A stretch of 64,000 nt of DNA from Methanomassiliicoccus sp. (lineage in GTDB: Archaea > Thermoplasmatota > Thermoplasmata > Methanomassiliicoccales > Methanomassiliicoccaceae). The DNA lies in the NCBI GenBank assembly GCA_033485155.1, contig JAWQJJ010000004.1, positions 1 to 64,000 of the forward strand. Direction: 5' to 3'. Of this stretch, positions 1 to 64,000 are shown one piece after another (the stretch's first letter is position 1; each line of letters begins with the position of its first letter). A program made the position numbers and the translations under genes. Below the pieces are notes generated by a model, which saw only the letters and a program-made list of their open reading frames with translations, was not told the DNA's origin and ran no database searches.

Positions 1-1
1 C

Positions 2-289
2 GAGGAGTCGGCGTCGTCCACCCAGGAGCTCACGGCGAGCATGGAGGACATGACCGCCAGGGCGCAGTCGCTCAGCGAGATGGCCGTGAACCTCCAGCGG
101 GTGGCAGGGACCTTCATCATCGATGAGGCGGGCAAGGAGGCGGAGGCTCCGGCCCCCTCCCCTGCCCCCAAGTCGCGGCCGATCGCCAAGCCGCCAGTGA
201 ACGTCAAACCGAGAACGAATGAGGCTCCCAAGGTTCCCCAGAAGGTGAAAGAGGCGCTCGGCAAGAGAGGCATAAAGGCCTCGGTCTAA
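2..289 (+). CDS. methyl-accepting chemotaxis protein, C-terminal end (partial)
   Basis: The frame is open from base 2 and begins inside the gene. The first residues (EESASSTQELTASMEDMTARAQ) match the end of the cytoplasmic coiled-coil signalling domain of methyl-accepting chemotaxis proteins, where EESA-A/S-TQE repeats are typical. After about residue 45 the chain becomes a flexible tail rich in Pro, Ala and Lys. No CheR-tethering pentapeptide is seen at the C-terminus. The cheW gene follows 11 bases downstream, so receptor and adaptor are probably co-transcribed. Ligand-binding and membrane parts lie outside the window, so the stimulus cannot be guessed. Confidence 0.85.
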   Translation, partial: EESASSTQELTASMEDMTARAQSLSEMAVNLQRVAGTFIIDEAGKEAEAPAPSPAPKSRPIAKPPVNVKPRTNEAPKVPQKVKEALGKRGIKASV

Positions 290-300
290 GGGGCGATACC

Positions 301-813
301 TTGGCCAGAAGAAAGAGGGAAAAGGTAGAGCTCAATGGGGACGAGGAGCAGCTCGTCTCCTTCATCTTGGGCAAGGAGACCTTCGGGGTGAAGGTCTCCC
401 AGATCCGGGAGATAGGGAAGGTGAAGGATATCACCAAGGTGCCGATGATGGCCGACTATATCGTCGGGGTCATGAACCTGCGCGGGCAGATCACCACGGT
501 GATCGACCTCAAGAAGCGGTTCGGCATCGATATGGAGAGCGGTATCACCGATAAATCCCGGATCATAATCGCCGAGGTGGGGGAGACCCAGATCGGGATG
601 GTCGTCGATGCGGTGGAGGATGTTCTGCGAGTACCGAGATCGAGCATCTCCCCGCCTCCGAAAACTCTCGCATCATCGCTCGACCGCTCCTATCTCGTCG
701 GGATCTGCAAGCTCAAGGACAAGCTGATCATGTTGCTGGACATAGACAGCATGGTCAATCTAGGGCAGATCTCGGGAGTGGTGCCTGAAGTGAACGTGAC
801 GGCAAGCTCCTAA
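301..813 (+). CDS. cheW: chemotaxis adaptor protein CheW
   Basis: This 170-residue protein couples chemoreceptors to the histidine kinase CheA at the membrane. A basic N-terminal leader (about residues 1-15) precedes a single CheW-like SH3 double-barrel domain. Recognisable stretches are QLVSFILGKETFGVKVSQIREI near the start, VPMMADYIVGVMNLRGQITTVIDLKKRFG in the middle, and the repeated beta motif ending in LIMLLDID. The length fits the family. The start is TTG at 301, next to the upstream receptor gene, which supports an operon. The T-rich stretch after the stop at about 820-840 could act as an archaeal terminator. No cheA or cheY is in the window. Confidence 0.92.
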   Translation: MARRKREKVELNGDEEQLVSFILGKETFGVKVSQIREIGKVKDITKVPMMADYIVGVMNLRGQITTVIDLKKRFGIDMESGITDKSRIIIAEVGETQIGMVVDAVEDVLRVPRSSISPPPKTLASSLDRSYLVGICKLKDKLIMLLDIDSMVNLGQISGVVPEVNVTASS

Positions 814-1442
814 ACCCCTTCTTCGTTTTTCCTTTGTTTGGTAAATTTCTTGGCGAGCACATTGTTATTACCAATCCAGTGAAAATGTGGGTGCTTTTTT
901 ATTTGTGGCATCGGCCTCATTCGTTCTCTCGATCCTTGTTCAACTAGAGGTCGGTCCTATCGCTATGTAAATGTGAGAGGCACCGATCTATGACACATCT
1001 CATGACTCACTCCCCGATCCTCAATCGCCAAGGACTGAGCGTCGTTCCCTGATCCTCAATCGCCAAGGGAGAGCTGTCGTAGATCGGCGATTATTGCTAG
1101 GCTGCTCGCCATATTTGTAAAGATGCTTGGCCAAGCCATCCCTCAAGCCCGGAGTGGGACCTCGCCGACCCGACATAAGAGGCGCTTATCAGTATGAGGC
1201 TCGCGGTCTTGATGCTCTACACCATAGGATGTCTCACTGAGGACATCGTGAGCCGTATCTCTTCTTGCGAGCGCGGATCCTGACATCGCGATGTTAGTGC
1301 ATGGACTGAATGGTCCTACCCCCGCCGAACACGCCATTCGACGTTGATGGATCTGGAGTAACTCAGAGTAGGCCATCTTCGTCGGCCTACGCTAACAATA
1401 TAAGGCATTAGCTCGCAGGACAACTGAGGCAGTGGTGATGAC
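814..1442 (+). other. long intergenic region
   Basis: No convincing gene is seen in about 630 bases. Short reading frames on the minus strand (1143-1376 and 1316-1579) have no recognisable domain and the second overlaps the next real gene. The only structure noticed is an 18-bp direct repeat listed separately. Confidence 0.5.
1016..1068. repeat. 18-bp direct repeat pair
   Basis: The sequence gatcctcaatcgccaagg occurs at 1016-1033 and again at 1051-1068, a spacing of 35 bases. The function is unknown. It may be a short duplication or a pair of protein binding sites. Confidence 0.6.
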
Positions 1443-2123
1443 TTGAGACCGAGCCTCAACAGGATCCTCGTATTGACGCTGGTTCTCGTGATAGTATCCG
1501 CAACTGGCCTTGTTGCATTAGGCACCGGCGCGCTCACGGCAACGCAAACGGATAGCGACCCAGGCTCGTTGTCCACCAACGCTTCCAGCGGAAACGGTCA
1601 GAGCCAGACCGTCACCGTATACTTTTTCTATGGGAACGGCTGCCCCCATTGCGTGATCGCTGAGCCAGTAATAGATCGCCTCTCCGTAAAATATCCTCAG
1701 GTCGATTTTGAAAGGTACGAGATTTACTACAACAGCACCAACCAGGCGCTTTTCCAGCAATTCAATCACCGCTATGGGGTCCAGAACCCAGTGGTTCCCG
1801 AGGTGTACATCGGGGACAAGGTGCTGATTGCCGAGGATGCCATTAAGAACGATCTCGAACCGGACATCCAGCACGAGCTCAGTACCACAAGCAGTAGTGC
1901 TGAGAATAGCAGCGGCGCCAGCACCGACAACGCCAATAGCGCCGTCAACTCGCCCAACAACGGCACCACGCCCGCCGGCCCAGGCGGGACCGGCTCCGAG
2001 GCCAGCACAGTTCCTGGTCCAAGCGATGCTGCAATGATCGGCACGGCGGTGGTCGCGGCAGCGGCATTGCTAGCCATCGGTTTGGTCATCTACCGCAACA
2101 AGAGGAAAAAAGGCCTGACTTAG
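1443..2123 (+). CDS. membrane-anchored thioredoxin-fold protein with CPHC motif
   Basis: The 226-residue protein has a hydrophobic N-terminal segment (about residues 8-32) acting as signal peptide or anchor. A thioredoxin/glutaredoxin-like domain spans about 55-145, with a redox motif Cys67-Pro-His-Cys70 in the context VYFFYGNGCPHC, and the cis-Pro region VVPEVYIGDK. A low-complexity Ser/Asn/Gly/Pro linker (about 148-190) leads to a second membrane helix (about 194-216) and a basic tail RNKRKKG. The topology suggests an extracytoplasmic thiol-disulfide domain held at the membrane. The start is TTG at 1443, preceded by a ggtgat element. It may act on surface proteins or carry reductant. The substrate is not identifiable. 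Confidence 0.7.
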   Translation: MRPSLNRILVLTLVLVIVSATGLVALGTGALTATQTDSDPGSLSTNASSGNGQSQTVTVYFFYGNGCPHCVIAEPVIDRLSVKYPQVDFERYEIYYNSTNQALFQQFNHRYGVQNPVVPEVYIGDKVLIAEDAIKNDLEPDIQHELSTTSSSAENSSGASTDNANSAVNSPNNGTTPAGPGGTGSEASTVPGPSDAAMIGTAVVAAAALLAIGLVIYRNKRKKGLT

Positions 2124-2281
2124 AGAATAGTTCGTCGAGGTATTGAAGAAGGTTAGCCGTCCCCCGATACAGAGCAACTACGAACGGATGAGGTTCGTCC
2201 TCATCTCAGACTTTTTTTCCGAAGGACCCCACATGCTGGAAAATATCATCATCTCTATTATGGAGGCGCTCCCGTGGTTGG

Positions 2282-2986
2282 ATGATGACGCGATCAATGC
2301 CGCTCGTTCTTGTGCCCGGGTTGCTGTGTAGCGCCAGGCTTTTTGCGGCTCAGATTGCAGCGCTGTGGCCGCACGGACAGATCACAGTTGCCGATCACCG
2401 TCACGGCGACACGATGGAAGCTATCGCAGCACGCATTCTCAAAGACGCGCCGCCGCGCTTCGCGCTCGCAGGTTTATCCATGGGCGGCTACATCGCCTTC
2501 GCGATGATGCGGCTAGCTCCGGAGCGCATTGCCAGGCTGGCATTGCTCGACACCTCCGCGCGCCCCGATCCACCGGAGCAGAGGGCTGGCCGCGAACAAT
2601 TAATCTTGCTGGCTAAAGCGGGTAAGCTCGACGACGTAGTCGATATCATGATGCCCAAGTTTCTGTGTCGACATAGCATGAAGGACGAGGGCCTGATGAA
2701 GGTCGTGCGCGACATGGCACACGAAACCGGATCAGATGCTTTCGTGCGCCAGCAGAAAGCGCTCATGTCCAGGAAGGACTCACGACCACTACTTTCAAAG
2801 ATCGATTGCCCGACGCTGGTGCTGGTGGGGGAGGAAGACGCACTGACTCCGCCGGGATTGGCGCGAGAGATGTATGCCAACATACTGGACTCCCACCTCG
2901 TGGTGGTGCCAGGATGTGGCCATCTGTCCACCGTTGAGAAACCAGACGCAGTCAATGCCGCGATCATCGAATGGCTGAATGCTTGA
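2282..2986 (+). CDS. alpha/beta-fold hydrolase
   Basis: This 234-residue protein has the full alpha/beta hydrolase signature. The oxyanion strand VLVPGLLCS is near residue 10, the nucleophile elbow GLSMGG carries Ser66, the acid is in LVGEEDALTPP, and the catalytic His is in PGCGHLSTVEKP near the C-terminus. The length and the ending (NAAIIEWLNA) match small esterases or peptidase-like hydrolases in bacteria. The gene stands alone with gaps on both sides. The protein looks bacterial in style, so transfer is possible but not shown. The substrate is unknown. Confidence 0.8.
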   Translation: MMTRSMPLVLVPGLLCSARLFAAQIAALWPHGQITVADHRHGDTMEAIAARILKDAPPRFALAGLSMGGYIAFAMMRLAPERIARLALLDTSARPDPPEQRAGREQLILLAKAGKLDDVVDIMMPKFLCRHSMKDEGLMKVVRDMAHETGSDAFVRQQKALMSRKDSRPLLSKIDCPTLVLVGEEDALTPPGLAREMYANILDSHLVVVPGCGHLSTVEKPDAVNAAIIEWLNA

Positions 2987-3228
2987 GTGAGAAGAATGGG
3001 CAGCCAGCATAATCGGCCACCGCAGCCGTTTACGCTTGCGGCAGGAGATACATCCAGGCCCGCATGCCAAGGGCTAGCAGCGACTCTCTCCAGGATGTGA
3101 CGCCTTAAAAACACTTGTGAGGACGCCCATGTTTGCGGCAGATCAGAAGGTTGTGGCGAAGTACGGCCATATATTGTGCCTAGAATATGGTTAAGTATGC
3201 CCAATTGAAGTATTATTTCAGAGGGAAT

Positions 3229-4095
3229 ATGGCCGATCTCGGGGAGTTATTGCTCTCGGTATTCGCCCTGGTCTTTGTGGTGGGGACCATGCTTGCTATG
3301 GGGCTCAAGCTGACCCCCGCTAAGATCACCAAGGCATTGGGGAATTGGCGTTTGGACGTTCTGATACTGGTGGCTAATTTCGTTATCGTTCCGGCGATCA
3401 TAATCTCTCTCACATACATCATCCAGCTGCCGGAAGATATCAGACTGGGAATTACGATCCTGGCATTTGCATCCGGTGCTCCATTCATCCCAATGATCGT
3501 TCAACATGCCAAGGGGGATATCGCCATGGGGGTTGGCATCATGACGTTGCTCATGGTAGCGACCATAATCGTGCTGCCGATCATGCTTCCATTGGTTATT
3601 CCAGGCATCACGGTCAACGCATGGGACGTGGCTAAACCTTTGGTATTTCTCATGCTGGCCCCGCTCCTCATCGGACTATTGATCAGGTTTCGTTATGAGT
3701 CGTTCGCCGAGCAGGCCGCGAAACTATTGGTACCAGTCAATACACTGAGCATCTTTCTTCTACTCTTCCTGGTCTTTGCCCTCTACTGGAGCGATATTGT
3801 CAGCACCTTCGGGACTGGCGCCATCGGGTTCTCAATAATCTTTGCGATAATCGCATTGGTGGTCGGATACTTCTCTGGAGGACATGACACGAACACCAGG
3901 CGGGTGTTCGGACTTAGTACCGCGAACAGGAACATTTCGGCAGGCATTCTGATATCTGGAGTCAATTTCATCGATCGGCCACTCGTGGCGGTAACGGTCA
4001 TGATCGTGGCGATAGCGTCCCTGATTCTCCTGATGATCGTAGCAGGTGAGTGGGGGCGGAAGACCATCGATAATGAAGGTAGTTCACATAAGTGA
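3229..4095 (+). CDS. BASS-family (bile acid:Na+ symporter-like) transporter
   Basis: The protein is almost entirely hydrophobic, with eight to ten predicted membrane helices over 288 residues. The order of helices and the conserved motif FGLSTANRNISAG near residue 225 resemble the sodium bile acid symporter family, which moves organic anions with sodium. The reading frame is open from an ATG at 3187. The ATG at 3229 is preferred because it has an agaggg ribosome site six bases upstream, and the TATA-like box at about 3171 would start transcription near 3199. The transported substrate is not known. No operon partner is adjacent. Confidence 0.72.
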   Translation: MADLGELLLSVFALVFVVGTMLAMGLKLTPAKITKALGNWRLDVLILVANFVIVPAIIISLTYIIQLPEDIRLGITILAFASGAPFIPMIVQHAKGDIAMGVGIMTLLMVATIIVLPIMLPLVIPGITVNAWDVAKPLVFLMLAPLLIGLLIRFRYESFAEQAAKLLVPVNTLSIFLLLFLVFALYWSDIVSTFGTGAIGFSIIFAIIALVVGYFSGGHDTNTRRVFGLSTANRNISAGILISGVNFIDRPLVAVTVMIVAIASLILLMIVAGEWGRKTIDNEGSSHK

Positions 4096-4468
4096 GCAAA
4101 GGTCAGCAGCAAATAGGTCCGGAATTGCAGATCCAGTGGTCTGCTACTGCATTGTATTATTGTTCACATGGTGAGACTGGGTCTGCTGGACTTGCTACGC
4201 CTTGAGGAAGCGAACCGAGAGGTTGGCGGGGTGCAAATTCCTTAATCGAATGATGCGGTGAGCTGCAGTCGATAGGGCGGGCACAGGCCATTCGGATACG
4301 AAGGCAATAATTATCGTCCTTCCGGGAGCGCTCGCTCTGGCTTCTCAGGTCCATCTATGAGCTCAGCCACAATAGGATATGGGGCAGGTCAGTCGGACAT
4401 CAACGGAGAATTGCTTGCATGGGCCTTGAACATCCAGCTCGAGCAAGCCCTTTCTCGTCCCAGATCGT
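4096..4468. other. intergenic region
   Basis: About 370 bases between convergent genes. A 65-codon frame on the minus strand (4157-4354) shows no domain or coding bias that I can defend. Nothing else was seen. Confidence 0.4.
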
Positions 4469-4933
4469 TTATTGGGTCCCCATCTTGCCCTTCAACCCTT
4501 GGGCGAACACTTGAGCGCGCTTGAGGTCCTCAGCATTAGGCCGTCCCTTGTTCAGCCCTCCGAAGTATTTGAGGAAGCTGTTGGTGTTGAAGCCTCCACA
4601 ATTGAACTCATCAATGATGATATAGCCTTTAGGTACCAATCTCTTTCTGAGCTGGGAGTGGATCAGGTCGATCCTCTTGTCCCAACTGGTCGAAAAAAGG
4701 AAGACCTTCTTGTTATCGGACGAAGGCATTCTATCGGCAAGTTTCAGCAGATCCACATGATGCTTTCCATCGTAGATCCCCGAACCGAAGCCTATCAGGT
4801 CACATTGTCCAAGCTCTTCCAGGCCTGTGTCTTGCGGCTCGACAATTCGGGCATCAAGCACCTCCGCAAAGACCTTGGCGATCTTTTCGGTGTTGCGATG
4901 ATGGTAAGAGCGAAGGACCAATATGGACCTCAT
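4469..4933 (-). CDS. flavodoxin family protein
   Basis: This 154-residue protein has the flavodoxin fold. The N-terminal strand and phosphate loop read LVLRSYHHRNTEKIAKVF, matching the FMN phosphate-binding loop (T/S-x-T-G-N-T-like). GFGSGIYDGKHHVDLLKL fits the second flavin loop, and VFLFSTSW the third strand. It probably carries electrons as a soluble FMN protein or is a quinone-reductase-like protein. The family resembles archaeal flavodoxins of 140-160 residues. The gene is isolated, facing the transporter at its 3' side. Confidence 0.75.
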   Translation of the reverse strand: MRSILVLRSYHHRNTEKIAKVFAEVLDARIVEPQDTGLEELGQCDLIGFGSGIYDGKHHVDLLKLADRMPSSDNKKVFLFSTSWDKRIDLIHSQLRKRLVPKGYIIIDEFNCGGFNTNSFLKYFGGLNKGRPNAEDLKRAQVFAQGLKGKMGTQ

Positions 4934-5158
4934 GGTGGATGATATGTGAAGTAACTTATTTGAATTGGCTGGGGGTTTGCCCTTCGGCCAGAGCGCGGCC
5001 TTGGCCTATTCAACATAGCGCACATATGTCCGCGTTATCTCGAATAAAAACGATGTCATGGTGCGCGTTTTTCTGGCCATAATGTAAGCTGACTGCGATT
5101 GCAACGTGATAGGTTTTTCTTCGAGACGATGCCCACAGCATCGATAAGAGGATATGAA

Positions 5159-5860
5159 ATGAACGAGAGAAATATTGTTTTGGTGCACGGTGCATGGGCA
5201 GACGGAACGAGCTGGAGCGGAGTGATCGAGCGTCTCCAAGCGGCTGGCTTCAATGTCACAGCCCCGCAGTTCCCCCTGACCTCGCTGGCAGACGACGTCG
5301 CCAAACTGCGCGAAGTGCTGGCCCTCCAAGATGGTCCGACCCTTCTGGTTGGGCATTCGTACGGCGGCATGATAATCACCGCGCTTGGCAGGGATGCCCC
5401 CAATGTCACTGGTTTGGTATATGTCGCAGCCTTCGGACTTGATGAGGGAGAAACCCTGGAAGGCCTTCTCGCGCAGGGACCTTCACCGCCCGCTATAGCT
5501 CACATGCATGTTGATTCCCAGGGGTTCGCATGGCTCCCCCAGGCCGATTTCGTCAGCTATTTCGCTGCGGATGTCGATCGGACGAAGGCCAATGTCATGT
5601 ATGCGGTCCAGCAGCCGCTCTCGGCTGCCACCTTTAAGACCGTGATGACCGCGCCAGCTTGGAGGTCGATCCCCTCTTGGTACATCGTTGCTTCAAATGA
5701 CCAGGTGATTCCCCCAGACGCCGAGCGGATGTTCGCTGGGAGGATGAGAGCCCCCACGGCAGAGATTCAATCCAGTCACGTCGTCATGGTTTCCCACCCC
5801 AAGGAGGTCGCCGACTTGATCATGGAAAGTATCAGAGCTGTCGTGAAGGTACCTTCGTGA
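5159..5860 (+). CDS. alpha/beta-fold hydrolase
   Basis: This is a 233-residue hydrolase of the esterase/salicylate-esterase-like type. It starts MNERNIVLVHGAWADGTSW, where the HGAWADGTSW oxyanion loop is typical. The nucleophile elbow is GHSYGG (near residue 80), the acid lies in YIVASNDQVIPP, and the histidine in SSHVVMVSHPKEVADLI. The frame is open from 5099, but the ATG at 5159 with a nearby agagga element is the better start because the upstream part lacks family similarity. It resembles enzymes common in bacteria and may have been acquired. The substrate is unknown. Confidence 0.8.
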   Translation: MNERNIVLVHGAWADGTSWSGVIERLQAAGFNVTAPQFPLTSLADDVAKLREVLALQDGPTLLVGHSYGGMIITALGRDAPNVTGLVYVAAFGLDEGETLEGLLAQGPSPPAIAHMHVDSQGFAWLPQADFVSYFAADVDRTKANVMYAVQQPLSAATFKTVMTAPAWRSIPSWYIVASNDQVIPPDAERMFAGRMRAPTAEIQSSHVVMVSHPKEVADLIMESIRAVVKVPS

Positions 5861-6145
5861 GGATGAAGTCCAAATGAATTTGAGTGCCTTAGTAGAATAG
5901 GTCGAGAATGAGAACTTAGTGATTCCCAGCCCGCCTCGAACCGGATGCCCCGACCGTATGGCGGGCTAAGGCGCTGAATGTACTCTCCATTCGAATTCTT
6001 TTCTATTTTTTCTCCTTTGGACGATTTGAAGTCTTATCGATGATTACTCTGAGCAAGATGAACATCTGCAGGTCTTCAGAAGAAAAATTGCAATGGGGGG
6101 GTTGTGTCCTTGGATAAGGCAAGCGGAATAAGAAAGGGTGAGAAC

Positions 6146-6442
6146 ATGTGGGATGGACGATGCATAGACCCGAGCTTAAGGATGTTCAGGAAGGCTGTTG
6201 ACTACGCCCTCGCGAAAGGCCTTGCTTGGGACGACATGCCTGAGCTACGTAGTGAGAATGGGGTCATGCATGCGATACGCCCTAGCGGCAAGAAATTGAG
6301 GTTGGAGGACAAACCTGGATGGGAGCATCAGAGCGGGTATGCAAAGTTGGTGAATGAGATGGTGGCAATGAGGAGAGTATATCAAACCACAATCGAGGAT
6401 TTTGTATCGACCACCCCCCTCAGAGGAACAGCAAAAACTTAG
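6146..6442 (+). CDS. hypothetical protein
   Basis: I do not recognise this 98-residue protein. A GTG start at 6104 would add 14 residues, but ATG 6146 has an aaagggtgag element directly upstream and is preferred. The composition is mixed and soluble, with Trp-rich patches (GLAWDDMPEL, DKPGWEHQ) and no membrane segment. It stands alone between alpha/beta hydrolase and HNH genes. Confidence 0.45.
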   Translation: MWDGRCIDPSLRMFRKAVDYALAKGLAWDDMPELRSENGVMHAIRPSGKKLRLEDKPGWEHQSGYAKLVNEMVAMRRVYQTTIEDFVSTTPLRGTAKT

Positions 6443-6725
6443 CGTCCGATCCAAGAACGCCGTCTGTTAAGAACATCTAGGATCAGGTGACCACGAGGCC
6501 ATCATCAAGACTTTCTGAAGGCTGACCAAAAGGAATAGTAACTCTCCTACATAGTACAATTCTGACAGCAAGATTTGGTTCTCAGTTTTTCATAGCTAGA
6601 TCTCGTTCACTCGCTGGTCTACCGCCAATATCAGCTTCTTGCCATTACAATACATGTTTGAGTTTTAATACATATAGTAATTGGCAAATGTTCTAGAGTC
6701 CAGCACAACAATTTCCAATCAGTCT

Positions 6726-7079
6726 ATGGCTTGTGATATTGGCAACACCATGGAATTCGAGCACGAAGGCATCGTGCTGCTGGAACGGATAATCAGCAAC
6801 AATCCGTCATGGTCGCCGAAGGGCAGCCGCGTGGATCCCTATCTTGGCGTCGATGATTGGATCAAGCTCTGGATGTGGCAACGCATCAGAAACTACGTCC
6901 TGAGCCGTGATGATCGTACCTGTCAAATCTGCGGAGATCGGCCCATCAATATCCAGGTGCATCACATCGTTTGGAAGTGCCATAATGGCTCAGACCATCC
7001 TAAGAACCTGATGGTGGTCTGTGAAAGCTGTCACCGACAGATCCACGCTAGGCATACGCCGCTAAATATGCTCCAATGA
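6726..7079 (+). CDS. HNH endonuclease
   Basis: The C-terminal half carries a zinc-bound HNH nuclease core. The first knuckle is CQICGDRP, followed by HHIVWKCHNGSDHPKNLMVVC and the second knuckle CESCHRQIHARH, so the His-His, Asn and His residues expected of the beta-beta-alpha-metal site are present. Such nucleases cut DNA in mobile elements, defence or repair. The frame opens at a TTG at 6681. The TATA-like acatatag at about 6668 would place transcription start near 6697, so the ATG at 6726 or 6750 is more likely. No partner gene is adjacent, so its role is open. Confidence 0.75.
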   Translation: MACDIGNTMEFEHEGIVLLERIISNNPSWSPKGSRVDPYLGVDDWIKLWMWQRIRNYVLSRDDRTCQICGDRPINIQVHHIVWKCHNGSDHPKNLMVVCESCHRQIHARHTPLNMLQ

Positions 7080-7245
7080 ACCTTCAAATCACATTGCGCC
7101 GTGATTAATATGGGGGCCCGGTTCGCTTCCGGCCATAACTCATCACAATGCAGATGCGGTTCGAGTCTTCTATCACATCTTCCAATCCACAAATCCCGCC
7201 CCATCTGGATCGTTCAGGTTTGAAAAATGATAGTCCCGGCAAATT

Positions 7246-7740
7246 TCATTCTTCGTGGGAGATATGCCGGTCCCTGTTCGTCCTACTCTTGCGGATAAGA
7301 TAATAGGACGACGATAGGGCGATAATAGCTACCCCGATACCAACCAGGACAAGGCTGCTCACAGTGTTGTAATCAAAAACTATCAGTTCTCTAGACACGG
7401 CGGTCAAGGTCACTAGAATTACGATCTCTACGTGTATCTTTTGTTTAATCGCATACGCATAAAGAGTATCCAGCAGTTCGACGCAGACCACCAAAAGAAG
7501 AAAATTGCCGATGATGTTCAGAACGGTGTGCTTGGTCGAGCTGATCAGATCGTTGTTGATTATGGCGTCAATGACGCCCATTATGGTCACAATCAATATC
7601 AGGATACTTACGAAGGCGATCACGGAGATTGCCGTGTACATGATCATTTTCTTGTACGCGGGAAGTAGTGTGGCCAACTTAGTTTTTGGATACCGGATCG
7701 CGAAGAAGCCTCCTGGCCCGATTACTTCATTCGCAGCCAT
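7246..7740 (-). CDS. PsiE-like membrane protein (phosphate-starvation-inducible E family)
   Basis: The 164-residue protein has four membrane segments, at about residues 32-55, 70-95, 100-120 and 128-148. The arrangement with ELLDTLYAYAIKQKIHVEIVILVTLTAVSRELIVFD between helices two and three is the signature of the PsiE family. Family members are induced by phosphate starvation in bacteria, but their molecular function is unknown. A polyphosphate kinase gene lies about 0.9 kb away on the other strand, which fits a phosphate-related theme, though no shared control site was found. Confidence 0.7.
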   Translation of the reverse strand: MAANEVIGPGGFFAIRYPKTKLATLLPAYKKMIMYTAISVIAFVSILILIVTIMGVIDAIINNDLISSTKHTVLNIIGNFLLLVVCVELLDTLYAYAIKQKIHVEIVILVTLTAVSRELIVFDYNTVSSLVLVGIGVAIIALSSSYYLIRKSRTNRDRHISHEE

Positions 7741-7869
7741 CGATTAAAGATTGGCAATTGGTTTTTATTACAGCAAGTACGGGATAGTAGAATAAGGGCC
7801 TGCATATGATGTCTGGACACAATGGTTATCGATGTTCGCTTGGTTGTAAGATGGGAGATACAGAAGGGA

Positions 7870-8070
7870 ATGAGCATGCCTAACAAGATCGTTATTAAGG
7901 GCATTGACCGAACCAAGGTAGGGACATATCTTAGATGGGTGGATGAAAAGGGCCTTCATCATTCAACCGAGCACACGCTGATGCTCGAGTACACGGTGGA
8001 CGGCCGCTATGGGCTTGTTCAAGGGGACGCCGAGACCATCAAGATGGTCATCGAGCGATCCGGTCGTTAA
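7870..8070 (+). CDS. small hypothetical protein
   Basis: This 66-residue protein starts MSMPNKIVIKGIDRTKVGTYLRW. The ATG at 7870 follows an agaaggga ribosome site, so it is preferred to the frame opening at 7822. It is soluble, with alternating hydrophobic residues that suggest beta strands. I recognise no family. It lies between PsiE and the structured region ahead of ppk1. Confidence 0.45.
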   Translation: MSMPNKIVIKGIDRTKVGTYLRWVDEKGLHHSTEHTLMLEYTVDGRYGLVQGDAETIKMVIERSGR

Positions 8071-8673
8071 TCGATAAGCCAATATGGACCAAATTTTTGC
8101 CTTTTCAGCTCCATGCGGCCATCAACCATCAACTTCTCTTTTTAACTCAAGTATGCCTCAATAGTGCCCGTATGCAGGTTTTTAACAAGCCGACAAAGTA
8201 GAAAGGATCGATCATTGAATGCATGAGAAGAGTTTTCCTGACCAGAAATGGTAAGGTGGTCCGATGATCTACAGACGTTCTGATCTTCTCGCCTGTAGAT
8301 TTGTTCTGGTCAGGAACGATACTCCACCAATAGTTTGGCACATAAGCTTAGTGCTCTGAAAGTATGTTCCAACATTTGTTGTACTGTCGTATCGATGGCG
8401 CATATTTATTCCATGTACCCTTCAAAATGGCAGTTCAATCACTACAAGAATGTGATGAAAATATTCTGATATGCTGAAAGTGTTGCATATATGAAGGTAA
8501 ATAATACCGGCTTTATCCTAATAATTCTAACGGCCGAGCAATATCTAGATATCCGGATGATTGCACAATAGTGAACAGGATCAACAGCCTGCAGAGTAAT
8601 TTAACAATGGTATTTGACTGGGACTAATTGGACTTGAGACAAATCAAGGCGGGGAGTTAGTTGGGGGCCATCG
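8071..8673. other. intergenic region upstream of ppk1
   Basis: About 600 bases without a supported gene. It holds the nested inverted repeat at 8235-8316, listed separately, and AT-rich stretches that could contain the ppk1 promoter. The 64-codon minus-strand frame at 8147-8341 merely crosses the inverted repeat. Confidence 0.4.
8235..8316. repeat. nested inverted repeat (large hairpin/cruciform)
   Basis: The outer arms are ttcctgaccagaa (8235-8247) and ttctggtcaggaa (8304-8316), a perfect 13-bp inverted repeat. Inner arms atctacag (8267-8274) and ctgtagat (8293-8300) form a second 8-bp pair. Together they would fold into a long stem with an asymmetric internal loop. It could be a structured RNA, a protein binding site or a remnant of a small mobile element. 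Confidence 0.65.
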
Positions 8674-10821
8674 ATGACAATAAATGATGACACAAGAACA
8701 TGCTCGGCGACAGTAACAGAGATTGCCATCTCCGAAAAAACCGATTTGCCAGAAGATCCCAAGCTATACATCAACAGGGAGCTCAGCTGGTTGAATTTCA
8801 ATCATCGCATCTTCGATGAAGCAGCATGTGAAAATCAACCTCTGCTGGAGCGTGTAAAATTCCTTGCCATCTGTGGCAGCAACTTAGATGAATTCTTCAT
8901 GGTCCGTGTCCCTGGCATATGTAGGCAGGTGGAAAAAGGAGCCTTGGAACCTCCTCTGGACGGCCTATCGCCCCAAGCTCAGATCAAGGAAATCAGATCC
9001 AAAGCTATGGCCCTCATCGACCAATACAGTGACCTATGGAATCACGACCTAGTGCCCAAATTATGGGACAAAGGGATCAGGATCCGAAAATTGGCCGATC
9101 TGGATGAGGAAACGAAGGCAAGTCTCCGGGAATATTTCGAGAGTGATATTTTTCCAGCACTTACCCCTCTGGTATTCGACATCTCCCATCCGTTCCCCTT
9201 CATTTCCAGCTCCACGCTGAGCTTGGCAGTTGTGGTCATCGATCCCGACGGAAACAAGAAGTTCGCTCGCCTGAAGATACCCATCGGCCTTTTCCCCAGG
9301 TTCGTTGATCTATCTCAGCTTAAGGGCAAGACCGTAAACGATGACAGGGAGGTCGATCTCATTCTCCTCGAAGACCTGATAGCCGCTAATATGGACCGAT
9401 GCTTTCCCGGCCTGGTTATCGAGGCAACTTATCCGTTCCGAGTGACCCGTGATGCTGAGCTCCTTTTAGAGCTTGACGAGGAGTCGGACCTGCTCACGGC
9501 GGTCGAGGAGGGCCTGGAGACCCGAAAAGCGGGGCTCCCTTCCCGTCTGGAGATCGATAATGCAATGCCATCCAGCGTCGCGGAGATGTTAGCGAACAAA
9601 TTGGGGCTGTCGCCTGATGCCGTCTATCGGTCTGATTGTCCTCTGGGATTGGTCGATCTATGGCAACTGCATGGGATCAACAGGCAGGACCTGAAGGATA
9701 TTCCTTTCATACCGAACATTCCTGCGTCTCTCTCCGAGCACAGGGACGTCCTGGGTGAAATATGCCATCATGATGAGATCCTGTATCACCCGTACGATAG
9801 CTTCCAGCCCATCGTAAATCTCATAAGGCGCGCCTCCAGGGACCCGGATGTCCTGGCCATCAAGATAACGCTGTACAGGATCGACGTGTCCTCGCCGATG
9901 ATCGAGGCTTTGGTGGAAGCGCGACATAATCAAAAAGCCGTGTCCGCGGTGGTGGAGCTTAAGGCCAGGTTCGATGAGCAGGCCAATATCGGTTGGGCTC
10001 GCCGTCTTGAACATGCCGGCGTCCATGTCGTTTATGGTCTGGTGAACCTCAAGGTGCATGCGAAGATGTGTCTCATCGTTCGACGGACGAAGAAGGGGAT
10101 CGTGCGCATATGTCATCTCAGCTCCGGTAACTACAACGCCCAGACGGCGCGAACATATGGAGACCTGGGATACATAACGTGCGATCCCGACATCGCTGCT
10201 GATGTATCTGACCTATTTAACGCACTGACAGGCCTCTCGAGGAAGGAAGAGTACAGGAAACTATTGGTCTCGCCATTCTCGCTCCGGCGCGGGATGTTGC
10301 ATAGGATATCCCGAGAGATCCAGCAGCATAGGGCATCAGGCAATGGCCGTATTGCATTCAAATTGAATGCACTGATCGACAAGGAGATCATCGATGCTCT
10401 CTACCGAGCATCCGTAGCAGGGGTGAAGATAGACCTCAACATACGCGGCATGTGCTGTCTACGTCCGGGGATCAAGGGCATAAGCGAGAATATAAGGGTG
10501 ACATCCATCGTCGGCCGGTTCCTTGAGCACAGCCGAATATACTACTTTCGCAACGGGGGTAATGATGAGATATTGCTCGGTTCCTCCGATCTGATGCCGA
10601 GAAATCTCAACAAGAGGATCGAGATACTCTTCCCAGTTCAGGACGAAAGGATAAGGAAGAATATTCTCGACCATATACTCCAAATCCATCTTGACGACAA
10701 TGTCAAGGGTCGGTGGATGAAAGCGGACGGGTCATACGAACGGATGATGCCGAAGCCGGGAGGACCGAGGGTGGATTCACAAGAATGGATGATTGAGCAT
10801 CGTGGAATCTGGCACGGGTAA
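8674..10821 (+). CDS. ppk1: polyphosphate kinase 1
   Basis: The enzyme reversibly transfers the terminal phosphate of ATP to polyphosphate chains in the cytoplasm. The 715-residue length fits the family. The N-terminal domain starts at YINRELSWLNFNHRIFDEA, a hallmark of Ppk1, followed by FLAICGSNLDEFFMVRV. The catalytic C-terminal half has HPYDSFQPIVNLIRRASRDPDVLAIKITLYR. It also has the phosphorylated histidine at residue 462 (KVHAKMCL) and a second conserved histidine at 619 (FLEHSRIYYF). The gene has its own upstream region. The start ATG at 8674 precedes the conserved domain by about 30 residues. A PsiE-type gene lies nearby. Confidence 0.95.
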   Translation: MTINDDTRTCSATVTEIAISEKTDLPEDPKLYINRELSWLNFNHRIFDEAACENQPLLERVKFLAICGSNLDEFFMVRVPGICRQVEKGALEPPLDGLSPQAQIKEIRSKAMALIDQYSDLWNHDLVPKLWDKGIRIRKLADLDEETKASLREYFESDIFPALTPLVFDISHPFPFISSSTLSLAVVVIDPDGNKKFARLKIPIGLFPRFVDLSQLKGKTVNDDREVDLILLEDLIAANMDRCFPGLVIEATYPFRVTRDAELLLELDEESDLLTAVEEGLETRKAGLPSRLEIDNAMPSSVAEMLANKLGLSPDAVYRSDCPLGLVDLWQLHGINRQDLKDIPFIPNIPASLSEHRDVLGEICHHDEILYHPYDSFQPIVNLIRRASRDPDVLAIKITLYRIDVSSPMIEALVEARHNQKAVSAVVELKARFDEQANIGWARRLEHAGVHVVYGLVNLKVHAKMCLIVRRTKKGIVRICHLSSGNYNAQTARTYGDLGYITCDPDIAADVSDLFNALTGLSRKEEYRKLLVSPFSLRRGMLHRISREIQQHRASGNGRIAFKLNALIDKEIIDALYRASVAGVKIDLNIRGMCCLRPGIKGISENIRVTSIVGRFLEHSRIYYFRNGGNDEILLGSSDLMPRNLNKRIEILFPVQDERIRKNILDHILQIHLDDNVKGRWMKADGSYERMMPKPGGPRVDSQEWMIEHRGIWHG

Positions 10822-10966
10822 TGCTTGCCGAGGCCATCGGGACGACGTTGAACCTGAATGGATGAGTAAGTACTGAACATACATCTTCATATATCGACAA
10901 TTCTAACATTTCATAAAATTTATAATCGCCCGGTCGAATCGATGTTCAACAATTGGGGATTCTCAC

Positions 10967-12427
10967 ATGTCAGTCGCGGAACGCAAGTCAAATGGCGAGC
11001 TATCAGACCTACCGAACTACAGGGCCGCTTTTACCGAGCCGCTGAAAGAGATGGGAATAACATCCCTTGCTGACATGAAGGAGGCCCTTCTGGATGATTC
11101 GAAGTCCGATGCAATGATCGACAACATCATCGGGATCGGTCCCAAGACCATCCAGTCCTGGAGGAAGGCATTCCTCGAGGCCCCCGAGCCAGAGGATGTG
11201 ATGCCCGATGAGCACACCGACGTTGTGGTGGTTGATGAGCACGATGTGCTGGCAGAAACAGTAAATGCGCCATCTGCAACTGACGTCCAGGCAACTTGTG
11301 AAGAGCAGCATGATGATCAAGGAGATGGTGAGAATCCTGAGAGCGAGGAGATTGGTTTCGTGTCGCCTCCGGGAGATCTCTCTGAAGAACGCAACCTCAA
11401 CTGCAGCATCGATGATGCCTATGAAATACGGCAGATACTGATCGATCTCCTGCAGTGGAATGGAGCTAAGAAAAAAGGTCTCGCCTCCACGATGAACTAT
11501 GTGGAGAAGAAGCTGAAGGGCGCGAACCTGGCCCTCTCAATGATAGAGGACGAGGATGCGGACCCGGTGGCACTGATCGCTTCCAAGGGGAAGGGCGGTT
11601 TGGTCTTTTGGGGGCACCTAGATACCGCCCCTGAGGGGGACATGGAGAGCGACCTCCAAGGCGTTGCTGCCCTTGACTTCATCTACGGGCGGGGAGCCTC
11701 GGATATGAAGGGAGCCTTGGCCGCCCTGATATGGGCCGCTCAAAGGATGGCTCCTTGGGATGTACCATACACTATTGTTCTTACTGCCGATGGATTGAGG
11801 GATCAGATCGGATCACAAATGACGGTACGTGATCCTCGATTGATGGCGAGCAAGGGGGTACTCATCCTCGCGCCCACCAACATGATGCCTGCCTTCGGTC
11901 AGGTAGGATATGTCGCCATGAACGTTACCGTCGCTAGTGAGGACAGCATAGTTGATATGTCCAAATTCCTCAGCAACCTGAGTCAAAGCAAGCCTCTGCT
12001 CCAGGACAAGCAATGGCTTCGAGTTGGGTTGATTAGGGGCGGAAAAAGAAAGGATCCTTATGGCCCGGTAGTCTCCTGCCATGCGGCACTGGAGATACTG
12101 ACCGAATCCTCGACCGATGATGCCATCCGGCTGGTCGAGGGGGCTCTGGCCAACACAAATCATCTGACAGAGATACTGAAACGGGTGGAGCCGTTAAAGG
12201 TGGATCCGGAGGTCCCGTTGGTCAAAGAGGTCGAGGAGTTGGCAGGAAGGAAAGCCCAGCTGTTCGAGGTCTCGACCGAAGCGAGTCATCTGATCCCTTC
12301 AATTCCTAACATATGCATTTGTGGCCCAGGCAATTCCGTCCAGACGAAGACCGTGAACGAATATGTGGTCCTCACCGATCTTGAGAAAATGTTCGAAATG
12401 ATCGTGACCCTGGTGGACCGGTCATAA
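10967..12427 (+). CDS. M20-family peptidase-like protein with N-terminal helix-hairpin-helix, probably catalytically dead
   Basis: Residues 1-70 hold a helix-hairpin-helix-like unit (DNIIGIGPKTIQSWRKAF), then an acidic linker to about residue 140. The rest is an M20 peptidase/deacylase fold (ArgE, DapE, CPG2 type). The HxD metal motif is WGHLDTAP (His217, Asp219), and GRGASDMKGA supplies the bridging Asp. The usual Glu-Glu pair is absent: the stretch reads TADGLRDQIGSQ. The C-terminal metal His is also not seen in GPGNSVQTKTVNEYV. By eye the zinc site is incomplete. A TATA-like aaatttataat at about 10916 lies 40 bases upstream of the start. The protein may bind rather than cleave a ligand. 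Confidence 0.7.
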   Translation: MSVAERKSNGELSDLPNYRAAFTEPLKEMGITSLADMKEALLDDSKSDAMIDNIIGIGPKTIQSWRKAFLEAPEPEDVMPDEHTDVVVVDEHDVLAETVNAPSATDVQATCEEQHDDQGDGENPESEEIGFVSPPGDLSEERNLNCSIDDAYEIRQILIDLLQWNGAKKKGLASTMNYVEKKLKGANLALSMIEDEDADPVALIASKGKGGLVFWGHLDTAPEGDMESDLQGVAALDFIYGRGASDMKGALAALIWAAQRMAPWDVPYTIVLTADGLRDQIGSQMTVRDPRLMASKGVLILAPTNMMPAFGQVGYVAMNVTVASEDSIVDMSKFLSNLSQSKPLLQDKQWLRVGLIRGGKRKDPYGPVVSCHAALEILTESSTDDAIRLVEGALANTNHLTEILKRVEPLKVDPEVPLVKEVEELAGRKAQLFEVSTEASHLIPSIPNICICGPGNSVQTKTVNEYVVLTDLEKMFEMIVTLVDRS

Positions 12428-13502
12428 GGTCGGTTTCCAACCACATGCATGGAGAAAACACAGGTAATGAACGTCAGCGCATGATGAGTGGAATGATGAA
12501 GTTGGGATCCTACCGATCAGCAATAAATGGGTTAAAGACCCACTGATGGAAGAGCTTTAACCAATTATTTCTGATCGGGGAGGCGATCTCAAATCAACAA
12601 GCCGTACAATGGGCCTTGTGTTATTACAAAATGGGCCATCAGTTGGTCTATTGTCTGAAATGCGCCCTACAATAAACATGTGGGTAACCTCCATATCTTT
12701 GGGCCCTATCCATGATTATTGGGCCGGGAAGTTCTTCGAAACATGAGACCGAACATGCCCAGCTATCAGAGCCTCCTTCCCGGCCTATAACGCAACAACA
12801 TTGCCAGCCAGACGCCCAAACGCCCGCCGGAGGAAGACGTCCGAAAACTCGATGCCGTATGTTTTTCGGGAAGAAGGCGCCCGGCTGGCGAATCATCGTA
12901 TGTAGAAGGTGTACAAATATATTTGCAACAGGCGCCAAATTAGACATTTGGATTGTTTTCTGAAATATCCTTATTCGAATTTCGAACGGCCTTATCAAGA
13001 GGATGCTGGCAGGGTCCTTTTACACGCGGGGCTCCCCTAAGCCTCATGGCTGGCACATATGGCCTACCGGATTTCTTATTGGGTTTCCTCCATGATCTCA
13101 TCGATGATTGACAGTGAAATGTCGATCGCACCATCTCATGCACAGCCCGTTTTGATATGGTCCGAACTACCGTTGAGCGCTCTTAACTGGAGAGGAAGTC
13201 ATCTCAGAGGTGTCTTGTCGTCAAGGATGAGTTCGATAAGCTTCATAAGGGAGGGAATGAAAATATTGTTCCATCTGATTCAACAGCTTTTATGACTTAA
13301 TGGTCAACGGCCTGGCCGGAGTGCCAGAGGTGTCCGATGAGTGGACCCTGGGATAATGCCCTCATCCTTTCACGAGCCGCGTCCCCAGGTCGAAGGCTCT
13401 TTGGCAATCCTGGGGAAACACTTTTTTCCGCCTCCTTGCCTTTGCCTCGCCGTCAAACCTTGTAGCCACGTATCTATAGAATAATCATCAAACATCATCA
13501 AA
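12428..13502. other. long intergenic region, possibly gene remnants
   Basis: Over 1 kb with no defensible gene. The plus frame 12712-12963 (83 codons) ends with a CRRC pair but lacks a start context or family, and its antisense frame 12648-12998 is equally open. A small hairpin (tgggt/accca) lies near 12527-12542. The region may be degraded DNA next to the two broken genes that follow. Confidence 0.4.
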
Positions 13503-13880
13503 CTAGTATATGTCGGTGGAGGCGAGCGATTCGGCCGAACCTAAAACTCTCTTCACGATGTTTTCATTGAGCGCGATGTGGCGATCAATGGACATCTCTT
13601 TCATCCAGGCCTCATCAATTCCCATGGTATAGATCAGGCCAGTGCGTATCTTACGTTGGAATAACGTGGAACCGGCTGCGTCGTATACCAGATATGGAAA
13701 CATCAACCGTTCCATGAGCGATCTCATCTCCCCTGAGACAGTGCCAAGATAGATGGGCGAAGCGAACCATGAGGACGACATTGGACTTGCTTCAGCTGGC
13801 ATGAGAAAATAATCGTTGGTTTCGCCACATATCTGCATATTCAAAGCGCTAAATCGATAAACACTGGCTCCAAGGACCAA
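13503..13880 (-). pseudogene. truncated NADPH-dependent FMN reductase / iron-sulfur flavoprotein-like gene
   Basis: The central and C-terminal part of a flavodoxin-fold reductase is visible: SSSWFASPIYLGTVSGEMRSLMERL matches the family's flavin-loop motif (gsPvYf-svsg-mK-f-DR). The N-terminal strand, the phosphate loop (GSPR-GGNT type) and the cysteine cluster of iron-sulfur flavoproteins are missing. The first 20 residues before this motif do not resemble the family and a stop lies just upstream of the TTG start. I read it as an N-terminally deleted, decayed gene. Confidence 0.55.
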
Positions 13881-13936
13881 GCTACATGATCAACGACAAA
13901 AAGCGACTTTTCGCAAATTATTTGGGAATGGGAAGT

Positions 13937-13948
13937 TGGTGGGTCTGC
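13937..13948. repeat. short third copy of the tRNA-Pro 3' end (att-like)
   Basis: The 12 bases tggtgggtctgc are identical to the 3' terminal part of the tRNA-Pro gene (32643-32654) and to the att-like copy at 16233-16244. The bases just before it (atgggaagt) also resemble those before the 16.2-kb copy (atgggaaat). A 12-bp match alone is weak, but the shared flank makes chance less likely. Confidence 0.4.
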
Positions 13949-14045
13949 GAACACATATCATCAACCAGCCAGATGTCTCATTGTCTAGATCAGTAGCAAT
14001 CAGGCAATGTTCTAGGCAACGTGCTGGTAAGCCTTTTCCACATTT

Positions 14046-14403
14046 TCAATATTGAAGCGCCTTTGAATCAGATTCCTTCTGATCTCCGATGTTCTTCGCC
14101 GCGACGGGATCCGTAGACAGGTACACCTTCAGTTTGCCGCATGGTAACTCTACGCACTCGGCACAGGTGTCGACACGCTTCGCCATAGCACAGGGCCTCA
14201 CCGAGCAGAGTTCTCGGCAGTAGCCAGAAATCCTAGCGGACTTGCATCCTTCGCACTCGATATCTTCTGGCGCGTGCTCAGCTCTCCCGTCGGCCCAATT
14301 CTTGACCAACCGCTCCCTCCATTCCTGGTCATCAGCTTTCGTAGCTCTATATGTCTCGCATTCCTGGCAATTCAGGCCACATAGGCGCTATCGAATCAGA
14401 CAT
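14046..14403 (-). pseudogene. DUF3795 cysteine-rich protein, frameshifted
   Basis: The open part (TTG 14309 to 14046) encodes WADGRAEHAPEDIECEGCKSARISGYC with further CxxxxC and CAEC motifs, as in DUF3795 proteins. Reading upstream in the same frame continues the family N-terminus (LCGLNCQECETYRATKADDQ) to about 14388, where a TAG appears. An ATG at 14403, with an aaggtg ribosome site, opens another frame reading MSDSIA. One extra base near 14384-14386 (in gcgcctatg) explains the break. Removing it restores one ORF of about 118 residues. It is a decayed gene or a sequencing error. The biochemical role of DUF3795 is unknown. Confidence 0.65.
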
Positions 14404-14512
14404 CTACATGCACCTTCGCGTGGTCGTTCGAAGATAAAGGACCGTATGATGAGGAAAAAATAGATTTTCTCAATCCGTAAAATATAGATAAACGGGTCGT
14501 CAATTATTCCAC

Positions 14513-16015
14513 GTGAGGCCACTCAGGCTACTAGGCATTCTTGTCGTTATCATTATAGTAATCGCTGGAATCTGGGTGGTCGGACTCGTGCAACCAGCAC
14601 GATCTACCACTCAAACGATCGGCGGGATCACGCTTCCAACGACGAGCGGTACGCCTACATCGGCGGAGGCGCGGCAGATCGCAGCGGCAGCGTATGTCTA
14701 CGGCTACCCACTCGTGTTTATGGACGTCTGGGAGGAACACCAAACGGCTGTGTCGACGCCGGATCATGTGCACGGCCTGATACCCATCAACCAGGTCCTG
14801 AGACCATACCGGGAACAACAGATCGAACAGCTGCATACCGCTCCCTATCCGTACGTTGACGGGGGCTATGTCGGGGGCTGGTTTAATCTGACAACAGAAC
14901 CGATGGTGCTGAGCGTTCCCGCCTCGAGCGGCCGGTACTATGTGTTGATGCTGGAAGATATGTGGACGAATGATCTCCCTTCAATAGGGCCACGCACCAC
15001 CGGGAATGGATCGGGCAATTTCGTCCTAGTTGCTCCCGGGTGGAACGGGACACTCCCCTCGAATATGACTAAGATCCAATCTACGACGACTACTATCATG
15101 CTAGCGGGACGGACCCAGCAGGACGGTCCTGCCGATCTTACTGAAAATACGGCTTTTTTAGACAACATAACAATCATCCCCCTGAGTGCGTGGGGAACAC
15201 ACTACACGCCGCCGACCACCGTACCGGTGAATACCAACGTGATCCCCAATGCTAGTGCTTCCACGAGCGCTGCTTATGTTGCGAATATGACCTCCGACGA
15301 ATTCTACGGCCGTTTGACCTCTGCCATGGGCAGCTATCCCCCACCCAGCATTGATGCGGCCGTTATTGATCAGATCGCACGCATCGGCATCATTCCGGGC
15401 AAGCCATTTGATTGGGATGGCCTGAGCGCTACAATGCAAGAGGCGATCGTCCAGGGCACTCAGGACGGCATTGCCCAAGTCACTGCTGCGGAGGCTCACT
15501 GGCCAGGCGTTGTCGTAGCAAATGGTTGGAACATCACGCACAGCATGGGTGCCTTCGGGACGGACTACGCCCTTCGCGCCGGCTTAGCATCGGGGAACAG
15601 TGCTGGCAACCTCCAGGAAGATGCCCTTTACTGGTGGTCGTTCGCTAATGCAACAGATGTCCCCTACTCCGGCGGGAACAACTATGTGCTACACTTTGCG
15701 AAAGAAAGCATCCCGCCCGTCAACGCGTTCTGGTCTGTCACCCTGTACGACAGCGAGGGTCATTTCGTAACCAATCCACTCAGCCAGTATGCGATCACAT
15801 CGCACAGCGGTAACCCAAAGTACAACCCGGATGGGTCGCTTGATATCTACATCCAACAAACATCTCCCGGGGCTGAGAAAGAGTCCAACTGGCTTCCCGC
15901 TCCGTCAGGCGGATTCATGTTCATATTGCGTATGTACTGGCCACAGGATTCCGCGCTGAACGGCTCGTGGGTGCCGCCAGCAGTCCAGACAGTGGGGCCG
16001 GCCATCATGGCATGA
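14513..16015 (+). CDS. membrane-anchored DUF1254/DUF1214 domain protein
   Basis: The 500-residue protein has an N-terminal membrane helix (about residues 5-27) and then an extracytoplasmic region. Residues about 50-190 match DUF1254 (AYVYGYPLVFMDVWEEH, then GGWFNLTTEPMVLSVP and RYYVLMLEDMWTN). Residues about 350-490 match DUF1214 (YALRAGLASGNSAG, KESIPPVNAFWSVTLYDSEGHFV, NWLPAPSGGFMFILRMYWP). The two-domain order is usual for this family, which is common in bacteria and in some archaea. Its function is unknown. The start is GTG at 14513, with a TATA-like aaaatatagataa upstream at about 14479. The gene lies between two att-like sites. Confidence 0.8.
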   Translation: MRPLRLLGILVVIIIVIAGIWVVGLVQPARSTTQTIGGITLPTTSGTPTSAEARQIAAAAYVYGYPLVFMDVWEEHQTAVSTPDHVHGLIPINQVLRPYREQQIEQLHTAPYPYVDGGYVGGWFNLTTEPMVLSVPASSGRYYVLMLEDMWTNDLPSIGPRTTGNGSGNFVLVAPGWNGTLPSNMTKIQSTTTTIMLAGRTQQDGPADLTENTAFLDNITIIPLSAWGTHYTPPTTVPVNTNVIPNASASTSAAYVANMTSDEFYGRLTSAMGSYPPPSIDAAVIDQIARIGIIPGKPFDWDGLSATMQEAIVQGTQDGIAQVTAAEAHWPGVVVANGWNITHSMGAFGTDYALRAGLASGNSAGNLQEDALYWWSFANATDVPYSGGNNYVLHFAKESIPPVNAFWSVTLYDSEGHFVTNPLSQYAITSHSGNPKYNPDGSLDIYIQQTSPGAEKESNWLPAPSGGFMFILRMYWPQDSALNGSWVPPAVQTVGPAIMA

Positions 16016-16231
16016 ATATGGCGACGTCGGCATTGTAGCGTTTCATAAATATCAGAATGTAGGGGCGCCCCCACCACCAGTGCTTACCCTGTCAGGATTA
16101 AAACCGGTGCGGTATTTATGGAATTGAGCAGGTCTTTACGAAAATGGCGGACCAATCGGACGTCCCACCAAAGTCGATAAGGAAGAGTAGGAGGAAGCAA
16201 AGTTAAAAAATCAGATATCTGGATGGGAAAT

Positions 16232-16247
16232 ATGGTGGGTCTGCCCG
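16232..16247. repeat. left attachment site (attL-like copy of tRNA-Pro 3' end)
   Basis: The 16 bases atggtgggtctgcccg are identical to 32642-32657, which is the 3' end of the tRNA-Pro gene including the encoded CCA. Orientation is the same. On its right, bases 16242-16266 form an inverted repeat (ctgccc / gggcag with inner gac/gtc). It marks the likely left end of the integrated element. Confidence 0.7.
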
Positions 16248-16404
16248 GACTTAATATGTCGGGCAGCCAGTCAATCATTCTAGGTTTCAATAGCGATTAT
16301 TCGGGAACAGAGCGAGGCGCTGGATAAACCCCTTCTTTTTATTCATCTAAGAGTCCCCGGCTACTCCATTATTTCTCTCCTTACTTTTTAATAAAAATTT
16401 GGGA

Positions 16405-16502
16405 AACCTGTTATTCTGTTAATATTGCGCATTCCCGTGACAACTGACCAATGATTAACAGGCTGCATTCTCAACCCGTTCATGGCTTGTTAATCTGTTA
16501 AT
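16405..16502. repeat. left-end cluster of attaacagg-type repeats
   Basis: Variants of the 9-mer attaacagg occur at 16406-16414, 16415-16423, 16454-16462, 16486-16494 and 16494-16502, mostly on the minus strand. The same motif is clustered at 31421-31509 at the other end of the element. They could be integrase arm-binding sites or replication repeats. Confidence 0.55.
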
Positions 16503-17299
16503 GAGTACTTTTCCCCAGATTCACCCACCCTGCCGGAAAGCATGTCAACACCTCGTCCCAGCCTAAGTTCATGTAATAGATCATCCGAGATCTCGAAGAC
16601 TGCAAGATTGGACGAACTAACGATGCCCGTAGAGCTTGGGCGCTCATCGATGCTCAATGGCCGGACGCGTCCGCGTGCATCCTCGGCTGCCCTTGGTTCG
16701 GGGGATGCAACTGTCAGTGCAACTCCGGTCGGCGAGGCACAAATCACCAGGAATGGCAAGGCGGTTGGATGAGTTACAAAGGAAGAAGAATGACAAAGAC
16801 CCTGGGTGTCCTAACACTCCGTAATAGACAGTCTTAGGAGTTCCTATCGAACTGAGGCAGGCCTTTTTTTGTAATAAATTAATAATAGATTTTCCGGGCA
16901 TCGGTCTCGATAACGGTACAAAACTGGTGGAAGCACCCAATCGTTGACATTTTTCTAAAAGGAATTTTCGTGATTGATTGGCATGATTGGATTCCTTATT
17001 ATGCAATACATCGCAATGGTCCGCACTCTACATGCCTGATGAATGATTCCACCGCACTTACGAATCCGTCGTGTTCTAATGCCTGAGTGGTGTAATCGGC
17101 TTCCAAATGAGGATAGTATGTGTGGAGCATCGAGTTTAGCTCGACCTTCGCGCTCTTCCAAGCCAACATTCTGAGACACTTGGCAATGTGGGGCCCATGC
17201 TACGGGGATGTGGTTAACGCCGCATATTCCATTCTATTGCCATCATGCTACGGCGCCCTGTTATCGCCCCGCAATGAGCTTGGCGTGTATAGCACCGCC
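16503..17299. other. left part of the element without a firm gene
   Basis: The most coding-like frame is on the minus strand, 16490-16759 (89 codons from a TTG): it ends ISDDLLHELRLGRGVDMLSGRVGESGEKY but I recognise no family and no ribosome site. Other frames here are shadows. Parts of this stretch may be gene remnants. Confidence 0.35.
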
Positions 17300-17491
17300 T
17301 CAGTGCGACCGCCCGGTCCTGTCCTTGCCACTTAGTGAGTAGGCCCACGCATCGCAGAGCGGGCAGCGGAAAGGGATGGTCTCGCCCTCGAGGAACCTGG
17401 TCTCGCGGATGTCCCCGCGCCATCCGCAACGGCTGCATGAGCGGGCATATTGTCTAAAGGCCGGCGCCTGGTATTTACAATAGGCCAGCAC
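17300..17491 (-). CDS. small zinc-ribbon protein
   Basis: This 63-residue protein holds two cysteine pairs: CSRCGWRGDIRETRF and then FRCPLCDAWAYSLSG, a typical zinc ribbon spacing. The start would be GTG at 17491. Codons read like real coding sequence, with G or C in most third positions. It lies 68 bases downstream of the methyltransferase on the same strand, so it may be co-transcribed. A nucleic-acid or protein-binding role is likely but not specified. Confidence 0.5.
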   Translation of the reverse strand: MLAYCKYQAPAFRQYARSCSRCGWRGDIRETRFLEGETIPFRCPLCDAWAYSLSGKDRTGRSH

Positions 17492-17559
17492 CCCGGCATG
17501 TTAGGGTATTGTAAGGGACAGGAAGGTGCGGTAGGTCTGCCGGGCCGCCGTACAATCGC

Positions 17560-18486
17560 TCATATATACTTGTCCAGGCCTTGTCCTTTTGCCTTTTTTC
17601 CACTCTTCTTGTCCAGGTCCGGCCGCCTCGTCACCCCATTCATGCCCGGTATGTTGTTCGAGGAGTGGATAATGTCTAGGTTTTCGAAAGGTGGCAGCGA
17701 CCACTCTTCAAGAATCCTCTTCCGTATGGTCGGCTCTAGAGCATCGTTAATCTCGAAGCCGATGCCCTTCCGCTTCATCGTCTTGGCGACCTTTAAGGTC
17801 GTCCCGCTGCCGAGGAAAGGATCTAGAACGGTGTTACCCTCATTCGAGTAGGTGCTGGTGATGAAGAAGACCAGCTCCTCCGGGTAGCCCGCCTTATAAT
17901 AGCCGATTTCCTTGATGTTGGGGGGCCTGTACGCGGGTATCCTGATTACATTCCCGATGCACCGCCCCTTGGGGTTCTTGTTGTCCGCCCGAGGGTCCGC
18001 CTCGGCGTACTTCTGCTTCACACGTATCTTGTTGAAGGTGTAGTTATAGTCATAGTTCTTGGCAAAAATCAGGACGTTCTCATATTTATTGTCGAACAAC
18101 TTCTCTATGTACCACTTGCACTGGGGTAGAGCGTTGGGGATGTACCAGATAATATTGTCGATGAGCTTCCACTCGGGGGGCATGGCGCAATAAATGTCCC
18201 ATCCGATAGGATAATACCGTCCCTCAGCCCGCCTATTGCCGATGTTGATTGCTAATATGGCATTGTTCGTGGAGACCCTCGCACACTCGCTCCAGACCTT
18301 GTTCATCCTCGCCAGATAACTTTTGTAGTCCTCTTGGCCGATTTGATTCGGATGTCCGTAATCTTTCAAGTTCCAGTATGGCGGGGAGGTTATTATCAGA
18401 TTGACGGCGTTTGTATCGACCATGCTCATGTCCTCGCTGGACGAGAGAAATATGGTCTGATCATCGAGTGAGAACGACTTAACCAT
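17560..18486 (-). CDS. DNA methyltransferase of a restriction-modification system (N4-cytosine/N6-adenine type)
   Basis: The protein methylates an exocyclic amino group on a DNA base using S-adenosylmethionine. The catalytic motif IV is TSPPYWNLKDYG near residue 32, and the SAM-binding motif I is DPFLGSGTTLKVAKTMKRKGIGFEI near the C-terminus, so the motif order is the beta class. TSPPY is most common in N4-cytosine enzymes. The ATG at 18486 is chosen because it follows the upstream gene's stop by one base and has a ggaggaag site. The frame itself runs back to 18567. Length is 308 residues. A divergent nuclease-like gene makes this a restriction-modification pair. Confidence 0.85.
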   Translation of the reverse strand: MVKSFSLDDQTIFLSSSEDMSMVDTNAVNLIITSPPYWNLKDYGHPNQIGQEDYKSYLARMNKVWSECARVSTNNAILAINIGNRRAEGRYYPIGWDIYCAMPPEWKLIDNIIWYIPNALPQCKWYIEKLFDNKYENVLIFAKNYDYNYTFNKIRVKQKYAEADPRADNKNPKGRCIGNVIRIPAYRPPNIKEIGYYKAGYPEELVFFITSTYSNEGNTVLDPFLGSGTTLKVAKTMKRKGIGFEINDALEPTIRKRILEEWSLPPFENLDIIHSSNNIPGMNGVTRRPDLDKKSGKKAKGQGLDKYI

Positions 18487-18487
18487 C

Positions 18488-18673
18488 CTACTTCCTCCGG
18501 GCGAAAGTGTCCGGATTCTCTTTCTTGACCGAGTCTGAAATGAATGATTTTTCGGCCAACCAGGCAAGAACGATATTCTTGATTATGGTTGCCTGAGTGT
18601 TGCCCATCTTTCCGCGGAACTTCTCTATTAGTCTCAATTGCTCGTCGCTTAATGTTACTTGGACCTTGGGCAC
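18488..18673 (-). CDS. ribbon-helix-helix DNA-binding protein
   Basis: The 61-residue protein reads MPKVQVTLSDEQLRLIEKFRGKMGNTQATIIKNIVLAWLAEKSF, a CopG/Arc-type ribbon-helix-helix: one beta strand, then two helices. It stops one base before the methyltransferase start, so the two are translationally coupled. It may repress the methyltransferase operon and the divergent nuclease gene from the shared 104-bp promoter region at 18674-18777. Control proteins of this kind are common in restriction-modification loci. Confidence 0.7.
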   Translation of the reverse strand: MPKVQVTLSDEQLRLIEKFRGKMGNTQATIIKNIVLAWLAEKSFISDSVKKENPDTFARRK

Positions 18674-18777
18674 ATCCAGGTATCCTGAACGACCAATAAA
18701 TACTTGCCGAGATGTGTATGATTGGATTCTTTTAGTATGGAATCCGAATAATAATTAAATGGCTATTCTGGCTGTTC

Positions 18778-19878
18778 GTGCCTAGCAATGGGGAAGATGT
18801 TAAGGAATTTTGGGACAACGTCTGGGATCATGTAAATGAGCCAATTTTGGAAGGCTTTGATGTTCCAGACGAAATACCCATGGATATGATGGCTGAGATA
18901 ATAAAAATGGCCATCTGTTCAAAAAAAGGAGACATAGAGGGTGTAAAACAGATTATTGACAGGGGCTCAAAGATATGGGTAGATGGCAGGTTCCTTTACC
19001 TTGTCCTGCAACTATCGGGCCTTACAAGAAGCAAGATACTTACCGACCTTCGAAAAATCGCATCTGAAATCGATATCGTCGTCCCTCATGAGACGAAGAC
19101 CTTGCCAAAACGAGAGAAGTTATGGATTCCAGCTTTAACGGTCATCGCCGAGAGATTCGGTATTGTTATTGAGCCTCTGGAGGTCGTTACACCGGATGTT
19201 ATCTCAGCGCTAAACAGGGCTACTTGGCCTGGCTACATCCGCCAGGAAAAAGCAAAGCGGGGGGGCCATGCTTGCGAACAAAGGCTGGCAATGGCGTTTA
19301 GGGCCACAGGCATCCCATTTGTGCCCGAGGAGAAGGTGAGTAATCCGCTATGCGGAGACATACAGATTTTTGGTGAATCCTTTGATGTCATCGTTCCCAG
19401 CGAGTCCAGTCCAGCCGTATGTTTTAAATCTACGGTTCACACCGCGGCCATTGGTCAGTATGGGGAAAGCAAAGACTCCTTGGAAATCATTACTGCCGTA
19501 CAAAAATTCCAAGAAAAATTCCCCAATAACCGACCATTGATTATGGCCTTGGTCGATGGCGTCGGCTATAGCAGTAACCCCTCGGGACTGAAAGACATTC
19601 TGAAAAATGCTGATGAGTTCTGCCAATTTGCTACGCTATGGAAGGCGGTAGTTGTGGTATCATCCCAGATTAGGGACGAAGGCCTGAGAATACATCTGTC
19701 CGAGGATGACTTTGAACGCTATGATGAATTCTTGTCAAGATATGGCTATGATGAATCCAAGAGGCTACATGCCATCCCCGAGAAACCGATAAAAATAGGC
19801 CGTGCCCTATTCGAGCGTTTCAAGCCGGGGCCGCTGGGAGAGCCAAAGAAAGATCGAGTCCAGTTAATATTTCAATAG
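18778..19878 (+). CDS. putative type II restriction endonuclease
   Basis: The 366-residue protein diverges from the methyltransferase operon. Its N-terminal half is helical, with a possible DNA-reading region. From about residue 165 the stretch GGHACEQRLAMAFRATGIPFVPEE, then CGDIQIFGESFDVIVPSE and a Lys-containing strand AVCFKSTVHTA, resembles a PD-(D/E)XK nuclease core (Glu, Asp, then Lys). Position and context are the main evidence for a restriction enzyme. The start is GTG at 18778. The gene is visibly AT-richer than the chromosome around it. The target sequence cannot be read from the sequence. Confidence 0.6.
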   Translation: MPSNGEDVKEFWDNVWDHVNEPILEGFDVPDEIPMDMMAEIIKMAICSKKGDIEGVKQIIDRGSKIWVDGRFLYLVLQLSGLTRSKILTDLRKIASEIDIVVPHETKTLPKREKLWIPALTVIAERFGIVIEPLEVVTPDVISALNRATWPGYIRQEKAKRGGHACEQRLAMAFRATGIPFVPEEKVSNPLCGDIQIFGESFDVIVPSESSPAVCFKSTVHTAAIGQYGESKDSLEIITAVQKFQEKFPNNRPLIMALVDGVGYSSNPSGLKDILKNADEFCQFATLWKAVVVVSSQIRDEGLRIHLSEDDFERYDEFLSRYGYDESKRLHAIPEKPIKIGRALFERFKPGPLGEPKKDRVQLIFQ

Positions 19879-20388
19879 CAATGGGAATGATGCGGCACCC
19901 CGCCCCCCCTCCTTTTAATTTTTTCTGTTGGTGGTGGGGCTGAACATGGGGCGGCCTTAGGGTCGGTCTCCATCGGTATCCTCAGGTTTGTGAATGGCAA
20001 TCATGGGTCTGTTGGGGAGTAGCCCAGCCTATGCCGCTGGCCGTGGACTGTGTCTCTCCAACTCACGATTGGGATGTGGTTGGGGCCTTCTTAAGCTCGC
20101 ATAACCACATCGAGTTGCAATGCGACCCTCATCGCTTCGGGATCCGATAGCATGAGTTACATGCTAAGAAAGATACTCAAGATGTGTGCTATGAGACATC
20201 ATGTTCCGATATAATAGGTAAAAAGGATTTGAGGATATTCATCACGATGCCAGGTAGACCACTTACGGAGTTAATCCACTTGCGCCCGTATATAGGGAAT
20301 CGGCCCATCTGCTGAAGCAGCCAGCTTACTGCTAACCTCTCTTCAAGGCACAGCTAATCCGATAGGCCTTCTCTCTGTTATGGGGGGC
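19879..20388. other. intergenic region in the element
   Basis: About 500 bases between convergent genes. A T-rich stretch ccttttaattttttct at 19911-19926 may end transcription of the nuclease gene. No further gene or repeat was seen. Confidence 0.4.
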
Positions 20389-23300
20389 CTACTCTGGTGC
20401 CACCCCCGCATATGGATAGTCGGCAGTGGCGTTATATAGCATCATGCTGCACACATAGGTCCAACCATTCGCATAGATCTTCTGCTCCATGTACGTATTT
20501 CTATTCCAATTCTCCAATCCGACCTCTCCCCAAAAGAGAGGGTGGCCAGCAGAACAATTGGTCAATGCGTTCACCTGATAAGAAGTAACTCCGTTGTCGG
20601 TCCTGTATAGGTGGGCTTGCCATACCTCGAGACCGGTGTTCATTACCAGAGTAAGATTAGCTTTATTCGTCGGGCTCGAGCTATCAATCGTGTTATTGTC
20701 AGTCATGTTAGCTTGAACTGCTGTCCCCATCGTCCTAAGGTATCCTTGGTTGTGCCCGCTAGTCTGACGTGCCACACCATTAGACCACCCATGGAATAGA
20801 CCTATCCTATTATGCCAATATATGTAATTGGCATGATTATGATCTGGCTCGTTCCACAAGTCGATCATAATGGGCCTATGAGATAAGGTCATGTTGTTTA
20901 GGATGCCCATAGTACTGTTGGCATACCGTATGTATTCCCAATAGGCCGCAGTGGTATTATCAAACGGATTACTGGCTTTGTTGAAAGCAAATATGGGATC
21001 GTTGCTTTTATTATTCGCAGATCCGGCTATGACGAGCACGATCTTGACATTATGGGCATAGGATCGGTCGCACATGGCCACTAGCATATCGGGATATTTG
21101 TTATCGGTGGTATGGTTTTTCCATGCATCATACTGTATACTTGTTCCCCATAAATCGGCGGCTCCTACCCGAACCAGGTCAATGTCATAGTATTGACAAT
21201 ATTCGAAGTACTTATCCCAGAACGTGGCCTCGTTGCTACATCCCGTGATGCTCATATAACCTCCTGGGCCGGGGAAGTTCATATTCAAGCCTGCCTCTCC
21301 AGCAACGTTATTGATGTAAGCATTGATCGCATGGGCCAATGCAGTCGTCTCGTCAACGCCGAAGGACCGATTTGCCATTGAGTCCCGTCCCAGACGGAGA
21401 TCGAATGTTGTCGATGCCACTTGTACCGGCGCGGTTACATCGACAAAGTGGGTCTTGCTCACGGTTACGGCAATGACGTTACCAACATGGCATCCCGGCA
21501 TCAAGTAGTAGCCGTTGATGTCCGTGTATAGCGTACCGCTTCTAGTGGTAATTGTAGCATTGGCTATTGCTTCACCACTTACCGCATCATAGATGTGGCC
21601 CGCAATGTTAACCGAAGTCCCAGTATAGCTCATTGTAAAGCTGCTATTGCCGTACCCAGCATACTGTCCGGCGATACCTGTACCAGAGTGAGAATTGTAG
21701 TTAGTAGCCGTCGCAGTAAATGCGAAGCTGCCGGACGCTCCGGTACTTATCGCGTAGAAGCCATTGGTATCGGTGACATATGAGCCGTGGCCGGGGCAGG
21801 TTACGGTAGCGCCAACGATCGGATTCCCCGTTGTACTATCAGTGATGTAACCTGCGAAACTATAGCCAGTGTTGATGTACATCGGAGCCCAGACTGGACC
21901 CCAGTTCCCTGCCGAAGTCTCATAGATTGGCCAGAATTTCCAGATTCCCGCTGGACTTTGAAGAGTTGTATCGACAACTATGTGCTGTCCCCCTCCCACC
22001 ACGCCGCCGGCTTTCTGAGTGAGCGTGGAGGCTATTAGGCCGGCCGATAGGGCAGTATTGCTTGGGTTCCTGATACCCAGGCCAATCTGTTGATAATTGT
22101 CGGACCCGGTTCCTGAGTTGGTATTGAACACAGTAAACGAAGCGTGGACCGTGCTCCCCTGCACCGGATTTGCTACCGTAGAGTATAAGCCCCAACGATA
22201 GAAGAGATCAGTGCTGTATCCAGATGTAGCATGGTTCTGCCAAGAGCTCAGCTGATAATAAAAAGTTGGATGGATATCCAACCACTCGCTCACTCCAGTA
22301 GTTCCCTGGTAATTGAAGGTCGGCCAGAGTGTATATTCACCAGAGAACTGAGCTGCAAAGGTGTATGAGTAAGAGTACTGAGATCCTGCATTGATAGTGA
22401 TGGGTCCTTGGAATCCGATATTCCAAGCATTCCCATTGCTATCCCTAACTACAAGGGAGATCGTATTGAATGTCTTAGATGTGCCGCCGAGATTTTCGAT
22501 ATCAAACCTAGCTGTCACTTGACTACCAACGGTGAAAACGTTGTCTGTTGTCGACACCTCCATATTCTTTGCTATAATGTTCAATCCGGCCCTTGTCTCA
22601 GCCGCGGATGGTCCATAGTTAATATATCGCATGGGTAGGACTTCACACGACCAGGATTTCATTCGAGCGATGTTAGCTGTTTCAAAATTTAGGGTCGATG
22701 TAGAATAGTATGTGCCATACATCCAAGTCGCTGAACCACCATTGTATTGGCCATAGGCTTCATCAGCATTGTATGTAAGCGCTAGGCCGTGTCCCATCAA
22801 CCACTCGTTCTGTGGCGAGGTGGGCATCATCTGCATGACAGCGCATCCATACCCATCATAGTCCGATCCATAGAGTAATTTGAGCCCGGCACCGGTCTCG
22901 TATGCTTTTACAATTCCGCCTGAGAGGGTTTTACCGGAACACAGTATTGCAGAGTCCCTTTCACTCGCCGCCACGTTACCAGGCGTAATAAGATACGATC
23001 TGAATTGTTCCAGGAGGGTTGCTGAATCTGTTGATGTACAAACGTCATTGGGCAACTGTACTGCCCTTGAGATATGTTGATATATACCGGTCTGCTGCTC
23101 AAACCTCGCTTCGATATCGAAGAAAGGGGTCACGATATCTGACCACCAATATTGATGTGTGCTCCAGTAGGTGTAGTCACACGCTACGAAGACCTCAGAC
23201 TTATAAGTTGTTCTCTCATTTGAGTATGCTGCCATAGTTTGAACAACATTAGCTCCGCTTCCTTGGACTGAACAATCTGAAGCCACCGCTTCCCTCGTAC

Positions 23301-23925
23301 CATCCTGAGGTGCTACAGTGCCGGAAGAATTGCCGGTCGATGACTCCTCGGATGCAGAGATAGACGTCGCCACAGGGACATAAGTACTTCCAGATTGAGT
23401 TGACACAGGAACCGTGACCGCAGCACTCCCATCCAGACTCACAGGGTTGTTAATATCTCCAGCTGCATATGCTGCGTAATATCCTGATTGACCGGTTCCG
23501 TCTAGCGCATCTACATAATATGTCTTGCCATTTGGCATATCGACGGCAAAGTGCATCTTTCCAGACGTTATGCTGGATGTTACTAGGTTTGCACCACTCA
23601 GCTCGATACCGATGTATGTCCTTAATTCCCCTCTTGTTTGAGCCTTAGAAAAGCCCATACCATTAGCATAACATATGGAGAAATCGGACGATAGTATATC
23701 CTTCTCTTCAAGGACGAATGAAACTTTCTGGCCATCTATTGAAAGAACTATCGGTTCACCTTTCGTTATGGACTGCCCAATCGCCGTCTTGTCCATTTTG
23801 AATGTATCGCTTAGGGAAACGCCCTTGAACTCGCCGCTTGGCTGAGGAGTTATTGATGCTGCCGAGACCATTGGAGCCATGGTGGTAGGGACCAACATGG
23901 CAAGACAGCCCAAAACCACACACAA
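20389..23925 (-). CDS. large secreted protein with carboxypeptidase-regulatory-like repeats and C-terminal GH5-like glycosidase domain
   Basis: A hydrophobic signal segment (GCLAMLVPTTMAPMVSAAS) is followed by about 650 residues with no family I can name, including a CARDB-like beta region. Two carboxypeptidase-regulatory-like beta domains follow (GYITDSTTGNPIVGATV near 690, GHIYDAVSGEAIANATI near 775). The last 320 residues resemble a glycoside hydrolase family 5 barrel. The acid/base motif is DLWNEPDHNHANYI (Glu1026) and the nucleophile motif FWGEVGLENW (Glu1134). Length is 1178 residues from the TTG at 23925. An ATG at 23960 would give a standard N-terminus MGRSKK but is one base out of frame across an A7 tract. 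Probably a surface or secreted polysaccharide-active protein. Confidence 0.7.
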   Translation of the reverse strand: MCVVLGCLAMLVPTTMAPMVSAASITPQPSGEFKGVSLSDTFKMDKTAIGQSITKGEPIVLSIDGQKVSFVLEEKDILSSDFSICYANGMGFSKAQTRGELRTYIGIELSGANLVTSSITSGKMHFAVDMPNGKTYYVDALDGTGQSGYYAAYAAGDINNPVSLDGSAAVTVPVSTQSGSTYVPVATSISASEESSTGNSSGTVAPQDGTREAVASDCSVQGSGANVVQTMAAYSNERTTYKSEVFVACDYTYWSTHQYWWSDIVTPFFDIEARFEQQTGIYQHISRAVQLPNDVCTSTDSATLLEQFRSYLITPGNVAASERDSAILCSGKTLSGGIVKAYETGAGLKLLYGSDYDGYGCAVMQMMPTSPQNEWLMGHGLALTYNADEAYGQYNGGSATWMYGTYYSTSTLNFETANIARMKSWSCEVLPMRYINYGPSAAETRAGLNIIAKNMEVSTTDNVFTVGSQVTARFDIENLGGTSKTFNTISLVVRDSNGNAWNIGFQGPITINAGSQYSYSYTFAAQFSGEYTLWPTFNYQGTTGVSEWLDIHPTFYYQLSSWQNHATSGYSTDLFYRWGLYSTVANPVQGSTVHASFTVFNTNSGTGSDNYQQIGLGIRNPSNTALSAGLIASTLTQKAGGVVGGGQHIVVDTTLQSPAGIWKFWPIYETSAGNWGPVWAPMYINTGYSFAGYITDSTTGNPIVGATVTCPGHGSYVTDTNGFYAISTGASGSFAFTATATNYNSHSGTGIAGQYAGYGNSSFTMSYTGTSVNIAGHIYDAVSGEAIANATITTRSGTLYTDINGYYLMPGCHVGNVIAVTVSKTHFVDVTAPVQVASTTFDLRLGRDSMANRSFGVDETTALAHAINAYINNVAGEAGLNMNFPGPGGYMSITGCSNEATFWDKYFEYCQYYDIDLVRVGAADLWGTSIQYDAWKNHTTDNKYPDMLVAMCDRSYAHNVKIVLVIAGSANNKSNDPIFAFNKASNPFDNTTAAYWEYIRYANSTMGILNNMTLSHRPIMIDLWNEPDHNHANYIYWHNRIGLFHGWSNGVARQTSGHNQGYLRTMGTAVQANMTDNNTIDSSSPTNKANLTLVMNTGLEVWQAHLYRTDNGVTSYQVNALTNCSAGHPLFWGEVGLENWNRNTYMEQKIYANGWTYVCSMMLYNATADYPYAGVAPE

Positions 23926-23960
23926 TCCGTATATGATGCTCTTTTTTTGGATCGACCCAT

Positions 23961-24486
23961 TTCTAATAATCCCACCCCATGAATAAGTTGGAGTGGAACA
24001 TCTCGATTAGCGCTTCCGCTAACCAATGATAGTATTCTCTCCATTCTCCAACTTCCCAATCAAGCATATATTTTATGTAATATTTAATTACACATCATAT
24101 TCCACTTGATATTGAACACGGAGCAAAGCCTCCAGAAAGCCTCTCGAATTCAATCGATAAACACCGCCTTCCTCAGTGGGATCGATGAGTGGGGACCTCC
24201 GCACCCTGCGCCACTCCCCTGACCCGGCGCTATGAGCCAGGGATGTCTTTGGCATTAAGCCCTACATCGAGATCGATAGGGATTTAGTTGAAACATCAAC
24301 ATGTTGCCTTTCCACTAGAGAAGTGTCAGGCGTTGAGCGAGGAACAACAATCTGAAAAGGGCTGAACGCTTGCCTTTTTTTATACTGAGAGGTAGGATAG
24401 TAAAGAACTCCGGTATATCGATATTGCTGGCCTACAGTTTGGGGGACAGTAAGGTGCAACAGGAGAGGGGGGCCTGCTGAGGTCTA
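23961..24486. other. intergenic region upstream of the surface protein gene
   Basis: About 525 bases. On the minus strand an AT-rich block near 24066-24092 (taatattacataaaatatatgc-like) could be the promoter of the large surface protein gene. No gene or strong repeat was seen in the rest. Confidence 0.4.
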
Positions 24487-25689
24487 TTATTTGGGGGGAT
24501 TAATTTGTTTGTCACCAATCATCGCCATAAACCTTTCTTCATATTCGACCTCAAGTTTGTCGATGAGTTCATCTATCTCCTTATCACTCTTGTCAACAAA
24601 TAACAGTCGTTGGTAAAGCCATCCAAACCCCCTTTTTCGTCCCTGCGTCGGTGTGTTTCCATCTTCCGTCGCCTTGGGAGCGATTGTCACTAGGTATTCA
24701 ATCGTATCATTTATGTCCTCAATAGGAAAAACAGGCATCTCTACAGGTTTGGGACTTTTTTCTATTTGCCCCACTAGCTTGGGCCTATATGCAAATCCAA
24801 TAAAACTCTTCGATACCACATCCTCTCCGCAAACGCTTAACCGGAATGCAATATAGTCACTGGTTGTAGCTAGGTAAACATCGAAAAGATCTATCATCAC
24901 ATTGGAATATATGGCCATTTCCGAGCTCGTGAATTGAACAAATGGCCATGGCAATTGCCCGTGACCAATATATCTCTCATTCACCTTGGGATTGATGAGG
25001 TCTTCAAATAAATGGCAACCGAAGAACTCGATCTTGATGAAGGGCCACTTTGCGAGAGATCTGCCATCGTTCTTAATCCTGACTGATAGTTGAAGGAGGT
25101 GTCGGCCAGATGGATCCTTGCTAACGATCAACTGCGGCCTTAGGTCGGGCCTCAGCCTCTTGCCGAAATGGTAATCGACCTGATAGTGCTCCATAGGCTC
25201 TGACCTAGCCCCAATCCTCTCGTAATACTGGTGGTCGTCGCAACAGGACATGTGCGGACTGAATGGGCTCGACGGGACATCGACGATGAAAATATTACTT
25301 GTTCCATTGTCTATTTGGATTGATACAACGTCAATATCGTTCACATGAGGCTGAATGCCTGACAATATGACCTGACTAAACCACTCTTTTGTGTAACATT
25401 TTTCATTATTCCCCTCTATGCCTACCGGGATCTTACTCCGACCATCTCTGGCATTCTGTTCGGATATGCCAACTAAGAGAAGGCCACCTGACGAGTTCGC
25501 AAAAGCAGAAATCTCTTTTCCAATTTCGGCTCGCTTAGTTAGTGCCTTAATGCCTTTATATTCAAGCGTCAAGTTCTCTTCAATCTTCCTCATAACGAAA
25601 TCGCTAACATCATCCTCAGAGATTTCGAAAAGAGATTTTCCGAAGTATGTGTTAGCAAAGTTCTTTTGATCGCGTAAATCGGCGGGCAT
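24487..25689 (-). CDS. AlbA_2 (Schlafen-like) domain protein
   Basis: The 400-residue protein has an AlbA_2/Schlafen-type domain at about residues 33-160: ENLTLEYKGIKALTKRAEIGKEISAFANSSGGLLLVGISEQ is the family's E-x-K and NSxGG-x-LxxGI motif. The C-terminal 240 residues (beta-rich, then a charged helix) are not recognised. AlbA_2 proteins bind nucleic acids or nucleotides and occur as regulators and in anti-virus systems. Here the gene sits alone in a mobile element, divergent from a recombinase-like gene, so a defence or regulatory role is only an inference. Confidence 0.7.
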   Translation of the reverse strand: MPADLRDQKNFANTYFGKSLFEISEDDVSDFVMRKIEENLTLEYKGIKALTKRAEIGKEISAFANSSGGLLLVGISEQNARDGRSKIPVGIEGNNEKCYTKEWFSQVILSGIQPHVNDIDVVSIQIDNGTSNIFIVDVPSSPFSPHMSCCDDHQYYERIGARSEPMEHYQVDYHFGKRLRPDLRPQLIVSKDPSGRHLLQLSVRIKNDGRSLAKWPFIKIEFFGCHLFEDLINPKVNERYIGHGQLPWPFVQFTSSEMAIYSNVMIDLFDVYLATTSDYIAFRLSVCGEDVVSKSFIGFAYRPKLVGQIEKSPKPVEMPVFPIEDINDTIEYLVTIAPKATEDGNTPTQGRKRGFGWLYQRLLFVDKSDKEIDELIDKLEVEYEERFMAMIGDKQINPPK

Positions 25690-25812
25690 CAGGGGCTAAG
25701 GCACCAGCTATCAAGATAAAGGTTGCTAGTATCATGAATTGTAGTCATGTCATTGATCTCTTTCATTGCCCTGGGCGACAGATATCAATACTATTAACTA
25801 GAACGAAAGTTA

Positions 25813-25828
25813 TTACCTAAATAGGTAA
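25813..25828. promoter_or_regulatory. 16-bp perfect palindrome, candidate operator
   Basis: ttacctaaataggtaa is a perfect palindrome 22 bases upstream of the ATG at 25851, inside the divergent region shared with the AlbA_2 gene. The position over a likely start-of-transcription zone suggests a repressor site. Confidence 0.5.
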
Positions 25829-25850
25829 AATGTTCCTATAAGAGATAGAT

Positions 25851-26399
25851 ATGGGCAGTACCAAATTCCCAATACTGGACGAAAACTTCTACCTCAGGAT
25901 GATGGGTTCCTGCAACGATGACGAGGAGCGCGGCTTGGTCACCATCTTCGATCTAACCGGCATGCACGTCTCAAGCATGTGCGAGCTCGGTCCTGAGAAC
26001 CTGATCCGGCAGGGCGGGAAAACCTACATTCGATGGGTTCGGCCGAAGACCAGGAAGACGCTTCAAGCGCTGGTACCGAACGACCGCGTCAAGATCATCG
26101 AGAACTTCCTGAAAATGAGGCGAAAAACCCGGCAGCATTACCACTTTTTGGTGAAGAAGATTGGCCTCAAGGCCGGGTATCAGGACGTCAGTCCTATGAC
26201 CTTCCGCCATAACCGGTGCCTTCGCGGCCTCACCACAGAAGGCTACTCGATCTATGAGATCCCGCAGGTCATGGGTTGCACTCTCGACGTCGCGGTCCGC
26301 AATTACGCTAAGCTCAGGGAAGATCAGCTCGCTCGAGAGCAAGCAACAAGCAACAAACCCAGGAAACCCAGGTTCGGAAGTCGCTTTCGCAAGCTTTGA
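25851..26399 (+). CDS. short tyrosine recombinase-like protein, catalytic core only
   Basis: The 182-residue protein corresponds to only the catalytic half of a tyrosine recombinase. The region TGMHVSSMCELGPENL aligns with the usual TGLRxSEL box, but the catalytic Arg is His39. Box II is SPMTFRHNRCL, where the Arg is kept and the first His is not. The final part VMGCTLDVAVRNYAKL has the nucleophile-like Tyr152 but lacks the preceding His. It is therefore probably unable to recombine DNA and may bind the repeats beside it. The C-terminus is basic. The ATG at 25851 follows agagatagat. Confidence 0.6.
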   Translation: MGSTKFPILDENFYLRMMGSCNDDEERGLVTIFDLTGMHVSSMCELGPENLIRQGGKTYIRWVRPKTRKTLQALVPNDRVKIIENFLKMRRKTRQHYHFLVKKIGLKAGYQDVSPMTFRHNRCLRGLTTEGYSIYEIPQVMGCTLDVAVRNYAKLREDQLAREQATSNKPRKPRFGSRFRKL

Positions 26400-26837
26400 G
26401 CCTGGGTTTCGTCGGGTTATCCAGTGGGGTTTGGTGCTAGGTTCGATTTAGGTTTGAAAACCAACCTAAAACCAAACCGGATCGATCATCGTTTTCTTGG
26501 TTCCGAGCTCGTTGCTTGGTTTGAAACCAAGATCAAACCAAGCGGATCGATCTCTGGTTGACACCTCAGGAAGAGTAATTGGGTTTGCCTTGGGTTCCGA
26601 GCCGGGTAACCTAAACCTGGGTTATCGGTAAATATCAAAAATATCTTGTTTGCGGATTATAAATTGAGCCAGCAAAAACGCAAAACGCAACAGGGGGGTG
26701 CTATTGAGTTTTAGAGATAGATAAGAGAGAGAACAAGTAACTCTAGTATGTAGCTCGGAGCGAGATCGTTGCGTTTTCATCCTCGGCTCGATTGCCTAGG
26801 TCCCTAGATCGAAAGATCTCAGAAGTAATAATAAATC
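26400..26837. repeat. iteron-like repeat region, candidate replication origin
   Basis: Two related units of about 36 bases lie at 26451-26487 and 26518-26552. Each starts ggtttgaaa, contains further aacca motifs and ends cggatcgatc. The second starts in a near-palindrome (ttggtttgaaaccaa, 26516-26530). The pair ttggttccgagctcg (26497-26511) and tgggttccgagccg (26591-26604) is also repeated. AT-rich sequence follows from about 26635 to 26665. The region lies between the recombinase-like gene and the replication genes. Confidence 0.55.
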
Positions 26838-27287
26838 TCATGCTAAGGGGCCCTTACCTTCTCGCCGTCTCTGGTACTCCCTGAAGATCTTCTCCACTAT
26901 CTCGGATATGGTCATTCCAGTGCGTCTCTTTTCCAAGAGTAGCATAGCATTGATCTTGGGATCCACGTGAACGCTGAGATGGTAGGTCTTCCTGGCCCCC
27001 ACCTGGCCCAAGATAATAACGACGGCGAGTTGGGTCGAACTGAGGTCTAGGGGAAACACGCCGAGCAAGCCGACGGGCACGACTAGGGTGACGAATATCA
27101 GGCACCGCTGTCGCCATTGATTCTGGATGTGGTCAAGTTCACCACAGAATGGTAGATTGCTCGATACTCCTAACCATGGTCGGTATTGCTCCACGGCCTC
27201 ACGTGCGTAAGTCATGATCGGATGCCTCTCAAGTACATCATCGATCAGGAAGATAAGCGTGAGGACAAATGTACGACTATTTCCCAT
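26838..27287 (-). CDS. hypothetical protein with hydrophobic middle and ribbon-helix-helix-like C-terminus
   Basis: The 149-residue protein has a hydrophobic stretch at about residues 60-95, which may cross the membrane, and a C-terminal segment KTYHLSVHVDPKINAMLLLEKRRTGMTISEIVEKIFREY that reads like a ribbon-helix-helix domain. A TATA-like tatattaaatttta lies just upstream of the ATG at 27287. The combination is unusual. The N-terminal part may be wrong-frame or decayed sequence joined to a real DNA-binding tail. Function unknown; possibly the element's copy-number or promoter regulator. Confidence 0.45.
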   Translation of the reverse strand: MGNSRTFVLTLIFLIDDVLERHPIMTYAREAVEQYRPWLGVSSNLPFCGELDHIQNQWRQRCLIFVTLVVPVGLLGVFPLDLSSTQLAVVIILGQVGARKTYHLSVHVDPKINAMLLLEKRRTGMTISEIVEKIFREYQRRREGKGPLA

Positions 27288-27374
27288 AAAGGCTAAAATT
27301 TAATATACCCAAGCTCCATTCTTGCATCGAGCTTGGTCTCCCGCCGGGAGAGGTGTAATGGGGCCCGGCGGCAC

Positions 27375-27566
27375 ATGACTTCCACGGCTCAGGGAGGGAT
27401 GACCGCCTCAGCCGCCTCCATGAACTGGCAGCGATCGGAGTGCCTGGAGACGATGGACTTTTCTAGTCCGCCCCCTGATCTCCCGAAACGGCGCCACCGC
27501 AGTATCTCTCCAGACTCCGGGCCCGAGCGCATCGCCCACACCGAAGCCAGGGAACCGGGGCCTTAA
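27375..27566 (+). CDS. possible small protein, unrecognised
   Basis: An open frame of 63 codons starts MTSTAQGGMTASAASMNWQ and is rich in Pro, Ser and Arg. It has no ribosome site I can defend and no family. An antisense frame covers the same bases. It is listed only because this part of the element has nothing better. Confidence 0.2.
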   Translation: MTSTAQGGMTASAASMNWQRSECLETMDFSSPPPDLPKRRHRSISPDSGPERIAHTEAREPGP

Positions 27567-27811
27567 GTACCTGAGTCGCGGCTTGAAGATGGCCCTATAG
27601 TCGCAATCGCCCATCATTTTCATTAACATGCATATGCAAGAGTTATTGCCTTAGAATTCCTCCAAGGAACTTCGATCATATTGTCTCATCATGGCGTATA
27701 ATCTAAGACCATGTTGAATGAGATGAGTAAGTTATTGTACCGGGACGGTGCTCGACTTTTAAATTAAAAATAACCGAATACAAGGTTAAGACAGAGAGAA
27801 GCCTGGGATAG

Positions 27812-27867
27812 TCCAGCAGAATCGTTGCTACCAACGTTTGGCGACGAGTATCAACGATCCTGCTGGA
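27812..27867 (+). promoter_or_regulatory. leader hairpin before the replication operon
   Basis: tccagcagaatcgttg (27812-27827) pairs with caacgatcctgctgga (27852-27867) at 15 of 16 positions, with a 24-base loop. The 3' arm ends at the A of the ATG at 27867. The fold could hide the start codon or serve as an operator. Confidence 0.6.
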
Positions 27868-28163
27868 TGGTCCGAAACAAACTGGAGGCAACCAACTTGT
27901 CTGAGACCGGTACGAACAAAGTAACAACCGAATTTAATAATATCGATTCTCGAGGTTCAGTTTTAGTCCACGAATCGCGCGGGAATCTGGCAATTTTAGT
28001 TCAGACTGACATCTCCAGGATGCCTGAGATCCTGCACGCCATCGAGCGCATCCCAGGCACCAGGATAATCTATCATCGGGCCAGCCTCGGCCGATTATAC
28101 ATCGTGCCTGAGGAAAACAACGGCTCGAGGTATGATGGGGGCGACCCCGGGAGGGAGCCATAG
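27867..28163 (+). CDS. hypothetical element protein
   Basis: The frame opens at a TTG at 27825, but the ATG at 27867 right after the leader hairpin is the natural start and gives 98 residues. The core DSRGSVLVHESRGNLAILVQTDISRMPEILHAIERIPGTRIIYHRA looks like a small alpha/beta fold. I recognise no family. It begins a three-gene cluster with the next small gene (two bases apart) and the replication protein, so it may take part in replication or its control. Confidence 0.55.
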   Translation: MVRNKLEATNLSETGTNKVTTEFNNIDSRGSVLVHESRGNLAILVQTDISRMPEILHAIERIPGTRIIYHRASLGRLYIVPEENNGSRYDGGDPGREP

Positions 28164-28165
28164 GC

Positions 28166-28417
28166 ATGCAGGCTTCCTCAACCAAGTCCTCAGAGGCCCC
28201 ATCTGAGCTTAAACCGATTAGCTTTATCTTCTGCCGAGCTACCCCCAAAGCCCTTCGTGAGATCAATGCTCTTCTTGAACGATTGGGTGAGAGGGGAGAG
28301 ATCTGCTTGCCATCCTATCAATCCTCAACAGTAGATGAGTATCGAGGTTTCCTCGTCATTCAGGAAGACCACATTCTGAAAGTGATTGACAAGATCAGGT
28401 GGTGGTTCCGTGTTTGA
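28166..28417 (+). CDS. hypothetical element protein, overlaps replication gene
   Basis: This 83-residue protein (core PISFIFCRATPKALREINALLERLGERGEI) starts at ATG 28166, two bases after the previous stop, with a gggaggga site. Its end overlaps the GTG start of the replication protein by eight bases, which indicates translational coupling. No family is recognised. The small size and position suggest an accessory replication factor. Confidence 0.55.
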   Translation: MQASSTKSSEAPSELKPISFIFCRATPKALREINALLERLGERGEICLPSYQSSTVDEYRGFLVIQEDHILKVIDKIRWWFRV

Positions 28418-31394
28418 TCAGGTTGGTAACCTCAGAGCCTACCTGGATGCTCACCCGGGAACCACGATGAAGGATCTCCGCAGGTTGGAGGGGACTGATG
28501 CGGCGCAGATTCAGAAGATGGCGACCAGGTTGAAGGAGCGCGGAGAGCTCGTCGAGCATCCGAAGACCAAGGCTCTCGCTTTCAAGGATCAACTATTGAG
28601 GGCCAGCAAGGGCGTTGAGATCCATGAGGTTACTGTGGGGATCCCTGAGGACCTGCCAAGTATCCGCGATAGCAACGGGAAAGATAGGCTTCTGAGGAAG
28701 GAGGATCTAGTGCGGCTGCCGGACAACACCGCCCGTGCGCTGATTCTCGGAGGGAAGGCCGAGAAGATCGACATCTCGGCGGCGGAGACCGAGAAGCTGA
28801 CCTCCAATGTGCCGGAGGTAGGGGATGCCCCCATCGCCACTCTAGGGGCTTCCACGGGCATCGAGATGAAGGTGGCACCCCCCATCCCCGAGAGGCTGCG
28901 AGACTTGCGGATCAGGTTCGTAAGAGTCCGCAGGGTGGGGGAGATCAAACCGAACGGGCAGCCCGCCAACGGTAAGGAAGCTATGGGAAACGGCTGGAAT
29001 GAATGGGAGAACGCATACCCCTTTAATTCCCTCCAGTTAGCGAAGCACATCGCCGACGGAGGCAACTACGGCGTCCTGTGCGGTCACGGGCTGATCGTCA
29101 TCGACGCCGATTATCCAGAGGTCGCCGCGACTGTCGATGAGAGGCTGCCGAAAACCTTCACCGTCAAATCGGGCAGGGATGGTGCTGGAGGTTTTCACTA
29201 TTACTACTGGTGCCCGGATCTACCTAACCCAATCAGGCTAGAGGTCCCAGGCGCCAAGAAGGGCGAGGGCGGGGACGTTCAATCCACAGGGAAGCAGGTC
29301 ATCGGTCCAGGCAGCACGCACCGGACCGGGCGGAAATACGAGATCGTTAAGGACCTACCCATAACCGAAATTGCCGCCGAGCAGCTGCTTGCTGCTCTCC
29401 AGGACTTTTTACCTCCGCCAGAGATGGACACTCCGGAGGACATGAAAAGACACGTCCCCGAGGGCGGGGACGACCTCGATCAGCTGCGGATCGAGAAAAT
29501 CGTCCCGCTCGACAAGCTCACACGGCACGGACATAAGTACCAAGGGCCGTGCCCCTGGCACGGTAGTGAGACGGGCTCGAACTTTACCATCGACCTGGAT
29601 AAGAACGTCTGGCATTGCTTCCGGCACAGCACCGGAGGCGGGCCGATGCACGCCATCGCCATTCAGGAGAAGATCATCGAGTGTAGCGAGAGCGTGCGGG
29701 GCGGCCTGAACGGAGAGAAGTTCAAGGAGGCCTTGAAGGCTGCCCAACAGAAATACGGGCTGGTACTGACATCGAGAGTGGCCAAGGGAAAGGCCAATGG
29801 CTCGATGAAGGGTATCGTCGATCACACGGCCGAGCAGGTCGATTCGCTCATCCGCCTGGCGAAGCAGGGCGGACAGGCGGAGTTCTTCCACAACGCCGCC
29901 AACATGCCTTTCGTTCGTGTGTGGGAGGGCAATCACCACGAGGTAAAGGCCATCTGCGAGCAGGACTTTTCGGACTGGATAAAGTATCGCGCGGTTAAGA
30001 AGACTGGTAGGGCCCCGAAGAAAGATCCGCTGAATCAGGCCATCGATACTGTTTCGGTCCTCGCAAGGTTCGAGGGGGAGGAGCGGGAGGTCTACATCCG
30101 AAAAGGCGAGCACGATGGAGCATTCTTCTACGATTTATGCGACGATCAATGGCGGGCCGTCCGCATCACCGCAGAGGGCTGGGAGATTGTGGACGACCCA
30201 CCAGTGATGTTCCGGCGCTTCGACAAGATGCGACCCCAAGTAATGCCCATCTCCGGTAGGCCGGAAGCACTGGATGACCTGGTCAGGCTTGTCAACGTTT
30301 CGGAAGAGTCGAGGAGGCTGCTCAAGGCTCACATTATCATATCACTAGTGCCTCGCATCCTCCTCTATTATGCCTTCTTCTTAGGCCCGCAAGGCTCGAC
30401 CAAGAGTACCGGGACGGACATATTCAAGGCGACTGTGGATCCCGGCAGCGATAATCGCGATTCGCTGCCCGCAAAGGTCGATGACCTCGACCTTCATTTG
30501 TCGAAGAGATGTGTCGCCGCCTACGACAACATTTCAAGAATAACGGCCAACCTCTCTGATACCCTCACAAGGGCGTCCCGCGGTTCATCGTCAAGGCGAG
30601 CGCTGTTCACGAACAACGATGAGAACAGTCGCAGCTACCACACCCAGATAGTCCTCAATGCAATCGGCTTAGAGAGTGGCGTCCGCCCTGATTTACTAGA
30701 CCGCACTATCATCTACAATTGTGAGGTAGTGGCAGAGGAGCAGCGCCTGGGCCAGGAAGAGGTCGACTACGAGATCGCGAACCTCATGCCCTACGCGTTC
30801 GGTGCCGCCCTGGACCTGCTAGTTAAGGCGATACCGATCCATGAGGGGCTCAAAGCCCGCAAGGGCTGGAGCCCTCGCCTCAAGGACGCTTACCTTTGGA
30901 TGATGGCCATCAACAAAGCGATGGCGAATGACTCCGCAGGTGGAGAAGAATCATTTGAGAAGATGTTTAAGGGAGTCATCGAGCGGAGGGACTCGGACGC
31001 GATGGAGGGCGACCCGCTGGCTGTCGCTATCGAGCATGTCGCCTCTCTATGTGGCTTTATCGGCACGGCAACGGAATTACATGATTGGATCAACGATCCC
31101 AGTAGGAACATCCCTAAGATCTGCAACATCGAGACCAAGGATAAGAACTGGCCGAAGGGGGGCATTGCGTTGGGCATCCACCTGCCCCGCATTATCGCCC
31201 CCCTGCGAAGCCGCGGCACTTATGTCTATCAATGTTACCGCTACGAGCTAGAGAAGGATTTTGACGCTAAGGGGCTCAAGGTGCTCGACAGGCCTAAGGC
31301 TGACCTCACTAGATATCGCGAACAGGAGCGGATGATAGTAATCTCGAAGAGGGAGGTCAAGAAAATCGAGCCTTCTTCGACGGGGGCCCAATGA
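28410..31394 (+). CDS. primase-polymerase / helicase fusion replication protein
   Basis: The 994-residue protein probably starts element replication. An N-terminal winged-helix-like segment (residues 1-60) precedes a Prim-Pol domain at about 170-330: the metal motif is LIVIDADY (Asp232, Asp234), followed by GGFHYYYW and GDVQSTGKQVIGPGSTH. A zinc-knuckle-like unit follows (GPCPWHGSETG, then WHCFRHSTGG). The C-terminal half has a helicase ATPase core: Walker A GPQGSTKST (Lys665), Walker B-like CVAAYDNIS and DLLDRTIIYN. The GTG at 28410 is chosen for its aggtggt site and coupling with the upstream gene. The frame itself opens at 28386. The domain order matches rep proteins of archaeal plasmids and viruses. 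Confidence 0.85.
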   Translation: MFDQVGNLRAYLDAHPGTTMKDLRRLEGTDAAQIQKMATRLKERGELVEHPKTKALAFKDQLLRASKGVEIHEVTVGIPEDLPSIRDSNGKDRLLRKEDLVRLPDNTARALILGGKAEKIDISAAETEKLTSNVPEVGDAPIATLGASTGIEMKVAPPIPERLRDLRIRFVRVRRVGEIKPNGQPANGKEAMGNGWNEWENAYPFNSLQLAKHIADGGNYGVLCGHGLIVIDADYPEVAATVDERLPKTFTVKSGRDGAGGFHYYYWCPDLPNPIRLEVPGAKKGEGGDVQSTGKQVIGPGSTHRTGRKYEIVKDLPITEIAAEQLLAALQDFLPPPEMDTPEDMKRHVPEGGDDLDQLRIEKIVPLDKLTRHGHKYQGPCPWHGSETGSNFTIDLDKNVWHCFRHSTGGGPMHAIAIQEKIIECSESVRGGLNGEKFKEALKAAQQKYGLVLTSRVAKGKANGSMKGIVDHTAEQVDSLIRLAKQGGQAEFFHNAANMPFVRVWEGNHHEVKAICEQDFSDWIKYRAVKKTGRAPKKDPLNQAIDTVSVLARFEGEEREVYIRKGEHDGAFFYDLCDDQWRAVRITAEGWEIVDDPPVMFRRFDKMRPQVMPISGRPEALDDLVRLVNVSEESRRLLKAHIIISLVPRILLYYAFFLGPQGSTKSTGTDIFKATVDPGSDNRDSLPAKVDDLDLHLSKRCVAAYDNISRITANLSDTLTRASRGSSSRRALFTNNDENSRSYHTQIVLNAIGLESGVRPDLLDRTIIYNCEVVAEEQRLGQEEVDYEIANLMPYAFGAALDLLVKAIPIHEGLKARKGWSPRLKDAYLWMMAINKAMANDSAGGEESFEKMFKGVIERRDSDAMEGDPLAVAIEHVASLCGFIGTATELHDWINDPSRNIPKICNIETKDKNWPKGGIALGIHLPRIIAPLRSRGTYVYQCYRYELEKDFDAKGLKVLDRPKADLTRYREQERMIVISKREVKKIEPSSTGAQ

Positions 31395-31420
31395 GGGGCC
31401 AAATAGGTTCTAGTAACTGG

Positions 31421-31509
31421 ATTAATAGGTTCTCCAACAGGTCGTGCCCTCAACTTGTTAATGAGGTGCCAGATGTCGTATTAACAGCCTTAATTAACAG
31501 GTTAACAGG
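31421..31509. repeat. right-end cluster of attaacagg-type repeats
   Basis: Variants of attaacagg occur at 31421-31429, 31480-31488, 31493-31501 and 31501-31509, with a reverse copy at 31454-31462 (cttgttaat). The cluster lies just upstream of the integrase gene and mirrors the cluster near the left end. Confidence 0.55.
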
Positions 31510-31565
31510 TTGGTGAGCAAATCTCCGCGCTCGCTACCTATGATGCTAATAGGGCGTCTTCCGAT

Positions 31566-32642
31566 ATGGCAGGTGAGGCGAAACCTCGTGCACGAAGGAG
31601 TCGCCTCAATAGTGCCGACAAGGAGGTCGATTCCCTGCGATTAGGAAGGTACCCCTTCCGCGGGGGCATCGATCCGTACATCGAGAGCAGAAAAGGAACT
31701 TGGAACCCAGAAACTACTATGAAAGAGGAGCGAAGGAAGTTGGAGCAGATTGCTAGAAACCTCGAAGAACTGAAAGCGCAAGGTCGCATCAAGTCCACCG
31801 ACCCTCGGCACCTCACCCGCGCCGACATTCAGGAATATATGGTCGAACTGCGTAAGGCTGACCCAAACTTTCAGACCAAGCAGATGGGTCGTTTGAAGAG
31901 GTATCTAGCATTCTACAAGAACCATGTGATTGAGGATATGAAGATCGAAGGTGTAAGAATGCCCAAAACCCACAAGAAGCCGATCAGGGCTTTGTCACAA
32001 GATGAGCTCATTGCCGTCTTTGGATGCCTTTATGAGCTGAAGGGTTGGACCGGCTCTGTCGCCCGGGGGATGCTTGCACTATACTTCGGCACCGGACAGC
32101 GACCTTCGGAGCTGAGAGAAGCCCACTTTGAGGATCTTAACCTCAAGAAGCGGACCCTTTTTATCCGTAAACCCAAAGGTCTGGGCAACTGGGCAAGCCC
32201 GGAGACGGTCGACATCATCCGTGAAGACATGCTGCCCCTGATCGAGCGGTACGTCCGAGAGCGAGCTACCCATCTACGAGCTAGGGGCGTCAGTTCTGCC
32301 GTGGCCCTCTTTCCAAACACTATTAGCGAGAAGGGGTTCTACTCTGCAAACCGATTCAACCAGATTAAACACAAGGTCGAGGTTCTTTCGGGAGTGGAGT
32401 TCAAGCTCAAGGACCTCCGCTCAACCTTGACAACCATCACCGTGAACGGTGACATGAGCCGGATCATACCCATGTCGGCCCAATTGAGGCATTTGGATCC
32501 GAACAATACGCTGAAGTTCTACAACAAAATAGAACGCGGCGTAGCCAGCAAGAAGCTCAAGGACCTATGGAGGGAGACACCAGTAATAATGCACGGACCC
32601 CCCTCTATTGACAATCGTTATGGAACATCTGGATATAGTTGA
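31566..32642 (+). CDS. int: tyrosine recombinase (element integrase)
   Basis: The 358-residue protein catalyses site-specific insertion into tRNA-Pro. Residues about 75-140 form a SAM-like DNA-binding domain (LTRADIQEYMVELRKADPNF). The catalytic domain follows: box I is YFGTGQRPSELREAHFEDL with Arg179, the beta-hairpin Lys region is RKPKGLGNWASPE, and box II is FKLKDLRSTLTTI, where Lys replaces the common His. The C-terminal part is AQLRHLDPNNTLKFYNKI with His and nucleophile Tyr319. The stop codon abuts the tRNA-Pro 3' end, so the attachment site lies at the gene's end and the gene is intact in the integrated state. Confidence 0.9.
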   Translation: MAGEAKPRARRSRLNSADKEVDSLRLGRYPFRGGIDPYIESRKGTWNPETTMKEERRKLEQIARNLEELKAQGRIKSTDPRHLTRADIQEYMVELRKADPNFQTKQMGRLKRYLAFYKNHVIEDMKIEGVRMPKTHKKPIRALSQDELIAVFGCLYELKGWTGSVARGMLALYFGTGQRPSELREAHFEDLNLKKRTLFIRKPKGLGNWASPETVDIIREDMLPLIERYVRERATHLRARGVSSAVALFPNTISEKGFYSANRFNQIKHKVEVLSGVEFKLKDLRSTLTTITVNGDMSRIIPMSAQLRHLDPNNTLKFYNKIERGVASKKLKDLWRETPVIMHGPPSIDNRYGTSGYS

Positions 32643-32657
32643 TGGTGGGTCTGCCCG
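32642..32657. repeat. right attachment site (attR, tRNA-Pro 3' end)
   Basis: The 16 bases are identical to 16232-16247. They cover the last bases of the tRNA-Pro acceptor stem with its CCA and the adjoining integrase stop codon. The full tRNA is on this side. Confidence 0.7.
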
Positions 32658-32720
32658 AATTTGAATCGGGGTCTAAGGCTCCCAAAGCCCCAAGGATGGA
32701 CCAAGCTACCCCACAGACCC
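32643..32720 (-). tRNA. tRNA-Pro (anticodon TGG)
   Basis: On the minus strand the acceptor arm GGGTCTG pairs with CAGACCC, followed by discriminator A and an encoded CCA. The anticodon loop TTTGGGA gives anticodon TGG, and the T arm holds the TTCAAAT loop. The anticodon stem has a weak terminal pair. A TATA-like atttattg lies about 30 bases upstream, at about 32745-32754. This tRNA is the target of the element's integrase. Confidence 0.9.
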
Positions 32721-32832
32721 GTTGAGTGCGAGTAATACGAACCCCTCAATAAATCTTGCTGCCATATCTGACCCGGTAGCCACTGATAACCGCCTCCGAA
32801 GGATTAAGAAAGGTACCTGACATAGGCATAGC

Positions 32833-33999
32833 ATGAAGGGGGCAGGCATATTCGCCGCGGTAGCCCTGACCGTGGTCATTCTGATCGGCGCCAGCTACTA
32901 CGCCCTTGTGGTGGTCGACGATACTGGCAGTTCTGTCGGGTTCCAGCACGGGGACCTGGTCAAGCCCACCGCCCCCCTGGCCCCGACCTCGAACCTGTCG
33001 CTCATCGGCAACATGTCCCTGGTCCCCATCAGTGCCGAGAACATCAACCTGTTCTGGAACATCACCGAGGACATCTATGCCGGCTACGGCGGCGCGCTAC
33101 AGCTTCGCATCGAGAACATGAACCCCGGGACGCTGTATGTATACTCCTTCGGCCTGAAGTGGGCGGAGAGCGGTCAGACCTACATGCGCAACTGCAGCGT
33201 GGCTATCGTCTCGGGCGACACCAGAGATGTGGGCCTGCTGCTCTTCGGTGCGCCCTCCGCCGGCACCGCGAAATACCAGATCATCGTGAAGGCGGCGGTG
33301 TCCAACCGGGCGGGCACGACTTGGTACGATGCGGGGACGATGCCCAGCAGCTCCAACACCGCCACTATCGACCCCCTGACCTACGCCCGGGACCAGAACG
33401 TCGAGCTGAACGTCAAGGACTATTATAACCGGGTGAACGAGCGGATCGATACCAAGGTCGTCGCTTCTCTGGCCCAGAGCATCGAGGACGCCTATCCCGG
33501 AGGATACAGCACCCTGCAGATCGCCCGGGCCTATGAATGGGTCAAGGACAATATCGCCTATATCTCCGATACCTCCACCGACTACTGGCAGACTGCCTCG
33601 GAGACCCTGAGCCGTGGGACCGGGGACTGCGAGGACCACGCCATCCTGCTGTGCAGTATGATCAGCGCCCTCGGCGGGACATCCCGCGTAAACATCATCC
33701 AGGAGCACGCCTTCCCCACAGTGTACATCGGCTCGACCGCCGGGGACCTGCTGAAGGCCAAGCAATCCCTCGCCTCCTTCTACGGCCTGGAGACGTCCGA
33801 GTACAGGATGACCTACCTGACCGACGCCAGCGGCTACTGGCTGGTCATCGACACCACGGGGTTCCCCTATGCCGGCGGCCTGCCGGCGAAGTCCGAGCCG
33901 ACCACCGCCGACGGCAACTGGACAATGCTCTCCTCCTATCTGGTGAGCATTGACGTGACCGGTAAGACGATCTCCGGCGGCGTGCTCGGGTCCCTCTAG
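32833..33999 (+). CDS. membrane-anchored transglutaminase-like protein
   Basis: The 388-residue protein has an N-terminal membrane helix (about residues 5-28), then an extracytoplasmic region with an N-terminal beta domain and a C-terminal transglutaminase-like domain. The catalytic triad is readable: Cys266 in SRGTGDCEDHAILLCSM, His292 in IIQEHAFPTVYIG, and Asp340 in YWLVIDTTG. Members of this superfamily are often cysteine peptidases. The gene meets the epimerase gene tail to tail, with a four-base overlap of stops. Outside the mobile element, next to tRNA-Pro. Substrate unknown, probably a surface protein. Confidence 0.8.
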   Translation: MKGAGIFAAVALTVVILIGASYYALVVVDDTGSSVGFQHGDLVKPTAPLAPTSNLSLIGNMSLVPISAENINLFWNITEDIYAGYGGALQLRIENMNPGTLYVYSFGLKWAESGQTYMRNCSVAIVSGDTRDVGLLLFGAPSAGTAKYQIIVKAAVSNRAGTTWYDAGTMPSSSNTATIDPLTYARDQNVELNVKDYYNRVNERIDTKVVASLAQSIEDAYPGGYSTLQIARAYEWVKDNIAYISDTSTDYWQTASETLSRGTGDCEDHAILLCSMISALGGTSRVNIIQEHAFPTVYIGSTAGDLLKAKQSLASFYGLETSEYRMTYLTDASGYWLVIDTTGFPYAGGLPAKSEPTTADGNWTMLSSYLVSIDVTGKTISGGVLGSL

Positions 34000-34952
34000 G
34001 CCAGTATCTCCTGCACCGCCCGGCGGATCGCTTCCCGGCTGTTGAGTCTCGGCTCCCAGCCCCTGGCCTCCAGCCGATCGACGGACAGCAGCATCTTCTT
34101 CACGTCGCCGACCCAACCCCGGCCGCCCTTGACCCCGCCGGTCCACTTGTACTCCACCTCGGGCAGGTCCATCTCCTCAACCACGATGTCGGCGATGTCC
34201 TTGACCGTCATCCAATCCCGGGAGCCGATATTGAACACCTCGACCTGATCCCTCGCGCCTTCGGCACCGGCGACCATCCCGCGGACGCAGTCCTTGACGT
34301 GCACGTACGACTTCGAGGTCCCCGGCTCCGCTCCGAGGATCTCGAGCTGGTGGGGGTTCTCCCTAAGCTTGCGGATAAAGTCATGCAGGACGTTATGCGT
34401 CGACCGCGTGCCTACGACGTTGGCGAAGCGGTAGATGACCGCGTTCTGGTCGAAGGTGTGGCAGTAAGACGAGATCATGGCCTCGCAGGCGAGTTTGGAC
34501 GCCCCGTACACCGATATGGGCAGCAGGGGACCGTAGTCCTCGGGCGTTGGTATGACTTCCGTCTCCCCGTAAACGGTGGATGTCGAGGGGAACAGGATGT
34601 CCTTGATCCCGTTGTCCTTGCCCGCTTCCAGCAGGCGGTAGGTGACCTCGATGTTTTGCTCGAAGTGGATGTGGGTATTCTTGGCCCCCAGCCGAACGTC
34701 GGGATTGGCGGCGAGATGGCAGACCACCTCCGCCCCCTTGAGGACCTTAGCCAGATCCATGGTTAGGAGGTCCCCCTCGACGAACGAGAACTTGTCGTTC
34801 TTGACCATTCCGGACATGAACTCCCGCTTGCCGGCGGAAAGGTTGTCCACGCCCACTACCTCGTTGCCCCGTGCCAGGAGTTCCTCCGCCAGGTGGCTGG
34901 CTATGAACCCGGCGCACCCGGTGACCACGACCCTTCTATCTTGGAGCTTCAT
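33996..34952 (-). CDS. NAD-dependent sugar-nucleotide epimerase/dehydratase
   Basis: The 318-residue protein is an extended short-chain dehydrogenase of the UDP-glucose 4-epimerase type. The NAD loop is VVVTGCAGFIASHLAEELL at the N-terminus, and the active-site Tyr-x-x-x-Lys is in SVYGASKLACEAMI near residue 150. The C-terminal part (SYVHVKDCVRGMV, VFNIGSRD) fits substrate binding. It most likely makes sugar nucleotides for surface glycans, but the sugar is not certain. Its start overlaps the end of the upstream pyrophosphatase gene by 17 bases, so it is the last gene of a three-gene operon. Confidence 0.85.
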   Translation of the reverse strand: MKLQDRRVVVTGCAGFIASHLAEELLARGNEVVGVDNLSAGKREFMSGMVKNDKFSFVEGDLLTMDLAKVLKGAEVVCHLAANPDVRLGAKNTHIHFEQNIEVTYRLLEAGKDNGIKDILFPSTSTVYGETEVIPTPEDYGPLLPISVYGASKLACEAMISSYCHTFDQNAVIYRFANVVGTRSTHNVLHDFIRKLRENPHQLEILGAEPGTSKSYVHVKDCVRGMVAGAEGARDQVEVFNIGSRDWMTVKDIADIVVEEMDLPEVEYKWTGGVKGGRGWVGDVKKMLLSVDRLEARGWEPRLNSREAIRRAVQEILA

Positions 34953-35505
34953 CGATTCGTCCCCTTAGTTCAGCGGCGAAGGCCTGGATGGCCCTCCCGC
35001 GGTGGGATATACCATTTTTCTCGGTTATGGATATTTCGGCGAAGGTTCGATAAAATCCAGACGGAACGAAGATCGGGTCGAAACCGAACCCTTCGTGCCC
35101 GGACGGCTCGAAGGCAATGCTCCCGTCGCACCGCCCGGTGACGGTAAACTCCTCACCGCCGACGGAGGCGCCGATGCAGCACTCGAAGTGCGCAGAGCGG
35201 TCCTGGATGCCCTCCAGGAGGCGGAGGACCCCCTCCATCCCGAGGGTGCGAAGGGCGTACGAGGAGTACACCCCGGGGAAGCCGTTGAGCGCGTGGATGA
35301 ACAGTCCGGAATCGTCGATGACGATGTCCCTCATTCCCCGGCTCTTCAGCTGGTCAAGGCAGGATAGAACCACCTCGTTCAGGGAGTCCGCCTGGATCTC
35401 ATCGCAATCCTCCTGCGAATGGTCGATCTCGATGCCCAGGGAGGCAAGGGCCGAGCGGAACTCCTGCAGCTTCCCGAGGTTCGAAGTGACCAGGCTGATC
35501 CTCAC
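34936..35505 (-). CDS. XTP/dITP diphosphatase (HAM1/RdgB family)
   Basis: The 189-residue protein removes non-canonical purine nucleoside triphosphates. The N-terminus ISLVTSNLGKLQEFRSAL is the family's substrate loop, IVIDDSGLFIHALNGFPGVYSSYA is the metal-binding region, and GHEGFGFDPIFVPSG the nucleotide-binding loop. Length fits. Its ATG overlaps the stop of bud32 by four bases (ATGA), and it overlaps the epimerase downstream. This bud32-HAM1 neighbourhood is known in archaea. Confidence 0.92.
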   Translation of the reverse strand: MRISLVTSNLGKLQEFRSALASLGIEIDHSQEDCDEIQADSLNEVVLSCLDQLKSRGMRDIVIDDSGLFIHALNGFPGVYSSYALRTLGMEGVLRLLEGIQDRSAHFECCIGASVGGEEFTVTGRCDGSIAFEPSGHEGFGFDPIFVPSGFYRTFAEISITEKNGISHRGRAIQAFAAELRGRIDEAPR

Positions 35506-36116
35506 GTGTACCGCCCCCGGCCCTCGATCTCCTTCATCTTTCTGATGACCTCGGGGGCGCGGTCGAAATGCTGACCATAAGACTCGAGGATCGTCGGGAA
35601 CAGGTCCAAGAGGGTGGAGTGTGCGGACTGGAACGCTTCCTTCAGCAGGTGCAGGTCAACGCCCATCTCCTCCACCATGGCCCCCCGGCTCCCGAGCGAG
35701 AAGTCGATGAACCACATCCTGTCCTCGGCCAGGATCATGTTGGAGGTGGTGAGATCGCCGTGCACGATGCCTCCGCGGTGCAAAAGGGCGATGAGCCGAC
35801 CGATCTCCCGGCACAGTTCCGCGGCCCGCGCTCCGTCGGCGGTGTCCAGCTCGTCCTTCACCCGCGGCCCCTTGATCTCCTCCATGGTGATCTCGGCGGC
35901 GACGGCGTCGATGTCGTAGAGGATGGGCGTGGGCACGCCCAACTCTCTGGCATCATGCATGAGACGAGCCTCGTTGCGGGTGCGGGAAGCACGCAGAGAG
36001 CGATCAAGGTCGGCGTGGCGGTAGGCCTTGGGCACCCTGCTCTTGATGATGACATCGCGTCCCAGCCAGCATCCGCGCCTGATCTCGGCCTCGGCTCCCC
36101 GGCGAATGATCTCCAT
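35502..36116 (-). CDS. bud32: Kae1-associated protein kinase Bud32
   Basis: Bud32 is the kinase-like subunit of the KEOPS complex, which makes threonylcarbamoyl-adenosine (t6A) in tRNA. The N-terminus MEIIRRGAEAEIRRG is typical, so the ATG at 36116 is preferred to the frame opening at 36155. The lysine is in VIIKSRVPKAYRH, the catalytic loop is IVHGDLTTSNMIL, and the metal motif is FIDFSLGS. In many archaea the gene is fused to kae1; here it is separate, 204 residues. It heads an overlapping operon. Confidence 0.92.
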   Translation of the reverse strand: MEIIRRGAEAEIRRGCWLGRDVIIKSRVPKAYRHADLDRSLRASRTRNEARLMHDARELGVPTPILYDIDAVAAEITMEEIKGPRVKDELDTADGARAAELCREIGRLIALLHRGGIVHGDLTTSNMILAEDRMWFIDFSLGSRGAMVEEMGVDLHLLKEAFQSAHSTLLDLFPTILESYGQHFDRAPEVIRKMKEIEGRGRYT

Positions 36117-36274
36117 GGTCCCCGGAGATAGCCTGAGGATAGATAAGGATTGCAATGATTGGACGCACGCGGCCGTCGCTCAGGCGGCCGCGGCCTCCCT
36201 TCCTGCCTCACGCCGACGTCCGCATGATCTGGCCGCAGGCGGCCCGCGGCACATCCCCCCTTTCGGCGCGCCGG

Positions 36275-36382
36275 TCACTCCAGCAGGGTGATGAACAGCG
36301 TTAGCCCTCCCACCACCACGATGACGTATTGGATCAGGCTCAGCCCGTCCTCTGAATGAACGATCGATTCCCTCATATCCAT
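36275..36382 (-). CDS. small single-helix membrane protein
   Basis: A 35-residue open frame reads MDMRESIVHSEDGLSLIQYVIVVVGGLTLFITLLE, quoted here in parts: a charged N-terminus, then a hydrophobic helix from IQYVIVVV to the end. A TATA-like gtttatatct lies about 25 bases upstream, so the message could be leaderless. It lies between bud32 and the XPD-like helicase. Function unknown. Such small genes are easily missed by annotation. Confidence 0.45.
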   Translation of the reverse strand: MDMRESIVHSEDGLSLIQYVIVVVGGLTLFITLLE

Positions 36383-36458
36383 TTTATCGGAGGTGACATA
36401 TAGATATAAACATTTTGATATTAATTACAATATAATATATTGAGAGAAAGGCGGACGT

Positions 36459-38240
36459 TCATGTCTGGATATAGAACGCGCCGATCTTCTCGGGGATCTC
36501 TTGCTCCGGCGAGATGATGAAGTCTTGGGGGAAAGCCCTCCGCACCTGAGGAAGGTAATAGCGATCGTCGAGGAGCACGATGGTCGCCCGATCCGTCCCC
36601 GACCGGATGGCCCGGCCCGCGGCCTGCAGCACCTTAGAGATCGCAGGGTACACTTGGACATAGAGATTCGCCTTCTTCGTGCCGTACTTTCCTTCCATTC
36701 GGTGGAGCATACCCTCCATCTCTCGGGACGGTGGGGCCAGAGGAAGGCCGACGATGAACACCGCCCCCAGCAGGTTGTCCCGGAAGTCCACCCCTTCGGA
36801 GAGCGAGCCCCCCATCGTGCCCAGCAGCAGGTTCCTTCCCTCCCGGAGCTGGTGCACCAGGGCTTCCTTCTCGTTCTTCCCGTGCTCCCGGCGCTCGGCG
36901 AGGATCCGCCGGTCGCCCACCATCGCCGCGAGGTACCCTTCCACCTGTCCGAGGAGTTCGTAAGACGGGAAGAACGCCGCGACGTTTCCCGGTACCTTGT
37001 CCGCGCTCCGGGCGATCTCCTCGGCAATGGATGCGTACATCGTCTGACCCCGGCACCGATACCTGGACGACACTCGGCCGGAGGCGAGCACCAGGCGGTT
37101 CTCCTGGGGGAAGGGCGAGGGGTAGCTGCGGCAGACGGCGTTGCGCGCTCCCAGGAGCTCGGCGAACATCTCCGGGGGGTGGAGCGTCCCGCTCATGATG
37201 AGCGAACTCCGAACTCTGGCTAGCACCGGCGCGGTGACCGGAGAGGGGTCGATGAGGCTGACCCTGAGCCTGGCCGGCTCCCCGTCCAGGTATCGGACGG
37301 TGACGTCGTCGGGAGCGCTCCAGGCGTGGAGGAAGTCGATGAGGCTGCTGACCTCGCTGCCCTCTCCCACGGCGGTCTCGATCTCCTCGGCCAGGCCGCC
37401 GGCGTCGACCCCGCACGCCTCCTTGAGGGGCCGGTCCAGGTCCTCTCCGGCGATACGCTCGGGATCCCGGCGAGCCAGGTCGCGGAACACCTCGGCGAGG
37501 ATGTCCACATCCTCGGTGAAGTGCCTCAGGGCGGGTAGGTCACGAGCGTGTGACAGGGCTAACGCGCTCACGCTCCCGCTGCCCGCCCCCATGACCCTCG
37601 CCGGGAGGTTGTGGGCCTCGTCGATGACCAGGATGGCGTCCGACTCCCGGCGGCCCAGCCGCTGCAGGATGTTGGGGCCGCGGCCGAACATCTGGTTGTA
37701 GTCCCCTATGATCACATGGGCCTCGGCTGCGGCGCGCATGGCCTCCTGGTGGGGGCACTGCCCAGCCCGCAGGCAGGAGCGCATCGCCTCCTGGATGTTG
37801 AGAGGATAGTCGAGGAGGACGTCGTTCCCGCCTTCTTGCCGACGGGAGAAGAAGCAGCGGCGCCCCCGGGCGCACGGAACGCTCGCTCCGTCCTTCTGTG
37901 CTAGGCACATGTCCTCCCGGGCGATGATATCCACCACTCCGATCCGCTTCTTCCTCCATATTCCCCGAGCAGTCTCCACGGCGATGGCATGCTGGCTCTG
38001 CCGGGAGGTGAGGAATAGGACCACACCGTCGGAGGCTAATGCGGTCTCCACCGCTGCGGTGAGGGCCACCGCCGTCTTCCCCAGTCCTGTGGGGGCATGG
38101 GCCAGTAGGTGCGTTCGATGGGCCATGCACATGCGGGCATCTTCCAGGAATCTCTCCTGTCCCCCGCGTACAACCTGATGGGGAAACAGGCCTGTCGTCT
38201 GTCCCTCTGTCGAACCCTGATGAATCTCGCAAGCTTCCAT
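36459..38240 (-). CDS. XPD/Rad3-like superfamily 2 DNA helicase with iron-sulfur cluster motif
   Basis: The roughly 593-residue protein unwinds DNA 5' to 3', by analogy with XPD. Walker A is HAPTGLGKTAVALTAA near residue 50, Walker B is VIDEAHNLPARV, and helicase motif VI is QAAGRAIRSGTDRATIVLLDD near the C-terminus. Cysteines in MCLAQKDGASVPCARGRRCFF and CLRAGQCPHQ fit the four-cysteine iron-sulfur domain. The ATG at 38240 (MEACEIHQGS) is preferred over 38297 because the extra 19 residues are not conserved in type. It stands alone on this strand. Confidence 0.9.
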   Translation of the reverse strand: MEACEIHQGSTEGQTTGLFPHQVVRGGQERFLEDARMCMAHRTHLLAHAPTGLGKTAVALTAAVETALASDGVVLFLTSRQSQHAIAVETARGIWRKKRIGVVDIIAREDMCLAQKDGASVPCARGRRCFFSRRQEGGNDVLLDYPLNIQEAMRSCLRAGQCPHQEAMRAAAEAHVIIGDYNQMFGRGPNILQRLGRRESDAILVIDEAHNLPARVMGAGSGSVSALALSHARDLPALRHFTEDVDILAEVFRDLARRDPERIAGEDLDRPLKEACGVDAGGLAEEIETAVGEGSEVSSLIDFLHAWSAPDDVTVRYLDGEPARLRVSLIDPSPVTAPVLARVRSSLIMSGTLHPPEMFAELLGARNAVCRSYPSPFPQENRLVLASGRVSSRYRCRGQTMYASIAEEIARSADKVPGNVAAFFPSYELLGQVEGYLAAMVGDRRILAERREHGKNEKEALVHQLREGRNLLLGTMGGSLSEGVDFRDNLLGAVFIVGLPLAPPSREMEGMLHRMEGKYGTKKANLYVQVYPAISKVLQAAGRAIRSGTDRATIVLLDDRYYLPQVRRAFPQDFIISPEQEIPEKIGAFYIQT

Positions 38241-38338
38241 GAGGAGGATGACCGCGCCTCGTCCTAGCCATTCATTGCGATTAACCGTAAGCTGCACCGG
38301 GAACCATAAAAGGGCCGAGGTCCAAGACCAGTAGAGCG

Positions 38339-39574
38339 ATGGAAGTGAATGAGGGGCGAAGGAAGATAGAGGTCAGGATAGGAGCCATCCTGTTCATGAC
38401 CGTGCTCGCGGCCTACCTCGCCCGGGTGTCCATCTCCGTTGCCCTGCCCTTCATCGCCGTGGACTACGATTGATCTCCGGAGCAGATAGGGAGTCTGGGT
38501 GGCGTCCTCATGGGCGTATTCCTGTTGGAGTATGGCCTCTCCAACGTCTTCCTCAGCCCCCTGGCCGTGCTGTTGTGGTCCGCGGTGACCGCGTTGATGG
38601 GAGTGGTGGGCATGGCGTTTGCGGCGTTCGTGCTGCTCCGAACCGCCCTTGGCCTGGCTCAGGGGGTAGTCTTCCCGGCGGCGGGAAAGATCACCCAGGC
38701 ATGGACGCCCCCGCGGCGAAGGTCGAGGACGAACGCCATGTACTACTCGGCCATTGCCCTGGCCAATATTCTGTCGCCCTTGCTGCTCATCCCGCTGATG
38801 ATGGCTGCATCATGGAACCTGATGTTCATCGTCCTGGGGGCGCTGGGCTTCGTCCTGCTGGTACCCATTGTCCTGTGGCTCAGGGACTCCCCGGAGGGGC
38901 CGGCCAAGTGCGAACCGGAGACACTGAAGGACAACGTGCGCTACGCCTCCTCCCAGCTCCGGCAGGCGGTGCGCATCAAGGGCCCGTTCTTTCTCATCCT
39001 CAGCCATTCCCTGTGGTCCATCGCCTTTTAGGGATTGACCATGTGGTTGCCGACCTTCATGATCATGGCCCGGGGTTTCTCGTCCGATGAGCTGGTATGG
39101 GCCGCAGCGATCCCCTACGTCGGATATATAGGGGGCCTGTTGGCGGGCTCGTTCCTCAGCGACCGGACCGGTCGAAGGTCCCTGGTGACCATCTCCTTCC
39201 TGATGGCCGGGGCGGTGATGATGCTGTCGCTGGTGTTCCTGACCGGAAAGGTGGAGACGATACTCGCTCTTTCTGCCATGTTCTTCTTCGTAGCCATACT
39301 GGGGCCGAACGTGGCGACCCTCCTGCAGGGCTGTTGCGTTTCCTGGCTGACATGCTCGGCGGCTGGGATCGAGAACGGCGTTTCCAATGGCTTGGGTGCC
39401 CTGGGACCGGTCTCGGTGGGAACGATCGTTGCCGTCACCGGCTCCTACGATGCTGCCCTCCTGCTCCTCGCGGCCCTGATCGTCCTGAGCGGAGCGGCGC
39501 TGCTCGGTTTTAAGGGCCGGGAGGAAGCATCCTGTCCTCTGCCCCCGTTAGTAGAGAAAGATTATCATAATTGA
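38339..39574 (+). pseudogene. MFS transporter pseudogene with two in-frame nonsense codons
   Basis: Reading from the ATG at 38339, one frame encodes a major facilitator protein of about 411 codons, with helices throughout and the motif FLSDRTGRRSLV. Two stops interrupt it: TGA at 38471-38473 (codon 45, context AVDYD*SPEQIGSLGG) and TAG at 39029-39031 (codon 231, SLWSIAF*GLTMWLPTFM). In both places a Trp would fit, and both changes are one G-to-A step from TGG. The loop after the second helix also lacks the usual G-D-R-G-R motif between LSPL and VLLWS. No frameshift is seen. A recently inactivated sugar-phosphate or nitrate-type transporter is likely. Confidence 0.75.
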
Positions 39575-39590
39575 ATCATTTTTTACAACC

Positions 39591-40262
39591 ATGGACAAAC
39601 TCCCATTCGGGTGCGGCAGCCTCGACGCCATGCTGGACGGCGGAGTGGAGGCGGGGTGCTTGACCCTGCTCTACGGAGAGGCGGGTACTGGCAAGACCAC
39701 GCTGTGCCTGCTCCTCGCCCGGGATGTGGCCAGGGCAGGGAAGAAGGTCGTTTACCTAGACACCGAGGGGGTCTCCATCGACCGCCTTAGGCAGATCTCC
39801 GGACCTGATTTCGAGGCGGTGGCCAAGAACATCCTGTTCTCCAACATCGGCAGCTTTGACGAGCAGGAGAGGATGGTGGACAAGGCCATCAAGCTGGCCC
39901 AGGGCAATGTGGATGTCGGGATGATCATCATCGACTCCATCAGCATGCACTACCGGCTGACCAGCCAGGAGGAGGACCGCGCCGACCGTAAATCGCTGGC
40001 CGGGCAGACCACCAAGCTCACCAACCTCGCCCGGGAGAAGGCGCTGCCGGTCATCGTCACCTCGCAGGTATACACAGACGTGGAGACGGGGACCTTCGAG
40101 GCGCTGGGTGGCCACGCCTTGCACCACAACGCCAAGCTCATCGTCCGGGTGGACAAGGTCCGCTCCGGAGGGAGGAGGAGGGCGGTCCTGATGAAGGCCC
40201 GCCACCTGCCCGAAGGCCTAGAGGCCGATTTCCGCCTCACCGCCGAAGGGATCAGCTGCTAG
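39591..40262 (+). CDS. radB: DNA repair and recombination protein RadB
   Basis: The 223-residue protein is a RecA-fold paralogue found in euryarchaea. The N-terminus LPFGCGSLDAMLDGGVEAGCLTLLYGEAGTGKTTLC has the Walker A motif (Lys near residue 35). VGMIIIDSISMHYR is Walker B and VIVTSQVYTD a sensor-like strand. It lacks the N-terminal HhH domain of RadA, as expected of RadB. It acts as a mediator in homologous recombination. The stop codon is TAG. It is convergent with the prenyltransferase gene, two bases apart. Confidence 0.9.
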   Translation: MDKLPFGCGSLDAMLDGGVEAGCLTLLYGEAGTGKTTLCLLLARDVARAGKKVVYLDTEGVSIDRLRQISGPDFEAVAKNILFSNIGSFDEQERMVDKAIKLAQGNVDVGMIIIDSISMHYRLTSQEEDRADRKSLAGQTTKLTNLAREKALPVIVTSQVYTDVETGTFEALGGHALHHNAKLIVRVDKVRSGGRRRAVLMKARHLPEGLEADFRLTAEGISC

Positions 40263-40263
40263 C

Positions 40264-41259
40264 TCAAACCTTGCGGCCCACCGCGAAGTCTATGATCCCG
40301 CTGAGGAACTCCCGCTCAAAGGTCGGGGGCAGGCACTCCAGCTGCTCCTTGGCCTTGGCCGCGTAGTCGGCCGCGGTTCTCTTGGCATAGTCGATCGCGC
40401 CGCAATCGTGCAGCACCTGGATCGCCGCCGAGATCTCCTCCGCGGTCGCCTTGTCGTTCCCCAGCGCCCTCATCAGAGTGGCGCGGCGGGGGTCCTTGGG
40501 GTCCATGGTGTGCAGGGCATGCAGGACGATGAGCGTCCGCTTGCCGTTGCGGATGTCGTTCCCCACTGGCTTGCCGAGCTGCTTCTCGTCTCCAGTCAGG
40601 GCGAGGATGTCATCCCACACCTGGAAGCCCATGCCCATGAGCCTGGCGTAATCCTTCATGCGGGCAATCTGCTCTTCGGTCCCTCCGCCGATGAGTGCCC
40701 CACCCTCGGCGGCACACTCGAACAGCACCGCGGTCTTCTTGTAGATCATCTTCTGGTAGTCGTCCAGAGCCACCCGGTCCACCGGGATGTTCTCCAGGTC
40801 CATGTCCTCCTGCTGTCCCTCGGCGATCAGCCACACGGTGTGGGCGGTCATCCGGACCAGGCGGTTGATGTGCTTCGGCGGGATATCCGCGTCGGTGATG
40901 ATCTCGAAGGCCCGGGCGAAGAGGGCGTCCCCGGCGATGATCGCTGTAGGCACGTCGAAGAGCACGTGCACAGCGGGTCGTCCCCGCCGCATCGAGTCGT
41001 TGTCCATGACGTCATCGTGGACCAGGGTGAAGTTGTGGATGATCTCCAACGCGCTGGCGAAGGGGATGGCCTTGTCTCCCGCCCCCCCGACCGCCTGGGC
41101 CACCACCTGGGCCATCATCGGCCGCAGCCGCTTCCCGCCGGCGACGGGATAGTGCCTCACCGCCAGCATTAACTTCATGTCGTCCCCACCCTCGAGGTAG
41201 GACATGACCTGTCCATCGATCAACTTCGCTCTCTTGGTGATCTCCTTAAGCACGTCCAT
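40264..41259 (-). CDS. idsA: geranylgeranyl diphosphate synthase (short-chain polyprenyl synthase)
   Basis: The enzyme condenses isopentenyl diphosphate units onto allylic diphosphates for archaeal lipids. The first aspartate-rich motif is LVHDDVMDNDSMRRG near residue 85. The second is QVWDDILALTGDEKQLGKPVGNDIRNGK near residue 215. Length is 331 residues from ATG 41259, two bases after the isomerase stop. The frame itself runs back to 41289. It is the last gene of the ipk-fni-idsA operon. Confidence 0.93.
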   Translation of the reverse strand: MDVLKEITKRAKLIDGQVMSYLEGGDDMKLMLAVRHYPVAGGKRLRPMMAQVVAQAVGGAGDKAIPFASALEIIHNFTLVHDDVMDNDSMRRGRPAVHVLFDVPTAIIAGDALFARAFEIITDADIPPKHINRLVRMTAHTVWLIAEGQQEDMDLENIPVDRVALDDYQKMIYKKTAVLFECAAEGGALIGGGTEEQIARMKDYARLMGMGFQVWDDILALTGDEKQLGKPVGNDIRNGKRTLIVLHALHTMDPKDPRRATLMRALGNDKATAEEISAAIQVLHDCGAIDYAKRTAADYAAKAKEQLECLPPTFEREFLSGIIDFAVGRKV

Positions 41260-41261
41260 GA

Positions 41262-42323
41262 TCAGATCTCCTGTTCCGCAGCGGCCCACTCTCTGGTGAT
41301 GCCGGTGATGATGTATTGAGCGTTACCCAGCTCTCTGACGTTCCTTGACCCGGTGAGGAACATGGCGATCCTCATCTCCTCGATGATCAGGGAAAGCTTC
41401 TCCTCAACCGCCTTGGGAGAGTCCATCGCCTCCCTCAGGACCGCCCGGGCCAATCCCGCGCAGTCCGCGCCGACGGCGATCCCCTTGGCCGCCTGGAGCC
41501 CGTTCTCGATGCCCCCGCTGGCGATGATGGGCAGGCCGACATCGGCCCACATGACCGACACCGGTGCGGGGATGCCCCACTCGGCGAAGGTGGCGGCGAT
41601 GCGCTCGCATCTACAATCTCCCTGCCGGGTGGCTCTCCGTCCCTCGACCTTGGAGAAGCTGGTGCCTCCCGCACCCGCGACATCGAGGCCCCGCACGCCG
41701 ATGCCCTTCAAGCGCATAGCGACCCCCCTCGAGATGCCCGCCCCGGTCTCCTTGATCAGGATGGGGAGCTCCCGCGATAGCGAACGGATGCCGTCATAGC
41801 AGCCCCTGGCCTTGGTGTCGCCCTCCGGCTGCGCGATCTCCTGCAGGAAGTTAAGATGGATGGCCAGAAGGTCCGCGTCGATCATATCGATGGCTTTGCG
41901 GGCATCGTCCGGGCCGAAGGCCCGCTTCCGCTTCTGAGGAATTAGCTGGGGAGCCCCGATATTGCCGACCTTCAGAGGGACGTCGTAGTCCTTGATGACC
42001 TCATAGCTCTTCCTTGCCCCCTTCTCCAGGGCAGGGCGCTGGCTTCCTACGCCGAGCCCGATGCGCAGATTCGCGCAGGCCTCCGCCAGGTTGCGGTTAA
42101 TCTTCTCCGCCAGGGGATGGCCGCCGGTGATGGCGGTGACCATCAGGGGGCAGGCGAGCTTTCGGCCGAACAGGACGGTGGAGGTGTCCACTTCCTCCAG
42201 GTCGACCTCGGGCAGGGCCTCGTGCACCAGGTTGACGTCGTTCCAGTAGTCGTGGGCCGATGCCACGTCCTCCTCCAGCGATACCTGGATATGCTCAGCT
42301 TTCCTCTGCTCGATCCCTTTCAC
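41262..42323 (-). CDS. fni: type 2 isopentenyl-diphosphate isomerase
   Basis: The 353-residue FMN-dependent enzyme interconverts isopentenyl and dimethylallyl diphosphate. Readable motifs are RKAEHIQVSLEEDV (substrate entry), PLMVTAITGG, GLGVGSQRPALE, HLNFLQEIAQPEGD and the glycine-rich flavin loop IASGGIENGLQAAKGIAVGAD. The start is GTG at 42323, directly after the kinase gene stop and within taaggtgaaa. The gene sits between the phosphate kinase and the prenyl synthase, so the isoprenoid steps are co-transcribed. Confidence 0.93.
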   Translation of the reverse strand: MKGIEQRKAEHIQVSLEEDVASAHDYWNDVNLVHEALPEVDLEEVDTSTVLFGRKLACPLMVTAITGGHPLAEKINRNLAEACANLRIGLGVGSQRPALEKGARKSYEVIKDYDVPLKVGNIGAPQLIPQKRKRAFGPDDARKAIDMIDADLLAIHLNFLQEIAQPEGDTKARGCYDGIRSLSRELPILIKETGAGISRGVAMRLKGIGVRGLDVAGAGGTSFSKVEGRRATRQGDCRCERIAATFAEWGIPAPVSVMWADVGLPIIASGGIENGLQAAKGIAVGADCAGLARAVLREAMDSPKAVEEKLSLIIEEMRIAMFLTGSRNVRELGNAQYIITGITREWAAAEQEI

Positions 42324-42324
42324 C

Positions 42325-43095
42325 TTAAACCACCACCCTTGTGCCCACGACCTCTTCGCCCCTCATCGCCGCGGCCAGCCGGCCGGGCACCATGCCGTTG
42401 ATGACCATCGAGCCGCCGCCGTGGGCGGCGATCCTCAGCATGGTCTCGATCTTCCCATAGATGCTGCCGGTGACATCGGCACAGTGCTGGGTCCGCGGCA
42501 GCGCGTCCAGAACGGAGCGATCCACCACCTCGTACATGCGGGCCGAGGGGTCGCACCGCGGGTCGCTGCTGAACACCCCGTCGACATCGGAGCAGAAGAT
42601 GATGCGCCGGGGAGAGAGCTCTCGGGCCAGGACCTCCATAAGCTGGTCCCCCGAGCAGATGCCGAAGCCGCGCTTGACGTCGAGGGCCACGTCCCCGAAG
42701 GTCACCGGTGCTATCCCTAGTGCCAGGTATCGGCGGAAGGCGTCGACGTCCAGGCTCTCCAACACGCCCCCGGAGAGCCTCACCAGCGCTGACGGGGGCA
42801 GGGAGACAGCGGGAACCCCGCTCCGGACGAGGGCCGAGGTCACCGCCAGGTTCAGCACCCTGACATCCTCCAGCACCTGGGCCGCTCCCATAAGCTGAGA
42901 TGCGTCCTCGTATCCGTTCTGGATGCGGTGCTTGGCGGCTACGACATGGCCGAACGAGCCAGCCCCGTGAACGACCACCGTCGTCTCCCCCGAACCAGCT
43001 ATCTCCTCTGCCAGTCTTTTCAGGATGCCTTCCCGCAGGACCCTGTAGTTCATCTTGTCGGTGATGACGCTGCCGCCCAGCTTTACCAGCAACAT
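42325..43095 (-). CDS. ipk: isopentenyl phosphate kinase
   Basis: This amino-acid-kinase-fold enzyme makes isopentenyl diphosphate from isopentenyl phosphate in the archaeal mevalonate route. The start MLLVKLGGSVITDK carries the phosphate loop, and VVHGAGSFGHVVAAKH the catalytic histidine. GICSGDQLMEVLARELSPRRIIFCSDVDGVF is the nucleotide-binding part. The ATG at 43095 is preferred (256 residues): a TATA-like tttatacg lies about 29 bases upstream of it. The frame is open to 43170. First gene of the ipk-fni-idsA operon. Confidence 0.92.
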   Translation of the reverse strand: MLLVKLGGSVITDKMNYRVLREGILKRLAEEIAGSGETTVVVHGAGSFGHVVAAKHRIQNGYEDASQLMGAAQVLEDVRVLNLAVTSALVRSGVPAVSLPPSALVRLSGGVLESLDVDAFRRYLALGIAPVTFGDVALDVKRGFGICSGDQLMEVLARELSPRRIIFCSDVDGVFSSDPRCDPSARMYEVVDRSVLDALPRTQHCADVTGSIYGKIETMLRIAAHGGGSMVINGMVPGRLAAAMRGEEVVGTRVVV

Positions 43096-43199
43096 GTGGT
43101 ACGGCCGGAACATACCGCGTGGCGTATAAATAGGATACGAGCGGGACCAACGGCGCTCGTCGAAATCCACGCCCTAGGGTCTGGGCAACCCTTCGGAAT

Positions 43200-43952
43200 T
43201 CAGCTGCCGAGGCGGGTCCCGCACTTCCGGCAGAACATGTCGTCGGGCAAAGCCTCGATCCTGCAGGAGGGGCAGCACCTGATCCCCGGCCCCTCGGCCA
43301 CCGGGATCTTGGTCGGAGGAGCGAGCTTGACCACCGTGGACGGGTAGCTCTTCCCCGCCGCCGGAGCGATGGGAGCGAGCAGGCGCTTAGCCTTCATGGC
43401 CTCCTTCAATGCTCCGTCGTAGTCCTCGGCGTCGAAGCATGCCTGGGCCCGGTCCAGGCACAGGGTGGATTCGACCTTGGCCTCGTCACAGGCACCGGGT
43501 ATGCCGTCACGCACGGAATCGATGATGAACTTCGACTCCAGATAGTTGGCAGGCATTTTCTTGACCTGATTGGCGGGCACCTCGATGCTCTCCTTCCCTG
43601 CCTTTACGGGGTCGGGGGAGGGCATGGAGATGAGGTCCTTTTCCTTGCAGTTCATGAGGATGTTCCTCGCTCTCTTCGCCATATCAGTAGCGTCGAGGAA
43701 CTCCCTCCGCTCATAGGCGCTCTGCGCCTTGTAGATGAGGAGGTCGGCCTCAGTGGTGTCCCTTCCGTTCTGGCGAAGGGACTCAGCAACCGCCTTGGTG
43801 GTGCATACGGCGTTGTAGGCATCGTCGCGCTCGATGGCCGCGTCCATCTTGACCTGCTTGCGTCCCCTCAGGAACCTGAGCTCTAGGAAGCCCACCACGG
43901 CCGCGAAGGCCACGGCGGCGATGAGCAAGACAATCTCCAGGGATATGTCCAT
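43200..43952 (-). CDS. membrane-anchored helical protein with C-terminal zinc ribbon
   Basis: The 250-residue protein begins with one membrane helix (MDISLEIVLLIAAVAFAAVVGFLEL), followed by about 180 residues of amphipathic helices resembling tetratricopeptide-like repeats (AYERREFLDATDMAKRARNIL, then AQACFDAEDYDGALKEAMKAKRLL). The C-terminus is a zinc ribbon, CCPSCRIEALPDDMFCRKCGTRLG. No enzyme motif is seen. It probably scaffolds proteins at the cytoplasmic face of the membrane. The ATG at 43952 is preferred to 43976. Confidence 0.65.
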   Translation of the reverse strand: MDISLEIVLLIAAVAFAAVVGFLELRFLRGRKQVKMDAAIERDDAYNAVCTTKAVAESLRQNGRDTTEADLLIYKAQSAYERREFLDATDMAKRARNILMNCKEKDLISMPSPDPVKAGKESIEVPANQVKKMPANYLESKFIIDSVRDGIPGACDEAKVESTLCLDRAQACFDAEDYDGALKEAMKAKRLLAPIAPAAGKSYPSTVVKLAPPTKIPVAEGPGIRCCPSCRIEALPDDMFCRKCGTRLGS

Positions 43953-44040
43953 GTTGAGCACCCTGCTGCGGAACAATTATTATGGGGTGTAAAAACAATT
44001 TGCGATACAGTTAGTGATTTTTGTTAATGGAGAGGAAAAA

Positions 44041-44165
44041 GTGGCTGACAGCGTTCCATGGTTCCCGCGGGCTCGCGCACCGCAGTACAGCATGGAACGC
44101 AGGCGGGCTTAACTTCCGGGTTCGAATGGGACCGGGTGTATCCCCGCCGCTGTGGCCGTCACACC
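44041..44165 (-). rRNA. 5S ribosomal RNA
   Basis: The minus strand reads GGTGTGACGGCCACAGCGGC and continues with ACACCCGGTCCCATTCGAAC, then CCGGAAGTTAAGC, the conserved core of 5S rRNA. The stem gcgttccatg/catggaacgc (44051-44060 with 44091-44100) fits the helix IV-V arm. A T-rich stretch follows the 3' end. Ends are placed by helix I pairing and may be off by a few bases. The gene is solitary, with no 16S or 23S near it, as in Thermoplasmata. Confidence 0.85.
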
Positions 44166-44186
44166 AACTCTCCGAATAGGCCCCAT

Positions 44187-44194
44187 GTATAAAA
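44187..44194 (-). promoter_or_regulatory. TATA box of the 5S rRNA gene
   Basis: The minus-strand sequence ttttatac lies about 25 bases upstream of the 5S 5' end, the expected archaeal TATA spacing. Confidence 0.6.
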
Positions 44195-44221
44195 GGATTG
44201 CTATCATTGACGGTCCCGGGG

Positions 44222-44950
44222 TCACAGGAGCAGATATAGGGCGACCGCGGCCACGCTCCCGAAGGCCATGGACATGAAGTTGACATGCAGCTTGCCCACC
44301 ACCCCCCGCCTCTCCAGGGTCGCTCCGATGAGGCTGTCCACCATGCATCCGGCCACGCCCATTGCTGTCGGGATGAGCACTAGAGGATCGAAAGGCTGGT
44401 GGAAGATGACCAGCCAGCCAGTGTAGGACGCCACCCCCGAGGCTACGATGCACCAGAAGGTGCCCATGAGCGAAACCCCCCCGTCGGTCCCCGGAGGGAC
44501 ACGCTGCCCGGTGGTGATGAGGTAAGTGCGGTCGGATAGCACCCCGAGTTCGCTGGCCGTGGTATCTGCTGCGGCCACCGCCACCGACGAGATGTAGGCG
44601 ATGACCGCTAAGGTCGAATCCTGGGTTCCGCTGGCGAAGGCTATGATCGCCACCAGCGCCGGAGCCAGCCCATTGGCCAGGACGTTGCGGTATGTCCGCT
44701 CGCCCTTCTTTCCTTCTTGGAGGCCCTTGCTCTCCTTGATCTGGAAGCGGAACTTGGTGACCGCGAAGCCCATGAACACGAAGACCACGAGGGTCAGAAG
44801 CCATCCGATCGAGCCCAGGCCGCCGATGGCCATGCCCACGAGGAAGGAGGCGGCCGAGCCGCTGGCGGTCAGCAGACCGAAGCGGTAGGAGAGCACCGAC
44901 AGTACTGTGCACAGGACAACCACGATGGCCAGGCTCTCCAGGCTAACCAT
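44222..44950 (-). CDS. DUF92/TMEM19 family membrane protein (phytyl-phosphate-kinase-like)
   Basis: The 242-residue protein has about six membrane helices. The conserved central motif is AAADTTASELGVLSDRTYLITTGQRVPPGTDGGVSLMGT, diagnostic of the DUF92 family. The plant member VTE6 phosphorylates phytyl phosphate, so a polyprenyl-phosphate kinase-like role is possible in an archaeon, but not shown. It stands just upstream of the 5S rRNA on the same strand. Start ATG at 44950. Confidence 0.75.
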   Translation of the reverse strand: MVSLESLAIVVVLCTVLSVLSYRFGLLTASGSAASFLVGMAIGGLGSIGWLLTLVVFVFMGFAVTKFRFQIKESKGLQEGKKGERTYRNVLANGLAPALVAIIAFASGTQDSTLAVIAYISSVAVAAADTTASELGVLSDRTYLITTGQRVPPGTDGGVSLMGTFWCIVASGVASYTGWLVIFHQPFDPLVLIPTAMGVAGCMVDSLIGATLERRGVVGKLHVNFMSMAFGSVAAVALYLLL

Positions 44951-45010
44951 GCACGGTAAACAGGCCCTTCGGTTATTAATCTTGCCAGCTCGGTTTTATT
45001 TCTGAACATA

Positions 45011-48000
45011 TCAGGCCGCGTCACCGCCCGGCCCCTCTGGCCGCTCCTCTGATACCTTCTTGTCCACCGCGGTCCCGCAGGTCGGGCATTTGGGGTCGGT
45101 GGCAGGGAACAGGTTCCCGCAGTAGGTACAGGTGGTCATCGGTATCGGCTCTTCGCTCTCGTGGCTCCTGAACGGCAGCGAGGAGACGATGTCCTTCACC
45201 GTGCTCTTGAGCAGGCCGTTGGTCTCGTCCTTGATGCCCCTGACTTTCTCGAGGTCGCCATCCCACCCATCGAGCACGTTCGAGTACTCTTTCTCCGCTC
45301 TAGCGATAATGTCCCTCATCCGCTGAGGCACGCGCCCCTCGCGCTTGCCGTGGAGAACCACTGCCAGGTAGATGTGATCGCCCCTCTCTATCAGGACCTT
45401 CTTGTCTCCGAAGTCCATGCGGCTAAGCCCAGTGGACGACTCATCTTTGAACGAGTCCTTGACGAAGTCCTGTATGGCCACGAGCATACTGCTCAGGATC
45501 TGGTCGTCCATCCCCGGCTTCAGCCGTCGGGTCTGATGAGCCATCAGGTTGCCGTCCTCGTAGATGATGAAAACCTCATCGACGACCATGGATGTGGTTC
45601 GATAATGGAGGAAGAAGATGGCCCCCAATGCTGCGATGACGAACAAGGCAACGAACATCCAGGTGCTGTCCGGTCTGTTCACCAGACCAACTGTCAATGT
45701 CGTGGAGGCCGAGCGGTGACCACTACTGTCGACTGCCTCAACATGGTATGTCAAATCGCTGGTTATATCCGAGGCTGGGATGGTGGCGACGTAGGTATCT
45801 GTCCCGCTGACCTGGCTCATAATGAGGGTCTTGGTCAGATTATTGCTGGTATATACCAACAAGACCTGGCTCACACCCGACTCATCGGTAACCTCAGCCT
45901 TGATGACCAAGTCATCACCACGATAAACCTGGGACGAGATGAGGCTAGAGGATATCTTGATGGAGGGGGGATCATTATCGGCAAGCGCTACACAATATGT
46001 GCTGCCGATGTTGTTCCACCGATCCCTGACTTCAAGAGTGACGTTGTAAGCACCGTCACTAGAAAATTCTTTCACGATTTGGGCACTTTTTGTCCAATCG
46101 GTCCATCCATTAGCATCTCCAAAGTTCCACCTGTACATCAGGCCGGCCTGCATATCTGAGTATGTATCTGTACTTCCGCTGGCATCAAAGGTGTAATTCC
46201 CAGTCGCGGTCGACGAAACCTTGATGTCAGCCACCGGTTGGACATTCATTACGGCAACGGTCAGATTCATCTGGATAAACGAATTGGATGATGAGAAATA
46301 CATCCTCACATTAATGGTGTGCTCTCCAGGCGAATCATAGGAATGGGTCGTGTGGTTAAGGCTGACATTAGGTGCGGCGTTAAAGCCTTTTTCCGGATGA
46401 TAGTCCATATCCCATTCATATCTGGTGATGGTGGTTGTGTCCCTTGCCGTCCTCACCTCGAAATCGATCGGCTGGTCCATGAGAAAACTCGTTTTGCCTC
46501 CGTCGGATACAACACTTTCAACGACCTCTGAACTGGATACCACCCTGATCGTTTGGTTGGATGCGACCGTCACACCCCGCTTATCTGTTATGGCCAACGT
46601 AATGACATAATCGCCGGGTAAAGTATAGCTAAAATTGGCGCTCTGAGAGCCTGTAATCGAACGGCCATCGCCTAGATACCACACTCTAGATGCTATACGA
46701 TCCTGCGAGATGCCCGAAGTATCTTGGATCGTTATGTTCTCACCGATCATCGGATGAGAGTTAGAAATTATGAACGATGCCGTCAGTGGATTGTAAACCT
46801 GGGTTACGAAGGTGAGGGTGTCGGTTAGGCCGCTGCGGTCGGAGACTGTCAGGGAGCCAGCATAGATACCCGATTCTAAATATATATGAGTGGCGACCTT
46901 GCTCGTCGATGAGCCACCATCACCGAAATTCCAGAGATAGGACAAGGAACCGATGTCCGAGTGCGAGTCCGTGGAGTTGGAGGCATCGAAGCTCACTGTT
47001 GCCCCGATATCGATCGCGAGGCTTGATTGCCACATCGCTGCAGTTGGCGCGAGGTCATTCTGGAACCACCAACTGACCGTTTCGGCTGTTGATGAGGAAG
47101 CAAGAACATCGTCTCTTAGATCGCCATTTATGTCGCCGACATAGATGCCATTTGCTACCCCCCCCGCAGTTAGGTTGAATGGGTTTGTGAAAACCATGCC
47201 AGTTTTACTCAACCAAACACCAACCTTGGCGATCGATGAATATCTGGCCGCAATATCGGCCTTACCATCATCATTCAGATCGGCCGATCGTATTTGGCTG
47301 GCAGCTCCTGGAAGAGAGATGGATGCGGATGCAGATGACCAATCATAAAATCCGGAATTAATAAAGATCTTTATCTGGCTCTGGCTCTGGCCTACGGTCG
47401 TGGCCACGGCGACGTCATCACCGCCCGAACCGTCGAAATTCCCAACCGCTATGGATGTTGGGGTGGAACCGTACATGGAGAGGTGTGCATTGTAGGTGGA
47501 ATCATAACAGTCGCCTATCGTCGGGGAGCTCTTGACAAGATAGATCTCGATGCTGTTGCCGTTAAGAGCGGCGATGCCACCATTTGCTCCAGTAGAACTC
47601 AGACGACCAAAGGCAACATCGGTCCGGTCACCAGAGTTACCGGTCCCGATGGTCTCCTGGGTCGGCGACCCTGAAAGGGCGTCATATATGACGTCGATGC
47701 CTGCCTTGCAACCTACTATAAGCACATCCTTACCGATCGATTCGATCCTCCCGCCGGTCAGGGATTGTGGCTGGCTCAGGGAGAGGGAGATTGTCACCGG
47801 CTGATTGTTGCTCATGAATCCGCTTGATCCCTTGTAGATGACAACGCTGTTGGAGCTCCTGAATCCAATGGCCAGATCCCCGACCCCATCGCCATCCAGA
47901 TCGCCGATGTACAGGCTGGTGGGGACGCTGACAGTGGTAATGACCCTGCTTAACCCAGTGAGAGTTGTAATGTACACTGCGTTCTGGCCGTCGTAAGCCG

Positions 48001-49324
48001 CAGCCACGATATCGAACGTAACATCCCCGGCGCATACTACAGTCGGCTGACCATCGGTCAGGAAGCTGTTCCCATTAGCATTCCCTATGCTGGAGCCTAC
48101 GTAACGGTACAGATCGAGAGTCGGTCCAGCAGCAGCGCTTCCCGACGAAAGCACGTATACGCCGTACTCCAGGATCTTGGCCTTGATGGGAGCAGTGTTT
48201 ACCGGGAATTGGAAGTAAGTGTTGGCATCTAGGCCGCTGGATTGACGTGGATACATCTTTAGCAGGCTTTCTGAGCTGGACAGGACCACCATGTCAGGAT
48301 ACTGGGTTGAGGTCATGGCCCCCATCGCCAGCGAGCTGGCTCCTGAGAGCGAGAGTACCTTGCCCGAGGCGATCGGAATTCCGCTCCCGTCGTTGATCCT
48401 AATCTCCACCTGTCCCGAGTCCACTCCGTACTTTACTGCCGCCAGATCTTTAGCGATCCCGTTGCCCGAATAGTCAATGAACTGGATGTCCGCGATCGAG
48501 CCCCCGATGTCCATGGTCACCGGGGACCATGAGGTGGAAAAAGTAGCCGGTTGAGTGAGGACGACAATGTTCTTCCCATAGGAGTCACCTGCGACCAGAT
48601 CGAGGCGACTGTCGGTGTTAACATATCCAGATGCCAGGAGCTGGAGATTGGTCAATCCAGAGAGTTCGATGGCTTTTCTGTCACCAAGTTTGTAGAATGG
48701 TTCCTTCAGAAGCATTAGTTCTGCGGAGAGGCCATTGCCAGGGTCTCCACGACAAATCACGGCCAAGCCGTTCGTGCTGGTATTGGCAAAGTCACCGATG
48801 ACGACCTGCCAAGGGTCGTCATATGTCTGTATCTGCAAGGAGGATGAATATGTGAAGCTGTCTTTTTGATAGAAGATGCCGATGCAGGGAAGGGCATCCG
48901 ACGAACCAATATATGTGACGGCAATATCGTCCTTCCCGTCGTTATCCAGATCGCCCACCGCGATCCGCCGGACATCGCTTGCGCTCAAGGGTAAGTTGAA
49001 TGAGCTAACGAGAGATCCAGTAGAATTGGCGTAGTAGATTGTCACGCCAGTCCCGGTAGCTATTGCAAAATCGGTGTAAGAATCGTGGTTCAAGTCACCG
49101 GTAGCCATATCACGGACATCACCGGGCATCGAATATGATTGGACCCGATCGGTGAACACTGTGTTCCGGGCGAACAGGTTCGCCTCGGAGTAATGGGCAC
49201 CAGAATCGGAACTCGTCGGCGAGATGGCCCTGGAAGGGGATAATGGGGCGCTGAACGAAACGAGAAGTAGCAATGATACCATTATTAACGAGAGCAAGCA
49301 AGCTAAGGAATTTTGTTTGTTCAT
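45011..49324 (-). CDS. giant surface protein: FG-GAP beta-propeller, PKD domains, membrane helix, cytoplasmic domain, zinc ribbon
   Basis: The protein has 1437 residues from ATG 49324, which has an aaggg element six bases upstream. A signal segment (residues 5-30) leads to FG-GAP/integrin-like repeats over about 60-740 (DLNHDSYTDFAIATG, DLDGDGVGDLAIGF, DLNDDGKADIAARY, DINGDLRDDVLASS). PKD-type domains follow at about 770-1120 (YLWNFGDGG, RWNFGDANG), then an Ig-like domain to about 1210. One membrane helix lies at about 1218-1240. The cytoplasmic part starts DEVFIIYEDGNLMAH, possibly a longin/roadblock-like fold, and the C-terminus carries a zinc ribbon CTYCGNLFPATDPKCPTCG. It looks receptor-like, joining an adhesin-type exterior to a cytoplasmic module. 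Confidence 0.8.
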   Translation of the reverse strand: MNKQNSLACLLSLIMVSLLLLVSFSAPLSPSRAISPTSSDSGAHYSEANLFARNTVFTDRVQSYSMPGDVRDMATGDLNHDSYTDFAIATGTGVTIYYANSTGSLVSSFNLPLSASDVRRIAVGDLDNDGKDDIAVTYIGSSDALPCIGIFYQKDSFTYSSSLQIQTYDDPWQVVIGDFANTSTNGLAVICRGDPGNGLSAELMLLKEPFYKLGDRKAIELSGLTNLQLLASGYVNTDSRLDLVAGDSYGKNIVVLTQPATFSTSWSPVTMDIGGSIADIQFIDYSGNGIAKDLAAVKYGVDSGQVEIRINDGSGIPIASGKVLSLSGASSLAMGAMTSTQYPDMVVLSSSESLLKMYPRQSSGLDANTYFQFPVNTAPIKAKILEYGVYVLSSGSAAAGPTLDLYRYVGSSIGNANGNSFLTDGQPTVVCAGDVTFDIVAAAYDGQNAVYITTLTGLSRVITTVSVPTSLYIGDLDGDGVGDLAIGFRSSNSVVIYKGSSGFMSNNQPVTISLSLSQPQSLTGGRIESIGKDVLIVGCKAGIDVIYDALSGSPTQETIGTGNSGDRTDVAFGRLSSTGANGGIAALNGNSIEIYLVKSSPTIGDCYDSTYNAHLSMYGSTPTSIAVGNFDGSGGDDVAVATTVGQSQSQIKIFINSGFYDWSSASASISLPGAASQIRSADLNDDGKADIAARYSSIAKVGVWLSKTGMVFTNPFNLTAGGVANGIYVGDINGDLRDDVLASSSTAETVSWWFQNDLAPTAAMWQSSLAIDIGATVSFDASNSTDSHSDIGSLSYLWNFGDGGSSTSKVATHIYLESGIYAGSLTVSDRSGLTDTLTFVTQVYNPLTASFIISNSHPMIGENITIQDTSGISQDRIASRVWYLGDGRSITGSQSANFSYTLPGDYVITLAITDKRGVTVASNQTIRVVSSSEVVESVVSDGGKTSFLMDQPIDFEVRTARDTTTITRYEWDMDYHPEKGFNAAPNVSLNHTTHSYDSPGEHTINVRMYFSSSNSFIQMNLTVAVMNVQPVADIKVSSTATGNYTFDASGSTDTYSDMQAGLMYRWNFGDANGWTDWTKSAQIVKEFSSDGAYNVTLEVRDRWNNIGSTYCVALADNDPPSIKISSSLISSQVYRGDDLVIKAEVTDESGVSQVLLVYTSNNLTKTLIMSQVSGTDTYVATIPASDITSDLTYHVEAVDSSGHRSASTTLTVGLVNRPDSTWMFVALFVIAALGAIFFLHYRTTSMVVDEVFIIYEDGNLMAHQTRRLKPGMDDQILSSMLVAIQDFVKDSFKDESSTGLSRMDFGDKKVLIERGDHIYLAVVLHGKREGRVPQRMRDIIARAEKEYSNVLDGWDGDLEKVRGIKDETNGLLKSTVKDIVSSLPFRSHESEEPIPMTTCTYCGNLFPATDPKCPTCGTAVDKKVSEERPEGPGGDAA

Positions 49325-49428
49325 CAGCATCCCTTGATGGCCAGGCAGCAATCGTTATAAGCATATATAATTCTATTTAAATGATATTGGCCGCAATGGA
49401 GCGCAGGCTCTAGGCCCTTTTTCAATAT

Positions 49429-49446
49429 TATCATTGTTTAATGATA
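49429..49446. promoter_or_regulatory. 18-bp palindrome between divergent genes, candidate operator
   Basis: tatcatt-gttt-aatgata is a perfect inverted repeat. A half-site-like aaatgatat lies at 49378-49386. The location between the surface protein gene and the winged-helix gene suggests control by that regulator. Confidence 0.5.
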
Positions 49447-49515
49447 TCACACTAGATAATCTGAAAAAAATACCTTTATATGTCGCCGCCAGTAGGTAAC
49501 CGAGGAAGGGATGCA

Positions 49516-49902
49516 ATGTACTTCGACATAGCCCAACTGGCATGCAACATCGATAGCCGGAAGATACTCTCGTCCATTGAGACCACTCCACGGTCCGCCC
49601 GGGAAATCGCTGCTGTCACCAACCTATCCGTCTCCCGCTGTTACCGCATGGTGAAGGAGATGGAACAGATGAATATCCTTAGCCGTACGGACCCCGAGAG
49701 CCGTGTGACCTACTATATCTCCAATCTTCGCTCCGTAGAGATAAGCCTGGAGGACGACCATCTCGGACTGGCCATCAGCTACCGCGACGGAACCAGGACG
49801 GAACTGAAGATGGACGCCGAGGACATGGAGCGCTCCGCGCAGGAGATATCTCAGGACCTCTTGGCGGCCGAAGGCTCCGATGAGCCCTCCACTGTTGCAT
49901 AA
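49516..49902 (+). CDS. winged-helix transcriptional regulator (ArsR-like)
   Basis: The 128-residue protein has a winged helix at about residues 8-75: DSRKILSSIETTPRSAREIAAVTNLSVSRCYRMVKEMEQMNIL, a typical helix-turn-helix with recognition helix SVSRCYRMVKEM. The C-terminal 55 residues are acidic and unrecognised. The ATG at 49516 has aggaaggg upstream. A TATA-like ctttatatg is at 49474-49482. It is divergent from the giant surface protein gene, so that gene and itself are the probable targets. Its 3' end overlaps the opposite gene by about 52 bases. Confidence 0.75.
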   Translation: MYFDIAQLACNIDSRKILSSIETTPRSAREIAAVTNLSVSRCYRMVKEMEQMNILSRTDPESRVTYYISNLRSVEISLEDDHLGLAISYRDGTRTELKMDAEDMERSAQEISQDLLAAEGSDEPSTVA

Positions 49903-50150
49903 ACCTCTTTGGCCACTTCCCCGGCCTTTTCCTTATTTTCCACCCGAGACAGCAGCATGCGACCGCTGGCGTACAGGGTCACCTCATGCCCGCCCCCCTT
50001 TGCAATGACCATCAATCCCTGGGATACGACCTCGTACCCCTTGGACTCTAGGAGCTTAGCGGCCTTATCGAGGTCGTAGCGAAGCATCTCGGTCGGGACG
50101 ACGGAGACCGCTTCTTCCTTGCACAGGCGCACCACCTTAAACTTCACCAT
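49851..50150 (-). CDS. conserved small archaeal protein
   Basis: The 99-residue protein (VKFKVVRLCKEEAVSVVPTEMLRYDLDKAAKLLESKGYEV) has alternating strands and helices, recalling half of a TBP-like fold, but no named family is certain. It overlaps the upstream kinase gene by seven bases and converges on the winged-helix gene. A role beside that kinase is likely but unspecified. Confidence 0.6.
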   Translation of the reverse strand: MVKFKVVRLCKEEAVSVVPTEMLRYDLDKAAKLLESKGYEVVSQGLMVIAKGGGHEVTLYASGRMLLSRVENKEKAGEVAKEVYATVEGSSEPSAAKRS

Positions 50151-50680
50151 ATTCTTCTCAGCTCCTCCGTGGCGTACCTCCGGAACTGTTCCAGGGTGCC
50201 CTCGTTGACGAGCATGACGTCAGCCATGGCTATGAGCGAGCCAAGCCCCCAGCCGAGCTCCCGCCTGTCCCGCTCCTTGAACGCCTCGTGGTCTGGAGGG
50301 GCATCGTAGCGTCCCCTTCTCTGCAGTCGTAGGAAGCGTTGTTGCGGGGACGAGTGGATGGCCACCAGGCGCAGGTCGCCGCCCAACAAGCGGCGGAAGA
50401 CCTCCAGCTCGATCAGGCTGCGGGAGCCGTCGATCACCGTGTCTCCTTCGTCTAGGGCCTGCAGGCATCGCTCCGCCCAGATCCCTGGGCCGTGCGATTC
50501 GCGCTCCTGATTGGCGAACCCGCCCACACCCCGATCGTCCATGGCCGTCCCTCGGCGCTTGGCCTCCTCGCGGACCACATCGCCCATGCGGATAATGTTA
50601 TATCCGTTCTCCAGGGCGACCTGGACGAACTCCTCTTTGCCCGCTCCGGGCATGCCCGTTAGAATAATGACCTTTGGCAA
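50144..50680 (-). CDS. UPF0200-type P-loop nucleotide kinase-like protein
   Basis: The 178-residue protein has Walker A in VIILTGMPGAGKEEFVQVA at the N-terminus and the adenylate-kinase-like flow RMGDVVREEAKRRG, then DTVIDGSRSLIELEVFRRLLG and a LID-like RLQRRGRYDAPPDHEAF. It matches the archaeal UPF0200 group, related to dephospho-CoA and nucleotide kinases. The substrate is unknown. Operon with the downstream small gene. Confidence 0.8.
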   Translation of the reverse strand: MPKVIILTGMPGAGKEEFVQVALENGYNIIRMGDVVREEAKRRGTAMDDRGVGGFANQERESHGPGIWAERCLQALDEGDTVIDGSRSLIELEVFRRLLGGDLRLVAIHSSPQQRFLRLQRRGRYDAPPDHEAFKERDRRELGWGLGSLIAMADVMLVNEGTLEQFRRYATEELRRIW

Positions 50681-50914
50681 TTCTGAACTACCTGCTGAGC
50701 ATGGAACGATGACGACCTACTAGTGCTTTTCTTAGTTTCGACTCCATCATCGGGCCTCTCCTCCAGGCAGGCCCAGCTTACGCTATGTATCATCAAGAGT
50801 GGCGGCCGGATAACTTTACCTTTTGGTTTTCTGGCCCCGTACATTTATAATCATGCTCTCGCTTATCTACATCTATACCTGGGAGACCAGGCTCCGTATT
50901 GTGGAGGAAGGCAG

Positions 50915-51304
50915 GTGCAGGACGCCAAGTCGGTCGAGAACATCCTTGAGGAGATCATTAATGGGGAATTTCCCCAGGGAAAGAGCATTCAGAGCGTCTC
51001 TATTGTATCCAAGACGGGCCTGCTTGTCGCCGGTAAGGCGGCGTCGTCGGCTCGGGCAGAGACCTTCTCGGCGATGGCGGCCATCATGTTCTCGGCGGCA
51101 GAGGCAACCAAGAACGATATCTTCCGAGACAAGATCGACTACGTCATCGCGGTGTTCCGCAATACCAAATTGTACATCTCTGAGCTTTCTTCCAGCCTTC
51201 TCATCGTGGCCACCGTGGATCGGGAGACGGAGGACGCCAAGATCCTCGAGAATATGACCCACATCGTGACCCGGACCAAGGAAGAGCTGGTCTGGCTCCG
51301 CTGA
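50915..51304 (+). CDS. roadblock/LC7 domain protein
   Basis: The 129-residue protein (SVENILEEIINGEFPQGKSIQSVSIVSKTGLLVAGKAASSARAE, then AEATKNDIFRDKIDYVIAVF) is a roadblock/LC7 fold, which in prokaryotes often regulates small GTPases such as MglA. The frame is open back to 50723, but GTG at 50915 with the ggaggaagg site is the better start, because the domain begins right after it. A TATA-like acatttataa lies near 50840. No GTPase is next to it. Confidence 0.75.
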   Translation: MQDAKSVENILEEIINGEFPQGKSIQSVSIVSKTGLLVAGKAASSARAETFSAMAAIMFSAAEATKNDIFRDKIDYVIAVFRNTKLYISELSSSLLIVATVDRETEDAKILENMTHIVTRTKEELVWLR

Positions 51305-51376
51305 ATCTTTTTTGACCGCTGGTCACCACGAGGCTCTGCCGCTTGGCGGCCTTAAAAATGGTTTTTAGTAAGGGGT

Positions 51377-51832
51377 TTATATGAGTCGCTCGGAGAAGTC
51401 TTCCTGGATGCGGTCGCAGTAAAAGCACCTGAGGACCACCGGATCCTTGGACTCGACGGTGAACTGCGGCTCCACCGGTTCGTTCTTGTTGGTGATGCAG
51501 TTGGGGTTCCCGCACTTGACGATGCCCTTCACGACATCAGGCATCGTCACGTTGTACTTCTCCGAGACGTTGAAGTCCCGGATGATGTTGATCGTCGCCT
51601 TAGGCGCGATGAGTGAGATCTTGTCCACCTCCCTCGGATCGAGCTCGCGATCCTCTACCTTGACCACGTCCTTCCACCCGTCCCGTTTCGACGGCACCCT
51701 CATCAGCACCGACACGGTAGATGCGACGTCGCCGGTGACCCCGATGATCCTGAGCACCTTGAGGGCTTGCCCGCAGTCGATATGATCGATGACCGTCCCG
51801 TTGCGTATCGGAGTGACCCGGAAGTCCTTCAT
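51377..51832 (-). CDS. pyrI: aspartate carbamoyltransferase regulatory subunit
   Basis: The 151-residue protein binds ATP/CTP to tune aspartate carbamoyltransferase. The N-terminal nucleotide domain (DFRVTPIRNGTVIDHIDCGQALKVLRIIG) and the C-terminal zinc domain are complete: CGNPNCITNKNEPVEPQF and LRCFYCDRIQ give the four cysteines. It overlaps pyrB by four bases (ATGA). Confidence 0.95.
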   Translation of the reverse strand: MKDFRVTPIRNGTVIDHIDCGQALKVLRIIGVTGDVASTVSVLMRVPSKRDGWKDVVKVEDRELDPREVDKISLIAPKATINIIRDFNVSEKYNVTMPDVVKGIVKCGNPNCITNKNEPVEPQFTVESKDPVVLRCFYCDRIQEDFSERLI

Positions 51833-52761
51833 ATCAGCTCACCTCCCATGACCATCGAAAGAAGTGCCATCCTTACCGGCACCCCATTGAACGCCTGAAC
51901 GAAGTACTTGGCGTTCTCGGTGTAGTCGACCTCCGGAGCGATCTCGTCCACCCTTGGCAGGGGGTGCATGATGACGAGGTTCTTCTTAGCCTCCCTTAGG
52001 AGGGTGTTATCCACCCGGTAGCAGCCTGCCACCTTCTGATACTCCGAGGGATCGGGAAACCTCTCCCGCTGTATCCTAGTCACATAGAGAACATCGGCAT
52101 CGGCGATGACCTCCTCAAGGTTGGTGTTGAGCCTGGCTCTAACGCCCTCCTTCTCCAGCTGCTTGACCGTTTCCCGGGGCATCTGCAGAAGAGGCGGCGC
52201 CACGAAGGTCAGGTCCGCTCCGAACATCGCCAGCGCCTCGGCCAGGGAGTGGGCGGTGCGACCGTACTTGAGGTCGCCAACCATTACCACCTTCTTGCCG
52301 GCGATGGCCCCCGTCTGCTGCCTGATGGTGAACAGGTCCAGCAGGGTCTGAGTAGGATGCTGCCCCGCCCCGTCCCCGGCGTTGATGACCGGCTTGGAGG
52401 AGAAGTGCGCTGCCAGCCTGGCCGCGCCCTCGTGAGGATGACGGAGGACTATCGCGTCGGAGTACCCGTCCACCATCCGCACGGTGTCGGCCAGGGTCTC
52501 CCCCTTGACTGTGGACGAGGTCAGGGGTTGGGCGATCTCTATGCATCGCCCACCCGCCCTGGTCATGGCGCTCTCGAACGACAGCCGGGTCCGGGTGGAT
52601 GGCTCGAAGAACAGGTTGGCCAAGATCTTGCCTTCGAGGATCTTGGTGGTCTTCTCTCCCTTAGCGTACGGCACCATCTTCTGTGCCAGGTCGAGCACCT
52701 GCTCGATCTGCTCTCTGCTCAGGTCACGAACAGAAACGACATCCATCCCTTTGAACGTCAT
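51829..52761 (-). CDS. pyrB: aspartate carbamoyltransferase catalytic subunit
   Basis: The 310-residue enzyme makes carbamoyl-aspartate, the second step of pyrimidine synthesis. The carbamoyl phosphate loop is FFEPSTRTRLSFESAM, VLRHPHEGAARLAA and NAGDGAGQHPTQTLLDLFTI follow, and HPLPRVDEIAPEVD is near the C-terminus. Length and motif order are normal. It forms an operon with pyrI. Confidence 0.96.
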   Translation of the reverse strand: MTFKGMDVVSVRDLSREQIEQVLDLAQKMVPYAKGEKTTKILEGKILANLFFEPSTRTRLSFESAMTRAGGRCIEIAQPLTSSTVKGETLADTVRMVDGYSDAIVLRHPHEGAARLAAHFSSKPVINAGDGAGQHPTQTLLDLFTIRQQTGAIAGKKVVMVGDLKYGRTAHSLAEALAMFGADLTFVAPPLLQMPRETVKQLEKEGVRARLNTNLEEVIADADVLYVTRIQRERFPDPSEYQKVAGCYRVDNTLLREAKKNLVIMHPLPRVDEIAPEVDYTENAKYFVQAFNGVPVRMALLSMVMGGELI

Positions 52762-52807
52762 GGCGGTCGGTTGAGAATGGCCAAGGGGGGTTATAATAAC
52801 TGTTCAG

Positions 52808-53200
52808 TCAGTGGCCATTTGTCTGCAGGCCATCGTCTGAGAACAGGTTCTCGTCGAAGCGGGACAACGCCTCCCGCATCCTAAGGCTCCATTCCTCAAC
52901 GCACTGCTCTAGTTTCATCTTCAGCTCTTGCCTCTTGATCGCGCTATATGTATGATAATAGCCGCCCTTCTCCAGGGAGTGGGTCTCGCGGATGCACATT
53001 CCACAGCTCAATAACTTCTGGAGGGCGCGATAGACTGTTGATCTCTCCCGGCCCATGATGTCGGCCAGTTCATCTGCACGCATCGGCCCGTATTGAGCAG
53101 CGGCACGGAAGACCTCGACCTCGAAGTCATTTAGACTGAATGCACACTGAACGATGTCCTTGCACGAGGCTATGGTGGCAATGGTTCTCTGCGGTGGCAT
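52808..53200 (-). CDS. TrmB-type winged-helix transcriptional regulator
   Basis: The 130-residue protein has the TrmB-family winged helix: LNDFEVEVFRAAAQYGPMRADELADIMGRERSTVYRALQKLLSCG. It then has a helical C-terminal part (ELKMKLEQCVEEWSLRMREALSRF), likely for dimerisation. It lies divergently from the sulfur-relay cluster with 93 bases between starts and a palindrome in between, so the cluster is its probable target. A Cys pair at about residue 71 (CGMC) and another Cys near 13 could sense thiols, but this is a guess. Confidence 0.8.
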   Translation of the reverse strand: MPPQRTIATIASCKDIVQCAFSLNDFEVEVFRAAAQYGPMRADELADIMGRERSTVYRALQKLLSCGMCIRETHSLEKGGYYHTYSAIKRQELKMKLEQCVEEWSLRMREALSRFDENLFSDDGLQTNGH

Positions 53201-53257
53201 CGTTCACATCCCTAACCCTTACTGGGAAAGCATTATAAAGGGGGTTATATATAGTTA

Positions 53258-53273
53258 TTGCACAACCGTGCAA
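53258..53273. promoter_or_regulatory. palindromic operator candidate before the sulfur-relay cluster
   Basis: ttgcac-aacc-gtgcaa is an inverted repeat with perfect 6-bp arms. It lies a few bases after a TATA-like gttatatatag (53244-53254) and about 20 bases before the tusA-like ATG, so a bound regulator would block initiation. The divergent TrmB-type gene is the obvious candidate. Confidence 0.6.
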
Positions 53274-53293
53274 AACCGATAGGAGAGAACGAA

Positions 53294-53518
53294 ATGGTTG
53301 AGACATTGGACGTTAAAGGAATGATGTGCCCGATGCCGATCGTGCAGCTCGCGAAGAAGATGAAGACCATGAAGATCGGGGACGAGGTGGACCTTATCGC
53401 CAGCGATATAGGTTCAAAGAACGATGTCCCGGCGTGGTGTCAGAGGACGGGGAACCAGTTGGTGGAGATGAAGGAGGGTAACGGGATCTTCACCTACCGA
53501 ATCAAGAAGCTGAAGTAA
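53294..53518 (+). CDS. tusA: TusA-type sulfur carrier protein
   Basis: The 74-residue protein has the family's CPxP signature, TLDVKGMMCPMPIVQLAKKMK, with the sulfur-accepting Cys near residue 12. It carries persulfide sulfur for tRNA thiolation, Fe-S work or molybdenum cofactor. The ATG at 53294 has a taggaga site and the operator and TATA box upstream. The frame opening at 53258 is not needed. It heads a cluster of four DsrE-type genes. Confidence 0.9.
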   Translation: MVETLDVKGMMCPMPIVQLAKKMKTMKIGDEVDLIASDIGSKNDVPAWCQRTGNQLVEMKEGNGIFTYRIKKLK

Positions 53519-53599
53519 GAACAGTAGGGAACGATTCGGCCGGTTCATCGGGTCAGAAATTTGATTGAAGATCGTAGTTCAAGCAAACGAGGTGATCAT

Positions 53600-54010
53600 G
53601 TGGCAGACACAAAGAAACTAGTGATCGTAGTGTCCGAAGGCACATTCGACAAGGGCATGATGGCATTGATGATCGCCAACACTGCCGCCAGCATGGGTAT
53701 GGAGGCGCATATATTCTTCACGTTCTTCGGGCTTAACCTCCTGAAAAAGGGGACCAAGCCCAAACTGCCGGGTATCTACAGGCTATTTACCGGGACGTTC
53801 ATAAAGCGCATGGCCAAGGGCGGGGTAGTGAACTACCCTGAGCAGCTGGCCATGGCCGCCGACCTTGGCGTCAGCCTGTACGCTTGCAGCACGACCATGT
53901 CCCTCCTGCAGATCAAGCAGAGCGACCTGGTGGATGGAGTGAAGGTCATCGGGGCTGCCGGATTCCTCGACATCGCCGCCGATACGGACATGCAGTTCTT
54001 CGTAGGCTGA
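53600..54010 (+). CDS. DsrE-family protein (peroxiredoxin-like DsrE/F superfamily)
   Basis: This 136-residue protein (KLVIVVSEGTFDKGMMALMIANTAASMGMEAHIFFTFFGLNLLKKG, later LYACSTTMSLLQIKQSDL) belongs to the large DsrE superfamily, with a Cys near residue 96 (ACSTTM) that could carry sulfur. The GTG at 53600 after gaggtgatcat is preferred over the frame opening at 53561. It is the second gene of the cluster. The exact partner is unknown. Confidence 0.8.
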   Translation: MADTKKLVIVVSEGTFDKGMMALMIANTAASMGMEAHIFFTFFGLNLLKKGTKPKLPGIYRLFTGTFIKRMAKGGVVNYPEQLAMAADLGVSLYACSTTMSLLQIKQSDLVDGVKVIGAAGFLDIAADTDMQFFVG

Positions 54011-54018
54011 GGATCAAC

Positions 54019-54321
54019 ATGTCATCCACTCTGTTCATATTGTTGAAATCGCCCCATGAGTACCACGACCTGGACGCGGTAGCGGCCTTGGGAGGCGATG
54101 ACCGCATTGGCGTCCTCTTGTTCGAGGACGCCACGCTCTTCACGGTCCTCGCGGACCGGCGGGAGGAAATCGTCGATGTGGCCGACGAGGTCTACGTCAT
54201 GGAGGACGACCTGGAGGCCCGCGGCTTCAAGGGGAGGGCGGGCAAGGGCTTCGAGGTTATTAATTACCCGAGGGCGGTCGATCTCATCATGAACGAATAC
54301 GACCAGACCATAACTTTGTGA
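54019..54321 (+). CDS. TusB/DsrH-like protein
   Basis: The 100-residue protein (STLFILLKSPHEYHDLDAVAALGGDDRIGVLLFEDATLFTVL) matches the TusB/DsrH fold, the smallest subunit of the TusBCD sulfur-transfer complex. Its ATG at 54019 lies eight bases past the previous stop. The frame itself runs farther upstream, inside the earlier gene. Position between the DsrE-like gene and the TusD- and TusC-like genes supports the call. Confidence 0.75.
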   Translation: MSSTLFILLKSPHEYHDLDAVAALGGDDRIGVLLFEDATLFTVLADRREEIVDVADEVYVMEDDLEARGFKGRAGKGFEVINYPRAVDLIMNEYDQTITL

Positions 54322-54330
54322 GGCTTGGAC

Positions 54331-54687
54331 ATGGGAACTATGTGCATTCAGCTGCGTTCGGGAACGATGATGAACATGGACACCAACGTCGTCGTCAAGC
54401 TGGCGAGGGCGGCCATGGACAAGGGCCACAAGGTGAAGATTTTCGGTTATGGTGAGGGGATCACCCTCATCAAGGCCGGCCAGGACCCCAAGCGCTTCCC
54501 CAACGTTGGTAACGAGTTGGCGAAGATGGTAAAGGAGGGCCTGGAGGTCGTGGTGTGCGAGACCTGCTGCCATGCCCGGGGCGTGCGCCGGGGAGAGGAG
54601 ATCGAGGGGACGAAGATCGGAAGCATTACCAACGACTTCTCCCGCATGGCGTCCGAGTCGGACCGCCTGGTGACGATCGCGAGGTGA
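54331..54687 (+). CDS. TusD/DsrE-like protein
   Basis: The 118-residue protein (CIQLRSGTMMNMDTNVVVKLARAAMDKGHKVKIFGYGEG, then VVVCETCCHARGV) has the DsrE fold with cysteines in CETCC in the position where TusD carries its sulfur-transfer Cys. ATG 54331 follows gtgagg. Third of the Tus/Dsr set. In bacteria the TusBCD complex passes sulfur to tRNA thiolation enzymes. Confidence 0.75.
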   Translation: MGTMCIQLRSGTMMNMDTNVVVKLARAAMDKGHKVKIFGYGEGITLIKAGQDPKRFPNVGNELAKMVKEGLEVVVCETCCHARGVRRGEEIEGTKIGSITNDFSRMASESDRLVTIAR

Positions 54688-54691
54688 GATC

Positions 54692-55051
54692 ATGGCCGAG
54701 AGTTTGTTGGTACTCATAACCAAACCGCCGTACGGGCTGGAGGAAGCGTTCGCCGGGGCCAGGCTGGCCCTGGGAGGCAAGGTCAGCGGGATCATGGACA
54801 ACTCCAACTTATTGCTGATGGGCGATGGTACGCTCAACGCCCTGGAGACCCAGAGCCCCGGAGCGGTCGGCATGCCGTCGAACCTGGAGGCGTTGCAGGA
54901 TATCATAGACCTCGATGGGTCCGTGTACTGCGTGGAGCCGGACCTGAGGGCCAGGGCGGGCGACATGAAGGTCCTAGAGGGAGTGAAACTGATCTCGTGG
55001 GAGGAAGCGCGGGCCGTCGTAAAGGCGCACCAGCTGGTCAATACCTTCTGA
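54692..55051 (+). CDS. TusC/DsrF-like protein
   Basis: The 119-residue protein (LLVLITKPPYGLEEAFAGARLALGG, then VYCVEPDLRARAGD) matches the TusC/DsrF fold: KPPYG is the conserved start of this family. It follows the TusD-like gene by four bases. With TusA, TusB-like and TusD-like genes upstream, a full sulfur-relay set is encoded. The stop is followed by a T-rich stretch and then arcS. Confidence 0.8.
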   Translation: MAESLLVLITKPPYGLEEAFAGARLALGGKVSGIMDNSNLLLMGDGTLNALETQSPGAVGMPSNLEALQDIIDLDGSVYCVEPDLRARAGDMKVLEGVKLISWEEARAVVKAHQLVNTF

Positions 55052-55097
55052 AACCCCTTCCCCCATTGTTTTTTAAGGTCAAGTTCAATCCACGTGC

Positions 55098-56816
55098 ATG
55101 CTCGACGTCACCGACCGCTCTGGCCCGGCCCGCACAGGACGCTGGACCGCCGGACCGACCAAGGTCGAATTCCCCAATATCCTGTTCCGCGATTCACCGT
55201 TGTACTCAGCGCCCCCGTACGCCGAGCTGACCGTCACCGGAGGGAAGCGGACCGAGGTGAGGAGCAAGGACGGCGGGGAACTGGCGAGCTTCGGACAGAC
55301 CATCATTCGGCCGCTGGACGCGTTGAAGGAGGCTACGGTCGAGGAGGGCACCAATGCCATCGTGGTGCGCGGACGGCCCGCATCGTTGTCGGGGCGTCCC
55401 GAGGAGATCGTCGTCCTGGGCAACGCCTTCGAACTCCGGCGGGACGCTCGCGTGTTCGTGGATACTGTGGTCGCGCTGCGTGAGGCCGCGGGCGCGGACA
55501 AGCTCATCTACGCCCCCGGGCTGATGGAGCCGTCCAACTTGGCCCTGCTCACCTACCTGGGCATCGACCTTTTCGACTCGACTCTGCCGCTTTACCAGTC
55601 GGCCCGGAGGAGACTGCTGCTGACCGAGGGTTCGATGACGGTGGAGGACGGCAGCTGGCTGGCGGGAGCCGATGGGGCGGGGACCCACAATCTGGAGGCT
55701 GCGTGGAGGGAGCTGCAATTGGTGCGGCACATGGTGAGGATCGGTAGGCTGCGGGAGCTGGTGGAGACCAGGGTCAATGCCAGCCCGTGGATGGTGGCCG
55801 CGCTGAGAGTCCTGGATCTGCGGCACTACGAGTACCAGGAGAAGCGCTGGCCTGTCGTCGGCCCAAGGTTCTACGCCAATTCCAAAGCCTCCCTGTTCCG
55901 CCCGGACGTATGGCGCTTCCGCCGCCGCATCATCGGGAGATGGAAGCCAGGTGCTCACAAGAAGGTCCTCCTGCTCATCCCCTGCTCGGCCAAGAAGCCT
56001 TACTTCACATCTAAGAGTCACCGGATGTTCGAAGAGGTGCTCCTCTCCGTTCCCAACTCCAGCGTGGTGCAGGAACTGATCATCACCTCCCCCCTGGGAG
56101 CGGTGCCCCGGGAGCTGGAGCTATTCTATCCCGCGGCCCAGTACGACATACCGGTAACCGGCAATTGGGACCGCGAGGAGGTCAGCATGATCCAGGAGCT
56201 GGTCGTCCACGCGGCATCCTTCGGGTTCTCGAAGATAATATCCCACCTGGGGAGCGAGAGCGGGTTCGTGGGCGAGGTCGTCGACTGCGTGGACACCACC
56301 CAGGGCTCGGGGACGACAACCCCCGAAGCATTGGAGGGCCTGCGCAAGGAGCTGGAGGAAGCATGCGGGAATGTAGAGAAGGTCCCCCGGGCGGTGGACC
56401 GGGTCGAGCTCATGCGGTCCCAGGCCAGGTATCAGTTTGGGGAAGAGGGGGCAGCCCTGCTGGACGGATGCTCGGTGATGGGCAAGTATCCTTACCTCAA
56501 GTTCCTGCGGGGGGACGTGCAGCTCGGAATGCTGACGCCGGAGCGGGGTATGCTCTCCCTAACCATGGACGGGGGAAAGGTGCTGATGGACAATGGCATC
56601 GCCACGGTGGAAATGGGCGACTTCGACCTGAGCGGCAACCTGTTCGCGGTAGGGGTGACCGGGGCGGACCACCGCATCCGGACCGGAGACGAGGTGGCCA
56701 TCGTGCGCAATGGCGAATTGGAAGGTGTCGGAGTGGCCTCGATGTCGGGGGAAGAGATGGTGCAGAGCCGGAGGGGCGAGGCGGTCCGCATCCGGCACAA
56801 GAGGAAGCGGAAGTAG
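55098..56816 (+). CDS. arcS: archaeosine synthase (TgtA2/ArcS family)
   Basis: The 572-residue protein belongs to the archaeosine (G+) synthesis family, which modifies preQ0 at position 15 of tRNA. An N-terminal TGT-like half (VVLGNAFELRRDARVFVDTV, APGLMEPSNLALLTYLGIDLFDST) is followed by the DUF5591 core. That core has the signature PCSAKKPYFTSKSHRMFEEV near residue 295. A C-terminal PUA domain (MDNGIATVEMGDFDLSGNLFAVGVTGADHRIRTGDEVAIV) binds tRNA. It begins 46 bases after the sulfur-relay cluster on the same strand, so a shared transcript is possible. Confidence 0.85.
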   Translation: MLDVTDRSGPARTGRWTAGPTKVEFPNILFRDSPLYSAPPYAELTVTGGKRTEVRSKDGGELASFGQTIIRPLDALKEATVEEGTNAIVVRGRPASLSGRPEEIVVLGNAFELRRDARVFVDTVVALREAAGADKLIYAPGLMEPSNLALLTYLGIDLFDSTLPLYQSARRRLLLTEGSMTVEDGSWLAGADGAGTHNLEAAWRELQLVRHMVRIGRLRELVETRVNASPWMVAALRVLDLRHYEYQEKRWPVVGPRFYANSKASLFRPDVWRFRRRIIGRWKPGAHKKVLLLIPCSAKKPYFTSKSHRMFEEVLLSVPNSSVVQELIITSPLGAVPRELELFYPAAQYDIPVTGNWDREEVSMIQELVVHAASFGFSKIISHLGSESGFVGEVVDCVDTTQGSGTTTPEALEGLRKELEEACGNVEKVPRAVDRVELMRSQARYQFGEEGAALLDGCSVMGKYPYLKFLRGDVQLGMLTPERGMLSLTMDGGKVLMDNGIATVEMGDFDLSGNLFAVGVTGADHRIRTGDEVAIVRNGELEGVGVASMSGEEMVQSRRGEAVRIRHKRKRK

Positions 56817-56933
56817 CCACTTTCAAACTTCCACCTTGCTTGCCAGGTATATGCTATCTAGTTAGATTTTCACCCACCTCCCGCCGTCGAGAATATAAAA
56901 ACGGGTGCTGTTCACAGTAACAGTGATGTGACA

Positions 56934-57128
56934 ATGCTCACCGACGTGGAGGATAACAGTTGGGAGGAGGTCTACCGCGCCAACGGGGTGCGTTGTGACA
57001 TCGAGGAAGATGTGTCATCCCAAAGCGAGCCAGGGGTTTGCCCGACCCCTCTCGCAAATCCCTTCTTCTATGGCGACCGGGTCAAGGTCGAAATGAATTA
57101 TATTGTGACGCTCGAGGCCTTCGCCTAG
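56934..57128 (+). CDS. possible small protein, unrecognised
   Basis: A 64-codon frame (MLTDVEDNSWEEVYRANGVRCDIEEDVSS) starts about 40 bases after a TATA-like atataaaaacg at 56890-56902. It is acidic at the N-terminus and has no known family. A minus-strand frame (57015-57203) covers part of it. The remainder of 56817-57247 shows nothing else. Confidence 0.3.
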   Translation: MLTDVEDNSWEEVYRANGVRCDIEEDVSSQSEPGVCPTPLANPFFYGDRVKVEMNYIVTLEAFA

Positions 57129-57247
57129 GTATCGCTCACCATCGATGGCGGCTTTTATCAATGGGCCCATCACTGACGGCTCGACCCCATTTTTGGAAAA
57201 CATAGATTCTATAGGACCTCTATTTTAGACATGGAGTTCGAACGGCG

Positions 57248-59464
57248 ATGGATCGGTCGAGCTTCAGGATAGAGAAGATGGAGAACGGCCCCCCGATGTT
57301 GCAGTCCGATCCGATCAACGGTCCAGGAGATAAAGTCGACGAGGGCATCTGGATCCTCGACCCGGGTGGCCGCATCGGCCTTGTGAACGATCGCGGCGCT
57401 GCTCTCCTCGGATACGATCCTCAGGAAATGACTGGTCGCCCGGTCTCCGATTTCCTGGCCCCTGTGGAGCGTCCAGGCCTGCGCGAACGGCCGGGCTGCC
57501 AGGAGGTCAGGGCGCGTCGCAAGGACGGTTCTGGTATCTGGATATCATATCGATCATCGCCCCTCTTGAGCGAGGGCGGTCGTCTCGGAGGCACGCTGGT
57601 GGCGCTCAGGGAGGTCCCCGCGAGCCCTGGGCCAGAGGGCCCGTATGAGGGTGAGGCCCGGTACCGATCTCTGTTTAACAACCTTACCGAGGCCTTCCAG
57701 GTGGTGGAGGTAATCTTCGAGGAAGGGAAGCCGGTTGACTACCGGTACCGGGAGGTGAACCCAGCCTTCGAGAGGCTGACGGGAAAGGGCCGGGAGCAAC
57801 TCATCGGCCATACCGTCAGGGAGATCTTCGGCATGGTGGAGGACCGCTGGTTGGATACATATGCCCGAATCGTGCGGACCGGGGAGCCAGAGACCTTCGA
57901 GGAATATGGAGCAGCACTCGGCATGTGGTATGAAGTCCATGCCTGGAAGGCGGGACGCGGGCAATGTGCCAACACCTTCTCGGACATCACCGAGCGCAAG
58001 AGGATGGAGGAAACCCTTCGCGAGAGCGAGACAAGGTACCGATCATTGTTCGAAAGCCTCCATGAGGGAGTGTCCCTGCAGAGGTACATCCTTGATGATC
58101 ACGGAGAAGTCATCGACTGGACCATCCTCAAGGTCAACCCGGCAATGGAGAGGGCCCTAAGGAAGAGCAGGGACGAGATGGAGGGCCGCAATTTCTCGGA
58201 TTTCTACGGCAGCGCCATGCCCTTCTTTCTCCCATTCGTGCGCAAGGTCAGGGCGAGCGGAGAGCCCATTACCATCGAGCACTTTGTGAAGCTATCGAAC
58301 CGCTACTATCTCAACGTCATCGTGCCGCTGGATCGGGACAGCTTCCTTCTCTCGATCGTGGATATCACTGAGGTCAAGGTGTCGGAGGAGGCGATGAGGC
58401 GCGCCGAGGAGCGCTTACGCTTCCACGTCGAGAACGCCCCTCAGGCGGTCATCGAGTGGGACGCCGACTTCGTGGTCACCCGGTGGGCCGGTGAGGCGGA
58501 GAGAATGTTCGGCTGGACCGCCGAGGAGACCATCGGCAAGAGGATCATGGAACTGGGAATAGTCTACCCCGAGGACCTTACCATCGTCGAGAGTGCCATG
58601 TCGAGGCTCACCGACAGGGCCAGCACCAAGGTCGTCTCTTCCAACCGCAACCTCACCAAGGGCGGCCAGGTGATCTACTGCACCTGGTACAACACTGTGT
58701 TCGGGAACGAGAGCGGCAAGATGGTGTCAGTGCTGTCCCTGGTAGTTGACAACACTGCCAGGGTAAAGGCGGAGGAGGAGCTTAGGAGGTCGAACGCCGA
58801 GCTGCAGTTGTTCGCCTATGTGGCGAGCCACGACATGCAGGAGCCGCTGCGCATGGTGACCAGTTACATCGACCTCCTGGAACACCGGTACGGACAGGAG
58901 CTCAGTCCTCGGGCCAGGGAGTACATGGCCTACGCAGTAAGGGGCGCCCAGAGGATGAGGGACCTGGTTAACGACCTGCTCGCCTATTCGCGAGTGGACA
59001 TGGCCACCAAGCCATATGCGCGAGTGGACCTGAACGAGGTGATGGGGGAGGTGGTCGAGCACCTTCGAGAAGCTATCGCCAGCAACGGCGCGGAGGTCGC
59101 GGTCGAGAGACTGCCAACCGTCTGGGCCGACCGAACGCAGATGGGCCAGGTGCTACAGAACCTGGTGAGCAACGCCATCAAGTTCCACGGGGCCGCCCCA
59201 CCTCGAGTACAGGTCTTCGCCTATCTCCGTGGCGAGGAGTGGGTCATGGGCGTACGGGACAATGGCATCGGCATCGACCCCAAGTACGCCGAGAAGCTGT
59301 TCAACATGTTCCAGCGGCTCCACACCCACGACGAGTATCCCGGCACCGGGATCGGCCTGGCGATCAGCAGGAAGATCGTAGAGCGTCACGGCGGCCGTAT
59401 CTGGTTCGAGAGCGAGCCAGGCAAGGGAAGCACATTCTTCTTCAGCATCCCGATGAGCGCTTGA
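57248..59464 (+). CDS. multi-PAS sensor histidine kinase
   Basis: The 738-residue protein has no clear membrane helix and is probably cytoplasmic. It holds four PAS or PAS-like domains, at about residues 28-120, 138-250, 258-375 and 385-505 (conserved starts such as GEARYRSLFNNLTEAF and SETRYRSLFESLHEGV). The kinase core follows: H box ASHDMQEPLRMV with His528, N box LQNLVSNAIKFHG, G1 VRDNGIGIDP and G2 GTGIGLAISRKIV. The HDMQEPLR form is common in methanogen kinases. No response regulator is adjacent, so its output is unknown. It could feed chemotaxis or transcription. Confidence 0.9.
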   Translation: MDRSSFRIEKMENGPPMLQSDPINGPGDKVDEGIWILDPGGRIGLVNDRGAALLGYDPQEMTGRPVSDFLAPVERPGLRERPGCQEVRARRKDGSGIWISYRSSPLLSEGGRLGGTLVALREVPASPGPEGPYEGEARYRSLFNNLTEAFQVVEVIFEEGKPVDYRYREVNPAFERLTGKGREQLIGHTVREIFGMVEDRWLDTYARIVRTGEPETFEEYGAALGMWYEVHAWKAGRGQCANTFSDITERKRMEETLRESETRYRSLFESLHEGVSLQRYILDDHGEVIDWTILKVNPAMERALRKSRDEMEGRNFSDFYGSAMPFFLPFVRKVRASGEPITIEHFVKLSNRYYLNVIVPLDRDSFLLSIVDITEVKVSEEAMRRAEERLRFHVENAPQAVIEWDADFVVTRWAGEAERMFGWTAEETIGKRIMELGIVYPEDLTIVESAMSRLTDRASTKVVSSNRNLTKGGQVIYCTWYNTVFGNESGKMVSVLSLVVDNTARVKAEEELRRSNAELQLFAYVASHDMQEPLRMVTSYIDLLEHRYGQELSPRAREYMAYAVRGAQRMRDLVNDLLAYSRVDMATKPYARVDLNEVMGEVVEHLREAIASNGAEVAVERLPTVWADRTQMGQVLQNLVSNAIKFHGAAPPRVQVFAYLRGEEWVMGVRDNGIGIDPKYAEKLFNMFQRLHTHDEYPGTGIGLAISRKIVERHGGRIWFESEPGKGSTFFFSIPMSA

Positions 59465-59515
59465 TGTCGCCGCTCCGTCGACAAACTCGAGAAGAAGTTA
59501 GATGTGGAAAAGAGT

Positions 59516-59587
59516 GCAGGTGCCGGGATTCGAACCCGGGCGTTTAGCTTGGAAGGCTAAAATCCTAACCAACTAGATTACACCTGC
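59516..59587 (-). tRNA. tRNA-Gly (anticodon TCC)
   Basis: The minus strand folds as a cloverleaf: acceptor GCAGGTG with CACCTGC, anticodon loop CTTCCAA giving TCC, and T loop TTCGAAT in the CCGGG stem. No CCA is encoded. A TATA-like ttttaaag lies about 25 bases upstream, near 59610. Confidence 0.95.
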
Positions 59588-59741
59588 GCGACACCCCCTA
59601 ACTCACTTCCCCTTTAAAATGGTTATTGAGCGCACACCCTCTGGCTCGTCCCCCTGCGGCTACATCGCTGGACCGCTAACAACGTCGGAGGGGGAACAAG
59701 GATATCTACGCGCATCGCCTTCCGCGTGGCCGGGTGACCGT

Positions 59742-60440
59742 GTGGCCGGGATCAAGGGAAAGGTCGTGCTAATCACTGGAGCGTCCGAGGGCATCGGGAG
59801 GGCGACCGCCGAGCTCTTCGGCAGGGAGGGCGCCAGGCTTGCGTTGGCCTCGCGGTCGGAAAGAAGGCTGGCAGAGCTTGCCGAATCTCTGGACGATGTG
59901 CTAACAATATCCGCGGATATGGCCCGACCGGAGGAGGTGCGGCACATGGTCCGCTACGCCCACCGTCACTTCGGAAGGCTGGACGTTCTCATCAACAACG
60001 CGGGCCAGGGCATGTATCGCCCGGTGGAAGAAATCGCCATTGAGGACCTCCGGCATCTGATGGACGTGAACCTCTACGGCCCGTTGGTGGCGATGCAGGA
60101 AGCGATACCGCTCATGCGGACCCAGGGCGGCGGGACCATAGTGAACGTCAGCTCGATCGTTTCGAAGAAGGCTCTCCCCCTGGTGGGAGGGTACGCGTCG
60201 ACGAAGTATGCGCTGAACGCCCTGTCGCTTACGGCGAGGAACGAGCTGGCCGGAGATGGCATCGTGGTGTCCGTGGTTCTGCCTAAAGCTACTGCGACGG
60301 ATTTCCCCCATCACACCATCCACACCGATGACGCACTGCAGGCGGTCCGGGGCGGTCTCAGAGATGTGGATTCCCCGGAGAAAGTGGCCCAGAGGATTTT
60401 GGAAGCCGCCGTCAGCGGGGAGGCCGAGGTGTACGTATGA
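59742..60440 (+). CDS. short-chain dehydrogenase/reductase
   Basis: The 232-residue protein is a classical SDR oxidoreductase using NAD(P). The dinucleotide loop is VVLITGASEGIGRATAELF, the NNAG motif is LDVLINNAGQGMYRP, and the active site is SSIVSKKALPLVGGYASTKYALNAL, with Ser, Tyr and Lys. The frame opens at 59619, but the GTG at 59742 directly before the SDR fold is the better start. Substrate unknown. The upstream neighbour is tRNA-Gly on the other strand. Confidence 0.85.
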   Translation: MAGIKGKVVLITGASEGIGRATAELFGREGARLALASRSERRLAELAESLDDVLTISADMARPEEVRHMVRYAHRHFGRLDVLINNAGQGMYRPVEEIAIEDLRHLMDVNLYGPLVAMQEAIPLMRTQGGGTIVNVSSIVSKKALPLVGGYASTKYALNALSLTARNELAGDGIVVSVVLPKATATDFPHHTIHTDDALQAVRGGLRDVDSPEKVAQRILEAAVSGEAEVYV

Positions 60441-60534
60441 TTACGTTAGTGTGAATAAGAAAGGGGGGAGAGGGAGCACCCCATCCCGTGCTCTCTCCAA
60501 AGGTGGCAGTCGTCGCTCTATGGTGATGAACGGT

Positions 60535-60738
60535 TCAGCTGTTTCCCATCCTTAACAGCTGCCCCTGTTCGATCTCGTCCAGGGCCTGGAGTGCGGCCAT
60601 CAATCCGCTGACGTTCTCGCCCTTGCTTCTCTTGTTCTCGGCAAGGGCCTTGAGATCGCCAACGGTATGAGATCTCATCCAAGCCTCGACCTCGGGATCG
60701 AAATCATCGTCACGGACCGAAGCGTGCCTTTTATTCAA
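60535..60738 (-). CDS. small hypothetical protein
   Basis: The 67-residue protein (MNKRHASVRDDDFDPEVEAWMRSHTVGDLKALAENKRSKGENVSGLMAALQALDEIEQG, read in parts) is charged and helical. The start would be a TTG at 60738. I recognise no family. The composition reads like real coding sequence. Confidence 0.45.
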   Translation of the reverse strand: MNKRHASVRDDDFDPEVEAWMRSHTVGDLKALAENKRSKGENVSGLMAALQALDEIEQGQLLRMGNS

Positions 60739-60985
60739 TGTTGCATCCCATCCGAAGATATTGCGTCCGACATCAGTCAGACATTCATCGGAACACCGCT
60801 CTCGCCTATATAAAAACTCGCCTACCGTCGGCGACTAACGATAACTACTACTACCCAGATGGTCTGTTGGGATACCGCCGGACCGGCAGTGTCCGACGAT
60901 TGGACGACGTTCTCGGCCAAAATGGTACTTTTAGAAAAGCCTTTTTATGCATATAGCACGATAGGCCGCCCAGTTAGGTGATGGG
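60739..60985 (+). other. intergenic region with promoter-like elements and small hairpin
   Basis: A TATA-like ctatataaaa is at 60805-60814, followed by a hairpin-forming tcgcctaccgtcggcga at 60819-60835. A second TATA-like tttttatgcat lies at about 60943-60953, before the TPR gene. The first could drive a short untranslated RNA. No gene is supported between them. Confidence 0.35.
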
Positions 60986-63900
60986 ATGGGATTTCTAGAG
61001 TCGCTCCGCGACAAGGAGCTTAGAGGGCTCTATAGAGCTCGGAAGCTTATCGAGAATGCTGATCTGCAGCTCGCTCGAGGCCATGTAGAGGAGGCGAAGG
61101 CCGAGCTCGAAAAGGCGAAGGACCTGGCATCTCGGAACGCGGTCAAGGGGAGCCCCCGCTCCAAGGACTATGCCGAAGTTCTCATCATCATGTCCGGGAT
61201 CTTCATAAAGGCCCAGTGCCCCAAGGGCGCCCTGGAGACGGCAGACAAGGCAGTGTCGCTCAATCCCTCCGACCCCATGGTCCTGGCGGCCCGGGCCCGG
61301 GCGCTCGCCGCCAACGGCACTCACTCCGAGGCCAACGCGGTCATGGATAAGGCGCTGGAGCTCAAGGGCAACGACAGGAAGCTCCTGTTCGAAAAGGCCA
61401 AGGTGCTGGAGGAGGCCGGAAGGAAGCAGGAGGCTGTGGCGGCCTACACCAAGGTGGTGGAGATGGACCCATCCGACATCGACACCTATGACATTCTCAT
61501 CAACCTCGACGATCGCCTGAAGTGGTCGGTGGCCAAGGCCGAGGCGCTGCTGCGGGCGAAGCGCATCGATGATTCCCTCAAGGCCCTCGAGGACGTCCTG
61601 GCCCAGGACCCCGACAACGTCGACGTGATGCTGGTCAAGGCCAAGATCCTCGTGGAGAGGAACGACCAGGAGGAGGCCTCGACCATTTACGACCGGGTGC
61701 TGGAGCTCCAGCCTGCATCGTTCAGCGCGAACCTTGGGAAGGCCCAGGTCCTGCGCTCCTCAGGCGACCTGGACGGTTCGGTCAAGTTCTACCGGGAGGC
61801 GCTCCGGGCCGACGTCGACAGGAAGGAGACGTGGGTCGAAGTGGGTCCCCTCCTGGAGCAGCTCAAGCGCCTGGAGGAGGCGGAGAAGGTCTACGATAAC
61901 GCCCTGAAGATAGACCCCAAGTACCTGCCGGCACTGGAGGGTAGATACCGCACGGTGCTGGCCCAGGAGAAGTGGCCGGAGACGGTGGAGGCCGCGTCGA
62001 ACCTCCTGGCCCAGAAGCCGGAGCTGGCTCTGCACAAGGGTAAGATCGGCGCCCTGGTCAAGTCCCAGCGGTTCAAGGAGGCCCTGGATTCGGTCAACCA
62101 GGCGCTCAAGGCGTTCCCCGGGGAGCCGGAGCTGTTGGCCCGCAAGCGGGATATCTCAGTCGCCCTTGGCATGGGGGACGAGATCGTCAAGAACAGCGCG
62201 GAGATCCTGGCCCGCAACCCACACGATCCGGAGAGCATGTACCAGATGGGGGTCGCCTACACCAAGGCGCTGCGCTTCCAGGAGGCGGCCAAGACGCTGG
62301 AGAAGACCCTTAAGGCCCATGACGACAAGGAGAAGGTACTCATCGCCCTCAAGGAGGCTTACAAGGGCATAGGAAAGGACAAAGATGTCCTGGACGCCTG
62401 CGAGCGGCTACTGCGCGTCAACCCCCGTAATACCGGGGCGATGATCGACGCCGCTATAGCCCTGGACCGTTCCGGCCGTAGGGATGACGCCACCCACCTG
62501 TACGAACAGGCCTTGGAGCTCGAGCCGGGCAATCAGGACGCCCTGCGCAATCTGTGCATCTCGCTCTTCAACCAGAAGAAGATGGACCGCGCCCTGGAAA
62601 AGGCGATCGCCGGTACCGAGCTGTTCTCCTCCGATCCGACGTTCTGGCGGGTCAAGGGCGACACTCTGTACGCCGCCGGTCGGTTCTCGGAGGCGGCCGA
62701 GGCGCTGGCCAAGGCGATCTCCCTGGAGCCAGGCAACAAGCTGCTGTGGTGGTCCCGGGGCATGGCCCTGGTGTCCGACCAGCGGTACGAGGAGGCGCTA
62801 GTGTCCTATGACGAGGCGCTCAAACTGGATATCAACGACTACAACATCTGGATCAGCAAGGGCATAGCCCAGGCCATGATGGAAAAGCATTCCGAGGCCA
62901 TCCAGAGCTTCGATCGTGCCATCGCCATAGATGAGAAGAACAAGATCGCCCACACCCAGCGCGGTCGCTCCCTGGCCATCCTGGGCAATCACGTCGAGGC
63001 GGTCAACGCTTTCAACCGATCCATCGCCCTGGGCCACAAGGACATCGAGGCCCTGGAGGCCAAGAAGGAGTCGCTGAAGATACTGGGACGGACGGACGAG
63101 ATAATCACGACCTGTGATCACATCCTCAAGCTGGATCCTCGGAACCACCCTGCCGCGGTCGACCGTGCCATGGCCCTGCAGACCGTCGGCCGCGTCGACG
63201 ACGCCCTGAAGGCCTACAACCGGGTGCTGGACACCGACCCCCGGAACCTGGTGGTGCTGGAGAGGAAGAAGGATGCTCTCATGACCAAGGGAGATTACCC
63301 CGGCGTGATCGAGGCCTGCAACGTCCTCCTTCAGATCGAACCACGGTCCAAGACGGCTCATGCCGACCGGGGGGAAGCCCTGCAGGCTATTGGCCGTCTG
63401 GAGGACGCGCTGGTGGAGTATGATTACGCCAGCAAGCTGGACCCGAACGACAAGACCCTGCTGAACAAGAAGGGCTTGGCGCTGATGGAACTGGATAACT
63501 ACGCCGCAGCAGTGGAGGCGTTCGACCAAGGGTGGAGGCTCGATCCCGGCGACGCGATCATGTTGGACAACAAGGGGCGGGCGATGCTCTTGGCCCGGGA
63601 CGTTGCCGGAGCCCTGCAGGTGTTCCAGAGGGCCAGTGAGATCAATCCCGCCAACAACACCTTCAAGATGGACCAGGGCCGCGCGCTGGCCGCCCTGGGT
63701 AACTACGAGGAGGCACTGGTCTGCCTGGACGAGGCGTTGGCGCTCAACGGCATGGACTTCCAGACTTGGAGATACAAGGGCAATGTGCTTTACAAGATGG
63801 GCAACAAGGAGCAGGCGGTACAGTGCTATGGTCGCTCCATCGAGTATGGGGACAACATGCCCAGCACCTTCCGCTCCAAGGGCCGGGCGGAGGAGGAGCT

Positions 63901-64000
63901 GGGCAGGATGGATGACGCTCTCAGCTCGTACATCAGCGCTGCTGAGCTCGATCCCAGCGACGCCCAGCTGTGGATGCGCATCGGGGTGGCACAGGCCAAG
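60986..64000 (+). CDS. giant tetratricopeptide repeat (TPR) protein (partial)
   Basis: The frame is open from the ATG at 60986 to the end of the window, at least 1005 codons. It starts MGFLESLRDKELRGLYRARKLIENADLQLARGHVEEAKAELEKAK and continues with many TPR units of about 34 residues, recognisable by A-x-x-x-Y/L-P-like ends (EAVAAYTKVVEMDPSDIDTY, EALVSYDEALKLDINDYNIW, DALVEYDYASKLDPNDKTLL). No enzyme domain has appeared by the edge. TPR arrays bind proteins. The aggtgatggg element precedes the start. Closely related giant TPR proteins occur in Thermoplasmata relatives, which I recall only generally. Confidence 0.85.
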   Translation, partial: MGFLESLRDKELRGLYRARKLIENADLQLARGHVEEAKAELEKAKDLASRNAVKGSPRSKDYAEVLIIMSGIFIKAQCPKGALETADKAVSLNPSDPMVLAARARALAANGTHSEANAVMDKALELKGNDRKLLFEKAKVLEEAGRKQEAVAAYTKVVEMDPSDIDTYDILINLDDRLKWSVAKAEALLRAKRIDDSLKALEDVLAQDPDNVDVMLVKAKILVERNDQEEASTIYDRVLELQPASFSANLGKAQVLRSSGDLDGSVKFYREALRADVDRKETWVEVGPLLEQLKRLEEAEKVYDNALKIDPKYLPALEGRYRTVLAQEKWPETVEAASNLLAQKPELALHKGKIGALVKSQRFKEALDSVNQALKAFPGEPELLARKRDISVALGMGDEIVKNSAEILARNPHDPESMYQMGVAYTKALRFQEAAKTLEKTLKAHDDKEKVLIALKEAYKGIGKDKDVLDACERLLRVNPRNTGAMIDAAIALDRSGRRDDATHLYEQALELEPGNQDALRNLCISLFNQKKMDRALEKAIAGTELFSSDPTFWRVKGDTLYAAGRFSEAAEALAKAISLEPGNKLLWWSRGMALVSDQRYEEALVSYDEALKLDINDYNIWISKGIAQAMMEKHSEAIQSFDRAIAIDEKNKIAHTQRGRSLAILGNHVEAVNAFNRSIALGHKDIEALEAKKESLKILGRTDEIITTCDHILKLDPRNHPAAVDRAMALQTVGRVDDALKAYNRVLDTDPRNLVVLERKKDALMTKGDYPGVIEACNVLLQIEPRSKTAHADRGEALQAIGRLEDALVEYDYASKLDPNDKTLLNKKGLALMELDNYAAAVEAFDQGWRLDPGDAIMLDNKGRAMLLARDVAGALQVFQRASEINPANNTFKMDQGRALAALGNYEEALVCLDEALALNGMDFQTWRYKGNVLYKMGNKEQAVQCYGRSIEYGDNMPSTFRSKGRAEEELGRMDDALSSYISAAELDPSDAQLWMRIGVAQAK

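Follow-up and report, generated by a model that had tools for sequence, protein, structure and literature searches.

A candidate integrated plasmid in a tRNA-Pro gene of a Methanomassiliicoccus archaeon, and the short inverted arms that probably guide its integrase

The sequence analysed here, referred to as the window, is the whole 64,000-nucleotide stretch at the start of contig JAWQJJ010000004.1 of Methanomassiliicoccus sp. Within it, the evidence supports reading positions 16233–32642 as a plasmid-type element integrated at a tRNA-Pro gene of a Methanomassiliicoccus-type archaeon. Two short inverted arms, located outside the recombining core, probably guide its tyrosine integrase (Int). 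The explanation as a whole, that of an integrated plasmid with an arm-guided Int, retargeting by core replacement and an exchangeable, largely defence-related cargo, is one in which we place considerable confidence, and it draws on boundaries, gene content, a sister element, arm positions and target changes on an integrase tree, all read from the DNA and its relatives. The element fits a known type of cryptic integrated element, and what stands out is an arm geometry common to the whole family, combined with cores that can be exchanged. In the literature searched, no description of integrated plasmids of Methanomassiliicoccus-type methanogens was found.

The element is bounded by a 16-bp direct repeat, ATGGTGGGTCTGCCCG, which is exact at 16232–16247 (the left attachment copy) and at 32642–32657 (the right attachment copy), both on the + strand, the latter being the 3′ end of a tRNA-Pro with anticodon TGG. 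ARAGORN places this tRNA at 32643–32720 on the − strand, where it has been kept whole after integration, with its CCA genome-encoded at 32643–32645. Across the 2.8-Mb genome the repeat has just two exact copies, at 16232 and at the tRNA-Pro(TGG) 3′ end, and a search allowing one mismatch adds one further copy; this lies on contig 15, at a place also matched in the search for tRNA-Pro. The tRNA-derived part of the repeat amounts to 15 bp (16233–16247 and 32643–32657), the A at 16232/32642 being a single matching base beyond the tRNA, and the element measures 16,410 bp. The integrase stop codon occupies 32640–32642, so that the gene terminates directly at the tRNA. A preliminary description of this DNA had reported the repeat, its identity with a tRNA-Pro 3′ end and an integrase ending at the tRNA, and each of these points agrees with the coordinates above; its further claim, that the boundaries are complete, gains from the homologous ends of a sister element and from a motif that recurs family-wide at a fixed left-end position. 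Between 13 and 34 kb no Rfam match was obtained. The empty tRNA-Pro site that the same description proposed to seek in related genomes was recovered in part, as a match over 46 bp only (L028, in congener G003); a clean site was not found, since no searched congener has the window's left flank beside tRNA-Pro(TGG). The genes left of 16232 did not occur left of tRNA-Pro(TGG) in the congeners searched, and the joined attP pattern had no match in viral contigs.

The sister element (L036) lies in the tRNA-Pro(GGG) gene of G003 and is approximately 16.7 kb long. Its Int is 74% identical to that of the window, while the helicase half of its replication protein and a small recombinase are each 64% identical. 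The left ends of the two elements align, and the repeat found at both ends of L036 is TGGTGGGTCTGTCCG, the window counterpart being TCTGCCCG; the L036 repeat thus carries its own tRNA's one-base difference.

Int (31566–32642, + strand; PF00589) is encoded by one open gene of 358 amino acids within the element and is intact, with R179, K204, R285, H309 and Y319 assigned by an integrase alignment in which an N-terminal GR(Y/F)PF region is also conserved. The protein fits the residue pattern R...KxxR...Y (R179, K282xxR285, Y319), which a review of archaeal integrases gives for the SSV type (PMC8371274), and departs from the pNOB8-type pattern, R...YxxR...Y, by its KxxR. An SSV-type suicidal integrase was considered and rejected, the int gene being unsplit by integration. 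A distant relative of Int (26% identity) is encoded on a 39-kb IMG/VR contig (L257, IMGVR_UViG_3300048598_000487), where the integrase ends at a tRNA-Gly and CCGGTAT stands at the place expected of an arm.

Replication is assigned to a protein of 1002 amino acids (28386–31394, +) containing a Prim-Pol domain (PF09250, E 2.6e-16), a CHC2 zinc ribbon (PF01807) and a C-terminal part read as a helicase, in agreement with the Prim-Pol/helicase gene reported earlier. Upstream of it, a small protein (27825–28163, +) is kept in most related elements, with 31–42% matches in L036, G003:C4, G009:C13 and G006:C25. Within the replication protein, the primase half varies independently of the helicase half (window 28386–31394 compared with L036:13171–16338 and L090:7110–9326); L036 has the window's helicase half and N-terminus only, its primase half being different, and an element of G003:C4 has the window's primase half at 55%. 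When the protein was searched against plasmid records, as had been advised, the best match was to pH6Ac of Methanothrix harundinacea (NC_016637), with 28.7% identity across 70% of the protein's length. This free plasmid, a 12-kb circle, encodes a DNA methylase alongside its Prim-Pol/helicase-type protein and has an RHH gene; an integrase is absent from its listed genes, and it comes from another order of Archaea. Single-sequence scans for the Prim-Pol protein in the genome and in viral contigs returned no match. Among the main ORFs, neither virion nor conjugation families were detected with Pfam, PHROGs or NCBIfam. Direct repeats at a tRNA with an abutting integrase, a replication protein of its own and a gene set lacking virion and conjugation families are among the features by which a cryptic integrated element is recognised, and they sit well with the plasmid-like element of about 16.4 kb, free of recognised virion genes, that had been suggested beforehand.

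Two other views of the element as a whole can be weighed against this. The 16-bp identity might be due to chance, in which case 16232 would be no boundary and the low-GC island would be one larger foreign region. The repeat is indeed short, and the low GC (0.504 within the element, compared with 0.624 across the 13 kb past the tRNA) runs on leftward from 16232 to about 4.5 kb. Nevertheless, the repeat is unique in 2.8 Mb, the left arm stands at its fixed position and the low-GC stretch to the left is better explained by older insertions, and at 16232 the sister element aligns with its own left end; a chance repeat is already contradicted by that element, which occupies another tRNA gene, and the idea was rejected as scarcely credible. 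The element could also be a provirus remnant or a viral satellite which has retained integration and replication genes and obtains its packaging from a helper virus. Transfer genes were not found, hence mobility must be supplied from elsewhere, and the Int relative on the IMG/VR contig beside tRNA-Gly points in the same direction. Against a viral origin stand the lack of any virion family in Pfam, PHROGs or NCBIfam, the circular plasmid on which the replication protein's best archaeal relative resides, and the defence-gene cargo of three related elements, which together render it distinctly unlikely.

The arms lie outside the core on either side. The left one, AGCCAG (16265–16270, +), occupies positions 33–38 from the core, the same position as in related left ends at many tRNA genes, and the right one, CTGGAT (32629–32634, +), falls within the last integrase codons (Ser-Gly-Tyr) with its CTGG at −14 from the core. 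Positions were counted from the encoded CCA, the discriminator base being position 4, and left ends were picked by the longest repeat, the motif not being used. Of 26 left ends, 23 carry CCAG at 34 or 35, compared with a mean of 0.33 and a maximum of 4 in shuffles (n = 2000), a comparison that overstates the independent evidence because tRNA-Lys sites make up 11 of the 26 and kinship is kept in the counts. The 59 right ends, of which 53 have CTGG at −16 to −13, span tRNA-Pro, Ala, Gly, Lys, Leu, Arg, Met, Val, Glu and one called Cys (assignment uncertain), to which the left ends add Ile and Ser; within Methanomassiliicoccales, related integrases with arms use ten or more tRNA isotypes. In fuller form, the int-side consensus is TCTGG(A/C)TA and its counterpart within the far end is A(G/T)CCAGA, the two being mutual reverse complements and roughly symmetric about position 12, the acceptor/T-stem junction. 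The smallest shared core comprises positions 3–15. A pattern joining the Pro core to the left arm occurs at 6 places in 147 genomes and its reversed control at none. Of these six places at least one (G134:C98) may not mark an element end, its sequence running on like that of a tRNA. In a second integrase class the motif has the opposite orientation, with CTGG(A/C)T at 37 on the left and GCCAG on the right, and both classes occur in other orders of the host's class. In 39 tRNAs without a detected Int, CTGG was present in 16, mostly at integrase scars, left-end repeats or other elements, so that this set is an unclean control for the right arm.

Common arms could alternatively reflect the shared descent of element ends and of integrase coding sequence, rather than recognition by the integrase. 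The integrases are related, making the sample non-independent, and in many elements, the window's included, the right arm encodes the final Int residues Ser-Gly-Tyr. However, in 28 of the 53 right ends bearing the motif (L093 excluded) the int gene as called stops at least 30 bases before the tRNA while the distance between motif and tRNA stays constant, and coding alone is thus inadequate to explain the motif. The left arms, moreover, are on the opposite side of the element, where there is no integrase coding, the bases flanking both arms vary, and the second integrase class has the motif inverted. Shared descent is, on balance, a fairly improbable account, and guidance of Int by the arms is preferred. 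The literature searched, which lay mostly outside subscription journals, yielded no arm pair common to integrases that enter many different tRNA genes.

How the integrases of this group distribute over their targets is apparent from a tree of 56 sequences, built by a quick search with SH-aLRT support only. The tree requires at least 18 changes of target isotype, and 24 when isoacceptors are counted, several of the isotype changes being forced by well supported branches; the window Int and the sister Int, which pair with a support of 100, use different tRNA-Pro genes. Given that the arms are constant and the core is supplied by the tRNA, integrase lineages may change their tRNA gene by core replacement. 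In the mechanism proposed here, the tyrosine integrase would recombine a core of about 13–16 bp that copies the tRNA-Pro(TGG) 3′ end, with the result that the tRNA gene stays complete and the element's other end bears a short copy. Int would bind the arms (int-side TCTGG(A/C)T and far-side A(G/T)CCAGA), perhaps via its N-terminal GR(Y/F)PF region, with strand exchange taking place within positions 3–15. The element would then be able to excise, the circle replicating by its own Prim-Pol/helicase protein, and could acquire a new core and with it a new tRNA target. A broader proposal, put forward tentatively and with rather more doubt than belief, is that a clade of archaeal integrases, extending through Methanomassiliicoccales and present in other orders of the class, recognises constant inverted arms almost irrespective of the core, which would serve as a replaceable address of about 13 bp. 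If true, one imprecise recombination could make a new tRNA 3′ end the target, providing a simple rule for target change by integrases. The archaeal review calls target switching "somewhat murky" (PMC8371274); with some sixty related integrases of one arm geometry, in which the core follows the target, the question becomes testable by short-core swaps.

Comparison with known systems places the element among several partial counterparts. The cryptic integrated elements of Thaumarchaeota include fusions of Prim-Pol and SF3 helicase as well as R-M cargo (Krupovic et al., 2019, PMC6563490), and resemble the present element in their tRNA-targeting tyrosine integrase, Prim-Pol-helicase protein, R-M cargo and lack of virion and conjugation genes (PMC6563490). 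They belong to another host class and use other integrases, whereas here close integrases have fixed-distance arms across tRNA targets and a conserved, catalytically altered recombinase is present. A further likeness is the arraying of archaeal elements at one site (PMC6563490): tandem arrays at tRNA-Ala genes comprise three elements in G003:C4 (L089, L090) and two in G009:C13 (L091, L092). In these arrays the integrase classes alternate, each with matching arm orientation. With the SNJ2 and pNOB8 types the element has in common an integrase gene that is intact after integration and a short core at the tRNA 3′ end, of 13–14 bp in SNJ2, whose integrases are restricted to Halobacteria according to Badel et al. 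(2021, PMC8371274); in the sections consulted, no common arm motif is described for either type, and archaeal att sites are stated to need bases beyond the shared repeat. The lambda attP/attB system, as outlined in the same review (PMC8371274), likewise confines its accessory sites to the element's DNA, where they lie beyond a core of about 15 bp. It differs in that the present elements have one short arm per side, near the core, with close relatives differing in target, and no known IHF or Xis-like partner was identified.

The interior of the element is occupied by cargo. An N6/N4 DNA methyltransferase (17560–18567, −; PF01555, E 2.9e-41; PADLOC Type II MTase, E 2.4e-43), the true start of which is probably near 18489, is overlapped at its start by a small RHH-like protein (18488–18673, −), and its divergent neighbour is an orphan protein of 366 amino acids (18778–19878, +). 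The orphan had no relative in any search and no family or structure match, and its AlphaFold model is poor (mean pLDDT 35); it is named a candidate endonuclease partner by its position beside the methylase. The region 17560–19878 may accordingly encode a Type II R-M system, and of the R-M genes announced in the preliminary description the methyltransferase is confirmed by PF01555 and PADLOC, the endonuclease having only its place beside the methylase. The RHH genes announced with them stand as weak calls, the RHH_1 matches of the small protein (E 0.008) and of the C-terminal part of a second one (26838–27287, −; E 0.06) both falling below Pfam's cut-off. Further cargo consists of a secreted-looking protein of 1178 amino acids with carboxypeptidase-regulatory-like repeats (20389–23925, −; PF13620/PF13715), part of which has a 33% relative near tRNA-Pro(GGG) in G002, and a Schlafen AlbA_2 protein (24487–25689, −; PF04326, E 1.5e-15), with a 36% relative adjoining a related integrase in G048. 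The sister element has a Type ISP restriction enzyme and a SIR2 protein (PDC-S25) as its cargo. The small recombinase recurs in a third element, at a tRNA-Gly (G006:C25), which carries AbiL-like genes and Type I R-M, and one element of the G003:C4 array carries a Type IIG enzyme. Genes of putative defence function thus appear to be frequent and exchangeable cargo, the replication and integration end being kept, and among Methanomassiliicoccus-type methanogens the elements appear to be carriers of R-M, Abi-like and SIR2 defence genes.

Between the cargo and the replication module lies a stand-alone recombinase catalytic domain of 182 amino acids with an altered active site (25851–26399, +; PF00589, E 1.5e-4), and its homologues hold the same place (L036:9980–10564 and L094:14947–15486). 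Aligned to XerA (5hxy), the first Arg is replaced by His39, the His of HxxR by Met116 and the next His by Cys143, while Arg119 and Tyr152 are retained; all five positions are invariant in the three homologues. The catalytic residues expected of an active tyrosine recombinase are therefore incomplete. A profile comparison with Int gave no match, though XerA matches, and the AlphaFold model is poor (mean pLDDT 45). Being conserved in three elements, the protein was rejected as a remnant, and it is suggested, at low confidence, to be a DNA-binding accessory, perhaps a directionality factor.

The tRNA-Pro(TGG) site appears to be a layered hotspot, in which an older remnant spans 13937–16232. An older attachment remnant, TGGTGGGTCTGC, is located at 13937–13948 (+), a 12-bp match to the tRNA 3′ end, and is followed by the left-end sequence of an older element, with an AGCCAG arm at position 31; the segment 13937–13998 shares 78% identity with a remnant's left end in the congener G005. 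Immediately outside the present element, 16202–16231 (+) is the scar of an older integrase 3′ end and includes its old arm, CTGGAT, at 16219–16224. Over 46 bp, core included, 16202–16247 is 85% identical to an integrase tail and core at the same tRNA in G003 (L028), and integrase tails persist at tRNA-Pro(TGG) in several congeners. Judging by the scar adjoining the left end and the remnant at 13937, the element appears to have entered next to the scar that an earlier one had left. The G005 remnant (2.1 kb; G005:C47:14032 and 16141, L024) is likewise situated at tRNA-Pro(TGG), and its left core is of the GGG type, TCTGTCCG, as if the element had come from a tRNA-Pro(GGG) gene. Farther left, an HNH-like protein (window 6681–7079) has a 75% identical relative elsewhere in the genome (G000:C9:1087–1416, L096), next to an integrase scar at tRNA-Arg, and the left part of the window may consequently hold further old insertions. 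The low-GC stretch also includes a polyphosphate kinase gene (window 8674–10821), with related sequence (67%) on contig 8 of the same genome.
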